From NCBI GenBank assembly GCA_036346225.1, contig JARFIW010001104.1:11434001-11498000 (forward strand): a stretch of DNA of 64,000 nt, in the 5' to 3' direction. A model generated the notes under the pieces. It was not told the origin of the DNA. It saw nothing but the letters and a program-made list of their open reading frames with translations, and did no database searches. Every line of letters begins with the position of its first letter. Position 1 is the stretch's first letter. The stretch comes from Platerodrilus igneus (lineage: Eukaryota; Arthropoda; Insecta; Coleoptera; Lycidae). Below, piece by piece: positions 1-64,000 of the stretch. The position numbers and the translations under genes are program-made.

Positions 1-298
1 AGACCAGGATTTCAACAATCGGTCATTCTGACAATCATTCGTTCGCAGATAATCTGAAACCAAAAAAACTTCCGCTAGTGGTGACAGACACTTAAAATTT
101 ACATACTTGTAATACACAGAACCTGTGCGAAATAAAGAGCATGTTTGAATTAAGTTTGCTCAGTATGCAGAGCAAAATCAAACCTGTCTTGCCTATCGGA
201 ACACACGCTACTCAACAATTTAGAGTTTCTCTGTTGAGCAATTGGAACATCTTGTGCTTAGTATAATAAGCATACTTGGCTGGTAAGTTGGATTCAGC
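1..298. other. No gene seen
   Basis: No convincing reading frame or RNA gene is visible here. The stretch probably belongs to the 3' untranslated part of the degenerate minus-strand Gypsy relic whose integrase end begins at 377, but no LTR boundary could be found before the window edge. Confidence 0.4.
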
Positions 299-368
299 CA
301 TGCTCAGCATGGAGCTAGCATGCTTAGTAATGGAGAACTTACCATGCTCAGCAATGTGGAGCTTACCA
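299..368. repeat. Short minisatellite, about 3 copies of ~24 bp
   Basis: Three imperfect tandem units carry the theme CATGCTCAGCA or CATGCTTAGTA followed by ATGGAG and an ACTTAC or GCTTAC end. It lies just beyond the end of the integrase relic on the minus strand, so it may have been part of that element's 3' noncoding region. Confidence 0.55.
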
Positions 369-376
369 TAATTACA

Positions 377-622
377 CTAGTGGAGTAATGCTACATATTC
401 TTGCATGAACACCTGAAAAGGCTTCATATTTTTAAAACAAACGACCGTTTCATAAGGAACCCTTGAACGTGTAGCATGGATATCCTCTTCTACCATATAA
501 CGGTCATTATTGAAGACTTCAACTACTTTAAAAGGGCCCCTGAACTTAACAAGTAACTTTTTACTCTTGTTATTATTCGGGCGACTTGCAATATGAGTCA
601 ACACTAGATCACCTACAGCATA
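377..622 (-). pseudogene. Gypsy integrase C-terminal fragment
   Basis: The frame reads a YAVGDLVLTHIA-like start, then LVKFRGPFKVVEVFNNDRY, then a PYETVVCFKNMKPF end. This is the layout of the integrase C-terminal DNA-binding region of insect Gypsy polyproteins, in which a GDLVL strand is followed by K-x-x-GP-[FY]-x-V-x-E-V and D-R-Y. Only about 80 residues remain; the zinc finger and catalytic core are absent, so this is a fragment of the polyprotein end and not a gene. Confidence 0.8.
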
Positions 623-2070
623 TGTACTTGTCCCACACCTTTTCTTATTAAAATATACGTTTATCGTTACCCTTTTTATCTATTAACAAGACAGGACTTG
701 CAAAAGGAAATTTACTTCGTCGGATTATATTGGCTTCAACAACGCATCAGTGATACCTCTTAAGATTTCTTTTTCTTTCTTGGCCACTCGTAAGGCCTGC
801 TGGTCACCGGGTTGGTATCAGTTAACTCAATTTTTAAAGAAATTGAGGGAACTTTAGTAAACTCAGTGGGTTTGCGAGAAATACCCAATTTAAATTCATT
901 AAAAGCCCACTTGCACTGTTATTCAATTGAGCCTAACTTTATAAAACTCAGCTTTACACTTGAGCCTTGCTTAAAAATAGTTCTTGTTGCACCGCATATC
1001 AGGAACCCAACTTTATAAAGTCTCTGTTTGTTCAAAGTATTCATGGCAACGTAGCACGTTCCTAGGGACTTCATACATTTCAGTTGAATATAAGATCTAC
1101 CTGAGTCCTGTCTTTGAAATGTCAGAAGTTTTTCTATACCTAAAACCGTCGATTGACAAATTTATTAGGCAATGCTGAAACGTTGAACCCAATAAATATA
1201 ATTAATTGCTTTTACATCAATATTAATATACCAAAAAAGTATTAAAATGGAATTTGTTCTGTGGGATGATCTGTTGGATGATGATTTAGATTTTGGTTTT
1301 CCATGTCAAATTTAGTTTTTTAGACACTCATTGCAGCAAATAACAATTTTTACAATATTTACTACTACTAATAGTTAATTGATAATTATTTTAGAAATAA
1401 ACAGCTTAGGCAATGTCACTGACAGCAGGAGAAAAGTCAAATTTTATTTGTCATTGTAAAAGAAATGGCTCTTTTAGGTTTAAGCGTGGGTTTAAGTCGA
1501 CTTAAACAGGGGCTTTATTAAATCTCGGTTTAATCTATGACTTAGCAGCGGTGCAAACGCATTTCAGTTCTAAAACCTTTGGCTTTAACTATACGGTGCA
1601 ACTGGCCTGAAGTATTTGGCATAAGAGGGTCCTTTCACTTTCAGTTAACAAACCATGATTAACAAACGATGTCAATGGGCTTCTACTTAACTTTTAGCGA
1701 GTTACCTACTGTATAATAAATAACCGAATCATGTTCAAAAAAGTTTCATCCTGTTAGTACATCATGGGAAAATGAATGATCGTTTATGATGTATAATTTG
1801 CATTGTACCTTAGCTTCATCTACCGTAACAGCAATGTTTATGTAATCGTGCACGGTAGTACAAAAACCTAAGAAACCAGTTAAATTTACTATTTTTTGCA
1901 AGGCTTAGTGCTATATCCCTAGCCCTCTGTATAATAGGCCCAATTACTCCCCAAGTTAAGAAAAGCATTAACTAATGTATTTTGTATAAGAACTTTTTTC
2001 TGAAATTTATCACTACATGTACTCGTAACTAAATTTACTTGCTTTTTGTATTAGAATTTATATTCTTTGG
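623..2070 (-). other. Decayed Gypsy internal sequence
   Basis: No intact gene is present. Around 800-1100 the minus strand gives short open stretches resembling the protease-to-RT linker of Gypsy elements (for example KLGFLICGATRTIF), but no D-T/S-G catalytic triplet was found, so the assignment is weak. The rest is AT-rich with nothing recognisable. Confidence 0.35.
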
Positions 2071-2181
2071 GCACACGACCTGAATATGGCTCAGTTTATT
2101 GCATTTGTTACATATTTTTCGCCTACATGGACAGTCTTTACGAAAATCTTCAGAACTACCACAAGAAAAACAGTATTTAGC
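2071..2181 (-). pseudogene. Gag nucleocapsid zinc knuckles, degenerate
   Basis: The minus strand encodes two consecutive CCHC-type zinc knuckles of a retrotransposon nucleocapsid. The second, CNKCNKLSHIQVVC, is a perfect C-x2-C-x4-H-x4-C. The first, CFSCGSSEDFRKDC, has Asp in place of the His ligand. Such knuckles bind genomic RNA during particle assembly. The fragment fits the 3' end of the gag whose capsid region lies at 11841-12119 and 12938-13420. Confidence 0.8.
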
Positions 2182-2355
2182 ATTATCGTATGTAGCATAG
2201 GCGTTACAAACATTAGCACTTTGGCATGCGGCTTTAGAACTTAATTGTGACCGACCTTACCTTGATGAATTATTAACACCTATATTTTTTTGTTTTGTGG
2301 CCCGGCATAATTTTGGGGTCTCTATTAGAATTCGTTTGTGTTTGAGGCCGAACCT

Positions 2356-3073
2356 TGTTACATGCAGATCGAATTTGCACTTTAACATTTTAGGTTAGGT
2401 TTAGTTTTCTTGATGTAGGGAAGTTTCCCGCCATATTTTCAAATATGCAAGACGCGGGAACATTTTTAAATAGACTGGGCGGGGCTTCCGGTACGTCACA
2501 ATAGTGAGTTGCGCAAGTGTTTTTATCCCCATAGGGGTAAGGCAATAGTAAAAAAAGAGTGGGGTCGTGTTTCCGTGACGCGCGGGAATCAGGGCTGTTC
2601 TCTTTCTACCTTCAAGTGAAACAGTCGTGCCGGGTGTCGTGTGTTATCTTATTATGTAGATTTCCTTATCTTGATTATCTTGTTTTGTCGTTCCTTAATT
2701 AACCTATTCCTGTCGTTCCACTGCATATAGGAAACGGAGGTGACCCTAGAGCAGCCATGACCCCGAGATAAATTGGATGTCCAGCTCTACCAGCAGCAGC
2801 GGTGCCGAGGCCACCGTAGCGTGATTTCCTGCCGGTTACCGGATCCTTCACGTGAGTAGACTCTCTAATTTTTATTGTTTTAATTTTATGTAACCTCTTT
2901 TAATTATGGCGCAATATAAATTATCGGTGACGTCATGGTGTATCTTATGAACTTTGGTAATTGTATTACCGGCTTTTAAGAGCCATCTATCGCCATTTCA
3001 ATGCACCACCATCTTCGTGTAACATTTGGTAACTGCTTTACCGACCTTATAAAACTTTAAATCGAGTGTAACA
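2356..3073 (+). repeat. 5' LTR of the Gypsy element
   Basis: This LTR opens with TGTTACATGC and ends with GAGTGTAACA. It contains a CRE-like TGACGTCA near 2929 and a good splice-donor match, CACGTGAGTA, with GT at 2852. The latter lies at the same offset (496 bp) as in the 3' LTR. LTRs of this class carry the promoter and polyadenylation signals of the element, but no clear TATA box was recognised. Confidence 0.95.
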
Positions 3074-3075
3074 GA

Positions 3076-3093
3076 TGGCGCCTTCAACGTGTT
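3076..3093 (+). promoter_or_regulatory. Primer binding site
   Basis: Two bases after the 5' LTR the sequence reads TGGCGCCTTCAACGTGTTG. Its TGGCGCC start and AACGTG core resemble the tRNA-Lys-type primer site of several Gypsy and retroviral elements, with mismatches in the middle. The identity of the tRNA is an inference. Confidence 0.6.
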
Positions 3094-3784
3094 GAGGCTA
3101 TGAACTTTAGGGGTTTCTTCTTTGTTTTTAGGTTATGTTAATTTCAGTTATAAGCATGCAATGTTTTAACAGATGTTATTTAAACAGCTTTATCACTTAA
3201 GGAAACATACTTTTATTCATGTAAGTATTACAAATAAGTATTTACCTGACCTTATGTCTTTAAATATAGTTATTACAAGATTATCTATCATAAATATAAC
3301 TTTGGTTGCTTTCTTAACTTTACAAGACAGGTTTTTTTGAAACTTTTATGTTACTTTCTAAAAAACTGCATTATGGTTTATACCTTTACATGAAAATTTT
3401 GTGTTTAAAAAAACACTGGGTGAAATAAATTGCTATTATACCTTCTTTAAGAAGTGTTTGACTATACGTTGTTGCCTTATAGGTTAAATAACATATCCTC
3501 TGCGTCCATTTTCCATTTTGGAAGGCCTCTCTGTCATTATCTATAAAATATGTATTTAACTGAACATTGATTTCGTTTCCATATACCTTAAATGTGTTTC
3601 TTTGGTGTTTTCATGGATTAAAGCTTTAACAGGCATATTATTTTTTATCGGTGACGTTTCTAAACAAGGTTCCTCTCCTAAATACCGTAGCGGATTAATT
3701 TAAAGTACCTGCAACGTTTTTTATCATTTGATCTGCGTCAAAATCGCATATTTTTTATATCGTGTCTTGAATATTGTATCCACA

Positions 3785-5107
3785 ATGAACGTATCACATT
3801 TAAAATCCCTCGAATTAATCTACGAGCTGGAATGTAGGAGTATCATAGCAGCGAGCAATCAGAATGATAGGCGATCTCAACTTAGGGCTGTTTTGGCACA
3901 GGAAACCAAAGGCATTGCTATCTTAAAGAACCCTGTTGGCGACTGGCCACTCAACGTATCAGAAATTAAATTATCTTTAGATGATATATCGGGTATAATA
4001 AACAAAACAGATCCTGCGGCTACTAATATCGAATTAGGGAGATTGACTTCAAGAATAACGCACGTCAAACACCGTGTCGAATCATTATCTTTATATAACG
4101 ATGACCAAGCGACTCAAGCTAAACAAAGTTTGTTGTCCGAGGTGTTATTGCTTGAAGGAATTCTTTTAGAAAGACTTAATCCTAATGCAGACGTAGATAT
4201 ATCGTTACCTTTTTCAAATCTTGCGCTTGCCGAACCTAAACCATTAGGAAAATCTATACCTGTATACAAATGGGGTCTCACCTTCGAAGGGTTTGATTCG
4301 CAGGTCTCTTTATCATCCTTTCTTGACCGGATTAACGATTTTAAAATTTCTCGCGGGTGTACCGACCAGGACCTATTTATCTCAGCTGGTGATTTGTTCG
4401 CAGGCTCAGCATTAATATGGTACAGAAACATACGACACCAAATTTCTACCTGGAATGAGTTAGTTGCCTGTTTAAAACGAGATTTCCTACCTTATGGCTA
4501 CATTAACGACCTTTGGAACGAAATACGTAACCGAACCCAAGGTCCCGACGAAAATGTTGTGTCTTTTATTACCTCATTAGAAGCTTTATATAGCAGACTC
4601 GACAAAAAACCTTCCGAATCCGAAATTATCGATCAATTACTTAGAAATTTAAACCCCTATTTCTCAGAACGTTTGGCATTACAGCCCATATCTTCGCTAG
4701 CTCACTTTAAAGACCTATGTCGTTCTCTTCAAGAAGTGAGGTCAAGAATTAACAAATATCGGCCACCACCCGAGAAATTATCTGGTCTCCTAGAACCTGA
4801 TTTAGCTTGCCAAGTTCGACCTTCCCGTAAACTATCTACCCTTAACGTTCCTCCTACCGTAACTAATAACGCACTTACCTGTTGGAACTGCAAGCGAAGT
4901 GGACATAGCTATACTGTCTGCACATACCCTAGAAATATTTTTTGTTATGGTTGTGGTTGCTCAAATATTTACAAATCTAATTGCACCAACTGTAATCCTA
5001 ACGTATCGGGAAACTCCCGTCGAGATATTTCAAATCAGGGTGTGAATATCTCGAGAAACCAAAATCGCCCTCAACACCAATCATCCAACGGACCCAGACG
5101 CCAATAA
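3785..5107 (+). CDS. Gag polyprotein of the Gypsy element
   Basis: The open frame extends from 3728, but the Met at 3785 is preferred: it has a good eukaryotic start context (CACAATGAA) and avoids an unusual hydrophobic leader. The product is about 440 residues. Roughly residues 160-320 form a capsid-type retrotransposon gag domain (FEGFDSQVSLSSFLDRI, then ALIWYRNI, then FLPYGYINDLW). Near the C-terminus is a zinc knuckle CWNCKRSGHSYTVC (perfect CCHC) followed by a second in which Ile replaces the His ligand (CYGCGCSNIYKSNC). Gag would form the virus-like particle and bind element RNA. It ends at a TAA, and the protease lies in another frame downstream, so pol expression would need recoding or is broken in this copy. 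Confidence 0.85.
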   Translation: MNVSHLKSLELIYELECRSIIAASNQNDRRSQLRAVLAQETKGIAILKNPVGDWPLNVSEIKLSLDDISGIINKTDPAATNIELGRLTSRITHVKHRVESLSLYNDDQATQAKQSLLSEVLLLEGILLERLNPNADVDISLPFSNLALAEPKPLGKSIPVYKWGLTFEGFDSQVSLSSFLDRINDFKISRGCTDQDLFISAGDLFAGSALIWYRNIRHQISTWNELVACLKRDFLPYGYINDLWNEIRNRTQGPDENVVSFITSLEALYSRLDKKPSESEIIDQLLRNLNPYFSERLALQPISSLAHFKDLCRSLQEVRSRINKYRPPPEKLSGLLEPDLACQVRPSRKLSTLNVPPTVTNNALTCWNCKRSGHSYTVCTYPRNIFCYGCGCSNIYKSNCTNCNPNVSGNSRRDISNQGVNISRNQNRPQHQSSNGPRRQ

Positions 5108-5339
5108 ATTTAAATTATAAAACCACTTCTAACGTTGTACCGTCATTAAATTTATCTAATAATAATACCGCTACTATTAATGTACAAAATACCTTACCTT
5201 CGTTAGAGGAACTATGCTATACTACTCCAGCCGAGTGGTCTAAGTGGTTACAAACCGTCAATTCCTTTTATCATAAAAAGACTGCTACCGTTTCACAACT
5301 TGTTAAAAAACCCTTCGATAACCGTCCACACTTATCTAT

Positions 5340-8300
5340 CTCAATTGGTTCCTTAAATGTAATTGCTTTACTGGATACAGGTTCTTCATGTTCTCTTATA
5401 AATAACGAAGGTTTACATCAATTATCTCAACAAAATATCAAAATTCAAATTATTCCCGAAAAACTTCCATAAATTTAGCTGACGATAATCAAATACATGT
5501 AACTGGTTCCTTAAGTTAAAAATTCGAGTAGAATCTCTTGAACGTGACGTTTTATTTTGATTGTGCCTGCATTAGCGTATCCTTTTCTACTGGGCGTTGA
5601 TTTCTGTAAACTTTTAATCTGTCACTTTACTTTCAGGATTTTCATGGCAAACCTCTATTAAAACGAACTCCTGTGCATCTACAGGAATATCTAACAAAAT
5701 CTCTCTTACTGACTCCCAAAATGTAACTCTTAACGCTACAATCGACAAATTTCGCAAACTTAATACCTCTGAACTTGGTTGCGTTACGACTGCGACACAC
5801 GTTATCTCTACAGGTGATGCCCTTCCCTTTAAGCAACGTCAATATCCCTTATCGCCTGCCTTACAAAAGCATTTACATGCTGAAATAGACAAAATGTTAG
5901 TATCTGGTGTTATCTCTCCTTCAAATTCACCATGGACCTCTCCCGTATTACTAGTTCGAAAAAAGAATGACGAATGACGTGTCTGTTTTGATGGCAGAAA
6001 GTTGAATTCTGTGACTGTCTCAGATGCTTATCCTTTACCTAGAACTGATTCAATTTTAAGCCGCCTTCGTAACGCAAAATTTATCTCATCTATCAACCTA
6101 AGACAAGCTTTTTATCAGATACCTCTTGACTTATCTTCTCGTCAAAAAACTGCTTTTTGTGTCCCAGGCCGAGGTCTTTTCGAATATAATTTTTTGCCAT
6201 TTGGTCTCTGTAACGCTCCTCAAACTTTGCAACGTACTATGGATCAAACGTTAGGTCCTATCTTACATCAAGAACGTGCCTTTGTGTTTTTAGATGATAT
6301 TTTAGTTATCTCAAGTTCTTTCGATGAACATATCGCCACATTAGACGAAGTTGCTGAACGTTTAAGCGCAGCAGGCTTTAAGATAAACTGGGAAAAGTCT
6401 CAATTTTGTCGTTCTTCCCTCACATTTCTTGGTTTTATTGTCGATGGGACTGGCTTACGAGCCGATCCTGCTAAAGTTGATGCCATTACTAAATTTAAAA
6501 CACCTAAAACTGTTACCGAAATCAAACGTTTAATTGGAATGATTAGCTATTATCGCATTTTTCTACCCAATCTTTCAACTATATCTGCACCCATTACCGC
6601 TTTAATAAAAAATAAAAAGAAATCCCAAACTATCGAGTGGAATTTAGAATCCCAACAGGCTTTCGAACAAATTAAAACATTAATCACTTCAGCACCTATC
6701 TTAATCTCTCCAAATTTCGATGATAAGTTTTATATACAAACCGATGCCTCACTTACTGGGTTAGGTGCAATGTTATTCCAGGTAAGCAATGGTTTAGAAC
6801 ATCCAATCGCTTATGCGAGTCGTGCCTTAACTTCTGCCGAACAAAAATACTCTGCTACTGAACGAGAACTATTGGGTGTTATCTTTGGCATCGAGAAGTT
6901 TAGAGGATATGTCGAAGGTACACACTTTACCGTAATCACTGATTGTGCAGCACTCACTTGGCTTAATAACTTGAAACAACCCGCAGGTCGTTTGGCAAGA
7001 TGGAACTTGCGTATATCTCAATTTACTTTCGATGTTAGGCATAGGCCTGGCAAATTAAATATCGTACCTGATGCCTTATCTCGAGATGTTTTTTCTCTTA
7101 ACCTTCCAAATTTAATTCTGGATACCTGGTACCTCAATATGATTAGAAAAGTTTCCGATACCCCCGACAAATTTCCTACCTTTCGTGTAACTAATAATAG
7201 ACTGTATAAATTTGTATCCTCGTCCCCACATAAAATATCGAATATACCTGAATGGAAACTCGTTGTGCCCACTGCAAACCGCAGTGAGGTGCTCAAATTA
7301 TGTCACGACGATCCCTTAGCTGCACACCTTGGTGTTACAAAAACTCTCGCTAAAATATCTGAATTGTATTACTGGCCCACACTTAAGCAATCTGTTTGTC
7401 GTTACATTAAAAGCTGTAAAATTTGTGGTTCTCATAAAAGTTCGCAAGATGCTCGCCCTGGTTTAATGGGTAACTTTAAGCGTGTATCTTATCCCTTTCA
7501 ATTAATATCGCTTGACTTATTAGGACCTCTCCCTCGATAGAAAAGAGGCAATCAATATCTTTTAGTCGTTACCGATTGGTTTTCTAAATTTGTTATGGTA
7601 CAACCCTTACGTAAAGCTACCTCCGCAGCAATAATTAAATTTCTAGAACAAAATGTCTTTCTTATCTTTGGTGTCCCCCAGATTATCCTTTGTGACAATG
7701 GTGCACAATTTATCTCTAAAGATTTTCAGAATTTCGTTAAAAGTTACAAAGTACAAAAAATTTGGTTTAACGCAAAATATCACCCCCAAGTAAACCCTAC
7801 CGAGAGAGTAAATCGAGTGTTAATTACCGCTATCTCGTCTTATATTGATTCAGACCATACTACATGGGATGAACATATCTTTGAAATTGCTCAAGCTTTG
7901 CGTACATCTAAACACGAAGCAACCCAATTCACTCCGTCTTTTCTTGTTTTTGGAAGATATACCCCAATCGATGGGAGTTACTATGGGTTAGTGCCTGACG
8001 ATACTAACGTAATTGAATTTGACGATAAAGTACGTTGGGACAAGGACCAACAGTCATTACCTTCTATCTTTAACGACGTTAGAAAAAATTTGTTAAAAGC
8101 TTACGAAAAGAGCAAGGACCATTATAACTTGCGTAAGCGAAATATTTCCTTTGCCTTGGGCGAACAAGTTTGGAAAAAGAACTATATCTTATCGGATGCA
8201 TCTAAGAAATTTTCTTCAAAATTGGCCCCTAAATTCATTCTTTGTAAAGTCACACGTGTTATTAGTCCCCTTATCTACGAACTTCAGGATACTGAAGGAA

Positions 8301-8365
8301 AACGTCAAGGCAGGTGGCATATTAAAGACCTTAAGCCATTCTCTGCCGACCCAAATGCTAATTAA
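5340..8365 (+). pseudogene. Pol polyprotein of the Gypsy element, disrupted
   Basis: The protease signature LLDTGSS lies near 5368-5390 in one frame, which ends in stop codons near 5472. RT, RNase H and integrase continue in another frame. That frame is interrupted by a TGA near 5977, where the family has Trp, and by a TAG at 7538-7540. RT shows the FLDD variant of the catalytic YxDD box (about 6287-6300) and a thumb with GMISYYRIFLPNLS. RNase H shows FYIQTDAS. The integrase has an H-H-C-C zinc finger ending CKICG (about 7300-7430), then the three acidic residues of its core in SLDLLGPL, LCDNGAQF and NPTERVN. The C-terminus ends with RWHIKDLKPF. Domain order RT-RH-INT places it in Ty3/Gypsy. 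Confidence 0.9.
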
Positions 8366-9997
8366 GTTTTTCATGTCCCATTCTCCTCACGATTTACCTA
8401 ATATTTTTTGTTCTCACCATCAATTAGTATCTTTAATTACTTATTCCTTCTCTCATATAGTATATAATTTCTTACACGTTTAACTTTACTTACCTTAATT
8501 TAGCTATCTTTTTCTTTTCGTTGACTTTCCTTCACCATACCGTTAGATATATATCGCTTCATCCTCTACACCCCCAATATAGCTCTGTCGTTTCATTTAA
8601 TTAACCCTTGAAATTTTCCTACTACATATTGTTCGGTCTTTAGTATTTCTCTTATATGGTTTAATTATGTGGTAATTGTCGTAACTTTGGTTGCAATGAC
8701 TCATTGAATTTTTATGATTGGTTTTAGCTGATGTTGAGTGAATGCTTTCTTCTTTGGGCTCACATAGTGTTCGCGACCTATGCCATTGAAAGAAATAGTT
8801 CATATTCGCAGTTGCAAAAAATTAGGATTATCTATTCCATGTGTTTTTCTTCTGAATTATTGCAGTCGCCCACATTATACTACATCATTATTCCCTTCTT
8901 TTTCTACTAAATCTACATAACTTATAAACATTTTTTTTCATTGTTTTTTATTGAACTTTGTGGTGAGGTGCTATTGCTTTTTATTGTTATCTTATTAAAT
9001 TCTTGGTTGTTTTAGCATATGGGGACAGTGTATCTGTATTTAACTGCTTATAATTGGGCATTTTTGTGTGTTTAGGGTGCTACCGATTTAAAAAACTACC
9101 TTAAAACAGTTTGTTTTTGTGTGTTTGTATCTGTGAAGATACTTTTAAGTTGTCGTGTCTACCTTTGTCTGATTTTCTTATCGTAGTCAATGCACTCGTT
9201 AGGAAAATGATCGCACTAGTTCTCTTAGGAGCCTAGTGAATGTCAACATATGACATATCTTATCTTGTCGGATTATTATCGCAGGTAGTCCTTCAGACTA
9301 CGCTGTGTTTAATAGGGACAATTCTCTACCTTCTCTTGGACGCTTGTCCAAAAACTATACTTTTTCTTAACCCGCTATCTCCGCTATGCCTTATTCTTCT
9401 CTCGGTGGACCTGTTCTTGTCCCGGAACACCCGTCTGCCACATAAGAATGATGTTCCCTCATTCCGAGCTACTGACCACACTTGTTGGTTGAGTAGCGCT
9501 TTGCTATCCACCTTTCCCTCTGTCGCTTTTGCTCAATGCGAGCCCTTCCTCTACTTTCTTCTACCTAGAGGTGCCTCTTATGCACTTCAGAAAACCAACC
9601 TCCTTCTTTTTACCGTTCCTGTTTCTCTACTACCTTTTCTTTTCTGTTAGTCACCGTGTGGTTATGCGGGAGGTTTTCACAGACACCTGGACCATGTCTC
9701 TGCGAATCTTTCGTGGGGTCATGCGGTGCCGCTGTCAGTGCATAGGCTCTGGCAGTGAAGGTATGTATGAGTGTGTGAATGTGTGAGTGAATGAGTATAT
9801 CGAATATACCGCATGGATATCGGGTGATAGTTCACCGATATCGATCAACGCTGGGTGCAGGAATGCACCCAAAGGTCTTTGCCGGTCCCCCGTGCTGTTC
9901 TTGCGAACGGACCTGCTTCACAGGTTTCTCTTTTTAGAGGGCACGGGTCAATCCCATTTCAACGGCTCTACTGGAGCCACTCTTTTGTTGTTATCAT
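8366..9997 (+). other. Noncoding 3' internal region of the Gypsy element
   Basis: Between the end of pol and the minisatellite no envelope gene or other recognisable product is seen. A 136-residue frame at 9240-9650 is hydrophobic and Leu/Ser-rich without a domain, and overlaps frames on the other strand, so it is not called. Long 3' noncoding stretches of this sort can be remnants of a lost env or regulatory sequence; nothing here decides which. Confidence 0.6.
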
Positions 9998-10445
9998 TGT
10001 CTTGGGTAATAACTAGGCCAATATCTTTGTCTTCTTTATTATCTTCGATAATACCTTTAGGTTTAATATCGTTATCTTATTGATTACCTTTAATAATAAC
10101 CTTAGTTTATTATCGTTATCTTACCAATTACTGTTAGTAATAATTTTGGTTTAATTTATCGTTATCTTACCGACCACCGTTAGGAATGACTTCGAGTTAT
10201 TTCGCGTTATCTTACCGGTTATCTTGAGTAATAACTTCTGTTAAATTCATGTTACCTACTATCTCTTATAATCACTTTAACTTAATATCGTGTTATCTTA
10301 TCGAGTATCTCAAAAAAAAAATAACTAAAGCTTAATGCCGTTATCTTATTCATTACCTTTGAGGATAACAACTTAAGCTTAATATCTTTACCTTATCTAT
10401 TATCTTTAACATCAATTTGAGATCTTATCTTATCTTTTTATCGTC
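9998..10445 (+). repeat. ~45-bp minisatellite inside the Gypsy element
   Basis: A motif close to GTTATCTTACCG, followed by ATTACCNTTAGTAATAAC, recurs with starts near 10071, 10115, 10161, 10206, 10251, 10292, 10340 and 10386. This gives a period of 41-48 bp and at least eight diverged copies. The units lie between pol and the 3' LTR, so they move with the element. Confidence 0.8.
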
Positions 10446-11101
10446 CTAACGTGTGGTATATATGACCAGACGTGGGAATTATTTTTTTCCTGAAAATTAA
10501 GTGAAAAAAGCTAACCCAATTTAGAAATGTAATTTGTCAGGTTAGCATATAAGGATTTAGTAGGCGGTACTTTTGGTAAATTTGTGGATTCACAACTGTG
10601 TCATGGACAAGTTAAATGTGCATCGGAGGAAACCAAAGTACCAGAAACAAAATTTGCCAGAGTGCAAGGTGACGCACTCTCATGAACATTTTTTAAAATT
10701 TGGGCACTTCTTGCCAAAAAAGAAGAATAGTTGATGCGACACTCATGTGTGTTTGCATATAAGAACTTTATGTTAGCTTTAGTTAGATAAGTTTAGATAG
10801 GTTTAGATAGGTTAGGCGACTTGTCGCACCCGTGTTAGTTTAAGTAGTGTTTCATGCTCCCCGACAAATTTGTGCTGTCGGTAATTAGTGTAGTCACAGA
10901 CTATCGGGCTACCTATTCCGTTTCCTGGTACTTCGGTAGACGTGTTATCGGTCGAAAAAACCAGGTGGCGCCTTATATAAACATTTTGTAGGTTTTAAGT
11001 TAGGATTTATGTAGGGTAGTTAGGACTTAGATTTTAAGCTGTTACTGTGCTAACAGACTTTTTCTTTTTTTAAGTTTTTTCTTTTGTGGCTTTGTCGCGA
11101 T
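10446..11101 (+). other. Noncoding sequence before the 3' LTR
   Basis: No gene is seen. Short GTTTAGATAG repeats occur near 10788-10815. The last 60 bp before the LTR is T-rich on this strand, and no canonical polypurine tract adjoins the LTR start. Confidence 0.5.
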
Positions 11102-11819
11102 TGTTACGTGCAAATCGAATTTGCACTTTAACATTTTAGGTTAGGTTTAGTTTTCTTGATGTAGGAAAGTTTCCCGCCATATTTTCAAATATGCAAGACG
11201 CGGGAACATTTTTAAATAGACTGGGCGGGGCTTCCGGTACGTCACAATAGTGAGTTGCGCAAGTGTTTTTATCCCCATAGGGGCAAGGCAATAGTAAAAA
11301 AAGAGTGGGGTCGTGTTTCCGTGACGCGCGGGAATCAGGGCTGTTCTCTTTCTACCTTCAAGTGAAACAGTCGTGCCGGGTGTCGTGTGTTATCTTATTA
11401 TGTAGATTTCCTTATCTTGATTATCTTGTTTTGTCGTTCCTTAATTAACCTATTCCTGTCGTTCCACTGCATATAGGAAACGGAGGTGACCCTAGAGCAG
11501 CCATGACCCCGAGATAAATTGGATGTCCAGCTCTACCAGCAGCAGCGGTGCCGAGGCCACCGTAGCGTGATTTCCTGCCGGTTACCGGATCCTTCACGTG
11601 AGTAGACTCTCTAATTTTTATTGTTTTAATTTTATGTAACCTCTCCTAATTATGGCGCAATATAAATTATCGGTGACGTCATGGTGTATCTTATGAACTT
11701 TGGTAATTGTATTACCGGCTTTTAAGAGCCATCTATCGCCATTTCAATGCACCACCATCTACGTGTAACATTTGGTAACTGCTTTACCGACAAGATAAAC
11801 ATTCAAATCAAGTGTAACA
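11102..11819 (+). repeat. 3' LTR of the Gypsy element
   Basis: This is the direct repeat of 2356-3073 with the same length (718 bp) and the same TGTTAC and GTAACA ends. The splice-donor-like CACGTGAGTA is retained, with GT at 11598. Most differences from the 5' copy fall within the last 25 bp before the terminal GTGTAACA. Confidence 0.95.
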
Positions 11820-12119
11820 ACCTGTTCCATTTTTGTACTTTTATATGTATGGCATTGCATTACACACTGTATTCCTCAGGAAACTAGCCAAAACATTAAT
11901 ATCACTTATGTTTGAGGTTTCTACTGCCGACGTAATATTTACGCCTTCAATAGCTCCGGTTATTAAAGAAATTTTATCAGATTCTGTAAATTTTAGGTTT
12001 AAATCTGGTATCTTTGCAAGATGTTTAAAGTGAAACTCGTATAAACTGTCACCTACTGTAGGTTTATGCATTAAAAGGTCTTGTAATAAATTAAACATAT
12101 TTCGTTTTGAAACGAACAT
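11820..12119 (-). pseudogene. Gag capsid fragment of the split Gypsy relic
   Basis: The minus frame carries GDSLYEFHFKHLAKIPDLNL and then DKISLITGAI. This is the capsid C-terminal pattern of Gypsy gag: SL-x-x-[YF] followed later by a D-x-I-x-x-I-x-G loop. It stops near the complete plus-strand element, on whose other side the same relic's nucleocapsid resumes. The upstream part of this gag is at 12938-13420, separated by inserted DNA. Confidence 0.7.
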
Positions 12120-12135
12120 TCATTGTAATAAATTT

Positions 12136-12802
12136 TTTCGCCTAGCGTATATGAAAATGAATCATATTTGCCCTAAAAAAAGTGACTGAAAGTAAACCTT
12201 TGCCGCCATAGGGCTGCTAAACTCATAACAGCATAATTTTGTAGGTTTTTCACAATCTAGACACCTATGACTATTATCAATAAAAATAAGTCACCATGCT
12301 ACCAGCACCTCAAGTGCCTACAAATTCTGGTATTACTATCCATAATAATGCCCAAATGATAATTAAAAAAAATCTAAGCCGCATGTACGGCTCACAACCA
12401 AACTTAGACATTAAGTTCAACAAATATTACTTACCTTTGTGTTAAATATTTGAAATTTAATTGTTACTCGATATATAAAAAAATTAAATAATAAATAGTA
12501 ATGTGTAAAAATTCGTATTTAAAGTCGAATATCTTGATTAATAATTGAAATATCGAAAAGTGAATAGCGTATTCGTATTCAGCGTAAAAAACTGGATAAG
12601 AATCATATATTATATGTCTTGTAACATCACGGGAACCGTGCAACGAACAGACAGACAGACCGACCGACAGACTAGACCATCTCATTAACCAAACGAAGTT
12701 TGGTTGAAATATCAATTACTATAATAAATAAATACGTCAAATGTTATTAACTTTCTTTATTTTGTGTTATTTTTCTTTTTTTTTCTTTAATGCTAGGCGA
12801 AA
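12136..12802. mobile_element. Probable non-autonomous DNA transposon
   Basis: The gag relic is interrupted by about 820 bp. Within this stretch TTTCGCCTAGC (12136-12146) is repeated inverted as GCTAGGCGAAA (12792-12802), giving an 11-bp terminal inverted repeat around a 667-bp AT-rich body without a gene. The target duplication is not clear, so the family is unassigned. Confidence 0.45.
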
Positions 12803-12810
12803 GACAGTTG

Positions 12811-12932
12811 TGTGTCACACAGGCAAAAATGCATTAGCAGCCCTTAGCTATCAGCTGCCCTCACTCGCTTCGCTCGCTCAGGCAACTAATAGCTGCGGGC
12901 TGCTAATGCTCACTTTTTGCCCTTGTGACACA
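12811..12932. repeat. 122-bp hairpin element
   Basis: TGTGTCACACAGGCAAAAA and GCATTAGCAGCCC on the left are mirrored by GGGCTGCTAATGC and TTTTTGCCCTTGTGACACA on the right, and the pairing continues inward with small gaps. The loop contains CTCACTCGCTTCGCTCGCTC, a motif I recall from small invertebrate foldback repeats. It looks like a short MITE lodged beside the previous element. Confidence 0.7.
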
Positions 12933-12937
12933 ATATA

Positions 12938-13420
12938 CTATTTCCAGTGAAGCCAAGAGTATTGCAACCAACCAACCTCGTTCTTAACAATGTTTTGATA
13001 GAATATAAGTGCTGTACCGTGAAGCTTACGAAGAGCTTGAAAAATAATATTTCGTTCGCTCCAGTTATATAACCTGTGTAAATGTTCGATGACCTCTAAC
13101 CAGCTGTCTACATCGTAAACAGCTGGGTTAAACTCCGGGAGTACAATAGAAGTAAGTAATAACGCATCCTTTGCATTAGGAAATGTGCTACTTACCCCAA
13201 CTGGGTCCATTGTACTAGTAGTTGTACCTGACATAGCCAGAGGTGTATATAAACGAATTCGTATTTTCTTGCCAGAATAGCATGCAACATCGCTATCAGA
13301 TGATCCAGTGGAATAGTTTGAAGCAGGAGATGTAGAATTCCTAAAATGCATAGCTTTTGTCTTTGAATGCCACATCGTGAGATTTCTTCGCCACTTCTGT
13401 TGTTGTTTGCCAATGCACAA
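12938..13420 (-). pseudogene. Gag N-terminal and capsid fragment of the split Gypsy relic
   Basis: About 160 residues are open. The C-terminal half reads VLPEFNPAVYDVDSWLEVIE, then LYNWSERNIIFQALRKLHGTA and IFYQNI. This matches the capsid N-terminal pattern of Gypsy gag (LP-x-F, D-x-x-x-W, then a K-L-x-G-x-A helix). The frame breaks after the WLHW region, where the DNA insertions at 12136-12932 begin. The fragment at 11820-12119 continues the same protein. Confidence 0.75.
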
Positions 13421-13689
13421 TTATATAAACAATCTATTTATTAACCACTATTTACAATGATGCAATTTTACACACTGCCATTGATAATTGTATATTGTAA
13501 GTCATTATTATTGAGTCCCCGTGAATGCTGGAAAACGCTTGCTCCCTCGCTTCCGAGTGAATTCCATGTGTAAGTGTATGCCGGCGGTCCCTCCACTATC
13601 GTTCTGGTTGCAGACCGGGATTTACAACATTATATTATAAATACCTAAGTGCAATAGTACCTAGGAACCTATTCTATTATTATACAAAC
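13421..13689. other. No gene seen
   Basis: This is AT-rich sequence between the gag relic and the solo LTR, without a recognisable frame or repeat. Confidence 0.5.
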
Positions 13690-14459
13690 TGTTACGTGCC
13701 AATAAATTGGCACTAAACATTCCCTAGTTTTAGCTTTGATGTGCGGAAGTTTTCGCGCCTTAAAATTCAAAAGACTCGGTGTGCGTATTTCCGTCACGTC
13801 AAAAGTGGGTTGGGCGAATAATTTCGCGCCGACGCGTGAAAGGACAGAAAAGTGGGTTTTTTTTTCCGATGTGCTCTGTAACGTGGCTTTTTGCCTCTGA
13901 CCTTTGTGAAGAGCGGTTTTGTTCAGGTATCGTATCGTGCCTTTATCTTTATCTATGTAGATTTCCTTGCCTTGCTTATCTGTTTGTCGCCCCTTATACC
14001 TGGTTTTCCTTGTTCATTCCCTACATAGGTAGCAGACAGTTTGAAGCCGCCTAGGGCGAACCGAGTCCACGACCCCGGGAACAAATTGGAGGCCATGCTC
14101 CGCCAACAGCACCGGAGCAGTCACCATCTGTAAACTATCTTAAAGGGGGCTCCAGCCATTTGGAAAGCGTACCCTCCGTAATTGCCTTAAAAGGGGCCAT
14201 CAGCAGCCCTGATGGACGTGCTGACGACATCTATATTTAACCGGAAGGAAGCTGTACCTATTTAGGTAAGTGCCTTGATTGTTATACTGCATTTCGAACA
14301 TTTATTTATTGCGTAATTGCGCATTTAATTTGCGCATTGTGTGACGTCATTGACAGATGGGCGCGCCAAAATCTGTACAAAGATTAGCGTTACCAACTGC
14401 CCGTGCCGTCGCTTATTCCGCGCTTGCGCGATGTAATTATGAACTTTTAAAGTGTAAGA
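13690..14459 (+). mobile_element. Solo LTR, 770 bp, target duplication AAAC
   Basis: It begins TGTTACGTGCC and ends GTGTAAGA, a one-base change from the GTAACA end of the related LTR at 2356. AAAC precedes it (13686-13689) and follows it (14460-14463). Internal landmarks are shared with the 2356 LTR in the same order: GTAGATTTCCTT, a CCTAG..GAC..CCC..GAAATT-like segment, a splice-donor match TTTAGGTAAGTG (GT at 14266) and TGACGTCA (about 14342). A solo LTR is the product of recombination between the two LTRs of a full element. Confidence 0.85.
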
Positions 14460-15699
14460 AAACATAAAAACATACAATTCAGCATTAAGTCACAACTTTA
14501 CAGATATCTGCTTTTTTGCAAATTTCTTTTAGGGCGCATTTATTTATATAAGTTGTTACTTGTATTTGAAGCATTAAGTTTTAAATTTGAAATTACCTAA
14601 AAGGAATGAGAATCCCATAACAAAATAAGGTTGCATCGGCTAACTACAGCAATAAATGACAGAAGATGAAACAAAATTGAGTAATGATCAAAATTTTATC
14701 TAGGTGCGACTTCAAGCTACGTTATTACTGGCACTTACCTTGTTAGGTTTTCAATCCGTCAAGTTTAGAGATCGTCAATTACGTCTAGTTCTAATAGTAT
14801 TTTCTCTGAACATGTAACCTAGGGAATTGTTAATTACGAGGTATTTGCTTGGTGAAATGGATTTCCTTACAAAAGGTCACATATATGTTTGCACCATAGA
14901 ATAATAATCGCTTCGCAAAGAAGTGACACTTTATATTCCTTTGTTTTTCATATACCAAAAATACATGAGCTTCAGCCATTATTCTGTAGGTAGGTATCGT
15001 CATAAAATAATAACACATCCTCTTTTATTATTATTTTTTGGTAGGTACACAGATGCAGAAAGAAATTTAAAAAAGTTTGGTTAGAAATCGCTTTAAACAT
15101 GTAAATTGATTGTATGCATAACTGCATAAATGTATGCTCTAATGATATGAAATTGTTAGAAATCATTAGAATAAATTCAAAAAGTGTGCATATGCATAGT
15201 CAGAGCAATTATTTTTAATCTCCTACCCTTACAAGAGTTCGAACATTAGAAGAGTCACTGAATAGTATTGAATTATCAATAACATATTTACATATAATAC
15301 AATAACACTAATGAATTTATTTAATTAAGCGAGATTACAAAGTATAACAAGCATAGCACAATAAATTAAACAATAAAACAAGGGTGTGTAGAATCCGAGA
15401 CGTTGGAGGTTATTCATACTAAAGTCGAGAATCACTTGCACACATTGGCAAACAAATAAGTAGATTTTAATATCAATGTACCATAATTAGACATTAATTA
15501 AAGCATTCATTTAAGTAAATAAAACACATGTCTAATACTGCCAGGATTATTGATTTTGAATTTACACAAACACTAGGCTGAGTTAAGATGCAGAAAGCAA
15601 AATGAATTTCAACATGCTTGATTATACAAGTTAATTTCTGTTTAATTTTATAACAAGTTACATTTATATGAAAAATTAACAACTATTATTACAACATTT
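14460..15699. other. AT-rich DNA, no gene seen
   Basis: Several short frames exist, but none shows a domain, a codon pattern or a neighbour that supports coding. No repeat boundary was recognised. Confidence 0.5.
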
Positions 15700-16457
15700 T
15701 CTAACAGCTAGAAATTCTGGAAATCCGATTGGTTGAACAATCAACTGAGGAGAAACGTTAACATTTTTTTTTAGTAGATACTTCTAACTGCTGCTTGAAA
15801 GTTTCCTCTTGTTTTAGATTTTACAATGCATTGCTTTTTATAGCTGCGTTGGAGTAGTTTGATTGATAAGAAGTGTCTTCCTTAGACTGATTTCTTTTCC
15901 AGTAAGCTGTGGATTTATTAAGGTCTTTTAAACTATCGATGACCATCTGCTTCTTTCTACACGATGAACTTATTACCAAAATTCTTGATGTACTCGAATC
16001 TGGGGATTCCTGTATAAATTTCCTTCATCAGTATCTGGCCCACGTTCAAAGTTTGCCCTACCTAACAGGTTTATTGGATCTATTGCATCATCAGACCTTC
16101 TATTGTTATTATCGAAATCGTTAGAACTAGGTTTAATGCAGAACTATCTGCAATTACTTTTAATGAAATGAAGTTTTTTTCATTAAACTTCTTTGTTTAT
16201 GTGCTAACTTTGAAGATGCAGTGTAGCTACTTATTGTGTCCAAAGGTATTATGTTGCCTTTGGTTTTATCAAAATTTAACAATTACTGTTTCTGGAAATT
16301 TTACTGGTTTAACAATCAATGCAGGAGAAACATTAACACTTTTACTACGGTTTCTTTTAGGAGATACTTTTGTATCTTTCTCTAAGCCAACAGTGCATGA
16401 CAGTGGGCTTGTTAAACTAGACAATGAAGTTGCTTTTGAAACATCTTTTGCAGCCAA
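15700..16457 (-). pseudogene. Unrecognised coding relic with a duplicated motif
   Basis: The minus strand encodes two diverged copies of one short motif, VNVSPALIVKPVKFPE (about 16285-16345) and VNVSPQLIVQPIGFPE (about 15712-15770). Each is preceded by a Ser/Lys-rich stretch (KRNRSKS and EVSTKK). Around 15830-16120 further polar coding-like sequence appears in two frames, suggesting frameshifts. It adjoins the RT end of the Copia relic and may have been copied into it or be a piece of a host or element gene. I do not recognise the family and assign no function. Confidence 0.35.
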
Positions 16458-16504
16458 TTCAGCTTTTACAAAATTGAGACAAACCTTACTTTTTGATAAA
16501 ATAA

Positions 16505-17060
16505 GTAAATCGTCTACATAGATTAAAAGAAATGTATGATTAGTAAAATATAAGCATGGGTCGTTTTTAGAACGTTGGAAACCTAATTTTAATAGATCGC
16601 TATCTCACAACACTTTAGAGCTTGCCTTAACCCATAAAGAGATTTTTTCAACTTACATACTGAATCCTCAGTTTGTGTTTCTAATCCTTCTGATTGAAAC
16701 ATATAAACTGGCTCTTGCAGAATGCCATAAACAAATACTGACTTGATATCTAGCTTCTGGACAAACAAGTCATATTCAACATATAACGCTAATAATACAC
16801 TTAATGTAGTCATTCGAGCTACAGGTGCATACACATCTTCGTTTAAAGTGCTCTGTAAGAACCCACGTGTCACCAGCCGTGCCTTCAAAATCAGTTCATC
16901 ATTTACCTCCTTTATACGAAACACCCACTTTGAAGCAATGATTTCAGTTCTTTCAACTTTAGGTACTAAAGTCCAAGTATGATTTTCATCAAATGATTTT
17001 AGTTCTTCACGAATTGCTTCTTTCCAACCACTATCTGTTACGGTTTCTTGATAAGATATG
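16505..17060 (-). pseudogene. Copia reverse transcriptase fragment
   Basis: The frame starts with GWKEAIREELKSF and TWTLVPKVE, the Copia RT entry, then LKARLVTRGFLQ, DVYAPVARMTTLSVLLAL, KLDIKSVFVYGILQEPVYM and CKLKKSLYGLRQA. The catalytic YVDDLLILSK lies at about 16500-16525. One or more frame changes separate the blocks, and the sequence loses RT homology after the YVDD box. Confidence 0.9.
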
Positions 17061-17289
17061 GTATAAGATAAGGTATGTCAAAAAGGAAGTTTACAGCTAA
17101 TAAAGCGACATTAACTTGAGCTTCTGGATCATAGTCTGTCATAATCGTACAATTTTGCTTGTAGCCTTCTAGTTATTTCGCTTTTTCTTTATTGATCCGT
17201 TTTGTCTTCTTCATGAGTTTTTTTCCGGTTTTCATTACTTCATCTGTGTCTTTAAATTATTCCTGATTTTTAAAAATTGGTTCCGGTTG

Positions 17290-18328
17290 GAGTATCAATT
17301 ACCAATATTTTCTTCTCAAATGTAACTTCATCAAATACTATGTTTCCTGCTTGAATAATTTTCCATTTACTTGGATCCCATAAACGGTATCCATTATCGG
17401 TATAGCCAACTAATATCATTTTTTTGCTTCGTGAATCAAGATTTGAACAGCTGTCTTCTTTTGGTATTAAACAATATGCTGAACAACCACACAGTTTGAC
17501 TTTTCCTAAGTTAGGCTTCTGATTGTAGCATATTTCTGTTGGTGTGCTTTTAAAAGATATAGCACTAGTTTAAATACGGTTCGTAAAATATACTGCTACC
17601 CTAACAGCTTCACCCCCGAATGATTTGTCTAGGTCACAATCAAAAATTAAATACCTTGCTTTTTCCATAGTAGCGCGATTATATTTTTCTGCCACTCCAT
17701 TCTGTTCTGGATTTGTTGACATTGTATACTAAATTTGTATACCTTGTTTTACAAAATAATCTTTAAAAGCATATGAGGCATATTCACCACCATTGTCGCA
17801 CCGTATACGTTCTATATTTGTGTTAAATTTCGATTGTACAAGTTTAACATATTCTATAAATTTGTCTTTAAGTTCACTTTTATTTTCAATTAAATAACAA
17901 TACTAAAATGTGAATAGTGGTCACTAAATGTTATAAAATACCTTTCCATCATACGTTTCTGGATTTATTGGACCACACAAATCGCTAGATATAACTTCCA
18001 ACAATTGCTTTGCTTTCCTGTCTTCGTTAAGAAGAGAAATCGGCAGCTTGACTGTTCATCTTGCAGACATATTTCACATACACCAGACGGCCGATATTTT
18101 GAAGAGTGACCCATTCGTCTATGCATTAGTATGCCATCTTCTGTGGCAACTTGCACATTTGTTGATGGTTTTGAGACTATAAATGTTACCATGTATAGAT
18201 CTCAAGAGAGCTTACCTTCAAGCAACATTTTTGTTCCAATCATAATCACAACTTGCTTCTTTTTGAATAGTACACTAAACCGGGCTTCTTCTAACTTTTT
18301 AACGGACAACAGATTGTGAGAGAGATTT
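17290..18328 (-). pseudogene. Copia integrase and pre-integrase fragment
   Basis: The pre-integrase zinc region shows HRRMGHSS and CEICLQ. The integrase core shows FSDHYSHF with the first catalytic Asp, RCDNGGEY with the second, and NPEQNGVAEKYNR with the Glu. Downstream are KSTPTE and GYTDNGYRLWDPSK, standard Copia landmarks. At least three internal stops or shifts are visible. A solo LTR begins directly upstream at 18329-18901. Confidence 0.9.
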
Positions 18329-18901
18329 TGTTACATGCCGAAAATCGACTATGTATCATATTTAGATTAATTATAAATGTGACTAAATTCCCGCCACTAT
18401 TTAAAAATAGACTTGTTCATTTCCGTCATTTCAAACAGTTGCGTTTGCGCAAAAGAATGCGCAGGCGCGGAGTAATGGGCAAGTGCGCGGTTTGCGACAC
18501 GACGTTTACCTGTGTCGTGTTTTTTTGTCTTTTCTCTTTTTTAGGATGTAGGTTCCCTTGTATCTTTATCTTCAAGTACCTTTACCTGTATCCTTGTTGC
18601 CTTACCTACGAACGACGAAAGAGGAAGACAAATAAATTTGGATCAACAATGGCGTGACGCAACCCACCCGGAAACAACGAGATGGCCTGAGATTAACTGC
18701 AAGGCGCGTTTTAAGTGAGTACTTTGCTTTATTTACATTTTAAAGTGCAAATTGTATCATTGTAAATGTGTTTGGTATGTGATACAATTTGACACGTAAT
18801 TATGTCATAATATTAACTATTGCGCAATATTGTGAACGTGGACTGTAACAGTGTTGCCAACTGTAGCAGTGGTGCCGAATACGTATGCGGGAAATATAAC
18901 A
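18329..18901 (+). mobile_element. Solo LTR, 573 bp, target duplication ATTT
   Basis: It starts TGTTACATGCCG and ends ATATAACA. ATTT occurs at 18325-18328 and again at 18902-18905. It contains the donor-like TTAAGTGAGTAC (GT at 18715). It lies between the Copia integrase and protease relics, so it postdates that element. The start resembles the LTR at 19386, which shares TGTTACATGCC and CTATGTATCATG-like sequence. Confidence 0.88.
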
Positions 18902-19133
18902 ATTTTCACAAACCCACACATTCTTTATAGTGACTTTTGTGCCTAATTGTTTTTAACTGCAAATCGCATTCCTTACTTGCTGTTATAGTCTCACCTTTCT
19001 TTGCTATATTTATTCCATGATGGACAACACGATCATTTTCTAAAAAATCGACAAAACTAGCACTAATGAGGTGATTAGTGGCACTACTGTCAACAACAAA
19101 TTGTATTTTATTCAGTTGAAAATCATCACTTTC
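18902..19133 (-). pseudogene. Copia protease fragment
   Basis: The minus frame contains IQFVVDSSATNHLISA, matching the Copia aspartic protease signature (usually D-S-G-A-x-x-H-[LM]) with Ser in place of the catalytic Gly. It is followed by FVDFLEN and KKGETITASKECDL, a typical Copia protease C-terminal half. Confidence 0.8.
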
Positions 19134-19385
19134 CTAGCTTTCGTTGAATGTGGTTAAAAATGAAATTTCCTGTTCAGGCTTAGATTCAGCTACATTGACT
19201 TTATTACTTTGAACTTTGTCACGTGCGTTCTTTGGACATTGATACCTTTTGTGCCCTAGCACACCACAACAGAGGCACTTAAATGGAAAATATTCCTTTT
19301 TATATGATTTGTTTCCATTTGTAGATGGCTTCTTATAGTGGTTCCAATTATTTCGTTTGTAGCCAATAAACACGACATAGTTGCT
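19134..19385 (-). pseudogene. Copia gag nucleocapsid fragment
   Basis: About 79 residues include the zinc knuckle CLCCGVLGHKRYQC, a perfect C-x2-C-x4-H-x4-C, preceded by the basic stretch NNWNHYKKPSTNGNKSYKK. Upstream residues of the same frame (LLMKDARQNINKGPSDTSN) lie beyond the inserted LTR at about 19952-20010. This shows that the LTR interrupts a once-continuous frame. Confidence 0.8.
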
Positions 19386-19947
19386 TGTTACATGCCTAGC
19401 TGGCTATGTATCATGTTTTAGGTTTAGAGATACATTTGTATGTTAATTGCAGCGTATTTTTTAAATAATACGCTAACTTCCGTCGTCGCTGACAGTCGAG
19501 TCTGCGCAGATGGAATGCGGATGTACGCGTGTCGAGGAAGCGACATTAAGCGACGAGACATGGACTAAGCAACAAGTATCTAAGTGCGCGGTAGTTTTTT
19601 TAAAGAAAAAGGTATGTAGTTTCCTTTTACCTCTACCCCTATCGTTCCGCTACTTATTTCCTTTAAACCCCTTTGAGATGCAATAGAAGTTACGTGACAA
19701 ATAATAATTTGATGTTTAACACGGCGAAATCACGACAACCCTTAACCACGTGGTGAACCCTGAGATAAAGTTCCGAGATACACATCACGTAAGTAATTTG
19801 ATTTTTACCTAAATTGTGCATGCAAATTGACTTAGACAGCGATTGCATCATCCGGTAAAAACGTGATCTGTAGATGTTATAACAATGGCGTTAGATCCAT
19901 GCCTAACGTGTAAAAATAGCGCGTAAATTACAGCGGGAAATGTAACA
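19386..19947 (+). mobile_element. Solo LTR, 562 bp, target duplication TGCT
   Basis: It starts TGTTACATGCC and ends GAAATGTAACA, and TGCT stands at 19382-19385 and 19948-19951. A donor-like CATCACGTAAGTAA has its GT at 19799. The insertion lies within the Copia gag relic, whose minus-strand frame resumes on both sides. Confidence 0.9.
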
Positions 19948-20010
19948 TGCTAGTATCACTTGGACCTTTATTTATATTTTGTCTAGCATCTTTCATCAAC
20001 AACTAATAAG

Positions 20011-22196
20011 TACAGTACTAAAACGCACGTTTGCTTTTTCATGTTTTAGTAATAAATCCTACTTTTGGTCATAAATACCAAAGGTTCAGAACAAAAAGTA
20101 GACAACATAATTTCTTAAAGGTATTTCACAAAAAGAAAGATATAGATAATTATTTACTTTATAAAGGTGAGATAGAATAACATCTCGGAGATAATTGCAG
20201 AGAGAAAAATAAATACCTAACCATTTATGGGTTAGATTATTGTTTCGGTACGATTAAATTTCGAAGACAGTTTTTACGAGAAAGATTGGGGCTCGAAACG
20301 TTAACCAGGTAAGCTAAAATCTTTAAGATATTTTACTGGAAAAGGTAATTAACCATTTATGGTCATATATTAATTAGGTAAAATGAAAATTCCCAGATAA
20401 CTTCAAGGCGAAAGATAAACACTAAACATTAATGATTTAATTTAATAATCAACATAAGATAATGTATTAAGGAAAAATTTTAAAGAAAAGATAACGTAAA
20501 ACCTAATTTTTGGTTTGGAAGCTTTATACTTGTAAAGACACACCGCTCCTTCTATAAATATAACACAAAAAAAGACTCCCGAGGGAATAGAGTGATCCCG
20601 TAGGAACTTGAAATGGGGTTTTTGCTCATGCCCTCCAAAAGAAGAAGTTCTATGAAGCGGTACCTGTTCATACGAACAGCATGAGGGACCAGATAGAAAG
20701 GGGATACAATCCCTATATCCTGGAGTCGATTAAGAGGCAATCGGTACACAAGCCAAATCAGATAGCAAATTTACTGTTGACGGCTTTAATGTACATCAGC
20801 GAAAGACAGTGGCGATACACAGCTAGAAGGAGGTTCCCCACGCCCGCGGCCCAATGTTGTGAACAATAACCCTCCAACTATGCAGCGGCTTAGAAAGTAA
20901 ACGGAAAAAATAAAAGATAAAGAAAAGATAAAATAAGAAGGTGAATGTGTTACGCTTTATTTTTAAATCTTCAGGTATTAGATAATTAATTTAGATTTAG
21001 GGACTTTTTAGAACTCGGTGTGGAAAATTCTCCGTCTATTACCAAAAATTCGTTGTTGTCGTGAAAACAACGCTTTATTAGTGTTCGTACAGTTGTTGAC
21101 GTCATTAATTTATCTCTGCGGTCGTAAGCATGCTGACATAACGTTTTTGTACATGTGAAGCAGTTCATTTCCCATCAACGCAAGCGGAGGTGCGTCAATC
21201 TCGGCTGGAGGGGAGAGACGTTTAATGTGAGAATCGCAACATAGCTCGAAGATTACCGTACTGACTTCCGCAGAGAAAACATTACCGTACCACCTGCCGT
21301 ATAGTGCTGTCGTGAGTTCTTCGTTTTCGTTGTAACCCTTCTACCCCATCCTTATCGTATCGTCCAGCGAGGCACCTCCAGCAGAAACAGATAACAAAAA
21401 CAACGGCAACAGCAGAGAACCACCCCTGAAGAAGACAGTCACACTCTAGGTGGATTTTCCGGGTTTTATTGGGAGACGGTTGTTCGTATTATTTATTGGG
21501 GCTTTACAGCAACCAGGCAGAAGAGAAATGACTCGCATTAAACAGTAGCGATAGAAAAAACGGTGGATAGCAAAGCACTACTTGTTCTCCCAAAGTAAAG
21601 TCAGTAGCCCGGAGTGGGGGAACACCACTCTTATGTAATGAACGGTTGTTTCGGGATTATGACTGGTCCACTAGAGGAAAAAATAAGTTTGAAAACGGAG
21701 ACAGAGGGGTAAAAAAATTAGAGTTATAGGATAAGCATCCTTAAGAAAGAGTAGAAACTAGACAATGTTCCTATTACAGCAGTTGGTCTGGAGGACCACC
21801 TACAGTGTTAACGATAAGATAAGACCTACATCACGTAGATACTTAAAAACAACTAGGCTCCAAATGAGACCTAGACAAATCATCTTCGTACCAGGTGTAA
21901 TCACTGCAATAAGAAAATCAAATAAAGGTAAAGTAATCAGCTCAAATATACCCATACAATAATTTCAAATCATAACTACCATTAACACAGCGATAATTGT
22001 ACGATAGACAGTTAATTGAAAATAAGGACAGCAAATTTTTTACTAAAACCACAACATAAGAAATAATATTTGAAACGACAAAAGTGATAACCCCTCGCCC
22101 ACACTTTCAGGAAAAACAAAAAATGCATTTACATTCCTATGATATAAACGTGATTGATAATGAAAATTGTAAGAAATGATTGAAATATATGCGTAA
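20011..22196. other. Intergenic or old-repeat DNA, no gene seen
   Basis: No domain-bearing frame is visible. Between about 21180 and 21620 the sequence is more GC-balanced and contains a run rich in AGCAGAAACAGATAACAAAAAC-type simple sequence. It could be the untranslated leader of an undetected element, but no boundary supports that. Confidence 0.45.
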
Positions 22197-23412
22197 GAAA
22201 ACACATCGAATAGAAATTTTTTATATTCACAACTGTGGAAATTGACTTTTCAATACAGATGCATAAGTTGCGATCCTATAGGAATTTAAAGAATAAAGCA
22301 GCAACTTAATATCGGGTAGCACAAGTCCTAAACGTTCGTTGGGTTGTTCAAACGAAAACTATGTCAACCACAATAAATGACTGTATTATGTTGTTAAATA
22401 ATAACAAGGTAGAAGATGTAGGTCTAAAAGAAATAGGGTTTATTTGCATGTAATGACTAATAGAAAAAAATTTGTAACTAGGAATGAGGTCTATCTTTTA
22501 AAACTAAAAACTGTATATGGCATGACAAAGTTCTGGAACACTTGTAGATTAAGGGGAATATTCATTTAAGTGTACGACAAGACAGAAATAAACGATATAA
22601 ACGCTCAATGACTGGATAATATTTGTACTGGGGAGGTTATACTATAGGAAAATTTTTTATTAATAAAAATTAGAGACAGTAAGGTGTATTTACATAATTA
22701 ATATTAAGACGACAAGTAAGAGTTTTAAGTTAATCGTTAAATTGTGTAATCCATAAGCTAATGATGGTGGCATATGGTAAAATTTACATAAGATATCATT
22801 AGAAATTAGTTTTTGAAAAAACACATCGAATAGAAATTTTTTATATTCACAACTGTGGAAACTGACTTTTCACTACAGAGGCATAGGTTGCGATCCTGTG
22901 GGTATTCAGAGAGTAAAACATCAACTTAACATCAGGTAGCACAAGTCCTAAACGTTCGTTGGGTTGTTCAGACGAAAACTATGTCAACCACAATAAATGA
23001 CTGTATTAGGTTGTGAAATAATAACAAGGTAGAAGATGTAGGTCTAAAAGAAATAGGGTTATTTGCATGTAATGACTAATAGAAAAAAATTTGTAACTAG
23101 GAATGAGAGGCCTATCTTTTAAAACTAAAAACTATATATGCATGACAAAGTTCTGGAACACAGATTAAGGGGTAATATCCATTTAAGTGTACGACAAAAC
23201 ATAAAAAGAAACGATATAAAAGTTCAATTACTAGATAGAATTTGTACAGGGGAGGTACTACTACAACTAGAGACAACAAGGTGTATTTACATAATTAATA
23301 TTAAGACGACAGGTAGGAGTTTCAAGTTAATCGTTAAATTGTGTAATTCATAAGCTAATGGTGCCATATGGTAAAATTTACATAAGATATCATTAGAAAT
23401 TAGTTTTTGAGA
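22197..23412. repeat. Tandem duplication of a ~620-bp unit
   Basis: Copy 1 (about 22197-22816) and copy 2 (about 22817-23412) share the same landmarks in order: ACACATCGAATAGAAATTTT, CTAAACGTTCGTTGGGTTG, ACAAGGTAGAAGATGTAGG and GATATCATTAGAAATTAG. Copy 2 is slightly shorter because of small deletions near 23250-23280. Neither copy has a convincing reading frame. Confidence 0.85.
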
Positions 23413-24882
23413 AAATCTGTTTGTTGTGTTAGACAGGAAATGATTTGGGTGCATTTTTAGTTTTAAGATAGCAAAGGTAATTATTATATAAGGTTATGCA
23501 CATACAAACTACATTGGTATTCTAAATAAGTGAGATATTTTGCAATCAACAGAGGTAGCCGGCCATGTTTATTTAGTAAATAAACAAAATAAAAAGTATT
23601 ATTTTTATTTTATTTTTAAGAACCTTTGTTTTTTAATATAAACAAATGACGCAAAGACATTTCAGGTAGAAAAAAATTAAAATATATATTACAAAAACAA
23701 CTTTAGGTAGGGAATAGGAATAAATCACTTACAATAAGGAATTCAAGTAGAGATTACGAAAAAGGCAGGTTAGTTTATGTATACCCAAGCGGGGTATTTG
23801 ACCGTTAATCAACAATTTAATTCTGAAATTTGACAAGCTTATTAAGAAAAAATATTTTAAACTCCCCCATGTTAGATATCACACTATAAAGGAACGTTTC
23901 TTTGACCACGAATTATAGGTTAGGTTTTTAATTGGAAGTCTTTCACGAAAAATGAATAAAATTTACGATAGATAGGTTTTTTGGAAGGTGATGAATAATA
24001 ATTAAACTTATCCTAGATATTTTAGTAAATAAACAAACGTTTTTCGGTCAATTAGATGTAACTGAAAATTCTTACACATAAAGGAAAATGCAATTGAAAT
24101 AAGATATTTAGATACAACTTCATGCAAATTAAATAACACAGAGAAACGGCACTTTTAAATAAACAAAAAATGCATGACTAATAGGTTATATACGCGTGAA
24201 TTTAAGACAAAGAAATAAGGTATCGGCCATCTTTGATTTAATTTTTGCAGTGTTTAGTATAAAATTTTTTAGAGTCACAAGACTGAAGTGCTTTTTAAAA
24301 ATATACAGATGTTTTCAGGTTTAACCGTAAATGTTTTGTTTTCTAATTAGAAATTAGATAAGGGCAAACATGAAATTACATAGATCATGTAACCTCTGGA
24401 AGTCAAATTAAAGTCGAAAAATCAACTATTTTTTAAACACTCAAATTTATAAAGAGTCTCCATTGTTGGACGCCAATAATAAGAATGCAAATTTATCTAA
24501 GATGAAATTCCCCCGTGCAGATCGTTAAACCTATGAACCTGACTTAAAAAGGATTGCGCCTCAAAAATTTAGTCGCGTGGATCGCGTTGCGAGTAAAGCA
24601 CACAAATTATAATATAAAAATACAGTTGAAATTATGGGCTTGTGAGTGCTTTGGCGATTGTTTCTTCGATCGACATCTAGTAGTCCTCGTTGATGGAACA
24701 CAGGTAGTTTTCATTGCTGTAAAGAGAGAAAGTATCGGAGGAAATGGCTCACTTCTTCGACCCTCGAATCTAGCTTTTACTCCCGCGCGTCTGTATTCTA
24801 CCGATAGTAAAGTACTTCCTTTTAGAGGATTAGTTCTCATCAACTCTATTTTCTTCCACCTGAATTTTATGCTCCTATGCTA
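23413..24882. other. No gene seen
   Basis: Mostly AT-rich. A 109-residue plus frame at 24554-24883 and an overlapping minus frame show no recognisable domain and are not called as genes. Confidence 0.45.
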
Positions 24883-24936
24883 AAACAGCAAACACAGTTG
24901 CGTTTTCATTGCCTGGAAACGCAATGTTTGCTGTTT
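24883..24936. repeat. 20-bp-stem hairpin
   Basis: AAACAGCAAACA plus TTGCGTTT on the left (24883-24905, with a 3-base bulge) pairs exactly with AAACGCAATGTTTGCTGTTT on the right (24917-24936) around an 11-base loop. It lies downstream of the 25313-28237 gene on that gene's strand, but there is no evidence that the two are connected. Confidence 0.65.
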
Positions 24937-25155
24937 CTACACCACAAATCGTAGGCCAATGTCCTGAGATGCGTTAGAACCTAGTATTCATAGGTTTTGC
25001 ACCTCAAGCTTAAATTAAAAATGATAAAGGAAAACTCTAAATTGTGTAACTTTTTTCATAGGTTTCTAACCGTTTTGAAAGTACGCTTGCACATTATGTT
25101 TACCTTGAACAATTCGCGCATCAATATTACCATAGTGATGTAAACATTGTAAAGC

Positions 25156-25251
25156 TTTATTTGATAAATACAAAACTTGAAAAAAATGTAAGTTTATTTA
25201 TTAATGCTGTAACTTTCGCAATATTCTTGTCAGATATATTTTTAATTTATT
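25156..25251 (-). terminator. Polyadenylation signals of the repeat-protein gene
   Basis: On the minus strand, 62 to about 157 bases past the stop codon of the 25313-28237 frame, AATAAA occurs at 25246-25251, 25193-25202 (two overlapping copies) and 25156-25161. A cluster of canonical signals at this distance supports transcription of the frame as a gene. Confidence 0.55.
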
Positions 25252-25312
25252 TAGCTAACAGTGTACGTTCGAAGAAGTGTTGCCTTTATGTAATCAGACT
25301 GCAACTTCTTTT

Positions 25313-28237
25313 CTATTGTAAAGGCCGCCTTGTAGTATAATAACCAGAAGCTGAAGCTGGCCATGGAGTACCAGGAGGTATTATTTGAATATGTAGTTCA
25401 TCAGGATTTGGTAAATACCAAGGTCTTTGAGGTTTGTACTGTAATACAGTGTAAGCAGTTTGTACATTAAACGTAGTTTCTAGAAGATCCAAAGTAGCTG
25501 AAGTTGTCTGTGATATATTTGATGGAATAGAAGATTTCTGGCTAGTATTTATTATTGACTGGTTTTCTAAATATACTGGTAGCAAAGATATTGCTTCACT
25601 TTTATTACTTCCGCTGACAGGTTCTATACCTTCTCCAGTTCGATTAAAATCCTGATTGAGAGATTCGCTTGAATTGACGCGTAAATATTGAATAGTTTCA
25701 GCTTTAACCGATTTTTCTGAAGATGAATTTTCCTTTTCTGATTTAGGTTTTTGTTCATTTGTAGGCATGATTTGCCCTAAAAGATCTCCTGGTCTCGGAT
25801 GGTACGACGGTCTTTGTGGACGATATTCAAGTGAAATTTTTGTTGTTGATGGTTTTATAATAGTTTTTGATGTAGTTGAAACTGTCGTTAACTGTGAAGA
25901 ATAACATGGTTTATCAGATGTTGGATCTATACCTTCATCTTTAGAAGCCACGGTAGATTTAGATGACTGCAAGTTAGGTCTTTCAGTGTAAAGACCTTCA
26001 GTTTCGCTTTCAGATTGTTCACTTGAAGAAGTACTGGATTTGGATGTAGAAGTATCAGCTGATTGTAGGACAGTTGATAAAGACACAAAATTTGGTTTGG
26101 AAGTACCTGCTGGTATGACTGGATCTACATACCACGGTTTTTGCGGCTTATATCCAAGCGAAACTTTTGTTGTTGAAACTGTGGTCGCAGATACTGCATC
26201 TGGTTTTGGCGTTCCACCTGGTATAACTGGATCTACGTACCATGGCTTTTGTGGACGATAATCAAGTGAAATCTTTGTTGTTGATGGTGTAGATAAATGT
26301 GAAGAATAATTTGGTTTATCAGAAGTTGAATCTTTACCATCACCTTTAGAAATCACAGTAGTTGTAGATGAGTGCAAAATTGGTCTTTCAGTGTAAAGAC
26401 TTTCAGTTTCGCTTTCAGATTGTTCACTTGAAGAAGTACTGGATTTGGATGTAGAAGTATCAGCTGATTGTAGGACAGTTGATAAAGACACAAAATTTGG
26501 TTTGGAAGTACCTGCTGGTATGACTGGATCTACATACCACGGTTTTTGCGGCTTATATCCAAGCGAAACTTTTGTTGTTGAAACTGTGGTCGCAGATACT
26601 GCATCTGGTTTTGGCGTTCCACCTGGTATAACTGGATCTATGTACCATGGTTTTTGCGGTCGATATCCAAGCGAAACTTTTGTTGTCGAAGCTGTGGTCG
26701 CAGATGCTGCATCTGGTTTTGGCGTTCCACCTGGTATAACTGGATCTACGTACCATGGCTTTTGTGGACGATAATCAAGTGAAATCTTTGTTGTTGATGG
26801 TGTAGATAAATGTGAAGAATAATTTGGTTTATCAGAAGTTGAATATTTACCATCACCTTTAGAAATCACAGTAGTTGTAGATGAGTGCAAAATTGGTCTT
26901 TCAGTGTAAAGACTTTCAGTTTCGCTTTCAGATTGTTCACTTGAAGAAGTACTGGATTTGGATGTAGAAGTATCAGCTGATTGTAGGACAGTTGATAAAG
27001 ACACAAAATTTGGTTTGGAAGTACCTGCTGGTATGACTGGATCTACATACCACGGTTTTTGCGGCTTATATCCAAGCGAAACTTTTGTTGTTGAAACTGT
27101 GGTCGCAGATACTGCATCTGGTTTTGGCGTTCCACCTGGTATAACTGGATCTATGTACCATGGTTTTTGCGGTCGATATCCAAGCGAAACTTTTGTTGTT
27201 GAAACTGTGGTCGCAGATGCTGCATCTGGTTTTGGCGTTCCACCTGGTATAACTGGATCTACGTACCATGGCTTTTGTGGACGATAATCAAGTGAAATCT
27301 TTGTTGTTGATGGTGTAGATAAATGTGAAGAATAATTTGGTTTATCAGAAGTTGAATCTTTAGCATCACCTTTAGAAATCACAGTAGTTGTAGATGAGTG
27401 CAAAATTGGTCTTCCAGTGTAAAGACCTTCAGTTTCGCTTTCAGATTGCTCAGTTAAAGAAGTATTGGATGTTGATGTAAAAGTATCAGCTGATTGTTGG
27501 ACTGTTGTTAACGACACTAAATTTGGTTTGGAAGTACCTGCTGGTATGACTGGGTCTATATACCACGGTTTTTGTGGCCGATATCCGAGCGAAACTTGTG
27601 TTGTGGAAACTGTGGTCGCAGATACTAATTCTGGTTTTGGCGTTCCACCTGGTATAACTGGATCTATGTACCATGGCTTTTGCGGTCGATATTCAAGTGA
27701 AATCTTTGTTGTTGATGGCGTTAAAATAGTTTTTGATGTAGTTGAAGCTGTAGATAAATGTGAAGAATAATATGGTTTATCAGAAGTTGGATCTTTACCT
27801 TCATCTTTAGAAGTCACGGTAGTTTTAGACGACTGCAAAATAGGTCTTCCAGTGTAAGGACTTTCGGTTTCGCTTTCAGATTCTTTACTTGAAGAGCTAC
27901 TGGATGTGGATGTAGAAGTATCTGCTGATTGTTGGACTGATGTTGATGAAGGCTCTAAATTTGGCTTGAAGAAGACATTGATGCTCTCTACGTTGGCAGC
28001 GGGGGAGTTTAAATTAAGTATTTGAAAAATAAAAATAGAAGCGTTTATGTGGAAAACATTTGGAAACGTATTGGTGTTGTTCAAATTATTCCACAGAGGT
28101 ACTAGTTTGTACTCCACTATGCCTCTAGAATTATCACTTACGTCTTTCAAATTAGTACTCGCTGGATTATTGAAATAATCTGAACGCACTCCGTATTTTA
28201 TTATTAGTAATAAATAAATCGTTTTTAGCGAGATCAT
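25313..28237 (-). CDS. Secreted Ser/Thr/Pro-rich tandem-repeat protein
   Basis: This 974-codon uninterrupted frame begins with a hydrophobic leader (MISLKTIYLLLIIKYG) typical of a signal peptide, with cleavage plausible near residue 19. Residues about 20-90 are non-repetitive. The rest is a two-level repeat. A ~36-residue unit carries Y[RK]PQKPWY[IV]DPVIP[GA]GT with KP shortly after, ten times in full plus two diverged copies (YRPQRPSYHP and YKPQRPWYLP). These are grouped into ~171-residue higher-order units, each introduced by a QSADT Ser/Thr-rich block, ESETE and YTxRPIL. No transmembrane segment or enzyme domain is seen. The start has A at -3, and polyadenylation signals follow. The organisation suggests an extracellular structural, mucin-like or secretion protein, but I do not recognise the family. 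An upstream noncoding exon is possible, since CAG lies just before the start codon region. Confidence 0.8.
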   Translation of the reverse strand: MISLKTIYLLLIIKYGVRSDYFNNPASTNLKDVSDNSRGIVEYKLVPLWNNLNNTNTFPNVFHINASIFIFQILNLNSPAANVESINVFFKPNLEPSSTSVQQSADTSTSTSSSSSSKESESETESPYTGRPILQSSKTTVTSKDEGKDPTSDKPYYSSHLSTASTTSKTILTPSTTKISLEYRPQKPWYIDPVIPGGTPKPELVSATTVSTTQVSLGYRPQKPWYIDPVIPAGTSKPNLVSLTTVQQSADTFTSTSNTSLTEQSESETEGLYTGRPILHSSTTTVISKGDAKDSTSDKPNYSSHLSTPSTTKISLDYRPQKPWYVDPVIPGGTPKPDAASATTVSTTKVSLGYRPQKPWYIDPVIPGGTPKPDAVSATTVSTTKVSLGYKPQKPWYVDPVIPAGTSKPNFVSLSTVLQSADTSTSKSSTSSSEQSESETESLYTERPILHSSTTTVISKGDGKYSTSDKPNYSSHLSTPSTTKISLDYRPQKPWYVDPVIPGGTPKPDAASATTASTTKVSLGYRPQKPWYIDPVIPGGTPKPDAVSATTVSTTKVSLGYKPQKPWYVDPVIPAGTSKPNFVSLSTVLQSADTSTSKSSTSSSEQSESETESLYTERPILHSSTTTVISKGDGKDSTSDKPNYSSHLSTPSTTKISLDYRPQKPWYVDPVIPGGTPKPDAVSATTVSTTKVSLGYKPQKPWYVDPVIPAGTSKPNFVSLSTVLQSADTSTSKSSTSSSEQSESETEGLYTERPNLQSSKSTVASKDEGIDPTSDKPCYSSQLTTVSTTSKTIIKPSTTKISLEYRPQRPSYHPRPGDLLGQIMPTNEQKPKSEKENSSSEKSVKAETIQYLRVNSSESLNQDFNRTGEGIEPVSGSNKSEAISLLPVYLENQSIINTSQKSSIPSNISQTTSATLDLLETTFNVQTAYTVLQYKPQRPWYLPNPDELHIQIIPPGTPWPASASGYYTTRRPLQ
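25980..27480 (-). repeat. 513-bp higher-order repeat within the coding region
   Basis: The same landmark sequence begins at 26040, 26445, 26958 and 27465, giving steps of 405, 513 and 507 bp. The 405-bp step equals a 513-bp unit lacking exactly one 108-bp (36-codon) subunit. Units at 26445 and 26958 differ at only a few bases, so the array has been homogenised or expanded recently. All steps are multiples of three. Confidence 0.9.
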
Positions 28238-29099
28238 ATTTTCACCCTGAACTTGAACGAACTATTTACAATCAAGTGAAGTTTTTGCTGTAAGAACTTG
28301 TTATTTACATTTTTAGTTAATGGTGTTAGTGATCTCTGCATACAACTGGTTTGCCTAGTTAAGAGCAGCAACCTCCGGCGTTCTTTCATGATGTATTAAC
28401 CGCATAGCCAAAAAACGTTTTGTCTATGATTAACCGTTGTTTGATAAATTTAGATTTTAAAAGGAATAAACTTATACAAATTCTTAAAAAAAGTAAAAGT
28501 TATCTTGAAATACCCTTTTGCGAATAAAATTTTAACTACAGACATCATTATTTTAAAAGAACTAAGTCAAAGTTATAAAATAGAAGATGGTTATTGAACG
28601 ATAGCTTTAGGTTAGAGTATCATTATACAGGGTGATTCATTAAGACTGAGAAATCTCTAAAGTAGAGATACTAGACCCCAAATTATTACATGCATTATAC
28701 CAATGTCGCTTGTTTAAGATACAGGGTATTCGAAGTTAAAATTTTATTTTGAAATTTTTTAATAAATTTGAAAGTTTCGATAGAATCGATTTGAAATTTT
28801 GCGCTTTTGCTTTTCTTTTGGCATGAAGATCATGGATTTGAAGCTTGCTTTGGCTTACTCATAGAGGGCGCTAGTTACAGCCCGTTTCTGCAGTAAATCA
28901 AAACAAAGTTTTTGTCTGGTAAACTACGGTTAAAATAGATGAAAAATATAAAAGGTAGTTCTATTTTACACAAAAAGCTATTCCTGTTTAATTTATGTAA
29001 CCCTGTTGGTTTTTGAGCTATTAACTTATATATCCATTTCGAATGAACCTGCACCTTGCCAAAGTTCTAGATTACTAGAACAGGTGAAATGAACTAAAG
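28238..29099. other. Gene upstream flank and unclassified repeat DNA
   Basis: This lies upstream of the repeat-protein gene. No clear TATA box was identified on the minus strand. From about 28627 the sequence ATACAGGGTGATTCATTAAG resembles the CAGGGTG ends seen in many insect interspersed repeats; a similar motif occurs at 60517. No gene is seen. Confidence 0.4.
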
Positions 29100-29129
29100 A
29101 GCCAAACTACAGGTCCAACCAAAGCAGTA

Positions 29130-30490
29130 GGAGCGTTAGTGAGGAACCAGACTAAGACAGGTCCCGAAAGAGGGCAGCAACTCTTTCGGTACTTAGATTG
29201 GCATAGACCATAGGGGTCGGTATGGCAGTCTAAGACACACTACCGCGATGTGGAAGGCAACGGGAAACCACCACATTACCTCCCAAGTACAAAGCGTATT
29301 TATTATTAATTAGGTTGGAGGATTTAACAGATTACCGGATACCTAAAACAAGGCATAAACTATTTAATTTATCGAAAAAAATTTCGTTTTAAAAGCAACA
29401 GGGATTTGAGTGAGGAATTTATTCGAAAGTGTGTTTATTATAAATTAAGTTAAAAATAAAGGTAACAAAATACTGATCAATTTGGGTTTAGGCGAAACTG
29501 GGAAACACGGGAGGCTATTTTACCTCTGAGAGTGATAATGGAGAAAACAATAGAAAAAGGGGAAAGCGTGTATATAGGGTTTGTACATCTGGAAAATGCA
29601 TTCGACAACGTAAAATGGAGAAAAATGTTCGATATACTCAAAAAGATTAGAATGAGTTATAGGGATAGACAAACAGTGCATAGCCTATACAAAGAGCAAA
29701 CAGCAGTAATAGAATTAGAGGAACGTAGAGAAGTAAACATTAAGAAAGGGGTGAGACAGGCATGTGCCCTGTCCTCATTGATTTTTAACCTGTACATTGA
29801 AGATGCACGTGCTACAAGCGTTGGTTGTGAAATATCTGCAACTAATGTTGACTGTGTGAAAAAGTACATTGGAAAAAATATTAAATCGGCAAATGTTCAA
29901 ATGCTGGGGGAACTTGGCAGCCACAGACTGCTTACCCCCCTCCACAACCATTGAATGTCGTAGAAATAGGGTATATAATTGTAAAACGGTGGAAGGGGAC
30001 CGAACTGCACCTAACAAGAAAGAGCAGAGCGCCTATAATTAAAGACAACAAACAGAAACAAAAAGAAAATTGAAAGCTTATGTGTGGAGCACCGTTCAGT
30101 ATGCCTATGAAATACAGGCAGTAGGAAAAGCAAACAGAAAAACGGTAGCAGCCTTTTAGAATGTTGTGCTTCAGATGTATGAGGATGATAGCATGGACAA
30201 AGTCAATAACAAATAGGTTATAGAAACAGTAGGGGAATACAGAAAACTGGAAAAAACGGAGAAATCGGAGGGCAGAATATGTTCTAAGGCATTTTTGGGG
30301 AATAGTATGGGATATACTACAAGCAGAGATAGGAAAAAGGAGGTAGATGTAGACCTAAATCAGATAGTGATAGATGCAAACTGTGCAGATTTCAGGGAAA
30401 TGTGTAGGTCAGTTCAGAATAGGAAACAATGAGGATACGCGTCTAATCAGTTCTAGGACTGAAGACCTAATGATGATGAGCTTTTACATG
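29130..30490 (+). mobile_element. Truncated non-LTR retrotransposon copy
   Basis: The stretch contains part of an RT domain (29520-29880) and a C-terminal region. The C-terminal region matches 62932-63470 almost base for base in places (for example GAAGGGGACCGAACTGCA and TGCTTCAGATGTATGAGGATG). It ends with a GATGATG tail near 30470. The 5' part (29130-29290) carries GTGGAAGGCAACGGGAAACC, which I recall as a recurring motif of arthropod non-LTR elements. Stops are frequent and the endonuclease is absent. Confidence 0.7.
29532..29875 (+). pseudogene. Non-LTR reverse transcriptase fragment
   Basis: The frame reads GFVHLENAFDNVKWRKMFDI, where the first RT aspartate follows the pattern F-x-D-x-x-x-A-F-D but has His-Leu in place of the usual motif. 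It continues with a DRQTVHSLYKEQTAVIEL linker and GVRQACALSSLIFNLYIED, the G-V-R-Q-G-C-x-L-S-P-x-L-F-N box with several substitutions. The YADD box is missing because the frame shifts into C-terminal sequence, implying an internal deletion. Confidence 0.85.
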
Positions 30491-30774
30491 TGTTATGGTA
30501 TTCCGTGCGGACAAAGAACAAAGCAAGGAAAGCGACGTAATGGTACGCATCGATTACCACAACAAAAAAAGCAAGGAAAACGCCGTACTATCGCCCCGGC
30601 GGATTTTACACAGTAGTTCAAGTTGAAGTTGTCATACTTTTCATATCCGAATACTTACCCAATGTTCAACCCTTTTTAGTTATAGTATTTTGAAGTTAAT
30701 CCAGTCTTCAATGCAGTTTCCCGTTAAAACACAATGTTTATATAAAAAGAAATTTGCAATACCATTCGTTGTTA
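30491..30774. other. No gene seen
   Basis: This short flank lies between the truncated non-LTR copy and the target duplication of the full-length one. A small internal repeat (AAGCAAGGAAA followed by CGNCGTA) occurs at about 30523-30590. Confidence 0.4.
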
Positions 30775-30785
30775 TAACATAAATG

Positions 30786-30810
30786 TCAATCAATCAATCA
30801 ATCAATCACC
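30786..30810 (-). repeat. Tetranucleotide 3' tail of the non-LTR element
   Basis: AATC is repeated about five times on the plus strand, directly adjoining the target duplication. Short tandem tails instead of poly(A) are usual for RTE-like and some other non-LTR elements. Confidence 0.75.
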
Positions 30811-30869
30811 CATCACGGTATTTCCTATCGGGGTAACCAAACCTACCACCTCTTTCCGGGGGGATAACT

Positions 30870-31925
30870 CTAGACTACTACAATATTTTTACCACCAGCA
30901 CCATTCACAATCTCCCTCCACATCCCTCGGTCCCTACACACTTCCTTTGCTTCTGTAACATTCATACATTGCTTTTGGCATGCTCTTTTATTGCTCATAC
31001 TTCTCACCTGTCGTTCTTTCAGAACCTCCGCTACTACATCCAACCATCGTTTACACAGTCTGCCCTTTACAGCTCTACCAGTCATCTTGCTTGCATATAT
31101 ACGTTTGGTATTATATTCTCATGCATTCTTTTTATATGTCCAAACCATCTAAGCGTACTTCGCTCGCTTAATTCCTTAAGGTTCACTTGTACCCCACACT
31201 CTGCTCTGATCCATTCGTTTGGCACTTTGTCTCTCAACGTTTTTTTGCACACACTTTTTAGGTACCTCATTCCTTCAGCATTTATACGACTAACATGCTA
31301 CTGCTGCGAGGCCCAAATTTCGCTTCCATACAGAACAGTTGGCACAAACACACTGTTGTAAGTGGCCAGCTTTGCATTATACTCAATCCTTCATTCCTGT
31401 TCACTGCCCACATACTTCCAGACACTTTTCTTCCAGCATTTGCCCTCCTTTCTATTTCACGATCCAGCTTTCCATTACTCAAAAGCTTTCTACCGAAGTA
31501 CACTAAGTCATTCACTTTCTCCATCGTGTCATTATCCATTCTAAATACACAGTTATCAAATCCGCCATCTCTGTCTAAATTATTATTTTCGTCTTATTTA
31601 CATTCACTTTCAATTGTATATTTCCGCACGCTTCCGACAGTCTGTCAAGCATTCATTGCAAATCATGTGACGATTCGGCCAACAATACTGCATCATCTAT
31701 ATACAACAGCACACTGACATTTGTTTCACCAATTTTCACTTCTTCCATTCCTTCGCAAGCCGACCTGATACATTTATCCATAAATATATAGAACAGCTAT
31801 GGTGACATCACACAGCCCTGTCTTACACTTTCCACAATGTCCAAGTATTGCCCCATGTAAACATTCACACGTACATATGCTCTACTGCCTTCGTACACCG
31901 CTCTGATAGATTTTATCAAGCACTT
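30870..31925 (-). pseudogene. RT C-terminal half and C-terminal domain, disrupted
   Basis: The catalytic box appears as LLYIDDAVLL (about 31692-31703), preceded by VRQGCVMSP and followed by LKVNVNKTK. Beyond it come VNDLVYFGRKLLSNGKLDRE, ERSTLRWFGHIKRMHE and MTGRAVKGRLCKRWLDVV. These are the conserved post-RT blocks of this non-LTR type (YLG, WFGH and the G-R-P-x-x-R-W region). Several frame changes separate them. The 5' half of RT lies beyond the LTR insertion at 31926-32518. Confidence 0.85.
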
Positions 31926-32518
31926 TGTAACGTTTTATTTTAAAGTGTTTAGGAATTAAAATTTATTAATTTAGGAGTTAATAACTGTATTTTTATATTT
32001 ATTAAAATCCTAATCTAATTAGTGCAATTCCGCTGATGTTGTGAAACCCTGGGAATAATAACATTCACATGGATTTCGTCGACAATTATTGTTTATCATT
32101 GCAAACGTAAGCGCTGACGCAGGGTTTTGGCGTGAGATAGCGTTTATCTTCCCACGAACACTAGCTGAAGTGCGCTGATTTGGTTGGTGAAGAAGACATA
32201 AAAAGGACCACCGATTAGTGAAGAAGACTCTATCGCACCGCCACAACCACCGCATCGATAACGGGCAGTGCTGACGCGAGTGTTGTCATTCCCACCTTTT
32301 TTACCTTCCTAATCGGCTCGTCAGAGAAGTCTTACCGGTAGCAACTGCAACTCGAACAACAGGACCAAGCAGAATTGACCGCGATCCCTAAGAAGAAATG
32401 CCTAACAATATACCTAGGGTAAGTGCTTTAATAACCTTAATTCGTTTATCAGGGATTTATTGCTAGGGTTGAGCATTATAATTTAATTAATTTAAGCTTA
32501 TAATGTGAATGTTATATA
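31926..32518 (+). mobile_element. Solo LTR, 593 bp, target duplication ACTT
   Basis: It begins TGTAACGTTTTATT and ends GTTATA, near-perfect inverted ends with the final C changed to T. ACTT occurs at 31922-31925 and 32519-32522. It splits the RT domain of the full-length non-LTR element, whose minus-strand homology resumes on both sides. A donor-like CCTAGGGTAAGTG has its GT at 32419. It belongs to a different subfamily from the TGTTAC LTRs at 13-20 kb. Confidence 0.85.
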
Positions 32519-33600
32519 ACTTGCTTCCACCAAATTCACGCACCGCCTTCCATAATCCACTTCTGTTTACAGAGTTATATGCATTTTCCAAAGCTACAAA
32601 TGCTACATACATTTCCTTTCTGGCACGCATGCACTTTTCAACAATTTGTTGCATTGCGAACATCTGATCCACATATCCTCTTCCTGGCATAAAACCACAT
32701 TGAACGTTCCATATCTTGCTCTGCGTTCTCTTACGAACTCCATAGATCACAATTTTTCCATACACTTTACTGGATACACTCAACAGACTTATCTCGCAAT
32801 AATTTTTGTATTCATACTTCCTGCCTTTATCTTTGTGCAGAGGGATAATGATCGCACTCTTACAATCTTCAAGCACCTTCACTTGTTCTATACACAACTC
32901 TATAAGTTTGCAAAAACATCCAATCAGCACCCCAAACCATACTTAAGCATTTCACTTGTTATTCCATCTACACCCGCCGCTTTACCAGTCTTCAGAGTTC
33001 TCACCGTCTTCTATACCTAATCTACGCTGCATTCAAACTTTATACTATTATTTACTTTTTCGATCAGTATATTACTGTTTGCTTCATCATCCATACAGTC
33101 ATCTGTATCATTCTTGTTACTTAAAATACTCTTTCCAACAGCTTTTCACACTTGCTTCGTCCCAGACAATTTCATTTCTACTGTTAACGTCATTCACACA
33201 CTTATTTCCACCCTTTCTTGTTTTCCTTACCCATTCCCAAAACAATTTTTTATTTCCTTCAAAAGCACTCTGCATTTTTTCGCCCTCCCTTACCCTCAGT
33301 TGCTCTTTACTTGCCTTTAGTACTTCTTTCGCATATTGCCTTTTTTCCTTATATACTTCCTGAAGTTACTTTCTTAACTCAACATCTTTTTCTGCAATCA
33401 TTCTCTTATATGCCACTTTCTTTTCTTCGACAACTGTTTTGACCTCATCGCTACACCATGCATTTTTATTACATATACGAGTCAGTGTCGTTCCACATAC
33501 TTCTACAGCACATTTCATTAAACTGTTCTTCAAACAATCTCATGCTTTTTCCACATCTTCTAACTTCAGAGCATTATCTCATTCCTGTTTGCTGTCATAC

Positions 33601-33601
<1 letters not shown>
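32519..33601 (-). pseudogene. RT N-terminal half and linker, disrupted
   Basis: The frame at 32523-32930 reads VLEDCKSAIIIPLHKDKGR, YCEISLLSVSSKVYGKI, CGFMPGRGYVDQMFAMQQ and MYVAFVALENAYNSVNRSGLW. These are the early RT blocks: W/C-x-x-A-x-I-x-P-x-x-K, then GF-x-x-GR-x-x-x-D, then the first catalytic region with Glu-Asn-Ala in place of D-x-x-K-A. The linker towards the endonuclease (32940-33600) is broken by stops. Confidence 0.85.
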
Positions 33602-33654
<53 letters not shown>

Positions 33655-33793
33655 GCTCTCTCGCTCTCTCGCTCTCTCTCGCTCTCTCTCTCACTCTCTC
33701 TCTCGCGTTCTCGCTCTCTCTCTCTCTCTCCCCTTCTCTCTTCCTCTCTCTCTCTCCTCCCGCCTCTCTCTCTTTCTCTATCTCTCTCTCTAA
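33602..33793. repeat. (CT)n-rich simple sequence
   Basis: About 190 bp of near-pure CT/CTCG dinucleotide repeat lies inside the non-LTR element next to its endonuclease domain. Translation gives only Ser-Leu or Arg-Glu runs, so the long frames across it are artefacts. Confidence 0.95.
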
Positions 33794-34650
33794 CACAGTA
33801 GCGTGCTCTTTGTTTGAGTTGACTCTTTCAACAAGCATTCTACATTCACTCTTGATTGTCTCATATTCTGCTTACTTCTCCACACCAAATTTCGACTAAG
33901 ATCAATTCTGGATAAAACTAAAAAATGATCGGTCCCACACTCAGATTCTCTCATTACGCCCGTGACTTTTACCGGTTCTCTTAAACTTTCATCAAACACA
34001 ACCAAATCTATTATGCTTCTTGCAATTGCCTTTTGCCATGTGTACTTGTGTATGCCCTTATGTTTATACCATGTGTTGGATACAAACAGTTTTATTTTCA
34101 TACATATACTCAGTAACATACCTTCATTTTCATTCGTTCTTGGATCGCCAAATGGACCTACCACATGCTCAGCATTTTCTGTGTGTACTCCGACACAATT
34201 ATTCATATCACTTAATAGAAGCACGCGGTCAATCCTTGCGCGTTTATCTAATACATTTTCCAACTCCTGCCAAAACTGCTCACACTCCCTATTGCCATTC
34301 ACTGGAGCATAACATACTACTGCAAACATCTTTCTAAAGTTCACTTTCATTCTAACCCACAAAATGCGGGGAAACCAATTTATATTGTTTTATGCATGCT
34401 TTTGCTTGATCATTTAAAATTAAACCAACAGCTTTTGCCCCGAACTCATTGCTCTTTACTCCAGACCACAAACCCAACATACCGTAATCTAATTCAACAA
34501 CATCTTTCCTCTTCCGCTTCGTTTCAAACTCAGTACATCCTTGCGCCTTTTATTTATTTCATTTATGATTTCATACTCTTTACCGTACACTCCCCTGACA
34601 TTTCAAGTACCAAATCTCCATTCCTGATTCATGCGGTCGTTATCTGAGGG
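33794..34650 (-). pseudogene. Non-LTR apurinic-type endonuclease domain, disrupted
   Basis: The domain opens with WRFGTWNVRGVYGKEYEI (with a stop within the run) and AVGLILNDQA. It continues with FAVVCYAPVNGNRECEQFW, LLLSDMNNCVG, GPFGDPRTNENEGMLLSICM, HKYTWQ, SIIDLVVFDE and GTDHFLVLSRI. These are the motifs of the EEP nuclease fold, ending in the catalytic S/T-D-H. The enzyme nicks target DNA to prime reverse transcription. Stop codons separate the first block from the long 190-residue frame, so this copy is inactive. Confidence 0.88.
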
Positions 34651-34986
34651 GCCAGATATTTTCCGTCACAGTCGCCTACCAAGACTTTGACGGTTCGAGG
34701 CTTTCGCAATGGTGTTTTTAGTAGTGTTAATTAGGTTGAACCAGGTTACCAGCCTAGATTGCAACCGTGCCGTTGTAGCTTTTCCTACAAACGGTAACGA
34801 CAACATACCGTTCAGTGTTGGCATGTTTAACCTCTCTGCCACAGACGTCGCCTCCAGCTATGTCTAACGTCTATCAATACAAGCTAAAACTTCTCCTTCC
34901 AAGGGGGTTTCTGGTAAGCCAACAGAAAGTTGCCCGTGCTACGACCACTAGGAGGTACATGCTGTGCACTGACGCACATCGAGCAC
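34651..34986 (-). other. 5' untranslated end of the non-LTR element
   Basis: No frame is recognisable. The stretch runs to the exact 5' boundary marked by the target duplication at 34987, so the copy is not 5'-truncated in the usual way of non-LTR insertions. Confidence 0.6.
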
Positions 34987-35001
34987 TAACATAAATGTCA
35001 A

Positions 35002-35575
35002 GCATATAAATGTTACACTGTTACTTGAAAATATTAAAGTGTAGAAATACGCGTGAATAGAACAGGGCGGTTGATAGTAATGATAGTAATGAGTTTCTAT
35101 ATGGGGATTTGATAGAGTGTGAATTGAAAAGTAAGGCTGAATGCAAAGAGCTCCAAGAAAAATTTAGTTGCATTACCGATGGGAAAGGACAGTGATCGTC
35201 ATGTAAAATGAAATACATCTGCAAGTTGCAGTGTATGTTCATGAACGCGCGAGCGAGGATATTATGTCAGAGAACCATTTGGAAACAAAGGGGTTGGACC
35301 TGGTAAATCATTCATCTATTCAACTGGAACTTTGTCGCATGCTGAGAGTCAGGGAGTTGCTGTGTTTCAATATATAAGAAATAATGAAAGAAACAATACT
35401 GATGGTTGTTGGAAATCCTGGAATTAAAATAAAGCGAGAGTGCTCATATGAACGTTATGTAACGTATTAAGTGCAATGGTATGAATTTTTGAATGCTTAA
35501 TGGTTGTTATTTTGGTACTAAGAAATTAATTAGATGAAAATAATTATTCGGCTGGACTAATTAGTGACGGTTAGT
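35002..35575 (+). repeat. Interspersed repeat family R, copy 1
   Basis: About 35140-35400 is alignable with 54970-55240. Shared landmarks in order are AGTGATCGTC/GGCGATCGAC, GAAATACRTC, ACGCGCG, GGATAT, ATGTC, GTTNG, TTCATC and TTTTGNNG with GGGAGTT. The family carries no recognisable gene. The non-LTR element at 30790-34986 inserted beside or within it. Confidence 0.5.
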
Positions 35576-35591
35576 ATATATATATATATAT

Positions 35592-35754
35592 AAACCAATT
35601 ACATGAGATGTATCTGTAAATACACATTGTATTTACCTATACAAATCGAACTGGTATTTGCATAGCCATTACAAAACAATGGCTATGCAAATACCAGTTC
35701 GATTTGTATAGGTAAATACAATGTATTTACAGATACATCTCATGTAATTGGTTT
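35592..35754. repeat. Long near-perfect palindrome (79-bp arms)
   Basis: The left arm 35592-35670 (starting AAACCAATTACATGAG) is the inverse of the right arm 35678-35754, with only a 2-base length difference and a 7-base spacer (ACAAAAC). It is flanked by (TA)n on both sides. Such a structure can extrude as a cruciform or be transcribed as a long hairpin. No gene is seen. Confidence 0.95.
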
Positions 35755-35786
35755 AATTGTAACTGCAGATTGCAGAGAAAGTTTTG

Positions 35787-35794
<8 letters not shown>

Positions 35795-35833
<39 letters not shown>
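35795..35833. repeat. (TA)n microsatellite
   Basis: A run of alternating TA lies between the two inverted-repeat structures. Further (TA)n tracts occur at about 35575-35591, 35913-35945, 36250-36287 and 36519-36562. Confidence 0.95.
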
Positions 35834-35836
<3 letters not shown>

Positions 35837-35863
35837 TTTTATAGTAACGACCTTGCTATAATC

Positions 35864-35909
35864 ATATGAATTGTTTTTATTGCGGGTTTTAGGTCTGCTG
35901 GTAAGTAGG

Positions 35910-35948
<39 letters not shown>

Positions 35949-36245
35949 ATAAAACTTCAAAAAGACATTTTAAATACTTCAATAGAATATACAAATTTTT
36001 AATTTTACACCTTAGCCAAATGCAAACTACTTTTACGACTACATTTTAATTTAGATGCAATCATTTTATTAATCTCAATTTTGTAAGTTTATACAGATTC
36101 TATGTGTAGTTTAGCCCATTCATTTTTATGTAATTATAGAAAGCCTGTGATCAAGGATTCAAAAATAAATCCGAAAATTTAGGCAGTTAAAGAAAGAGTT
36201 TATATACCTACTTACCAGCAGACCTAAAACCCGCAATAAAAACAA

Positions 36246-36252
<7 letters not shown>
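35864..36252. mobile_element. 389-bp element with perfect 51-bp terminal inverted repeats
   Basis: ATATGAATTGTTTTTATTGC at 35864 opens a 51-bp arm that is repeated exactly inverted at 36202-36252. The arms include GGTCTGCTGGTAAGTAGGT. The body is AT-rich and noncoding, and (TA)n adjoins both inner left and outer right ends. Perfect arms around a unique 287-bp centre suggest a recent MITE-like or foldback insertion into TA-rich DNA. No target duplication can be scored because the flanks are TA repeats. Confidence 0.8.
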
Positions 36253-36289
<37 letters not shown>

Positions 36290-36513
36290 AAAGTAAATAT
36301 CGGGTAGTAGTCAATTTGGGCGATTAGTAAACTCTTTTAATCAATTCAAGCTTTCGAAAAATTTATTTTCTTCATCAGGAAAAGATTATACAGTCTATTT
36401 AATGAATAAGTGGAACATAACAGATATTAGAACATGCTGCCGAAATTGATAAAAACATTCCAAACACAATAACTAGCTTATATAATAAATCTTTATAGTC
36501 GAAATCCACCTAA

Positions 36514-36518
<5 letters not shown>
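36290..36518. other. Unclassified repeat with a hammerhead-like motif
   Basis: No gene is present. On the minus strand 36352-36378 reads CTGATGAAG, an A/T stem-loop and then CGAAAG, the layout of a small hammerhead ribozyme core. TCTTTT (36333-36338) and AAAAGA (36380-36385) could form an outer helix. Penelope-like elements often carry such motifs, but no RT is present here. Confidence 0.3.
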
Positions 36519-36566
<48 letters not shown>

Positions 36567-36567
36567 T

Positions 36568-37978
36568 TGTACTCCATCCCTCTTTTATTACTTTATTTTT
36601 ATCGTCGCGCGTCTTTTCTTCTAAATTTCAATGCCTTTTATATGATGTGCAAACACCTATTGCACGCCACGTACTTTGCAACGTTTGGTTGGTTATTTAA
36701 TCCAAAATTGTTATTAAAATGCCTCGACTATTTGAAACTCTTTATTCTCAGGGTGTCCACCTACTTACCGTGGGTTCAGTGGTAAGTAGATGTGCAATGC
36801 CCAACCAAACTGCACTCTCTTTTGTTCCAAATTAATCCGTCCTCTTTAATTCGTACTCAATCCAAATCTATCGTCGACCTCTTCAAAATCACTCAATGCC
36901 CCGCTACATATACATCCATATCAAAATCAATCTTCGTACCTTTTTATAACCACTCAATGCCCTGCTACCTATAAATCTGTATCCAAATCGATCCCAAATA
37001 TTCTTCCTTCTTACAATTCCAATCCGATGCCTTCTGCCTTTATCAATATCGTTCCAAATCTATCTTATTATTCGTCGCTTCGCCGTCGCACTAATACAAA
37101 ACTTTACTTTTCCTTGTCGTCGCTATTACTTATTTATGTACCGATGCTGCTCTTTACCCTTCTTTAATAATCAAACTATTTCAAAATCAAACACGTTTAT
37201 TAATCTTCCAAATTTTTACACAAATTAGCGCAGTTCTTTAAAATACGTCTTTATACCAAAAATATTCAAAATAAACTCCTCCTTGTTTACTTTCCAAGGT
37301 GATAATTATAACATTACTTGCCTACTACATTACAAATTACATAAACTAAAATCGTCCAATAATATTTAAACACTAAGTTTGTGTCGCACATACCATAAAT
37401 TATGTCCTTTTACACTTTCATAGTTTACACATAATATTCTAGTATTGGTTCTAAATATTTTACAATCCTTCAATCACATTTGACATTGTTATAACTTATA
37501 ATTTTGAAATTACATATTCGTCCAAAAGTTGATTCTAATTAAATAAAAGCCAAAATAAATCACACATGACCCTGGATCGGCGTGGTTGATAGTGGACATC
37601 CATAGACGCATCCGGTTTTCGGATGGCAAATGTACTTTCAATGGCCTATTAAATTCTAACTCAGTATAAACCCTTGAGCACTGTATATTTTATCACGTCA
37701 TCAAGTCATTTTAATTTACCTTTTGGCACTTACATTTCAACTACCCTTTTGAATACTTTAGCATTTGTAAAGTACGGCAAACATACATTTTTAAATTATG
37801 TGATCAGATATATGTATCATTTTACTTGGCATACACTACCTTCTACTAAACAACCCTTAGAACCCTTGGTAGCTCCTCTGACACTACACTGGCCCCACTG
37901 ATTTTGAATAAAAGTGGAAATTTCGTCTGTTTTACTCTTTTCTTGGTGTGCATAATTTCTAGTTTTTATTTAAAATCA
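36568..37978 (-). repeat. 3' LTR of the minus-strand Gypsy
   Basis: In element orientation it starts TGATTTTAAATAAAAAC right after a G-rich tract and ends GGAGTACA. It includes a small hairpin CTACTTACC/GGTAAGTAG (36761-36789). The 155 bp at 37824-37978 have no counterpart in the other LTR, which is truncated there. Confidence 0.85.
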
Positions 37979-37990
37979 ACCCCCCCGCAT
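37979..37990 (-). promoter_or_regulatory. Polypurine tract
   Basis: On the minus strand ATGCGGGGGGGT directly precedes the LTR start TGATTTT. This is the position and composition of the plus-strand DNA primer of LTR retrotransposons. It fixes the true outer edge of this LTR. Confidence 0.75.
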
Positions 37991-38117
37991 TTCTACATCT
38001 TAATTATTCAACCCTTATTTTCCTTTCTCAACACGTCTGTCTAACTACGCTATATACTAACCTACACTATAAACTAAAACAAAACTAAACTTTCCGTCGC
38101 ATGAACTATATAACAAA

Positions 38118-41100
38118 CTAGCCTACTAAACCCTCTTCTTGCACTATTTTGTATGGATATAGATTTTCCAAGTGAAAACGCCCACGATATTCCCCCGTCA
38201 TATTATCTAATTCAAATGTATTTCCTTCAGCAAAAATACGCGTGATCTTGTACGGCCCTTCATAAGAAAACAACAACTTCGCGCAAATGTTTCTGTCGCG
38301 GTTTGAAACCCTTAACCTTTTACTACTACCATATCTCCTATTTCAAAGGTCGTCCTTTTCTTAATCCTGCTACACCTTCGCTCGATGTCCCTACGCTGTA
38401 TCCTTTCGATCCTACGCCTAACACTACCCAACAACTCTGTGATGTCTTGCACCTCGACTTCTTCCCTCCATGGCCTAGCTGGTATAATCTTCCTAATCAA
38501 TGTTATCGGACATGTTTTTGTAACTGAACTCGGTACGCAATTCATAAAATTTTCAATCTGTGGCAGATATCTAATCCATCTATCGTGGTGCTCTTGCGTC
38601 GCCAACCGTAGATATTTTATTACCTCTCGTATATAACGTTCGCATGGATTTGCTTTCGGATGTCGTATACTGCTAAATGATACCTTAATGTGCGCTCTAT
38701 TTAACCCGTTTCTAAATCTTCGGTTGTTGAAATATGTCGCGTTGTCTACTAAAATCCTTTCCATTCTCCCGACCTGGCTTCCAAATTCTCTAATCGACTG
38801 TAAGGCATGCACCTGTTCACTAGTAATTAGGTTGCTCAAATAATCAATAGCTACCAATTCTAACGGTCCGCTCACGCTCACATTCATCGGTACGTTCTGC
38901 AACACCACGTTCTTGTCTTTCCCTAAAATACAAATTTTACAACGATTAATCCTTTCTTTAACCACCGTGATATCGTTCCTTGCATAAAACGCCTCTCTAA
39001 ATTCCAAAAATGTTTTTCTAATGCCTATATGTCCAAATTTTAAATGAATTTCGTCTATAATTTCCACAGCCGCGTCTCTGGATAACACTAACAGCTCTGC
39101 ATCACCTATCCTTTTTACCACAAACTGCCCTACAATGGTAAATCCACGGTACTCCTCTACATTTTCCCTTGTTAATTTCTCGCGTATCGAGCTCACCTCA
39201 CTGTGCCTCTGCGTCTCCATAAGTTTGTCGTTTGTCCACCGACCAACATCCCTGAACTCCTGCAAAGCAACTAAACAATCCTTCACGTCATCTTTATTCG
39301 CCTCTACCTGCGGTCTGCTTAGAAAATCCGCCGTCACATTCTCCTTTCCTGGTTTATGTTTAATTTCAAAATCGTACTCTTGCAATACTAGTGCCCACCT
39401 GTACAACCTACTGTTTAGAAACTCCTTTTTCTTCATAAATGTTACCACCGTGTTGTCGGATTCTATCAAAAATTTCTTACCTAGCAGATAAAAACGTAAC
39501 TTTTTCACTGCATATACTATCGCCAACATCTCCTTCTCTGCCGTCGCATATCTGGTTTCGCAGTCTTTCAACACCCTAGAAATAAAACAATTGGTACCTC
39601 AGCTCCGTCCTGGATCTGCACCAACTCAGTCCCAATCGCATATTTCGACGCATCCGTCCTCAAAATAAATTCGTCCTTGAAATTTGGATATTTTAACGAC
39701 AACTCTTCATAAAATGCTTGTTTTAAATTTTGAAACGCCTTCTCCCGTTCAGCAGTCCATTTCCATCTTTCGTTTTTCTTTAACAAACTCACCAATGGCA
39801 CACACAACTCAGAATATCTCGGTATAAACCGTTTATAATAATTTAACACCCTAAAATCCTCGCAATCCTCTTACATTCTTTGGTTGAGCAATATTTTCAA
39901 CTCGTCCAACCTTTTATTACAAATTTTCATACCCTGTTCACTAATTTCAAATTCTAAATACGTGACCTTGCTCTTAAACAATTCGCATTTCTTCACGTTC
40001 AACTTCAAACCCCCTTCGTCCAGTCGTTGGATCACCTTTTCTAAATGCTCCATGTGTTCTTGCTCGTTCCTTGAAAAAATCAACAAATCATCCACATAGT
40101 GCGAACAGAAACATTCATACTCGTTAAACAGCTTCTGCATGGCCCTTACAAGTGCTGCTGAAGAACTACTTAAACCAAATGGAACTACAGAAAACATATA
40201 AATCTCGCCTTCAATACTAAACTCTGTAAACTTCTTACTGTCTTCATGCAACGGAATCAACCAAAATGAATTTTTAAATCTAACTTGCTAAAATCTTCAT
40301 TTCATACACCTTATATAACAAATTATCCAACCCTTGTGGTTGTTCGTACTGCGCTTTTGTAATCGAGTTCAACTTCCTCGCATCTAAACAAATTCTTATA
40401 TCTCTTTATTTGGTTTCGGTACAATAACTACCGGGTTCACATATGGTGTTTTCGCTGGTTCGATGATACCTTCTTTTAACATTTTGCTTATCTCGGCTTT
40501 AACCCTATTTCTAATTGCAAATGGATTGGATACACTTTGGTATTAAACCCACTATCTTCCGTGACCTCTAACTTATGCGTATATCGCTTCGCAAATCTCG
40601 GCTCTTCATTAAACAATCCTATAAATCTATTAAATAACTCTTCTAGCTTCGCCTTAATATCAATACTCACTTTCCTATCTGTTCATCATTAATTAATCTC
40701 GCAAACATATTACATAATCTCACTTCAACCGTCTATAATTATTCTCTCTAATCATTCCTAATCCTGAATTATCTATATCATTTCCATTCCTATATTCCGA
40801 ACTAACCGTAGGCACCACCCATAACTTATCTTTATCAAATATCCTAATCGACCTATCCTTTCCATCTATATTCAATCCAAAATCCTCTATAAAATCCATT
40901 CCTAATATAAAATCAAGCTGCAACCCCTTTGTAATCAAAAACTCTGCATCTCCTGCTTTTTTATTCCCTATAAATATCGGTACACGAATAACCCTAAAAT
41001 CGTCGTTAGCTTTTTATTCATTGCCGACCATAAATTAACCCCATCAATTGTTCCTATTCGTCTCTTTAAAAATTCTTCATGTTTTATCACCACATTTTCA

Positions 41101-41251
41101 TCTACCAGCGACAACTGCGAACCACTATCAACTAAAGCAACATATAAACAATCTCTTAAACTAATATTAATAAACAACAGGTTCTTTTTATTTAAGGTAT
41201 AACTATTTAACAATAAATCTCTTAAACTATAACACACGTCTATATTCAACC
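38118..41251 (-). pseudogene. Pol of the minus-strand Gypsy, frameshifted
   Basis: Protease: ALVDSGSQLSLV (about 41130) and FILGMDFI (about 40900). RT: entry at 40430-40670, SVVPFGLSSSSAALVRAM and the catalytic HYVDDLLIFS (about 40090), then the thumb LNYYKRFIPRYS. RNase H: FILRTDASKYAIG (about 39650) and DNTVVTF. Integrase: H-H-C-C finger HLKFGHIG...CKICILG (about 38930-39060), core residues in VAIDYLSN, ILVDNATYF and HPKANPCERYIREV. The end reads GRFHLENLYPY, stopping at a TAG near 38118. At least five frame changes separate the blocks, and the integrase core appears shortened between its first and second Asp. Confidence 0.9.
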
Positions 41252-42118
41252 CTAAACATTCGGTCTTCCAAAAATTGACGTTTTTTTTTGTCCCGACGGC
41301 GCCTCGTGTATCTGTACTACCTCAATCTTATCTGTGTCCTGTGTCCTCGCGCTGGTCGTCATGTGATGGACGTTTGCGTCCCTGTCCGTCCGGCTGTATC
41401 CGTTCTGTGTTCCGCCTCCCGTAATACGGCCGTCATCCTCGTTGTTGCCGTGCTGGTACCTGTTTTGTCCTTGGAAGTCGTTCACCCGGTGTTCCCTATT
41501 GTAATATGGTCGTCTGTTTCCGTCGTGTCCCCAATGATTTCGCTGTCCGTGGTTGAAAATGTCCTGTCGGTAGTTAGGTCGGTGTTCGTGGTACGCATGT
41601 CGTCGGTTGTCTTCCCTATAACCCCGGTTTTGCTCCCAATAATTTGTCCGCGTTTTTGACTCCAGTGCCGTCGCTAAATCGAAATTTCGCATCACTCCTA
41701 AAAATTCCCGCAGTGTCTTTACATTCTGTACCACGGCCATCTTTGTCACTTCCGGTTCCATGTGTCCCGCCAGTTGTAACACTATGTCGTCCTCGCCCAA
41801 TTTTGGTGTCAAGTGTTGTGCCTGGTTATATTTGTCAATCGCGTATTCTTCTCGCGATCCGTGTGTCCTACTGTAGTGTCCCGTGATTAAATTTGTCCGT
41901 ATGTCTGTCTGGTGTGTGTTACTCCAGAACTGTTCTATAAATAGTCGTCGAAATTCAGCGTATGTGTCGTACTGTTTGCGTATAATGTTGTGCCATTTTT
42001 CAGCGTTACCTGTCAACGTCGCCCCTACTATCTGTAATTTTGTCTTTTCATTTTCGGTCTCCACGATTTCGTCCAGTCTGTCTAAAATCCCATCGGTTGT
42101 TCCGTCCTCCGTCCTCAA
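41252..42118 (-). pseudogene. Gag capsid portion of the minus-strand Gypsy
   Basis: Some 288 residues carry the retrotransposon gag capsid pattern (EKTKLQIVGATLTGNAEKWH, EFRRLFIEQFW, then LQLAGHMEPEVTKM). A highly charged Arg/Asn/Gln/His-rich tail follows (NRGYREDNRRHAYHEHRPNY), with no CCHC zinc knuckle. The tail probably replaces the knuckle as the RNA-binding region. A frameshift near 42115 separates it from the N-terminal half at 42119-43019. Confidence 0.8.
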
Positions 42119-43019
42119 ATTTTGGTAACGCGTCCCGGTTCAATTTCATATGTTGTCCGTAGTCCAGTCCAACGCGCCTCCGTTCTAGGTCGTTTAACTT
42201 GTCCTGTATTTGTCGTACTTCGTTGCCAACCCTGTTTTCAAGTATCGTCGCGTTGTCTACTAGTTTTGCGTCCAGTTGGGTCCTAGCGTTCACATTTTCG
42301 TTCTGTATTGTCTCTAACGTTTGTCCTAAATTTCTATAATTTGTCGTATGTCTTTTGTCACATGTCTGAATCTCCGTGTTTAACGTCGTGAATCCGCTGA
42401 TCATCGTCTCCTCGACTGTCTCCACGCGTGTCTTTATCTCCGAGCGTAGGTCCGTCCTTGTCGCGTTCAAGTCTCCCTGAAACTGTACCCGTGTATTTTC
42501 TAGCTTGTCGTCAACTCTGTCTACCTTTTCCTGTACTTCTGTCCTTAGTTCGTCCTTAATATTTTGCATCGACGTGAGTAGATAGTCCTGTGTGTAGTTT
42601 AATTTCGCCGTCAGTTCGGCGTGCGCTGTCCTAAACTCATTCCTCAGTTCGGTGTGTGAATCTACAATTTTGTTTGTTAGATCTGTATGTGAAGTTTCGA
42701 TTTTGTTGGTTAAAACCGCATGTGACTCTTTTTGTTCCGTACGTGATTCTTTTTGTTCCGTACGTAAAGTATTAAGATCGTCTTTTAAACTCATCAGGAG
42801 TCGTATAAGATCTTGGTTTCCGGCGGATTCTGCTACCTTCACCTCCTGTACCGTCGCTTGGTCCGTTTCCATGTCTATCACCTCCGGAACTACCTGCCTC
42901 ACCTCCGTCTCCTGGATATCTCCCCCTGCGTCCATCTCTTCGTCTCGTGTCATAAATTCTGCTTCAACTCCGTATATTTTTCCTGATCTCGTAATCCTTT
43001 TCATGTCCGCGTCCGTCAT
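42119..43019 (-). pseudogene. Gag N-terminal coiled-coil portion of the minus-strand Gypsy
   Basis: From the Met at 43019 the frame runs about 300 residues before leaving phase. Residues about 70-270 form an extended heptad-rich coiled coil with internal repeats (TEQKES twice, then [ST]H[TA][DE]L[TR]N[KE] units). Gag with a long N-terminal coiled coil is unusual for insect Gypsy elements and may mediate particle assembly. The phase break near 42115 leads into the capsid frame. Confidence 0.8.
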
Positions 43020-43192
43020 CTCTGCTGCTTATTTTTGAACTCCTTTTTACCTGCAAAATATAAAAACTACGGGCCCCACCTAATCTCGGGATTCCGTATC
43101 CTACTACTATTTCTGTTCAGCTTTCAATCTATCTAGTATCTATCTAGCCTTTTTTTTCCAGCCTTTTTTCGAGCCAGCCCCTTTTTTTTTCA

Positions 43193-43212
43193 GCCCCACG
43201 TTGGGTTTGCCA
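43193..43212 (-). promoter_or_regulatory. Primer binding site, tRNA-Lys type
   Basis: Seven bases inside the 5' LTR end the minus strand reads TGGCAAACCCAACGTGGGGC. Its last 13 bases match the classical tRNA-Lys primer site (ending CCCAACGTGGGGC), with an altered segment after TGGC. Confidence 0.7.
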
Positions 43213-43218
43213 CCTTCT

Positions 43219-44476
43219 TGTACTCCACCCCCTCTTTTATTACTTTATTTTTATCGTCGCGCGCCTTTTCTTCTAAATTTCAATGCCTTTTATATGATGT
43301 GCAAACACCTATTGCACGCCACGTACTTTTGCAACGTTTGGTTGGTTATTTAATCCAAAATTGTTATTAAAATGCCTCGACTATTTGAAACTCTTTATTC
43401 TCATGGTGTCCACCTACTTACCGTGGGTTCAGTGGTAAGTAGATGTGCAATGCCCAACCAAACTGCACTCTCTTTTGTTCCAAATTAATCCGTCCTCTTT
43501 TAATTCGTACTCAATCCAAATCTATCGTCGACCTCTTCAAAATCACTCAATGCCCCGCTACATATACATCCATATCAAAATCAATCTTCGTACCTTTTTA
43601 TAACCACTCAATGCCCTGCTACCTATAAATCTGTATCCAAATCGATCCCAAATATTCTTCCTTCTTACAATTCCAATCCGATGCCTTCTGCCTTTATCAA
43701 TATCGTTCCAAATCTATCTTACTATTCGTCGCTTCGCCGTCGCACTAATACAAAACTTTACTTTTCCTTGTCGTCGCTATTATTTATTTATGTACCGATG
43801 CTGCTCTTTACCCTTCTTTAATAATCAAACTATTTCAAAATCAAACACGTTTATTAATCTTCCAAATCTTTACACAAATTAGCGCAGTTCTTTAAAATAC
43901 GTCTTTATACCAAAAATATTCAAAATAAACTCCTCCTTGTTTACTTTCCAAGGTGATAATTATAACATTACTTGCCTACTACATTACAAATTACATAAAC
44001 TAAAATCGTCCAATAATATTTAAACACTAAGTTTGTGTCGCACATACCATAAATTATGTCCTTTACACTTTCATAGTTTACACATAATATTCTAGTATTG
44101 GTTCTAAATATTTTACAATCCTTCAATCACATTTGACATTGTTATAACTTATAATTTTGAAATTACATATTCGTCCAAAAGTTGATTCTAATTAAATAAA
44201 AGCCAAAATAAATCACACATGACCCTGGATCGGCGTGGTTGATAGTGGACATCCATAGACGCATTCGGTTTTCGGATGGCAAATGTACTTTCAATGGCCT
44301 ATTAAATTCTAACTCAGTATAAACCCTTGAGCACTGTATATTTTATCACGTCATCAAGTCATTTTAATTTACCTTTTGGCACTTACATTTCAACTACCCT
44401 TTTGAATACTTTAGCATTTGTAAAGTACGGCAAACATACATTTTTAAATTATGTGATCAGATATATGTATCATTTT
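43219..44476 (-). repeat. 5' LTR of the minus-strand Gypsy, truncated
   Basis: This matches 36568-37823 along its whole length (1258 versus 1256 bp). At 44476 the similarity stops abruptly at TATCATTTT, and unrelated sequence starting GTAACAATTTTATT follows. The outer 155 bp of the LTR are missing and were not found elsewhere in the window. Confidence 0.9.
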
Positions 44477-46470
44477 GTAACAATTTTATTTTCGCAGTAA
44501 AAAATCTATTCATGAAAGGTACAACGAATGTTAAAACACCTTTATTAACTAAAGTAATAATACGTGTAACAATCAAATCCTTACATTAATACAGTATCTA
44601 GAGTCGTTAGTCTATTTGTTTCGGAGTTCGGTGTATTCCACAGCCACTGGCGCGCGCGTGAGAGGTTTGACAACCCCACTCGGGACCCTCCCACGATAGA
44701 AGAACGCGGCAAAGACTCGTCGATAGGTAAGAGCAGCGACAGCATGCATTTGAAATTAATGGCGAGTGACCTCCGGGTCGCATTATTTATGTGACACACT
44801 TCCTGAGTAACGGTTGGTATTGTATATTCGTTATCATAGTACCTAATTTAACAATTTGTTTAGCGCAACGACAACTTAGAATCTACAATTTAGAAACTCT
44901 AACTTACAAACTACGCAACGAAAATTATATTTATAACTAAGATTAGACCATGGAAGATTACGCTACAAAAGTTATGCAGCCTTGAATCAATGTAAGAAAC
45001 CCGCTTCGCTTCAACACCTGTATTTAAAGCACGGAAAGCAAGAATAATTAGCTGCAGATTCCGCACGGCGATATAGTTTCCATTCCAGCCAAGGACAACA
45101 GCCCGGGGTTTGGTTCGTAATAGCTTTAAGATTTCCTCAGTGCTTCCTTCTAAAAGCACGTTATTTCGTTTTGTTTTATAGAAGCACAAATTTGTTATTC
45201 AGTTTATCTGTAGCTAAGCTGGTTTTCTCCAGTATCAAATTTAAATTTCACTTAGTTTCGTAGATATGTGACTACACGTGGCTTCAGCATAAATTAACAG
45301 CTGCGGCTACGTCACTTGTTTGTTTGAAATAAGCCGTCAACAATTGCACAATTGCAAGCAGATGTTTAGTATTACATTACTACCACCTTTGATAAAATTA
45401 GAGAATATCTTTGTGAATATTTTGACTTCAAATCGATTTTAATACTGTTAACTTAAAAAGAAAGTTTTGTATATTAATTTGTAAATGACCTACACAGATC
45501 TGATTGGGTTAGAAAACCTTAGTATAACCAGTCACACTGGGTTGTAATATATTTGAGTAAGAATCAAGTTGATAAACTTTACATTAATTTTTCAAGTAAT
45601 TCAATTATTCATTTTATTTTATTGCATTAAATTTTATTTACAGAAACAGAAAAATTCTTTCTGGTAAATTTATAATCCACGCTTAAAGTCTTTTTATTCT
45701 GATCTAGTTTGATCAGACCTGATAAACAAAAACAATAAGAGTTAAATTTTATGGTACCCTTATGTAGGAAACATTCTTTTGCATTTTTAGATATATTTGA
45801 GGGACACAAATAGTGTTCCCATTTTTATGTGACTTAATTATTATTTTTCCTTACAGGAACAGCGTCTTATTCTGTTAAGACAGGTTTTGTCAGCGAAGGC
45901 GATCTTTTTCTTTGGGTCTCCACGTCCGCCCTTAGAAATTAGCCATGCCATTTACATGAATCAATCTGGACTTGGTGGCGCCTGTTTGTTTTAGTTTGAG
46001 TGTGACCCCCACAGATTTCGACTTACCCCCATTGCTCATAGCTCTACCCAAGGAATAGACCCTAGTTACGTCGGAAGACTTATATTAACGGGAAGGCTAG
46101 ATACGGGTTATTTAACTCAAATAAGAATACACGTGGACTGAAATAACCGATAGCAAAGAGTATCGATTTGCACCACTAGAACAAGTTAGAAAAGACAGAT
46201 AAAATGCGCAAGGCAGAGACACAGATAATAAAAGGCGTGATTTGAGCAACGTCACGAGGAAATGATTGGTTGAAATAAGTTGCAGATATGAGAGGTTAAA
46301 CGTAACGATTTCTATACAAAATTAATTAGTGTTCTCGGACGTGTTTGCGAGCCGTGAAAATTCTTAGATTTTAACTGGCGCGTGTGCAAATTTTAGAATC
46401 GTTGTCCGGACTGTCGAAAAGGGAACATAGTATGCGAAATTCTGAAAACTGGCCGTCACGGGACAAAACC
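44477..46470. other. Unassigned DNA beyond the LTR breakpoint
   Basis: The first bases (TGTAACAATTTTATT from 44476) resemble the start of the solo LTR at 31926 (TGTAACGTTTTATT), so another LTR may begin here, but no matching end or target duplication was found. A 92-residue minus frame at 44911-45189 has no recognised domain. A good 3' splice-site-like TTATTTTTCCTTACAG ends at 45856, without a clear exon behind it. Confidence 0.35.
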
Positions 46471-46483
46471 GACAAGGCGAGCT

Positions 46484-46492
46484 ATATATAAA
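46484..46492 (+). promoter_or_regulatory. TATA-box promoter candidate
   Basis: GAGCTATATATAAACCC is followed about 30 bp later by a pyrimidine-rich AACAGTTTCGCTCTC. Further downstream ATTCAATACTTTAAACA-like sequence is repeated as ATTGAATACTTTAAAACA with CAGTTTGCTCTT. A donor-like CAAGGTAATAAAG follows at about 46660. It may be the promoter of an unrecognised LTR or transcript. Confidence 0.35.
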
Positions 46493-47640
46493 CCCGGACT
46501 TTAAACAGTTTCGCTCTCTTAGATTTTCGATTTTGATTCAATACTTTAAACAATTTGCTCTTATATTTTGGTGATTATTGAATACTTTAAAACAGTTTGC
46601 TCTTTACGTGCTACGATACAAGTTATTATGCATTAGTGCACTTAGAAAAGAAGATACAAGGTAATAAAGTCTAGTTATATTTGCGAGTATTACTGTACCA
46701 ATTATCGAAATTTGTAACGATAAATGAATAAACAAAAGTAGGCAGTTTTGGGGTGTAGCGTGAACGAATTATGAATTTCTTTGCTATTTTTCGGGGGTGT
46801 TAATAATTAAATGTTATTCGTAATCGTGATTGGATCCACAAAACAAGATTTTGATATACTTAGATGAGTTCCTGAGAAGCCCTGAAACAATTTTAGATGA
46901 ATGGTGGTGTAGAAAATTTTAAAAGCGTTCAGAATCAGAAGCCGTAAACATAACCCAGTTGGATTGGTGTGATTAACAAGGACGATGTACATTGGAGCCA
47001 CGAGTGCATTAACCTTCAGGTAACTTATGCTTTGTTGTTCGATTTTGATGTTTTGGTGTGTGTTGAATAACTTTATAATTTGTTTGCTAAAAATGGACAG
47101 TAGTGAATTTGTACAAACAACAAATTTTTAATTTTAAGGTGAAATTTTCTTGTTTAAGTAGAAAGGAGTATTTAGCAGTTTATGTTCTTGATTATGATGA
47201 AAATTTGGGTCTGTCTTTGAGCTCAATTAGACTAACCTGTTTGATTAACGTAAAGGGGGGAGATGCTCCTTTGTACTCAGACTCAGGTCTGCCAATATAT
47301 TGTTATATTAATTAGTAGGCATCCTACAAGGACTTTAATTCTGGATGCAAATTAAAATGATGACAAATTTAATCTTGAAATTTTATGATACTGAAATTTA
47401 TGCTACAATTTAATTTTGAAATTTTAATGTACTATGAATATTGATGTAAATAGAGTTAACGTTGATGTTTGTGGTAAATGTGTTTGTTTTTTTTATGAAT
47501 GAGGATGAAAGTTTTAACTAGGTGAGCAGCCGAGGCGGAAAGAGTAAAGAGGCGATCATCAGAAGAGATTCAACAGGGCCAGAATCACAGCAAATCTTGG
47601 TGCCAAATTCGAGAGGTTCGAATATTTTTTTCACGAATAA
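46493..47640. other. No gene seen
   Basis: AT-rich sequence with only short frames lacking domain support. Towards 47500 a short GC-balanced stretch (GCAGCCGAGGCGGAAAGAG) precedes the repeat family that hosts the foldback element. Confidence 0.4.
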
Positions 47641-47851
47641 TGGTGAGGTTACACAGCAATATATATATTAACTCTTTATTGGTGAAACTTATTGTTAGTA
47701 AAAGTATACATTAGCAATGTTGGAGTGGACAATGAAAAGATATACAAAAAGTTGTCAATTAACTGTTTTTTTGTTGCTTATCATAAACGACATTTCCAAT
47801 AATTTGGGATTATTGATTGTCTTATAATTAAATAAGAAATCAGGAAATTTG
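47641..47851 (+). repeat. Repeat family R, copy 2, left of the foldback element
   Basis: This aligns with 55440-55580 (shared CATTTCCAATAATT, TTTTTGTTG and GAAAATTTG landmarks). Its last 8 bases, GAAATTTG, are the left target duplication of the foldback element. The rest of this repeat copy continues at 52185. Confidence 0.75.
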
Positions 47852-48125
47852 ACTTCTGTTAAGCTGGCAAGACCAAATCGGCAGAATCGATTCAGACCTA
47901 TTGCATTTTTTAGGGTTTATTTGTGCCATTAATAAAAATTTTGTGCTACGTGCCGTTTTGAAAAAAATCGTGGTGCTGCTAGCTTAATATTAAGCTAGCA
48001 GGACCACATGAAAAAAACAACAAAAAAAGGTATAAATACAACGGCCAGAATTTGTGCTAATTTGTGTCGTCCAAACAAAAGCAGCTAAATAGATTCATTC
48101 CGCTTGAAACAACGACAAATTATTT
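47852..48125 (+). repeat. Left outer terminal inverted repeat
   Basis: This includes CAAGACCAAATCGGCAGA, ACCTATTGCATT, TTGTGCTACGTGCCGTTTTG, a 26-bp perfect palindrome CTGCTAGCTTAA/TTAAGCTAGCAG around a central TA pair (47976-48001), a TATA box and GCTAAATAGATTCATTCCGC. Each of these except the second half of the palindrome recurs inverted at 51905-52184. Confidence 0.85.
48030..48037 (+). promoter_or_regulatory. Inward-facing TATA box in the left inverted repeat
   Basis: AAGGTATAAATACAACGGCC is a strong TATA match pointing towards the satellite array. The same sequence occurs in the right inverted repeat on the other strand (plus-strand GGCCGTTGTATTTATAC at about 51991-52007), so both ends could drive transcription inward. 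Confidence 0.5.
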
Positions 48126-48899
48126 TTATCACGATTAGGTTCAAGAGTAAAGTACCCTCTTGCACGAGCAGAATCAATCGGTACTGCGATACTCGAAGCA
48201 TCATAATTCGTGCCTCTCAAATATTCATTCACAGATTTTGTTCCCAACCCCTTCTCCGAAAAACCACCCGCGAAACCTATTGAACACAAGAGTATAAAGT
48301 ATCCGTTTCCAAAAGCAGAATCAATCGGTACTGTTACACTCTAAACACACATATTTGTGCTTTTCAAATGTTCACTCAAGAATTTTGTACCTCACACCTC
48401 TGAAAAACCACCTCCAAAACCTACTCGGCAAAGAGTAAAGTATCTGTTTTCACGAGCAAAATCAGTCGGTACTGCTACATTCGAAGCACACTAATTTGTG
48501 CTTTTCAAATGTTCACTCTCAGATTTTGTACCTTATCTTTTCTCTGAAAAACCACCCGCAAAACCTACTCGGGACAAGAGTAAAGTATCCGTTTCGACAA
48601 GCAGAATCAATCGGTACTGTGACACTCGAAGCACACTAATTTGTGCTATTCAAATGTTCACTCCCGGATTTTGTACCCCACCCCTTCTCTGAAAAAACAC
48701 TTGCGAAACCTATTCGGCACAGTATCCGTTTCCACGAGCAGAATCAATCGGTACTGCTACATTCGAAGCACACTAATTTGTGCTTTTCAAATATTCACTC
48801 ACGGATTTTGTACATCATCCCTTCTCTGAAAAACCACCTCCGGAACCTACTAAGCACAACAGTAAAGTATCCGTTTCCACCAACAAAATTAATCGGTAT
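48126..48899 (-). repeat. Satellite array, left arm, ~6 units of ~144 bp
   Basis: Unit landmarks (AATCGGTACTG) recur near 48177, 48325, 48467, 48612, 48748 and 48893. Units contain CAAATGTTCACTC, CTCTGAAAAACCACC and GAGTAAAGTATCCGTTTCC. They are in the opposite orientation to the right arm. Confidence 0.9.
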
Positions 48900-51800
48900 A
48901 TTTCGCGGGTGGTTTTTCAGAAAAAGGGTGGGGGTACAAATTTCGTGAGTAAACATTTGAGAAGCACAAATTAATGTGCTTTGAATGTAGCAGTACCGAT
49001 TGATTTTGCTCATGGAAGCGGATAATTTACTCTTGTACCGAATAGGTTTCTCGAGTGTTTTTTCAGAGAATGAGTGTGGTACAAAATTCGTGAGTAAATA
49101 TTTAAATAGCACAAATTAGTGTGCTTCGAGTGTCGCAGTACCGATTGATTATGCTTGAGGAAACTGATACTTTTGTGGCTAGTAGATTTCGGGTGGTTTT
49201 TCAGAAAAGGGATGGGGTACAAATTTCGTGAGTGAACATTTGAGAAGTAGAAATTAGTGTGCTTCACATGTAGCAGTACCGATTAATTTTGCGCGTGGAA
49301 ACGGATACTTTACTCCTGTGCTGAGTAGGTTTCGCGGGCGGTTTTCAGAAAAAAAGTGGGGTACAAAATTCGTGAGTAAATATTTAAATAGCACAAATTA
49401 GTGTGTTTCGAGTGTCGCAGTACCGATTGATTCTGCTTGTGGAAACTGATACTTTTGTGGCTAGTAGATTTCGCGGGTGGTTTTTCAGAAAAGGGATGGG
49501 GTACAAATTTAGTGAGTAAACATTTGAGAAGTACAAATTAGTGTGTTTCAAATGTATCAGTACCGATTAATTTTGCTCGTGGAAACGGATACTTTACTCC
49601 TGTGCTGAGTAGGTTTCGCGGGCGGTTTTTCAGAAAAGGAGTGGGGTACAAATTTCGTGAGTGAACATTTGTGAAGCACAAATTAGTGTGCTTGAAATGT
49701 AGCAGTACCGATTGATTTTGGTCGTGGAAACGAATACTTTACTCTTGTGGCGAGTAGGTTTTGCGGATGGTTTTTCAGAAAAGGGATGGGGACAAATTTC
49801 GTGAGTAAACATTTGAGAAGTACAAATTAATGTGCTTCAAATGTAGCAGCACCGATTGATTTTGCTCGTGGAAACGAATACTTTACTTTGTGCTGAGTAG
49901 GTTTTGCGGGTAGTTTTTCAGAAAAGGGGTGGGGTACAAATTTCGTAACTGAACATTTGAAATGCACAAATTATAGTGCTTCGAATGTTGCAGTAGCGTT
50001 TGATTCTGCTCGCGGAAACGGATACTTTACTCTTGTGCCGAGTCGGGTTCGGAGGTGGGTTTTTAGAGAAGAGGAGGTACAAAATCCGTGAGTGAATATT
50101 TGAAAAACACAAATTAGTGTGCTTCGAATATAGTAGTACCGATTGATTCTGCTCGTGGAAACGGATACTTTACTCTTGATCCGAGTAGGTTTCGGAGGTG
50201 GTTTCTCAGAGAAGAGATGAGGTACAAAATCCGTGAGTGAACATTTGAAATGCACAAATTAGTGTGCTTCAAATATAGCAGTAGCGTTTGATTCTGCTCG
50301 CGGAAACGGATACTTTACTCTTGTGCCGAGTCGGGTTCGGAGGTGGGTTTTTAGAGAAGAGGAGGTACAAAATCCGTGAGTGAATATTTGAAAAACACAA
50401 ATTAGTGTGCTTCGAATATAGTAGTACCGATTGATTCTGCTCGTGGAAACGGATACTTTATTCTTGTGCCGAGTGGGTTTCGGAAGTGGTTTTTTAGAGA
50501 AGGTGTGAGCTACAAAATCCGTGAGTAAACATTTGAAAAACACAAATTATTGTGCTTTGAATATAGTAGTACCGATTGATTCTGCTCGTGGAAACGGATA
50601 CTTTACTCTTGGGCCGAGTAGGTTTCGGAGGTGGATTTTCAGAGAAAGGGTGAGGTACAAAATCCGTGAGTGAACATTTGAAAAGCAAAATTAGTGTGCT
50701 TCGAATGTAGCAGTACCGATTGATTCTGCTCGTGGAAACGTATACTTTACTCTTGTGCCGAATATGTTTCGCAAGTGGTTTTTCAGATAATGGGGGGAAC
50801 AAAATTCGTGAGTGAATATTTAAATAGCACAAATTAGTGTGCTTTGAGTGTCGCAGTACCGATCTATTCTGCTCATGGAAGCGAATATTTTGCTCTTGTG
50901 TTGAGAAGTTTTCGTGGGAGGTTTTCCAGATGACGGGTTAGGTACAAAATCTGTGAGTGAACATTTGAAAATAACAAATTAGTGTGCTTAGAATGTAACA
51001 GTACCGATTGATTTGCTCGTGGAAATGGATACTTTACTCTTGTGCCGAGTAGGTATCGCGGTTGGTTTTTCAGAGAAATGGTTGGGTACAAAATCTGTGA
51101 ATGAATATCTCAGAGGCACAAATTATGTTGCTTCGAGTGTTACAGTACCGATTGATTTTGCTCGGGGAAACGGATACTTTATTCTTGTGCTGAGTAGGTT
51201 TCGCGGGTGGTTTTTCAGAAAAGGAGTGAGGTATAAAATCCATGAATGAACAATTGAAAAGCACAAATTAGTATGCTTCGAATGTAGCGATACCGATTGA
51301 TTGTGCTCGTGGAAACGGATACTTTACTCTTGTGTCGAATAGGTTTAGCAAGTGGTTTTTCAGAGAAAGGGTGGGGAACAACATTCGTGAGTGCATATGT
51401 GAATAGAACAAATTAGTGTGCTTCGAGTGTCGCAGTACCGATTGATTGTGCTCATGGAAACGGATGCTTTACTCTTGTGCTGAGAAGATTTCGTGGGTGG
51501 TTTTTCAGATAAGGGGTTATGTACAAAATCTATGCGTGAATATTTGAAAAGCGCAAACTAGTGTGCTTCGAATGTAGTAGTACCGATTGATTCTGCTCGT
51601 GGAAACTGATACTTTACTCTTGTGCTGAGAAGGCTTCGCGGGTGGTTTTTCAGAATAGGGGCGAAGTACAAAATCCGTGAATGAACATTTGAAAAGCAAA
51701 AATTTGTGTGCTTCGTATGTAGCAGTACCGATTGATTCTGCTTGTGAAGATCGATACTTTACTCTTCTATCGAATAGGTTTCGCGGTGGTTTTTCATAGA

Positions 51801-51904
51801 AGGGGTTGGGTACAAAATCTGTGAATGAATATTTGAAAGGCACAAATTATGATACTTCGTGTGTCGCAGTACCGATTGATTCTGCATGTGCAAAAGGGTA
51901 CTTT
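48900..51904 (+). repeat. Satellite array, right arm, ~21 units of ~144 bp
   Basis: The landmark CCGATTGATT recurs from 48996 to 51872 with a step of 138-145 bp, mostly 143-145. Pairs of adjacent units are repeated as 288-bp dimers: the unit with the distinctive AGCGTTTGATTCTGCTCGCGG occurs at 49996 and again at 50284, with near-identical surroundings. This indicates recent unequal exchange. The many short frames across the array reflect only the periodicity. Confidence 0.92.
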
Positions 51905-52184
51905 ACTCTTGATCCTAAGCGTGGTAAAAGTAATTCGCCGTTGTTTCAAGCGGAATGAATCTATTTAGCTGCTTGTTTTAGACGGTACAAATTCTGGCCG
52001 TTGTATTTATACTTTTTTTTCTTTCTTTTTTTTGCATATCAAGCTAGCAGCACCACGATTTTTTTCAAAACGGCACGAAGCACAAAATTTTTTTAATGGC
52101 ACAAATTAGCACTAAATAAGCACTAAATAATGCAATAGGTCTGAATCGAGTCTGCCGATTTGGTCTTGCCAGGTTAACTGAGGT
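51905..52184 (-). repeat. Right outer terminal inverted repeat
   Basis: This is the inverse of 47852-48125 with small indels. It has an inward TATA box (about 52000, minus strand) and lacks one half of the palindrome found in the left copy. It ends in the ACCTCAGTTAACC terminus. Confidence 0.85.
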
Positions 52185-52520
52185 GAAAATTTGGAGTGGC
52201 GAATATTGTCAATGGCTTGGATTTAATAATTTTGCTTTCGGGTAGTTTTATTTTAGAAATTCCTGGCTAGATTTGGGGGTAGGAATTTATTTTTAGGGAA
52301 GTACATTGTATGTGTACTGAAATTATTTTTGTGCTAATAGGGGTCAAGTTTAGGTTGATTTTTATTTTAATTTATTTAGGGAATAGGTAAAGTCAGAGAT
52401 TTGTGAAAAATATTTAGCTACCCGAGTGATTGTCTTATTGTAAGGAGCATTTTGTTTTGAGAAATTTTTTTAATTGTGACCAACTTTAGGATACCACAGC
52501 AACATATATTTTTTAGGTAT
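52185..52520 (+). repeat. Repeat family R, copy 2, right of the foldback element
   Basis: This begins with the right target duplication GAAAATTTGGAGTG and follows 55572-55870: shared CCTGGC[TC]AGA, AGTTTAGGTTGA/AGTCTAGGTTGA, GATATTTGTNAA-like and TTTTGAGAA landmarks appear in the same order. Confidence 0.7.
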
Positions 52521-52829
52521 GTATTTTTTTAGTAAAACAAACAAAATTCTATTTCAGAATTATATACAAGGTTATAGCTAAAATAATTTCTAGTTAGTCA
52601 AAGCCTTTATATCAATTTTACGCCTTTGTTGGTTCACAATTTTAGAATTACTCTACGTGTGGTTTTTCTAAGCGTAATTGATAGCTTGAAGGAAATATAT
52701 AGACAGTATTTGTATACAAATAATACTTACACTAAACTTAAATAGCAAAGACAGCAAATAACAATGAAGCGATGTGCTTACGTATAACAAACTTAAATTG
52801 TGCTAAATCAACAGGAAAATACTGGCGAG
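52521..52829. other. 3' flank of the CRAL-TRIO exon, no second gene
   Basis: This is the downstream side of the minus-strand exon. No AATAAA was recognised within about 300 bp, so the transcript end could not be placed. Confidence 0.4.
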
Positions 52830-53252
52830 CTAATCTACTTGCAGTTGTTTAAAACTTCCTTCGATTCCAACACCCAATTCTTCATTCATTTCAGTCACTA
52901 ATTTACAATTAGCCTCGTCAACTTCAATATACATATTATCTAATGCTAATATTTTTTCTCGATTTTCTTTTAGTTTAATTTTCAACTGTTCCACCATTTC
53001 GGAAAGAGAAACTGTTCCGCCATATTCTTTAGGTAGTATCTTTGGATCAACTTTTTCATGAAGCTCACTTATACTTTTAGGAACCTGTAAATGTTCCGAA
53101 TGATTAGGGACTGAACACACAAATAGGTTACTTACATAAGTTCGATTCTTTAATTTGTCTGAGAGAATAGACAGTGCAAATTCAACCAACTTTGCTGCAT
53201 GTGGAGCCATGTTGAGAAGGTAGTGTCCTTTGTGCCGCATTGGTGAGGTGTT
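52830..53252 (-). CDS. Terminal exon of a CRAL-TRIO lipid-transfer protein
   Basis: From a splice acceptor (TTTGTCGTAG, with AG at plus 53253-53254) the exon encodes NTSPMRHKGHYLLNMAPHAA, then SILSDKLKNR and ILPKEYGGTVSLSEMVEQ, ending in an acidic tail at the stop near 52830. These are the C-terminal half of the Sec14/CRAL-TRIO fold, with the R-x-K-x-x-x-x-x-N strand, the LS-x-K-L-x-x-R helix and the LP-x-E-YGG motif. They occur as in insect alpha-tocopherol-transfer-protein-like and clavesin-like proteins, which carry hydrophobic ligands in the cytosol. An in-frame TAG overlaps the acceptor, so the Met at 53240 is internal and not the true start. The N-terminal CRAL-TRIO-N helices and the first half of the lipid domain were not found up to 64000, implying long introns or exons outside the window. 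Confidence 0.8.
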   Translation of the reverse strand, partial: NTSPMRHKGHYLLNMAPHAAKLVEFALSILSDKLKNRTYVSNLFVCSVPNHSEHLQVPKSISELHEKVDPKILPKEYGGTVSLSEMVEQLKIKLKENREKILALDNMYIEVDEANCKLVTEMNEELGVGIEGSFKQLQVD

Positions 53253-54097
53253 CTACGACAAACATATAAACTAAATAAAGGGTGTGGCAGAGGTAACGCA
53301 TGTTTTTCAAATAAAAATAACTGAATAGTTTTTTGATATAAACAATATGTGATGTTTTGGTTTGTCTGGGGTCACCTTGTTAATGCTGCGTAGCAACAGA
53401 GATAACATTTATTTACAACTTAAAATAATGATATGAACTTATACATTAAAAGTATGAGACATAGAGTTAAACATTTACAATTTTTTGTTAGCGTAATTAT
53501 TGCAAATGTCTTTTAACACTGACAGTACTTTAGTTAGCTGGACGTGGTTCCATGTTGAAAAACTGAATGTTGCGACTTCACGGCGAAGACCTAGAGCTGG
53601 TGTTCTGTATGGACCATGTGCATCGTTTAACCAAATGTAATGCGGCATCTAACGACGGTGACTGGAATAGGATTCCCATGCTTGGGTACCCTGCCGAGAT
53701 GCTGCCACACGAGCGACATCCTTGGTTGGTAGAAACTAAAGCGAGCTGATGGCGAAATGTTCCCAATCCTGGCGTGCGTGTTGACGTCACATGCTCTAGG
53801 AGGTGGTCCTGATGACTTTGGAGGTAGAACGGATTTAAGCTGTGTTATGACGGGTTCCTGCGTCCGTAGTGCGATTATAAAGAGTTTACTTCATTTTATC
53901 CCGTCAGATTTGGTGGTCACGAGATAATCTGAAAGTAAACCTTTGGTGCACGAGGAGCTTGGTGATTTCTATCCTGCGCTATTCTTATATTCTCTCCTAG
54001 AAGTTTTGTGATTACTTAAAAGGAAAACAAAGTAGAAGGAATTTACTCTAGCGTTTACAGCTCCTTTTATATCCTGGGTTTGTTTGTATTGTACGTT
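53253..54097. other. Intron or intergenic DNA, no gene seen
   Basis: If the CRAL-TRIO gene is intact this is intronic. Overlapping plus and minus frames at 53567-53790 lie in a locally GC-rich stretch but match nothing I recognise. Confidence 0.4.
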
Positions 54098-54471
54098 CGA
54101 ACGGTTTTATTATGTATTTCCAGGGGTGTCGGACGAATCTATTACTGCTTGAGGGGTGTTTTAAGCGTGCATGCTATTTATTTACATGCTGCATGTTTAT
54201 TGGTTAGTTAGTTAGGGTATGGTTGGTTGCATACTCCTACAAACATTTAATTACAGAGAAATAAAGCTAGTAGACTGGGTCCGTCGAACGGTTTTATTAT
54301 GTATTTCGAGGGGTATCGGACGGGTCTATTACTGTTTGATGGGCGTTTTAAGCGTGCATGCTATTTATTTACATGCTACATGCTTATTGGTTAGTTAGTT
54401 AGGGTATGGTTGGTTGCATACTCCTACAAACATTTAATAACAGAGAAATAAACCTAGTTGACTGGGTCCAT
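54098..54471. repeat. Tandem duplication of a 187-bp unit
   Basis: Units 54098-54284 and 54285-54471 are equally long and differ by about a dozen substitutions. Both contain CGAACGGTTTTATTATGTAT, AAGCGTGCATGCTATTTATT and GTTAGTTAGTTAGGGTATGG. No coding potential is seen. Confidence 0.92.
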
Positions 54472-54632
54472 CGAATCAAGGTTATGACATCATAAACAGT
54501 AATTCAAGCAAAAAATTTTAATGCGTGTAAAAAGATAGTGTGTTGTTGACATAACATTTTACAACATTTAGTTTTGCCATTGGTACTGCAATCTGCTGTT
54601 GACAAGCCTATTTTGTCAGGAAATTTGTAGTA

Positions 54633-54720
54633 GTGTGTGTGTGCGTGCGTGCGTGCATGCGTGTGTGTGTGTGTGTGTGTGCGTAAGTGCGTGTGTGCAT
54701 GCGTGCGTGCGTGTGTGTAT
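54633..54720. repeat. (GT)n/(GC)n-rich microsatellite
   Basis: About 88 bp of alternating purine-pyrimidine sequence (GTGTGCGTGCGTGCATGC type), a composition that favours Z-DNA. Confidence 0.9.
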
Positions 54721-54919
54721 ATTTAGCAACAGATCCGCGAATCTTTATATATAAATATTGAACGCATTTTCAACATTCGGCAATGTAGCCAATAGCTTTG
54801 ATTCGACGGATCAAGTATATAATGCAGTTTATGTAGACAATGTTTATGTAGAAATGAAGTAATAAGCTAACTTCAAGATGTAGTTATACGAAAACATAAT
54901 AAAGCGGATGGAACGGCAG

Positions 54920-55900
54920 GGTTGGTTATTAATATAATGTTAAGTTAACAGTGAAGTTAAAGTACAAAGCTTCAAGCAGAGTGAATAGGTGGCGATCGAC
55001 ACATAAAAGTGAAATACGTCGGCAGATGCAGGGTAGTTTCAAAAACGCGCGGGTGCGGATATAATGTCGTGATAACCGTTTAGAAAAATATGTTAGGGCC
55101 TAGTGAGTTCATCCGTCCATTAAATTGGAATTTTGTGGTGTATTCGGGCAAGGGAGTTTTCTATTTTTGAATAATGCAACACATGGTTGCAAGAAAACAT
55201 TGGTGTTATTAAATCGCCTGAAATAAAATTGTAATATTATAAGCTTGTATATACGTCTTTGTAATTTATATGTAAATTCTAGATGTAAACATGGTTGGAA
55301 GTTTATGACATAGAACGTTAATCAAACATGAAAGTAATTATTTTTATTGATTAAGAATTTACCGACGAAACGAGAGTTGACTAAATTTAAGTTTAATATT
55401 ATCAGTTTAAAATATCAGGAAGCATATACGCATTGATTTTACATTAGTTTAAAAGGAACAACGAAATGATGTAACGAAAAGTTGATATTTAACTGTGTTT
55501 TTGTTGTTTGTTATTAATGACATTTCCAATAATTGGTATTTATAATTGTCATGTAACAATATTGAAAACAAGAAAATTTGGAGTGATGATTGTTTTGTTG
55601 ATAGATTAGATTTAAGGTCTTTTTAGGATTTCCTTTATTTAGCAATACCTGGCCAGACTCGAAGTTAAGAAATAGTTTTTTTAAAGTATATTTGTATTTC
55701 GTATAAAATTATTTAAAGTTAATATAGCTTAAGTCTAGGTTGAATTTTATTTGAATGTACTTAAAAACTAGGAACACCGATATTTGTAAAGGATATCCAG
55801 TTACCCCAGAGACAGAATCTTACGTGAAAGAGGTATTTTATTTTGAGAAGTTTCTTTATTTATGACAGAATTAATAAGTATTTTTCAGATAGTTTGAGAA
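54920..55900 (+). repeat. Repeat family R, copy 3, containing the empty foldback site
   Basis: The left part (54970-55240) aligns with 35140-35400. The right part (55440-55870) aligns with both flanks of the foldback element, 47700-47851 and 52185-52490, without interruption at GAAAATTTGGAGTG (55572-55585). It has no gene. It defines a noncoding interspersed family of at least ~950 bp. Confidence 0.7.
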
Positions 55901-57281
55901 AGGTGATAAAATTTAAGAAACAGAAGCATATGAGATTTAAGCAGAATAACCTTCTTTAGTATTTCGGCGTTGCCAAATGCCGTAGTACAAAATTAATTGG
56001 CTTTGCCTCAGGCTTTAAACAGTTAGATGGTAAGGTAAACAGAGTGATAATTAATTTGCATGCCCATTTTGTAGAGTGGATCAATTAATATTGTTTGTAA
56101 AATTTGTGCATTCTTCTTCCTTGGCAGTTCACTCTGTCTTCTTTCTTCATCTTTTATCCTGACTTTTGTCCCTCCCCAGAATCTTAATAGGGACGTCCAC
56201 CGGAATAGAGTGAGACTATGTCTGTACCCACCAGGAGTGTAGATAAGTAACGTCATTCATTTGTTTGTATGTCGCTTCCCGGAAAAATAAAGCAGTTGTG
56301 CTTTTTTGGTTGCCCTCCACAGAGCGAAGTAAAAGGAGCTTGCAAGGTAGGGACAGAACAGTTGCTTAAATTAGGTTCTCTTACAACAGAAAAAGCAATC
56401 CCTAGTACTATCCTACATGGTTCCAAACGGGTAAATTAAATATCATAACAATTGTTGATTTTATCAAAATGCACGAGCTGAACACACAACAAACTAAAGA
56501 ATCGCGAGAATTTCCAAGTCATTTTTTTGTGCTACCCAAAACTCTGCACGCTCATTGGCCAAACAGAATTTGTACATTCTTTTACACGCGAAAACTGAAC
56601 CACACAACTTCATTGGTTAAAGACATCATTATACCTTTTTCAACACAGGAAGCATAGGAAATGAAGGTGTATAAATACAATTTCAAATTCTACGAAAGAC
56701 ATTCGTAAGTGCTCCCCATAGCCTAAAGAATCAATTGGCAGTACTCACCATAGCCTGCTAACACTTCAACGAGCAGTGCTCTCCATAGCCTGCTTATTCT
56801 CCGCCAGTGACGCTTGTTACATTCTTACGTTGTCCCACAAGTAGAGTTACCTGGATTTTTGTCTCAAGTGCTCTCTACATGGACACCATCTCCAACATGA
56901 TCCTCCTTCTCGACTGCACGTTCAGATACTGTCTCCAGGTGGCCTCTTACCATCAGGAACACAGCGTTTCTACTTAAATTCTTCCACACAAGTGCACGGT
57001 ACTACCATGCTCTCGTACACTTGCAGGTCCATCCATACATTTGCTTGGTATTCAGAGTACATACGCCGCCTTCATACACCCAGTACTAAAATTGTACTTA
57101 CTTGCTTTATAATTTTGATTGTTTACAGCATAGCCAAATATATTCGAGCACCCACTTGTGCTAATTTAACAAAAACTTCACTCAATCACTTTGCTAAGTA
57201 GCTAGGTAGGCGATCGTAGGTAAAGACAAGAGAGAAGAGAGCGATTCACCACCTCCTACGGGTTTATATCAGCTTCAACAG
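55901..57281. other. Unassigned DNA, possible LTR
   Basis: A TATA-like GTGTATAAATAC (56670-56677) is followed by three imperfect copies of AGTGCTCNCCATAGCCTGC near 56709, 56740 and 56775. On the minus strand a G-rich tract at 57282-57292 directly precedes TGTTGAAGCTGATATAAACC, which looks like a polypurine tract joined to an LTR start at 57281. A second LTR copy was not found. No gene is called. Confidence 0.35.
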
Positions 57282-58374
57282 CCCCCCCCCCTACATCAAT
57301 TTCCAAAACCCCTGTCGCACTTTTCTTAGTATAACAGCACACAAACAAGCCAACCGTTGAACACTTCCACAAACTATCCAATTATTCTTGAAAAATTCTA
57401 CGTACACTTTCCTACCCGTCGTCAAAATCCAAGAAATTCTCGCTCCAAACAAGCTCGATACTCCGAAATCCTCACTAAAAATTTTACCCAGCGCTGTCTT
57501 CTGCGAAACCCCGATAACTGTCGTTCTACTTTTAGCCTCTCCAATACGCCCTCTGTATACGCGTATATTTCTCCTTTCATTCCCACTTATGAACAAAATT
57601 TTCCGTCTTATTTTATCTTTAGACGTTATTCTCCCGCTTATTCATAAGCGCTGTTTTACCTAATTCCCGCTATCGTCGTCTATCCTACTCTTGTTTATTT
57701 AATGTAAGTCATGCTCTGTTAGTAAAATATCCCCTAGATTTCTATTCTCTTAATGCTTGATCTATTCCAAAAACATAGCGTGTCTTAGTTCCTCTCATTA
57801 GCTCCTAACTTCTCTGTTTATTAAGCCTTCAAAGTCAAACGTTTCACTGAACATCTGTTATGCTCCTTCCTTTATTAAAGCATGCAAACTATAGTCTTTC
57901 TCTGTAAATAGATATAGTTTTTGTACGTGCTATCTGCACCTGTGTTTTGTCCTTATTATATTTTTCCAGCTATTATTTTATGTTCGTTATTTGTCTACGA
58001 CTTTAACATTCTTAGAATTTATAACACGTGCGACTCGAATAACAACCGACGCTTAAAATATGCTATAATCCTGAAAGCTTTTATTATTTACACCATTTAT
58101 ACTAAAGAATATTAAAACAAATCATAATTATACTTACCGTAATTTACGTTCTACATGCATTTACGCATTATGCGCCTAAAATTATGTTTCCTAACTTATT
58201 AATAATTAATATTTACAATCGAATTTTATGCTATATTCAACTAACCCTGGTAATTTGTCAAATACGAAACGATTTTGTTCAAACATGGCTCAAACTTCGC
58301 GTGACCCATTTATACATTTTCTAATTTGCAATAAATACAAATTTGACCTTGCTAATGTCCTTTTATGACCTCAG
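57282..58374. other. No gene seen
   Basis: Overlapping frames on both strands at 57291-57663 lack recognisable domains. If the candidate polypurine tract at 57282 is real, this is the decayed 3' internal region of a minus-strand element. Confidence 0.35.

Positions 58375-58423
<49 letters not shown>
58375..58423. repeat. (TA)n microsatellite
   Basis: About 49 bp of uninterrupted alternating AT. Confidence 0.95.
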
Positions 58424-58424
<1 letters not shown>

Positions 58425-60466
58425 CTGTGGATTTCCTAAAGAGCAATCGAGCCGCAACGTTGGGCCGCATAAAATTTTTCTAAAAAAATTAATAAAAAAA
58501 CAAATACCTCTGGAACGCCTCCTTATTTCTACACACCCTGGCTAGCTGTAAAATCTGCTTCTTCTTGGATACCTACCATCCTAAATTCGTTCTTTCTCAC
58601 AAATACAGTCAAATGAAATTATTACTCAAATAATGCAACAAGACATACAACCTTTTATTTACACATATTAAAAGTTTCCATTAGCAAGAAAATATTTACA
58701 CATTTGTATATACAGTTTCACAAAGTGTTACTATCTCAATCCTTACACCTTTTAAAATTTCATGATTTTTATTTATTTCAACAATTTTATTTTAGACGAG
58801 TAGATGGGCCCGTCGTGCAACCCTAAATTGACTTTTATTCTGGTCTTCTGGTGAGGTCAGTATAAACCCAGTTACTCTAAATGCTTTTAAATATCGCATC
58901 TTTGTTTAAAACAAACCTAAAGACCCGTTTACTCCTTACAACAAAATGATTATGTCATTTACTAACATTTTTAAATATCAATTGTCCCTCACATGTACCC
59001 CATCAAATGAGTTTTTATAGTGATAAAATACACCCCCAAAAAGTCAAATCACTCAAGCACAAAATACCAGCACAAATGTTCAAGCAAGAGCAAAAAAAAA
59101 TTAATTTCATTGCCTGGAGTAAGCTTCTTCCATCGTTACCTCTGAAGATGTGTTCCAAAACCCTCGATCCAACTCATTTTCCCTCGCTATCCAAATCTCT
59201 GCAACCGCCTTCAGTGTTTCTACCCTGATAATTGTCTCGACCAAGCCTAACTTTCCGTAATCATTAAACTTTACGCATTCTTGTTTCAAACTTCTCAATT
59301 CGCTTACCCTAGTACCATCCTTTCATTAGTTCATGACGTGTAGTAACAGCATCGTCTATAAGCCAGCACTCATTTGTGCAAATCACACTTTTAATAAATT
59401 ATCGATGTACGTTACAGCATTTTACACACTTTTAATTTAGGATGTTGTATTATAAGTCAAGGAATAAGCCACGTACAAGAATCAGTAAAAAGTAAGAGCA
59501 CGTAAGAGTTAGTAAGAGAGCTTTACTACCTCTCCTAGTGTATTTATATGATTTTGTAAACCCCTCACGGACCCTATTTCTGTCGACAAGCTTATTTTTC
59601 AAAACAGATTCTACAAATTTTGTACGTAACAAACTTCTACGTCCGAAAATTCCCATTCCATCGTACTTTTACATTAAAAACTGCTCAACAACATCTAACC
59701 GACGCGATCTTCTCAAAATTTCTAGCATTTGACCAATTATATTGCTTTCCCCCGTTTTTAACGTCCTACCCCTAGCTACCTTTCCTTGTTTAACCCATAT
59801 TTACTGTCTCTTTTAGAATCCCACTCAAGCAACAGAAAATCGATATTGTGGTTGACCTCCAAATCTACCGCGTACTTTAGACGAATATTTTAACCAACGT
59901 TTTATTATACGTGTTCTCTGTCTGTTTTACATGACAGATATTCCGTCTTACTTTGCCTTCAAAACATCTGTTATTTTAGTAGCTCTCGCATTGACCGTTA
60001 TAAACAATTCTACAGAATTCTGTGCCAACATCCATTTCAGTTCTTTGAACTTGACATTTTTACTATCAGGTGTTTCTATGACGCAAACTGTCCGTTTGAA
60101 ATTATAATTCCGAGTTTTAGCATTTCTTAGGATTTGTATAAACGAACGTTTAGTTTAGTTAAATGGAAATATGCGTTTAAATTATTGATTTTCTATACCC
60201 AAAAGCTTCGTTTCTTATCCGATGCGCTTGATTTAAAATATTAAAACTAATTATGTGTATCCTTGGGTTTTCATGTAGTCTAAAGCGTTATGCAATTTTA
60301 ACATTCCATTTTAGAAATACAGAAATATCTTATTATCCGTCCGTTTTCAATGTCAAACTAATTCATTTGGCGCGTAAATAAATTGTTCCTATTTCCTATA
60401 TACACAGTCGTTAAAAATTTATTATCTAGACCTATCTATCTTGCTTAACCTATAATTTCCACGACA

Positions 60467-60472
<6 letters not shown>
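58424..60472. other. AT-rich DNA, no gene seen
   Basis: Several short frames (for example 59107-59298 minus and 59450-59656 minus) have plausible composition but no domain, splice context or repeat support. Confidence 0.4.

Positions 60473-60513
<41 letters not shown>
60473..60513. repeat. (TA)n microsatellite
   Basis: Alternating AT runs directly into ACACACAGGGTGTCCC, a junction that suggests the simple repeat marks the edge of an interspersed element. Confidence 0.9.
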
Positions 60514-60517
<4 letters not shown>

Positions 60518-61470
60518 GGGTGTCCCAAATTGAGTAGGATAACATGGGTATCTTTCTTATTATTAATGATAGAGATCTGCTAAAATGGGCAAAGTTGTGT
60601 CATTTGGATAGCTTATTTAAATTCCGCATAGATACATTCTAAATTCCAAACGGTTTAGAAATTATTTAAAAAAAAACGGAAAACTGCCAATTTCTTCGAA
60701 GTCGAATATTTTTGTTATAATAAAAGATACGAAAAAATGTTTCTTATAAAAGTTACTTAGTTCAATTGTGTGCACTTAAAAGTAATATTAAAATTAAACT
60801 CAAGATGGCGGTTATCGAGATATTAGCATCAACTTTCATATTTAAATGTACGCCATATTGGATTTTTAGATGGTTAGATAGCATATTTTTTTCTCTTTTC
60901 AACGATGTATCACAACATTGCTTAAATGAAACAATTTACTGAAAATAATAATTTTAATTTTTTATCAAGTAGGCATCAACACATCAGTTTTAAAACAAAT
61001 TAAACGAAAAAAAACCATTAGAATAACATTAAACACCAACTAGTAAATCATAGCAATTTTTCAAAATGTTGATCGTTATTATCAAAACCTTTCGAAGAGT
61101 TCCGAAGACTGCCGAAGACGTCTGGACCTCTTAAACCTGTATATATTCTCCATCTATCGCTATTCATGTTACTACTTGGCCTCACAAGTAAATTCCGAAG
61201 CCTTCCGAAGAGTTCCGAAGAGTGCCAAAAACTTCTAAACATTAATAAACTGTAAATATCTTCATTCAATAAGTATTTAAGTTTTTACTTGGTTCTACAA
61301 GCAACCACGAAGCCTTCTGAAGAGTTTCGAAGATTACCGAAGAGTTCCGAAGTGCGTCAAACTGTATAAATCGTTCAATTTTAAGTATTTAACTTTCATT
61401 TTATGCATCTATGACTTATATATTGGTTTTTGTTTATACACATTAAAAAAACACCAGCTGCCAGACGTCC
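60514..61470. repeat. Unclassified interspersed repeat with CCGAAGAGTT cluster
   Basis: This opens with CAGGGTGTCCCAAATTGAG, an end-type motif common in insect repeats. From 61085 to 61360 the words TTCCGAAGAGTTCCGAAGA, CTGCCGAAGA and GCCTTCCGAAGAGTTCC recur in three clusters spaced about 110-120 bp apart, suggesting a decayed tandem array. No gene is present. Confidence 0.4.
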
Positions 61471-61589
61471 ACCCACAGTAGAACAACTACTAAGGTGTCG
61501 CTTCTGCCCATAAAGACATTGGCACTAAGGTTGTCCAACCAGAAACTTGGAAAAACGACACTCCGGCTGAGCTGCGCCAGCACACCGCC

Positions 61590-62710
61590 CCGCCGGGCAA
61601 AACGAACTGGCGCGACTAAACATTACTCAAAATGAACCACTACCAAGGATCCCCATCACCATACAGAAGAAAACCTTCAACGCACTACTAGATATAGAAG
61701 CATCGACGTGCATGATTAGGGAAGATCGAATATCCACAGGTTCACGGATCCAACCCTATCATGCCTCTGCCTATCTAGTCAAAGCAGGGACAGAAATGGC
61801 AATCAAAGACAAGTTCCGCACGCCATTCATCTTAAGCAAAGTAACGAACAATAAAACTTTCCTGGTAGTAGCCGATCTAGCAGTGGATGTCATCCTGGGG
61901 CAATCCTGACGCCAACGAGTAGTCATGGATCACGAGCGAGGATCTGTACACTTTGGAACATACAACCGCCAGGCACTCCACTGGAATCGAATGAGAACAC
62001 CCGTCTTCGCCAACAGACCATCGACGCAAACCGCAATCCATCCCGTCAATAATGACATTTCCGAAAAGGTCAGAAACGAAAACGCCTGCTACCACCGAAA
62101 ACAACGCAGGCAGTCCACAGGTAAACTATGTAGTTCTGGTGGACCTGCCCGAACGGGTACAAACTGCACAACGAGAAAGTGAAGTTATTGGACGGATGAC
62201 CCGAGAATGGTCCAACTACACCAAAGAGACCCCCAAAGCCCATACGAGGAAAAAATCCTTCAAGATTTTTAATCGAAGATGGATACCTCTGGCGATGCAA
62301 CCCTGCCCAGAACCGGCTTCTTGTGCTTCCCGATGCACAGGCCGACATCTTGCACGCTTTCCACGACCTAGCTGAACATCCAGGCACAGACGAAACTTAC
62401 CGCGCCCTCGGCGAAAGATACTTCTGACCGAAGGTCGGTGCTGCGGTAAGACAATCTGTAAGCCAATGTTGGGCCTGTGCCGCTACAAAAAAAGGACCGT
62501 TTCAACAGAAAGCACCCCTCCGACCACATATACCCACCCGGTATGGGTACCCAAGAGCGATTCTCACCGACAACGGGCCCCAATACGTATCTCGACGATG
62601 GGACCGAACACTAGATCAATGGTGTTGTTACCACTGGACTACGCCAATCTTGCACAACTTTACATGCAATTTCCAATGCTCCACCCGAAGGTACTACATT
62701 GGCCAGGAAG
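61590..62710 (+). pseudogene. Degenerate Gypsy pol (protease and integrase parts)
   Basis: The protease frame reads NALLDIEASTCMI, the position of L-L-D-T-G-A-S with the catalytic Thr-Gly replaced, and later VVADLAVDVILGQS, the protease ILG strand. After a linker, in another frame, comes VIGRMTREWSNY and the integrase zinc region ILHAFHDLAEHPG...CWACA (about 62345-62485). Part of the catalytic core, ILTDNGPQYVSRRWD, follows (about 62555-62600). RT and RNase H are missing between protease and integrase, and no LTRs were found. A SINE-like sequence directly follows. Confidence 0.75.
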
Positions 62711-62714
62711 CGAG

Positions 62715-62955
62715 TTTTTTTAACTTGAAAATTTTGAATTTTGCCGAACCTTTGCTGTTCCAAGCAAGGTAGGGATCTTTAACGTGCGTGACAACACACA
62801 CACGGGACCTCCATTTTACCTCTCATCCGAACGAGGGTATATTTTTGTGAAAAAAGATCGCCTAACATTTTTCAAGCGGACCGTGTCGGGATTCGAACCC
62901 GGGACCTTAGGCGTAGTAGTCACAATTTTGCACAACCACTGAATATCGGAGAAAT
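62715..62955 (-). mobile_element. tRNA-type SINE
   Basis: On the minus strand GGTTCGAATCC (62889-62899) is a perfect RNA polymerase III B box within GGTCCCGGGTTCGAATCCCG. About 45 bases upstream TATTCAGTGGTTG resembles an A box (T-x-G-C-x-x-A-G-T-G-G), although that stretch also matches the neighbouring non-LTR copy. Downstream lies AGGTCCCGTGTGTGTG and CACGCACGTTAAAGATCCC (62771-62840), which I recall as a central domain shared by tRNA-derived SINEs of several invertebrate groups. The 3' tail is not clear. Confidence 0.65.
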
Positions 62956-63490
62956 AGGATATATAATTGTAAAACAATAGAAGGGGACCGAACTGCATCT
63001 AACAAGAACGAATAGCGGCTATGATCAAAGACAACAAACATAGAAACAAGAAGAAAATTGTTAAAAGCATATGTGTGGAGCACAGCACAGTATGCCTATG
63101 AAATACGGACAGTAGGAAAAGCAGACAGAAAAACGGTAGCAACCTTTAGAATGTTGTGCTTCAGATGTATGAGGATGCTAGCATGGACAGACAAAGTTAA
63201 TAACAAATAGGTTGTACAAATAGTAGGGGAATAAAGATATCTGTGGAAAAAAATAGGAGAAATGGAAGGGCAGAATACGTTCTAACGCAATTTTGAGAAA
63301 TAGTATTGGATATATTACAAGTAAAGATAGAAAAATGAGGTAGATGTAGACCTAGATCAGATAGTGATAGATGCAGACTGTATAAATTTCAGGGAAATGT
63401 GAAGGTTATTTCAGAATAGGAAACAATGAGGGTACGCGTCTTACCAGTTCCAGGACTGAAAACCTAATAATGATGATGATGATGATGTTT
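62932..63490 (+). mobile_element. 3' fragment of a non-LTR retrotransposon, second copy
   Basis: This aligns with 29941-30480 from CACAACCA[CT]TGAAT through TGTGGAGCAC, ATGTTGTGCTTCAGATGTAT and GGAAACAATGAGG. It ends in CCTAATAATGATGATGATGATG, a GAT-repeat tail like the shorter one near 30470. Only the C-terminal coding part and the tail are present, with stops. Confidence 0.75.
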
Positions 63491-64000
63491 CTCTTATTGA
63501 TTTTTAATGTCTTTGTAAACTGTTTTATCGACTCCTTAATTGTAAGAAGTACAGAACTTTTTAAACTGTAAGAAGTATGCCTACTTTTGAGAACATTAGG
63601 GCGTGGTTTTGTTTCTACTCCTTTTGATAGGCATGGTGTCCTTCAGATTTCTTGTTCTTTTTATTTCAGGACATTTTTCTCTCCTTTATAAAACGCTTGT
63701 TTGAAAACAACTTATTATATCCCGCTATTTCCTTTTCTGCGGGTCCTCCGACGGACCCGCCTTAAGTCCCAAACACTATCGCCTGTCACACAAGGATAAC
63801 ATGTGTGCTACAAAAATTTTTTCTACAAAAAAATGTAGGAAATTTTGTCCTCTTTAACTTTGTATAGAACATCTTTTGTCGTGAAAGCCACCGTTATTAT
63901 CAAAAACCAAATTTTTGTACCTAAAATCCAAGATGGTGGCTCGAGCGCATGCGTCTCGAGGTCGAAAATTTAGATTTTTTATTAGGGCCCCAAGCCTAAC
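63491..64000. other. No gene seen
   Basis: No frame or element boundary is recognised. AAATCCAAGATGGTGGC at about 63925 resembles a phrase in the repeat near 60800 (CTCAAGATGGCGG), but the match is too short to classify. Confidence 0.4.

What the first reader, a model, noticed from the sequence alone, without database searches (positions are those of the whole stretch)
47852..52184. A 4.33-kb foldback transposon built of inverted ~144-bp satellite arrays
Outer inverted repeats of about 270 bp enclose two opposed arrays of the same ~144-bp satellite (about 6 and 21 units) that meet near 48900. It has no coding capacity. The structure matches foldback elements, but the satellite sequence and termini (ACYTCWGTTAASCTGGCAAG) are not ones I recognise. 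The arms are very unequal, so most of the right array has no partner in the left.
Basis: partly seen in the sequence, partly recalled or inferred. Interest (0 to 1): 0.85.

Follow-up and report, generated by a model that had tools for sequence, protein, structure and literature searches.

The report
Beetle foldback transposon made of satellite
This is a real jumping-DNA element, one of many copies in what is probably a leaf-beetle genome, whose body is two back-to-back runs of one satellite repeat; such elements are a known kind, but the copies of this family differ enough to show how their repeat arms change and spread.

Summary
Element 47852-52184 (4333 bp) has 273-290-bp inverted ends around 5.2 and 20.8 units of one ~145-bp satellite in opposite orientation, meeting at 48898/48901. 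It is a transposon copy: an uninterrupted paralogue of the insertion site lies in the same window, and the two flank alignments overlap there by exactly 9 bp. In the 2.71-Gb genome the end core, shared with a sibling family, occurs 214 times, against 2 for a reversed control. Of 25 two-ended copies of this family, 21 have a 9-bp target duplication matching 7/9 or better, 13 perfectly. Arm lengths (1.3 to 48 units) vary independently and the centre differs between copies. Three of 32 copies (sibling included) carry inverted copies of their own flank and no direct duplication, which suggests that one arm was copied onto the other. The sibling family carries a different inverted satellite. Best reading: a non-autonomous foldback transposon moved by a transposase made elsewhere, probably Mutator/Rehavkus-type; none was found. 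Closest known: Tetris and Rehavkus-1_TC. Free satellite arrays could not be tested.

The parts
47843..47851 (+). left target-site duplication GGAAATTTG
   Evidence: 8 of 9 identical to the right one; empty-site paralogue
47852..48141 (+). left terminal domain (END), starts ACTTCTGTTAAGCTGGCAAG
   Evidence: a 349-bp query from here matches 40 other listed near-full-length ends at 82-89% identity; family consensus from 36 ends
47976..48001 (.). 26-bp palindrome CTGCTAGCTTAATATTAAGCTAGCAG inside the left END; the same region recurs in the sibling family's repeat unit
   Evidence: sequence; self-inverted match 47970-48007; conservation; matches in sibling arms
48031..48038 (+). TATAAATA, TATA-box-like; use as a promoter not tested
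   Evidence: sequence; conserved in the END consensus
48142..48898 (-). left satellite array, ~145-bp units, 5.2 units
48899..48900 (.). centre where the two arrays meet; no spacer beyond two bases
48901..51911 (+). right satellite array, 20.8 units, with ~288-bp dimer substructure
51912..52184 (-). right terminal domain (END), inverted copy of the left (9.4% different over aligned columns)
52185..52193 (+). right target-site duplication GAAAATTTG
55281..56103 (+). paralogue of the insertion site without the element (empty site; target at 55572-55580)
   Evidence: flanks align contiguously across it; the two flank alignments overlap by exactly 9 bp

Best explanation
A copy of a non-autonomous foldback DNA transposon family. 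Shown: it inserted with a 9-bp target duplication; copies share a ~290-bp terminal domain; the body is one satellite in opposed arrays; arm lengths vary independently; the centre differs between copies; three of 32 copies (sibling included) have inverted copies of their own flank and no direct duplication. Inferred: a transposase made elsewhere binds the terminal domain (terminal 20 bp, perhaps the palindrome) and moves the element by cut-and-paste; by duplication length and architecture it is most likely of the Mutator/Rehavkus kind. Also inferred: arrays grow and shrink by unequal exchange or slippage, the centre is remade by deletions across it, and a lost arm can be recopied from the other arm, running on into the flank.
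For: Empty-site paralogue with an exact 9-bp overlap. Target duplications: of 32 two-ended copies tested, 15 match 9/9, 4 match 8/9, 4 match 7/9 and 9 match 6/9 or less; of 992 cross-pairings none reaches 8 and five reach 7. For this family alone 13, 4, 4 and 4 of 25. In the 15-copy test, 7 are perfect at 9 bp and none at 7, 8, 10 or 11. 214 end cores genome-wide, both families together, against 2 in the control. All 36 ends in the window and the first 20 fetched regions fit the rule END(+) / satellite(-) ... satellite(+) / END(-), one of them (L017, left) with 3.4 kb in between; of 7 satellite-bearing ends of this family in a further sample of 20 ends, 6 fit and one (L074) has the array reversed. 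Arm lengths within a copy are no more alike than random pairs (15 copies). Inverted flanks in 3 of 32 copies, at 12, 12 and 10 of 12 bases, cross-pair maximum 9 of 12 in 992. In L024 the inverted likeness is 94.5% over 146 flank bases, 95.3% over the END, 91% over the first two units and 80% in the third, and its two ENDs are the most alike of 15 copies (0.05 against 0.079-0.122).
Against: No transposase carrying these termini was found. Comparing by eye the listed Mutator (MULE) hits (150 scored of 1048 candidates) with the ENDs listed, both lists incomplete, the nearest pair is about 45 kb apart. Eight MULE loci read 1.3 kb downstream show neither the terminus core nor anything like the L012 PHD fragment. 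4 of 25 copies of this family and 5 of 7 siblings lack a clear target duplication; inverted flanks explain 3 of these 9. Evidence that arms are homogenised separately is weak: mean unit distance is 0.138 within an arm against 0.171 between opposite arms, but without the 49-unit copy L011 it is 0.157 against 0.171, and only 12 of 20 elements show the difference; the window's own element does not. Arms are also not wholly independent: the END-adjacent units and the ENDs of one copy are closer to each other than to those of other copies (0.117 against 0.164; 0.096 against 0.108).
Confidence: 0.88

Rival explanations
1. An ordinary free satellite array, inverted here by an isolated rearrangement.
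For: The body is satellite and the arms are unequal.
Against: Fixed ends, 9-bp target duplications, an empty site, and the same architecture in the fetched copies.
Confidence: 0.02
2. A Helitron/Helentron-type element carrying satellite repeats, as in molluscs and flies.
For: Helitron/Helentron elements often carry arrays of satellite-like repeats in their central regions (passages of PMC12628747).
Against: Long terminal inverted repeats, inverted arrays and 9-bp target duplications. That Helitrons lack such duplications is recalled, not from a call.
Confidence: 0.01
3. A foldback element moved by a P-superfamily transposase, as Galileo is.
For: Galileo F copies also have ~210-bp tandem repeats in the inverted repeats, with differing numbers at the two ends (passages of PMC3573991).
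Against: Galileo has 7-bp target duplications; here none of 15 copies has a perfect 7- or 8-bp match at the border while 7 are perfect at 9.
Confidence: 0.05
4. Moved by a Phantom/NOF-type Mutator transposase (as Tm1 of nematodes and, from recall, Drosophila FB) rather than a Rehavkus-type one.
For: Tm1 has 9-bp duplications, composite repeats of unequal number and a Phantom-like transposase (passages of PMC3169594); this genome has many MULE genes.
Against: The nearest beetle precedent with satellite units of this size in inverted ends is Rehavkus-1_TC (passages of PMC10218199). The 8 MULE loci sampled did not match, which is weak evidence.
Confidence: 0.3

Closest known systems
Tetris (Drosophila virilis foldback transposon; PMC4079207)
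   Same: Outer terminal domain, then satellite-size tandem repeats (~220 bp) in each inverted repeat, variable unit number, 8-10-bp target duplications, no coding.
   Different: Unrelated host. Tetris has a middle domain and, in its full form, an inner domain; here 15 of the 20 centres printed have at most 8 bases between the arrays. Tetris repeats share a 37-bp stretch with its terminal domain; here no significant likeness was found (an 11-mer only), though the sibling family shows such a derivation. Tetris repeats also form long free arrays; that could not be tested here.
Rehavkus-1_TC (Tribolium castaneum, Repbase; described in PMC10218199 and PMC6446971)
   Same: Beetle host; 9-bp duplications for the group; a 164-bp satellite (TCsat23) in short arrays, mostly five and eight units, in its inverted termini.
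   Different: Rehavkus-1_TC is 9.5 kb and the group encodes a PHD-finger transposase; this element is non-coding.
Tm1 (Meloidogyne Mutator/foldback; PMC3169594)
   Same: 9-bp duplications; tandem repeats of unequal number in the two inverted repeats.
   Different: 14-bp repeats, nematode host, non-inverted terminal motifs.
FB (Drosophila foldback)
   Same: Inverted arrays of tandem repeats, unequal arms, little or no middle (recalled).
   Different: 31-bp repeats (recalled); not compared by sequence.
Satellite macro-dyad arrays of Tribolium (PMC13081366)
   Same: Satellite in two opposed subarrays; that paper says macro-dyads of satellite arrays had been documented exclusively within Tribolium (passages).
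   Different: Those are multi-kilobase putative (peri)centromeric arrays with conserved inversion sites; here dispersed mobile copies with varying centres.

Membership tests
Foldback-type DNA transposon | long inverted repeats built largely of tandem repeats | tested here: met
Foldback-type DNA transposon | dispersed copies with shared termini and target-site duplications | tested here: met
Mutator/Rehavkus group | 9-bp target-site duplication | tested here: met
   group value from the PMC6446971 Table 1 passage
Mutator/Rehavkus group | transposase of the group linked to these termini | tested here: inconclusive
   no listed MULE hit within about 45 kb of a listed end, compared by eye on incomplete lists; 8 loci read 1.3 kb downstream negative; the genome search with a PHD-finger fragment beside one copy (L012) did not complete
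Rehavkus | sequence relation to Repbase Rehavkus elements or their transposase | not testable with these tools
   no Repbase here; literature passages only
Tetris | sequence relation to Tetris/DAIBAM termini or TIR-220 | not tested
   sequence not held; architecture compared only
P superfamily (Galileo) | 7-bp target duplications | tested here: not met
   of 15 copies none perfect at 7 or 8, seven perfect at 9
Helitron/Helentron | no target-site duplication, no long terminal inverted repeats (recalled) | tested here: not met

The most novel reading that the evidence does not exclude
One foldback lineage is a repeated maker of satellite DNA. Under one core terminus it carries at least three different tandem repeats: the 145-bp unit here, a ~152-bp unit built from the sibling's own end domain, and a third 145-bp array in the middle of one sibling copy. 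It spreads these as ready-made head-to-head satellite modules whose arms are rewritten by fold-back repair that can capture flanking DNA. Such mobile modules could seed the palindromic (macro-dyad) satellite arrays known in beetles.
Probability: 0.25. Interest if true: 0.7.

Novelty: new member of a known kind. Interest (0 to 1): 0.48.

Why it matters
The family offers tens of dispersed satellite arrays with known ends, so array growth, arm-to-arm exchange and loss of the centre can be counted copy by copy. The three inverted-flank copies point to a repair route at long inverted repeats that can be tested. If free arrays turn out to descend from these elements, it would show how opposed satellite arrays arise in beetles.

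Tried and rejected
Coding capacity and an autonomous partner: the interiors of odd or large copies were examined. L020 holds a nested Ty3/gypsy-like element. L017 has 3.4 kb between END and array without a listed frame over 98 aa. L093, beside END L092, holds non-LTR-like frames and an integrase-like frame, with no second END in the stretch. L094, upstream of L012, is non-LTR-like. L069 and L070, two 10-kb stretches of a 24.9-kb sibling, have no listed frame over 132 aa. These labels are my reading of frames, not family searches. L012 has a PHD-finger fragment (PF00628, 22.5 bits, under its 24-bit cut-off; also weak C1 and DUF6276 matches) directly beside a satellite array; one unnamed homologue was found at E 2e-6 and it stays unexplained. 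Four of 20 sampled ends of this family lack satellite in the first 800 bp (L075, L086, L091, L092); L075 runs into non-LTR-like sequence, and no transposase was seen in any. RNA families: only a chance mir-633 hit on the palindrome, 23.8 bits against a cut-off of 90. Viral contigs: no match to the terminus. Satellite derived from END: the longest shared word is 11 bases (13 of 1000 simulations reach it), but local alignment is not significant (70 of 1000); not shown, kept as a possible binding motif. Microhomology at centres: 0 to 8 bases in 15 copies, with ambiguous ties; no claim made. Separate homogenisation of the two arms: looked clear, mostly due to one long copy when rechecked; downgraded. 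A CENP-B-box-like resemblance in the unit was noticed from recall and not pursued.
Full report
Observation. Unit profiling finds 26 near-full-length units, 5 and 21. A ~288-bp dimer period runs through the right array, and recent block duplications are visible: the units at 50049 and 50337 differ by 2.9%.

It is an insertion. The flanks 47566-47851 and 52185-52696 align, without the element, to one contiguous stretch 55281-56103 of the same window. With blastn the left-flank match ends at 47851/55580 and the right-flank match starts at 52185/55572, so they overlap by exactly 9 bp. The direct repeats are GGAAATTTG and GAAAATTTG, 8 of 9. This fixes the element at 47852-52184.

It is a family. 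The window lies in a 2.71-Gb assembly. A 349-bp query from the left end gave 216 matches, many of them satellite only (356 candidates, 40 scored); besides the window's own, 40 near-full-length ends are listed at 82-89% identity. The 20-bp end core with up to 2 mismatches occurs 108 + 106 times, the reversed control 0 + 2; this count includes a sibling family. I fetched 20 regions (L009-L028). All 20 carry END and satellite; 14 show two ENDs and 6 show one; 19 show both opposed arrays, the exception being L020, where a nested element separates the arms. With the window, 36 of 36 ends fit the orientation rule, and arms span 1.3 to 48.2 units. In 32 two-ended copies (15 from these regions and the window, 17 from further end pairs) the 9-bp duplications match 9/9 in 15, 8/9 in 4, 7/9 in 4 and 6/9 or less in 9; of 992 cross-pairs none reaches 8 and five reach 7. 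Seven of the 32 belong to the sibling family. For this family the figures are 13, 4, 4 and 4 of 25; for the sibling 2 of 7 are 9/9 and 5 are 6/9 or less.

How the arms behave. Arm lengths within a copy are no more alike than random pairs (15 copies; mean log ratio 0.92 against 0.81 for random pairs). Unit distances over 275 units are 0.138 within an arm, 0.171 between opposite arms of one element and 0.172 between elements. A recheck shows that about half of the within-arm pairs come from the long copy L011; without it the values are 0.157, 0.171 and 0.171, and only 12 of 20 elements have the within-arm value lower, the window's not among them. So separate homogenisation of the arms is at best weak. 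Positional identity is clear mainly for the unit next to each END: 0.164 to the same position in other elements against about 0.20 to other positions, and 0.117 to its counterpart in the same element. The two ENDs of a copy are slightly closer (0.096) than ENDs of different copies (0.108). The centre where the arms meet differs: grouped by eye, 20 centres fall into 14 types. Nine copies fall into three shared types (L013, L022, L023, L024 with a related AT-rich spacer; L017, L019, L026; L011, L012), and 11 are singletons. In one sampled end, L074, END is cut near base 105 and joined to satellite in the wrong orientation, as a deletion across the centre would do.

Inverted flanks. In L024 the flank next to one end is present, inverted, next to the other: 94.5% over 146 bases of flank, 95.3% over the END, 91% over the first two units and 80% in the third. 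Testing all 32 copies, L024, C744b and C867 have inverted flanks at 12, 12 and 10 of 12 bases, against a cross-pair maximum of 9 in 992. None of the three has a direct target duplication (2, 2 and 3 of 9). The simplest reading is that one arm was lost and recopied from the other, running on into the flank. Insertion into a palindrome is possible but should leave a 9-bp direct repeat.

Sibling family. Seven end pairs start ACGCCTCTTAAGCTGGCAGG or a near variant instead of ACCTCTGTTAAGCTGGCAGG, and 9 of 20 further sampled ends carry this family's arm. Where read (C858, C1099b and those 9 ends) the arms are arrays of a ~152-bp unit that resembles END positions about 68-214, palindrome included, i.e. 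built from the terminal domain. One copy (C858, L071, 9/9 duplication) has a third 145-bp array of 9.7 units in the middle, with no match to the satellite here. One pair (C1099b) lies 24.9 kb apart with a perfect 9-bp duplication and no listed frame over 132 aa in the 20 kb read.

Transposase. Not found. MULE domains are common in this genome (150 scored of 1048 candidates). Comparing the listed places by eye with the listed ENDs, the nearest pair is about 45 kb apart; neither list is complete. Eight MULE loci read 1.3 kb downstream gave nothing. A PHD-finger fragment abuts a satellite array in L012. Rehavkus transposases carry a PHD finger (passages of PMC6446971) and Rehavkus-1_TC has a 164-bp satellite in its inverted termini (passages of PMC10218199), so this is a lead, but the genome search with the fragment did not complete.

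Host. The CRAL-TRIO-like frame at 52830-53252 has its two species-named hits in Leptinotarsa decemlineata and Psylliodes chrysocephalus, so a leaf beetle is likely; the species is unknown to me.

Literature. The listings showed no leaf-beetle foldback of this kind; Repbase and subscription papers were not searched. Read: Tetris PMC4079207 (abstract, first parts of Results and Discussion); passages only of PMC3169594, PMC3573991, PMC10218199, PMC6446971, PMC13359780, PMC12628747, PMC13081366 and PMC11049206.

Verdict. A genuine foldback transposon family, new to me, of a known kind. The bold reading, that the lineage repeatedly makes satellites and could seed palindromic satellite arrays, rests on two families and one copy with a third repeat, and on untested free arrays.

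Noticed in passing
L071 (C858), L069/L070 (C1099b), C744, C867, C684, C1295: Sibling foldback family with the same core terminus; where its arms were read they are a different ~152-bp inverted satellite. One pair is 24.9 kb apart with a perfect 9-bp duplication, one copy has a third tandem repeat in the middle.
   Followed up: partly
L024:403-551 and 2542-2687; C744b (L031/L032); C867 (L037/L038): Flanks of the element are inverted copies of each other and the direct target duplication is missing.
   Followed up: partly
L012:7319-7863: PHD-finger protein fragment directly abutting a satellite array; possible transposase remnant.
   Followed up: partly
window 2355-3073 and 11101-11819: Direct repeats 98% identical flanking gag/pol-like frames (3704-8365): an LTR retrotransposon by appearance.
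   Followed up: no
window 36564-37823 and 43215-44476: Direct repeats 99.1% identical around pol-like frames: a second, younger-looking LTR retrotransposon by appearance.
   Followed up: no
window 25313-28261 (-): 982-residue open frame with internal ~171-residue and 36-residue repeats (WYIDPVIPGGTPKP-type).
   Followed up: no
window 52830-53252 (-): CRAL-TRIO-like exon beside the element; species-named hits Leptinotarsa and Psylliodes.
   Followed up: partly
window 35591-35755: 165-bp palindrome, 93% self-complementary.
   Followed up: no
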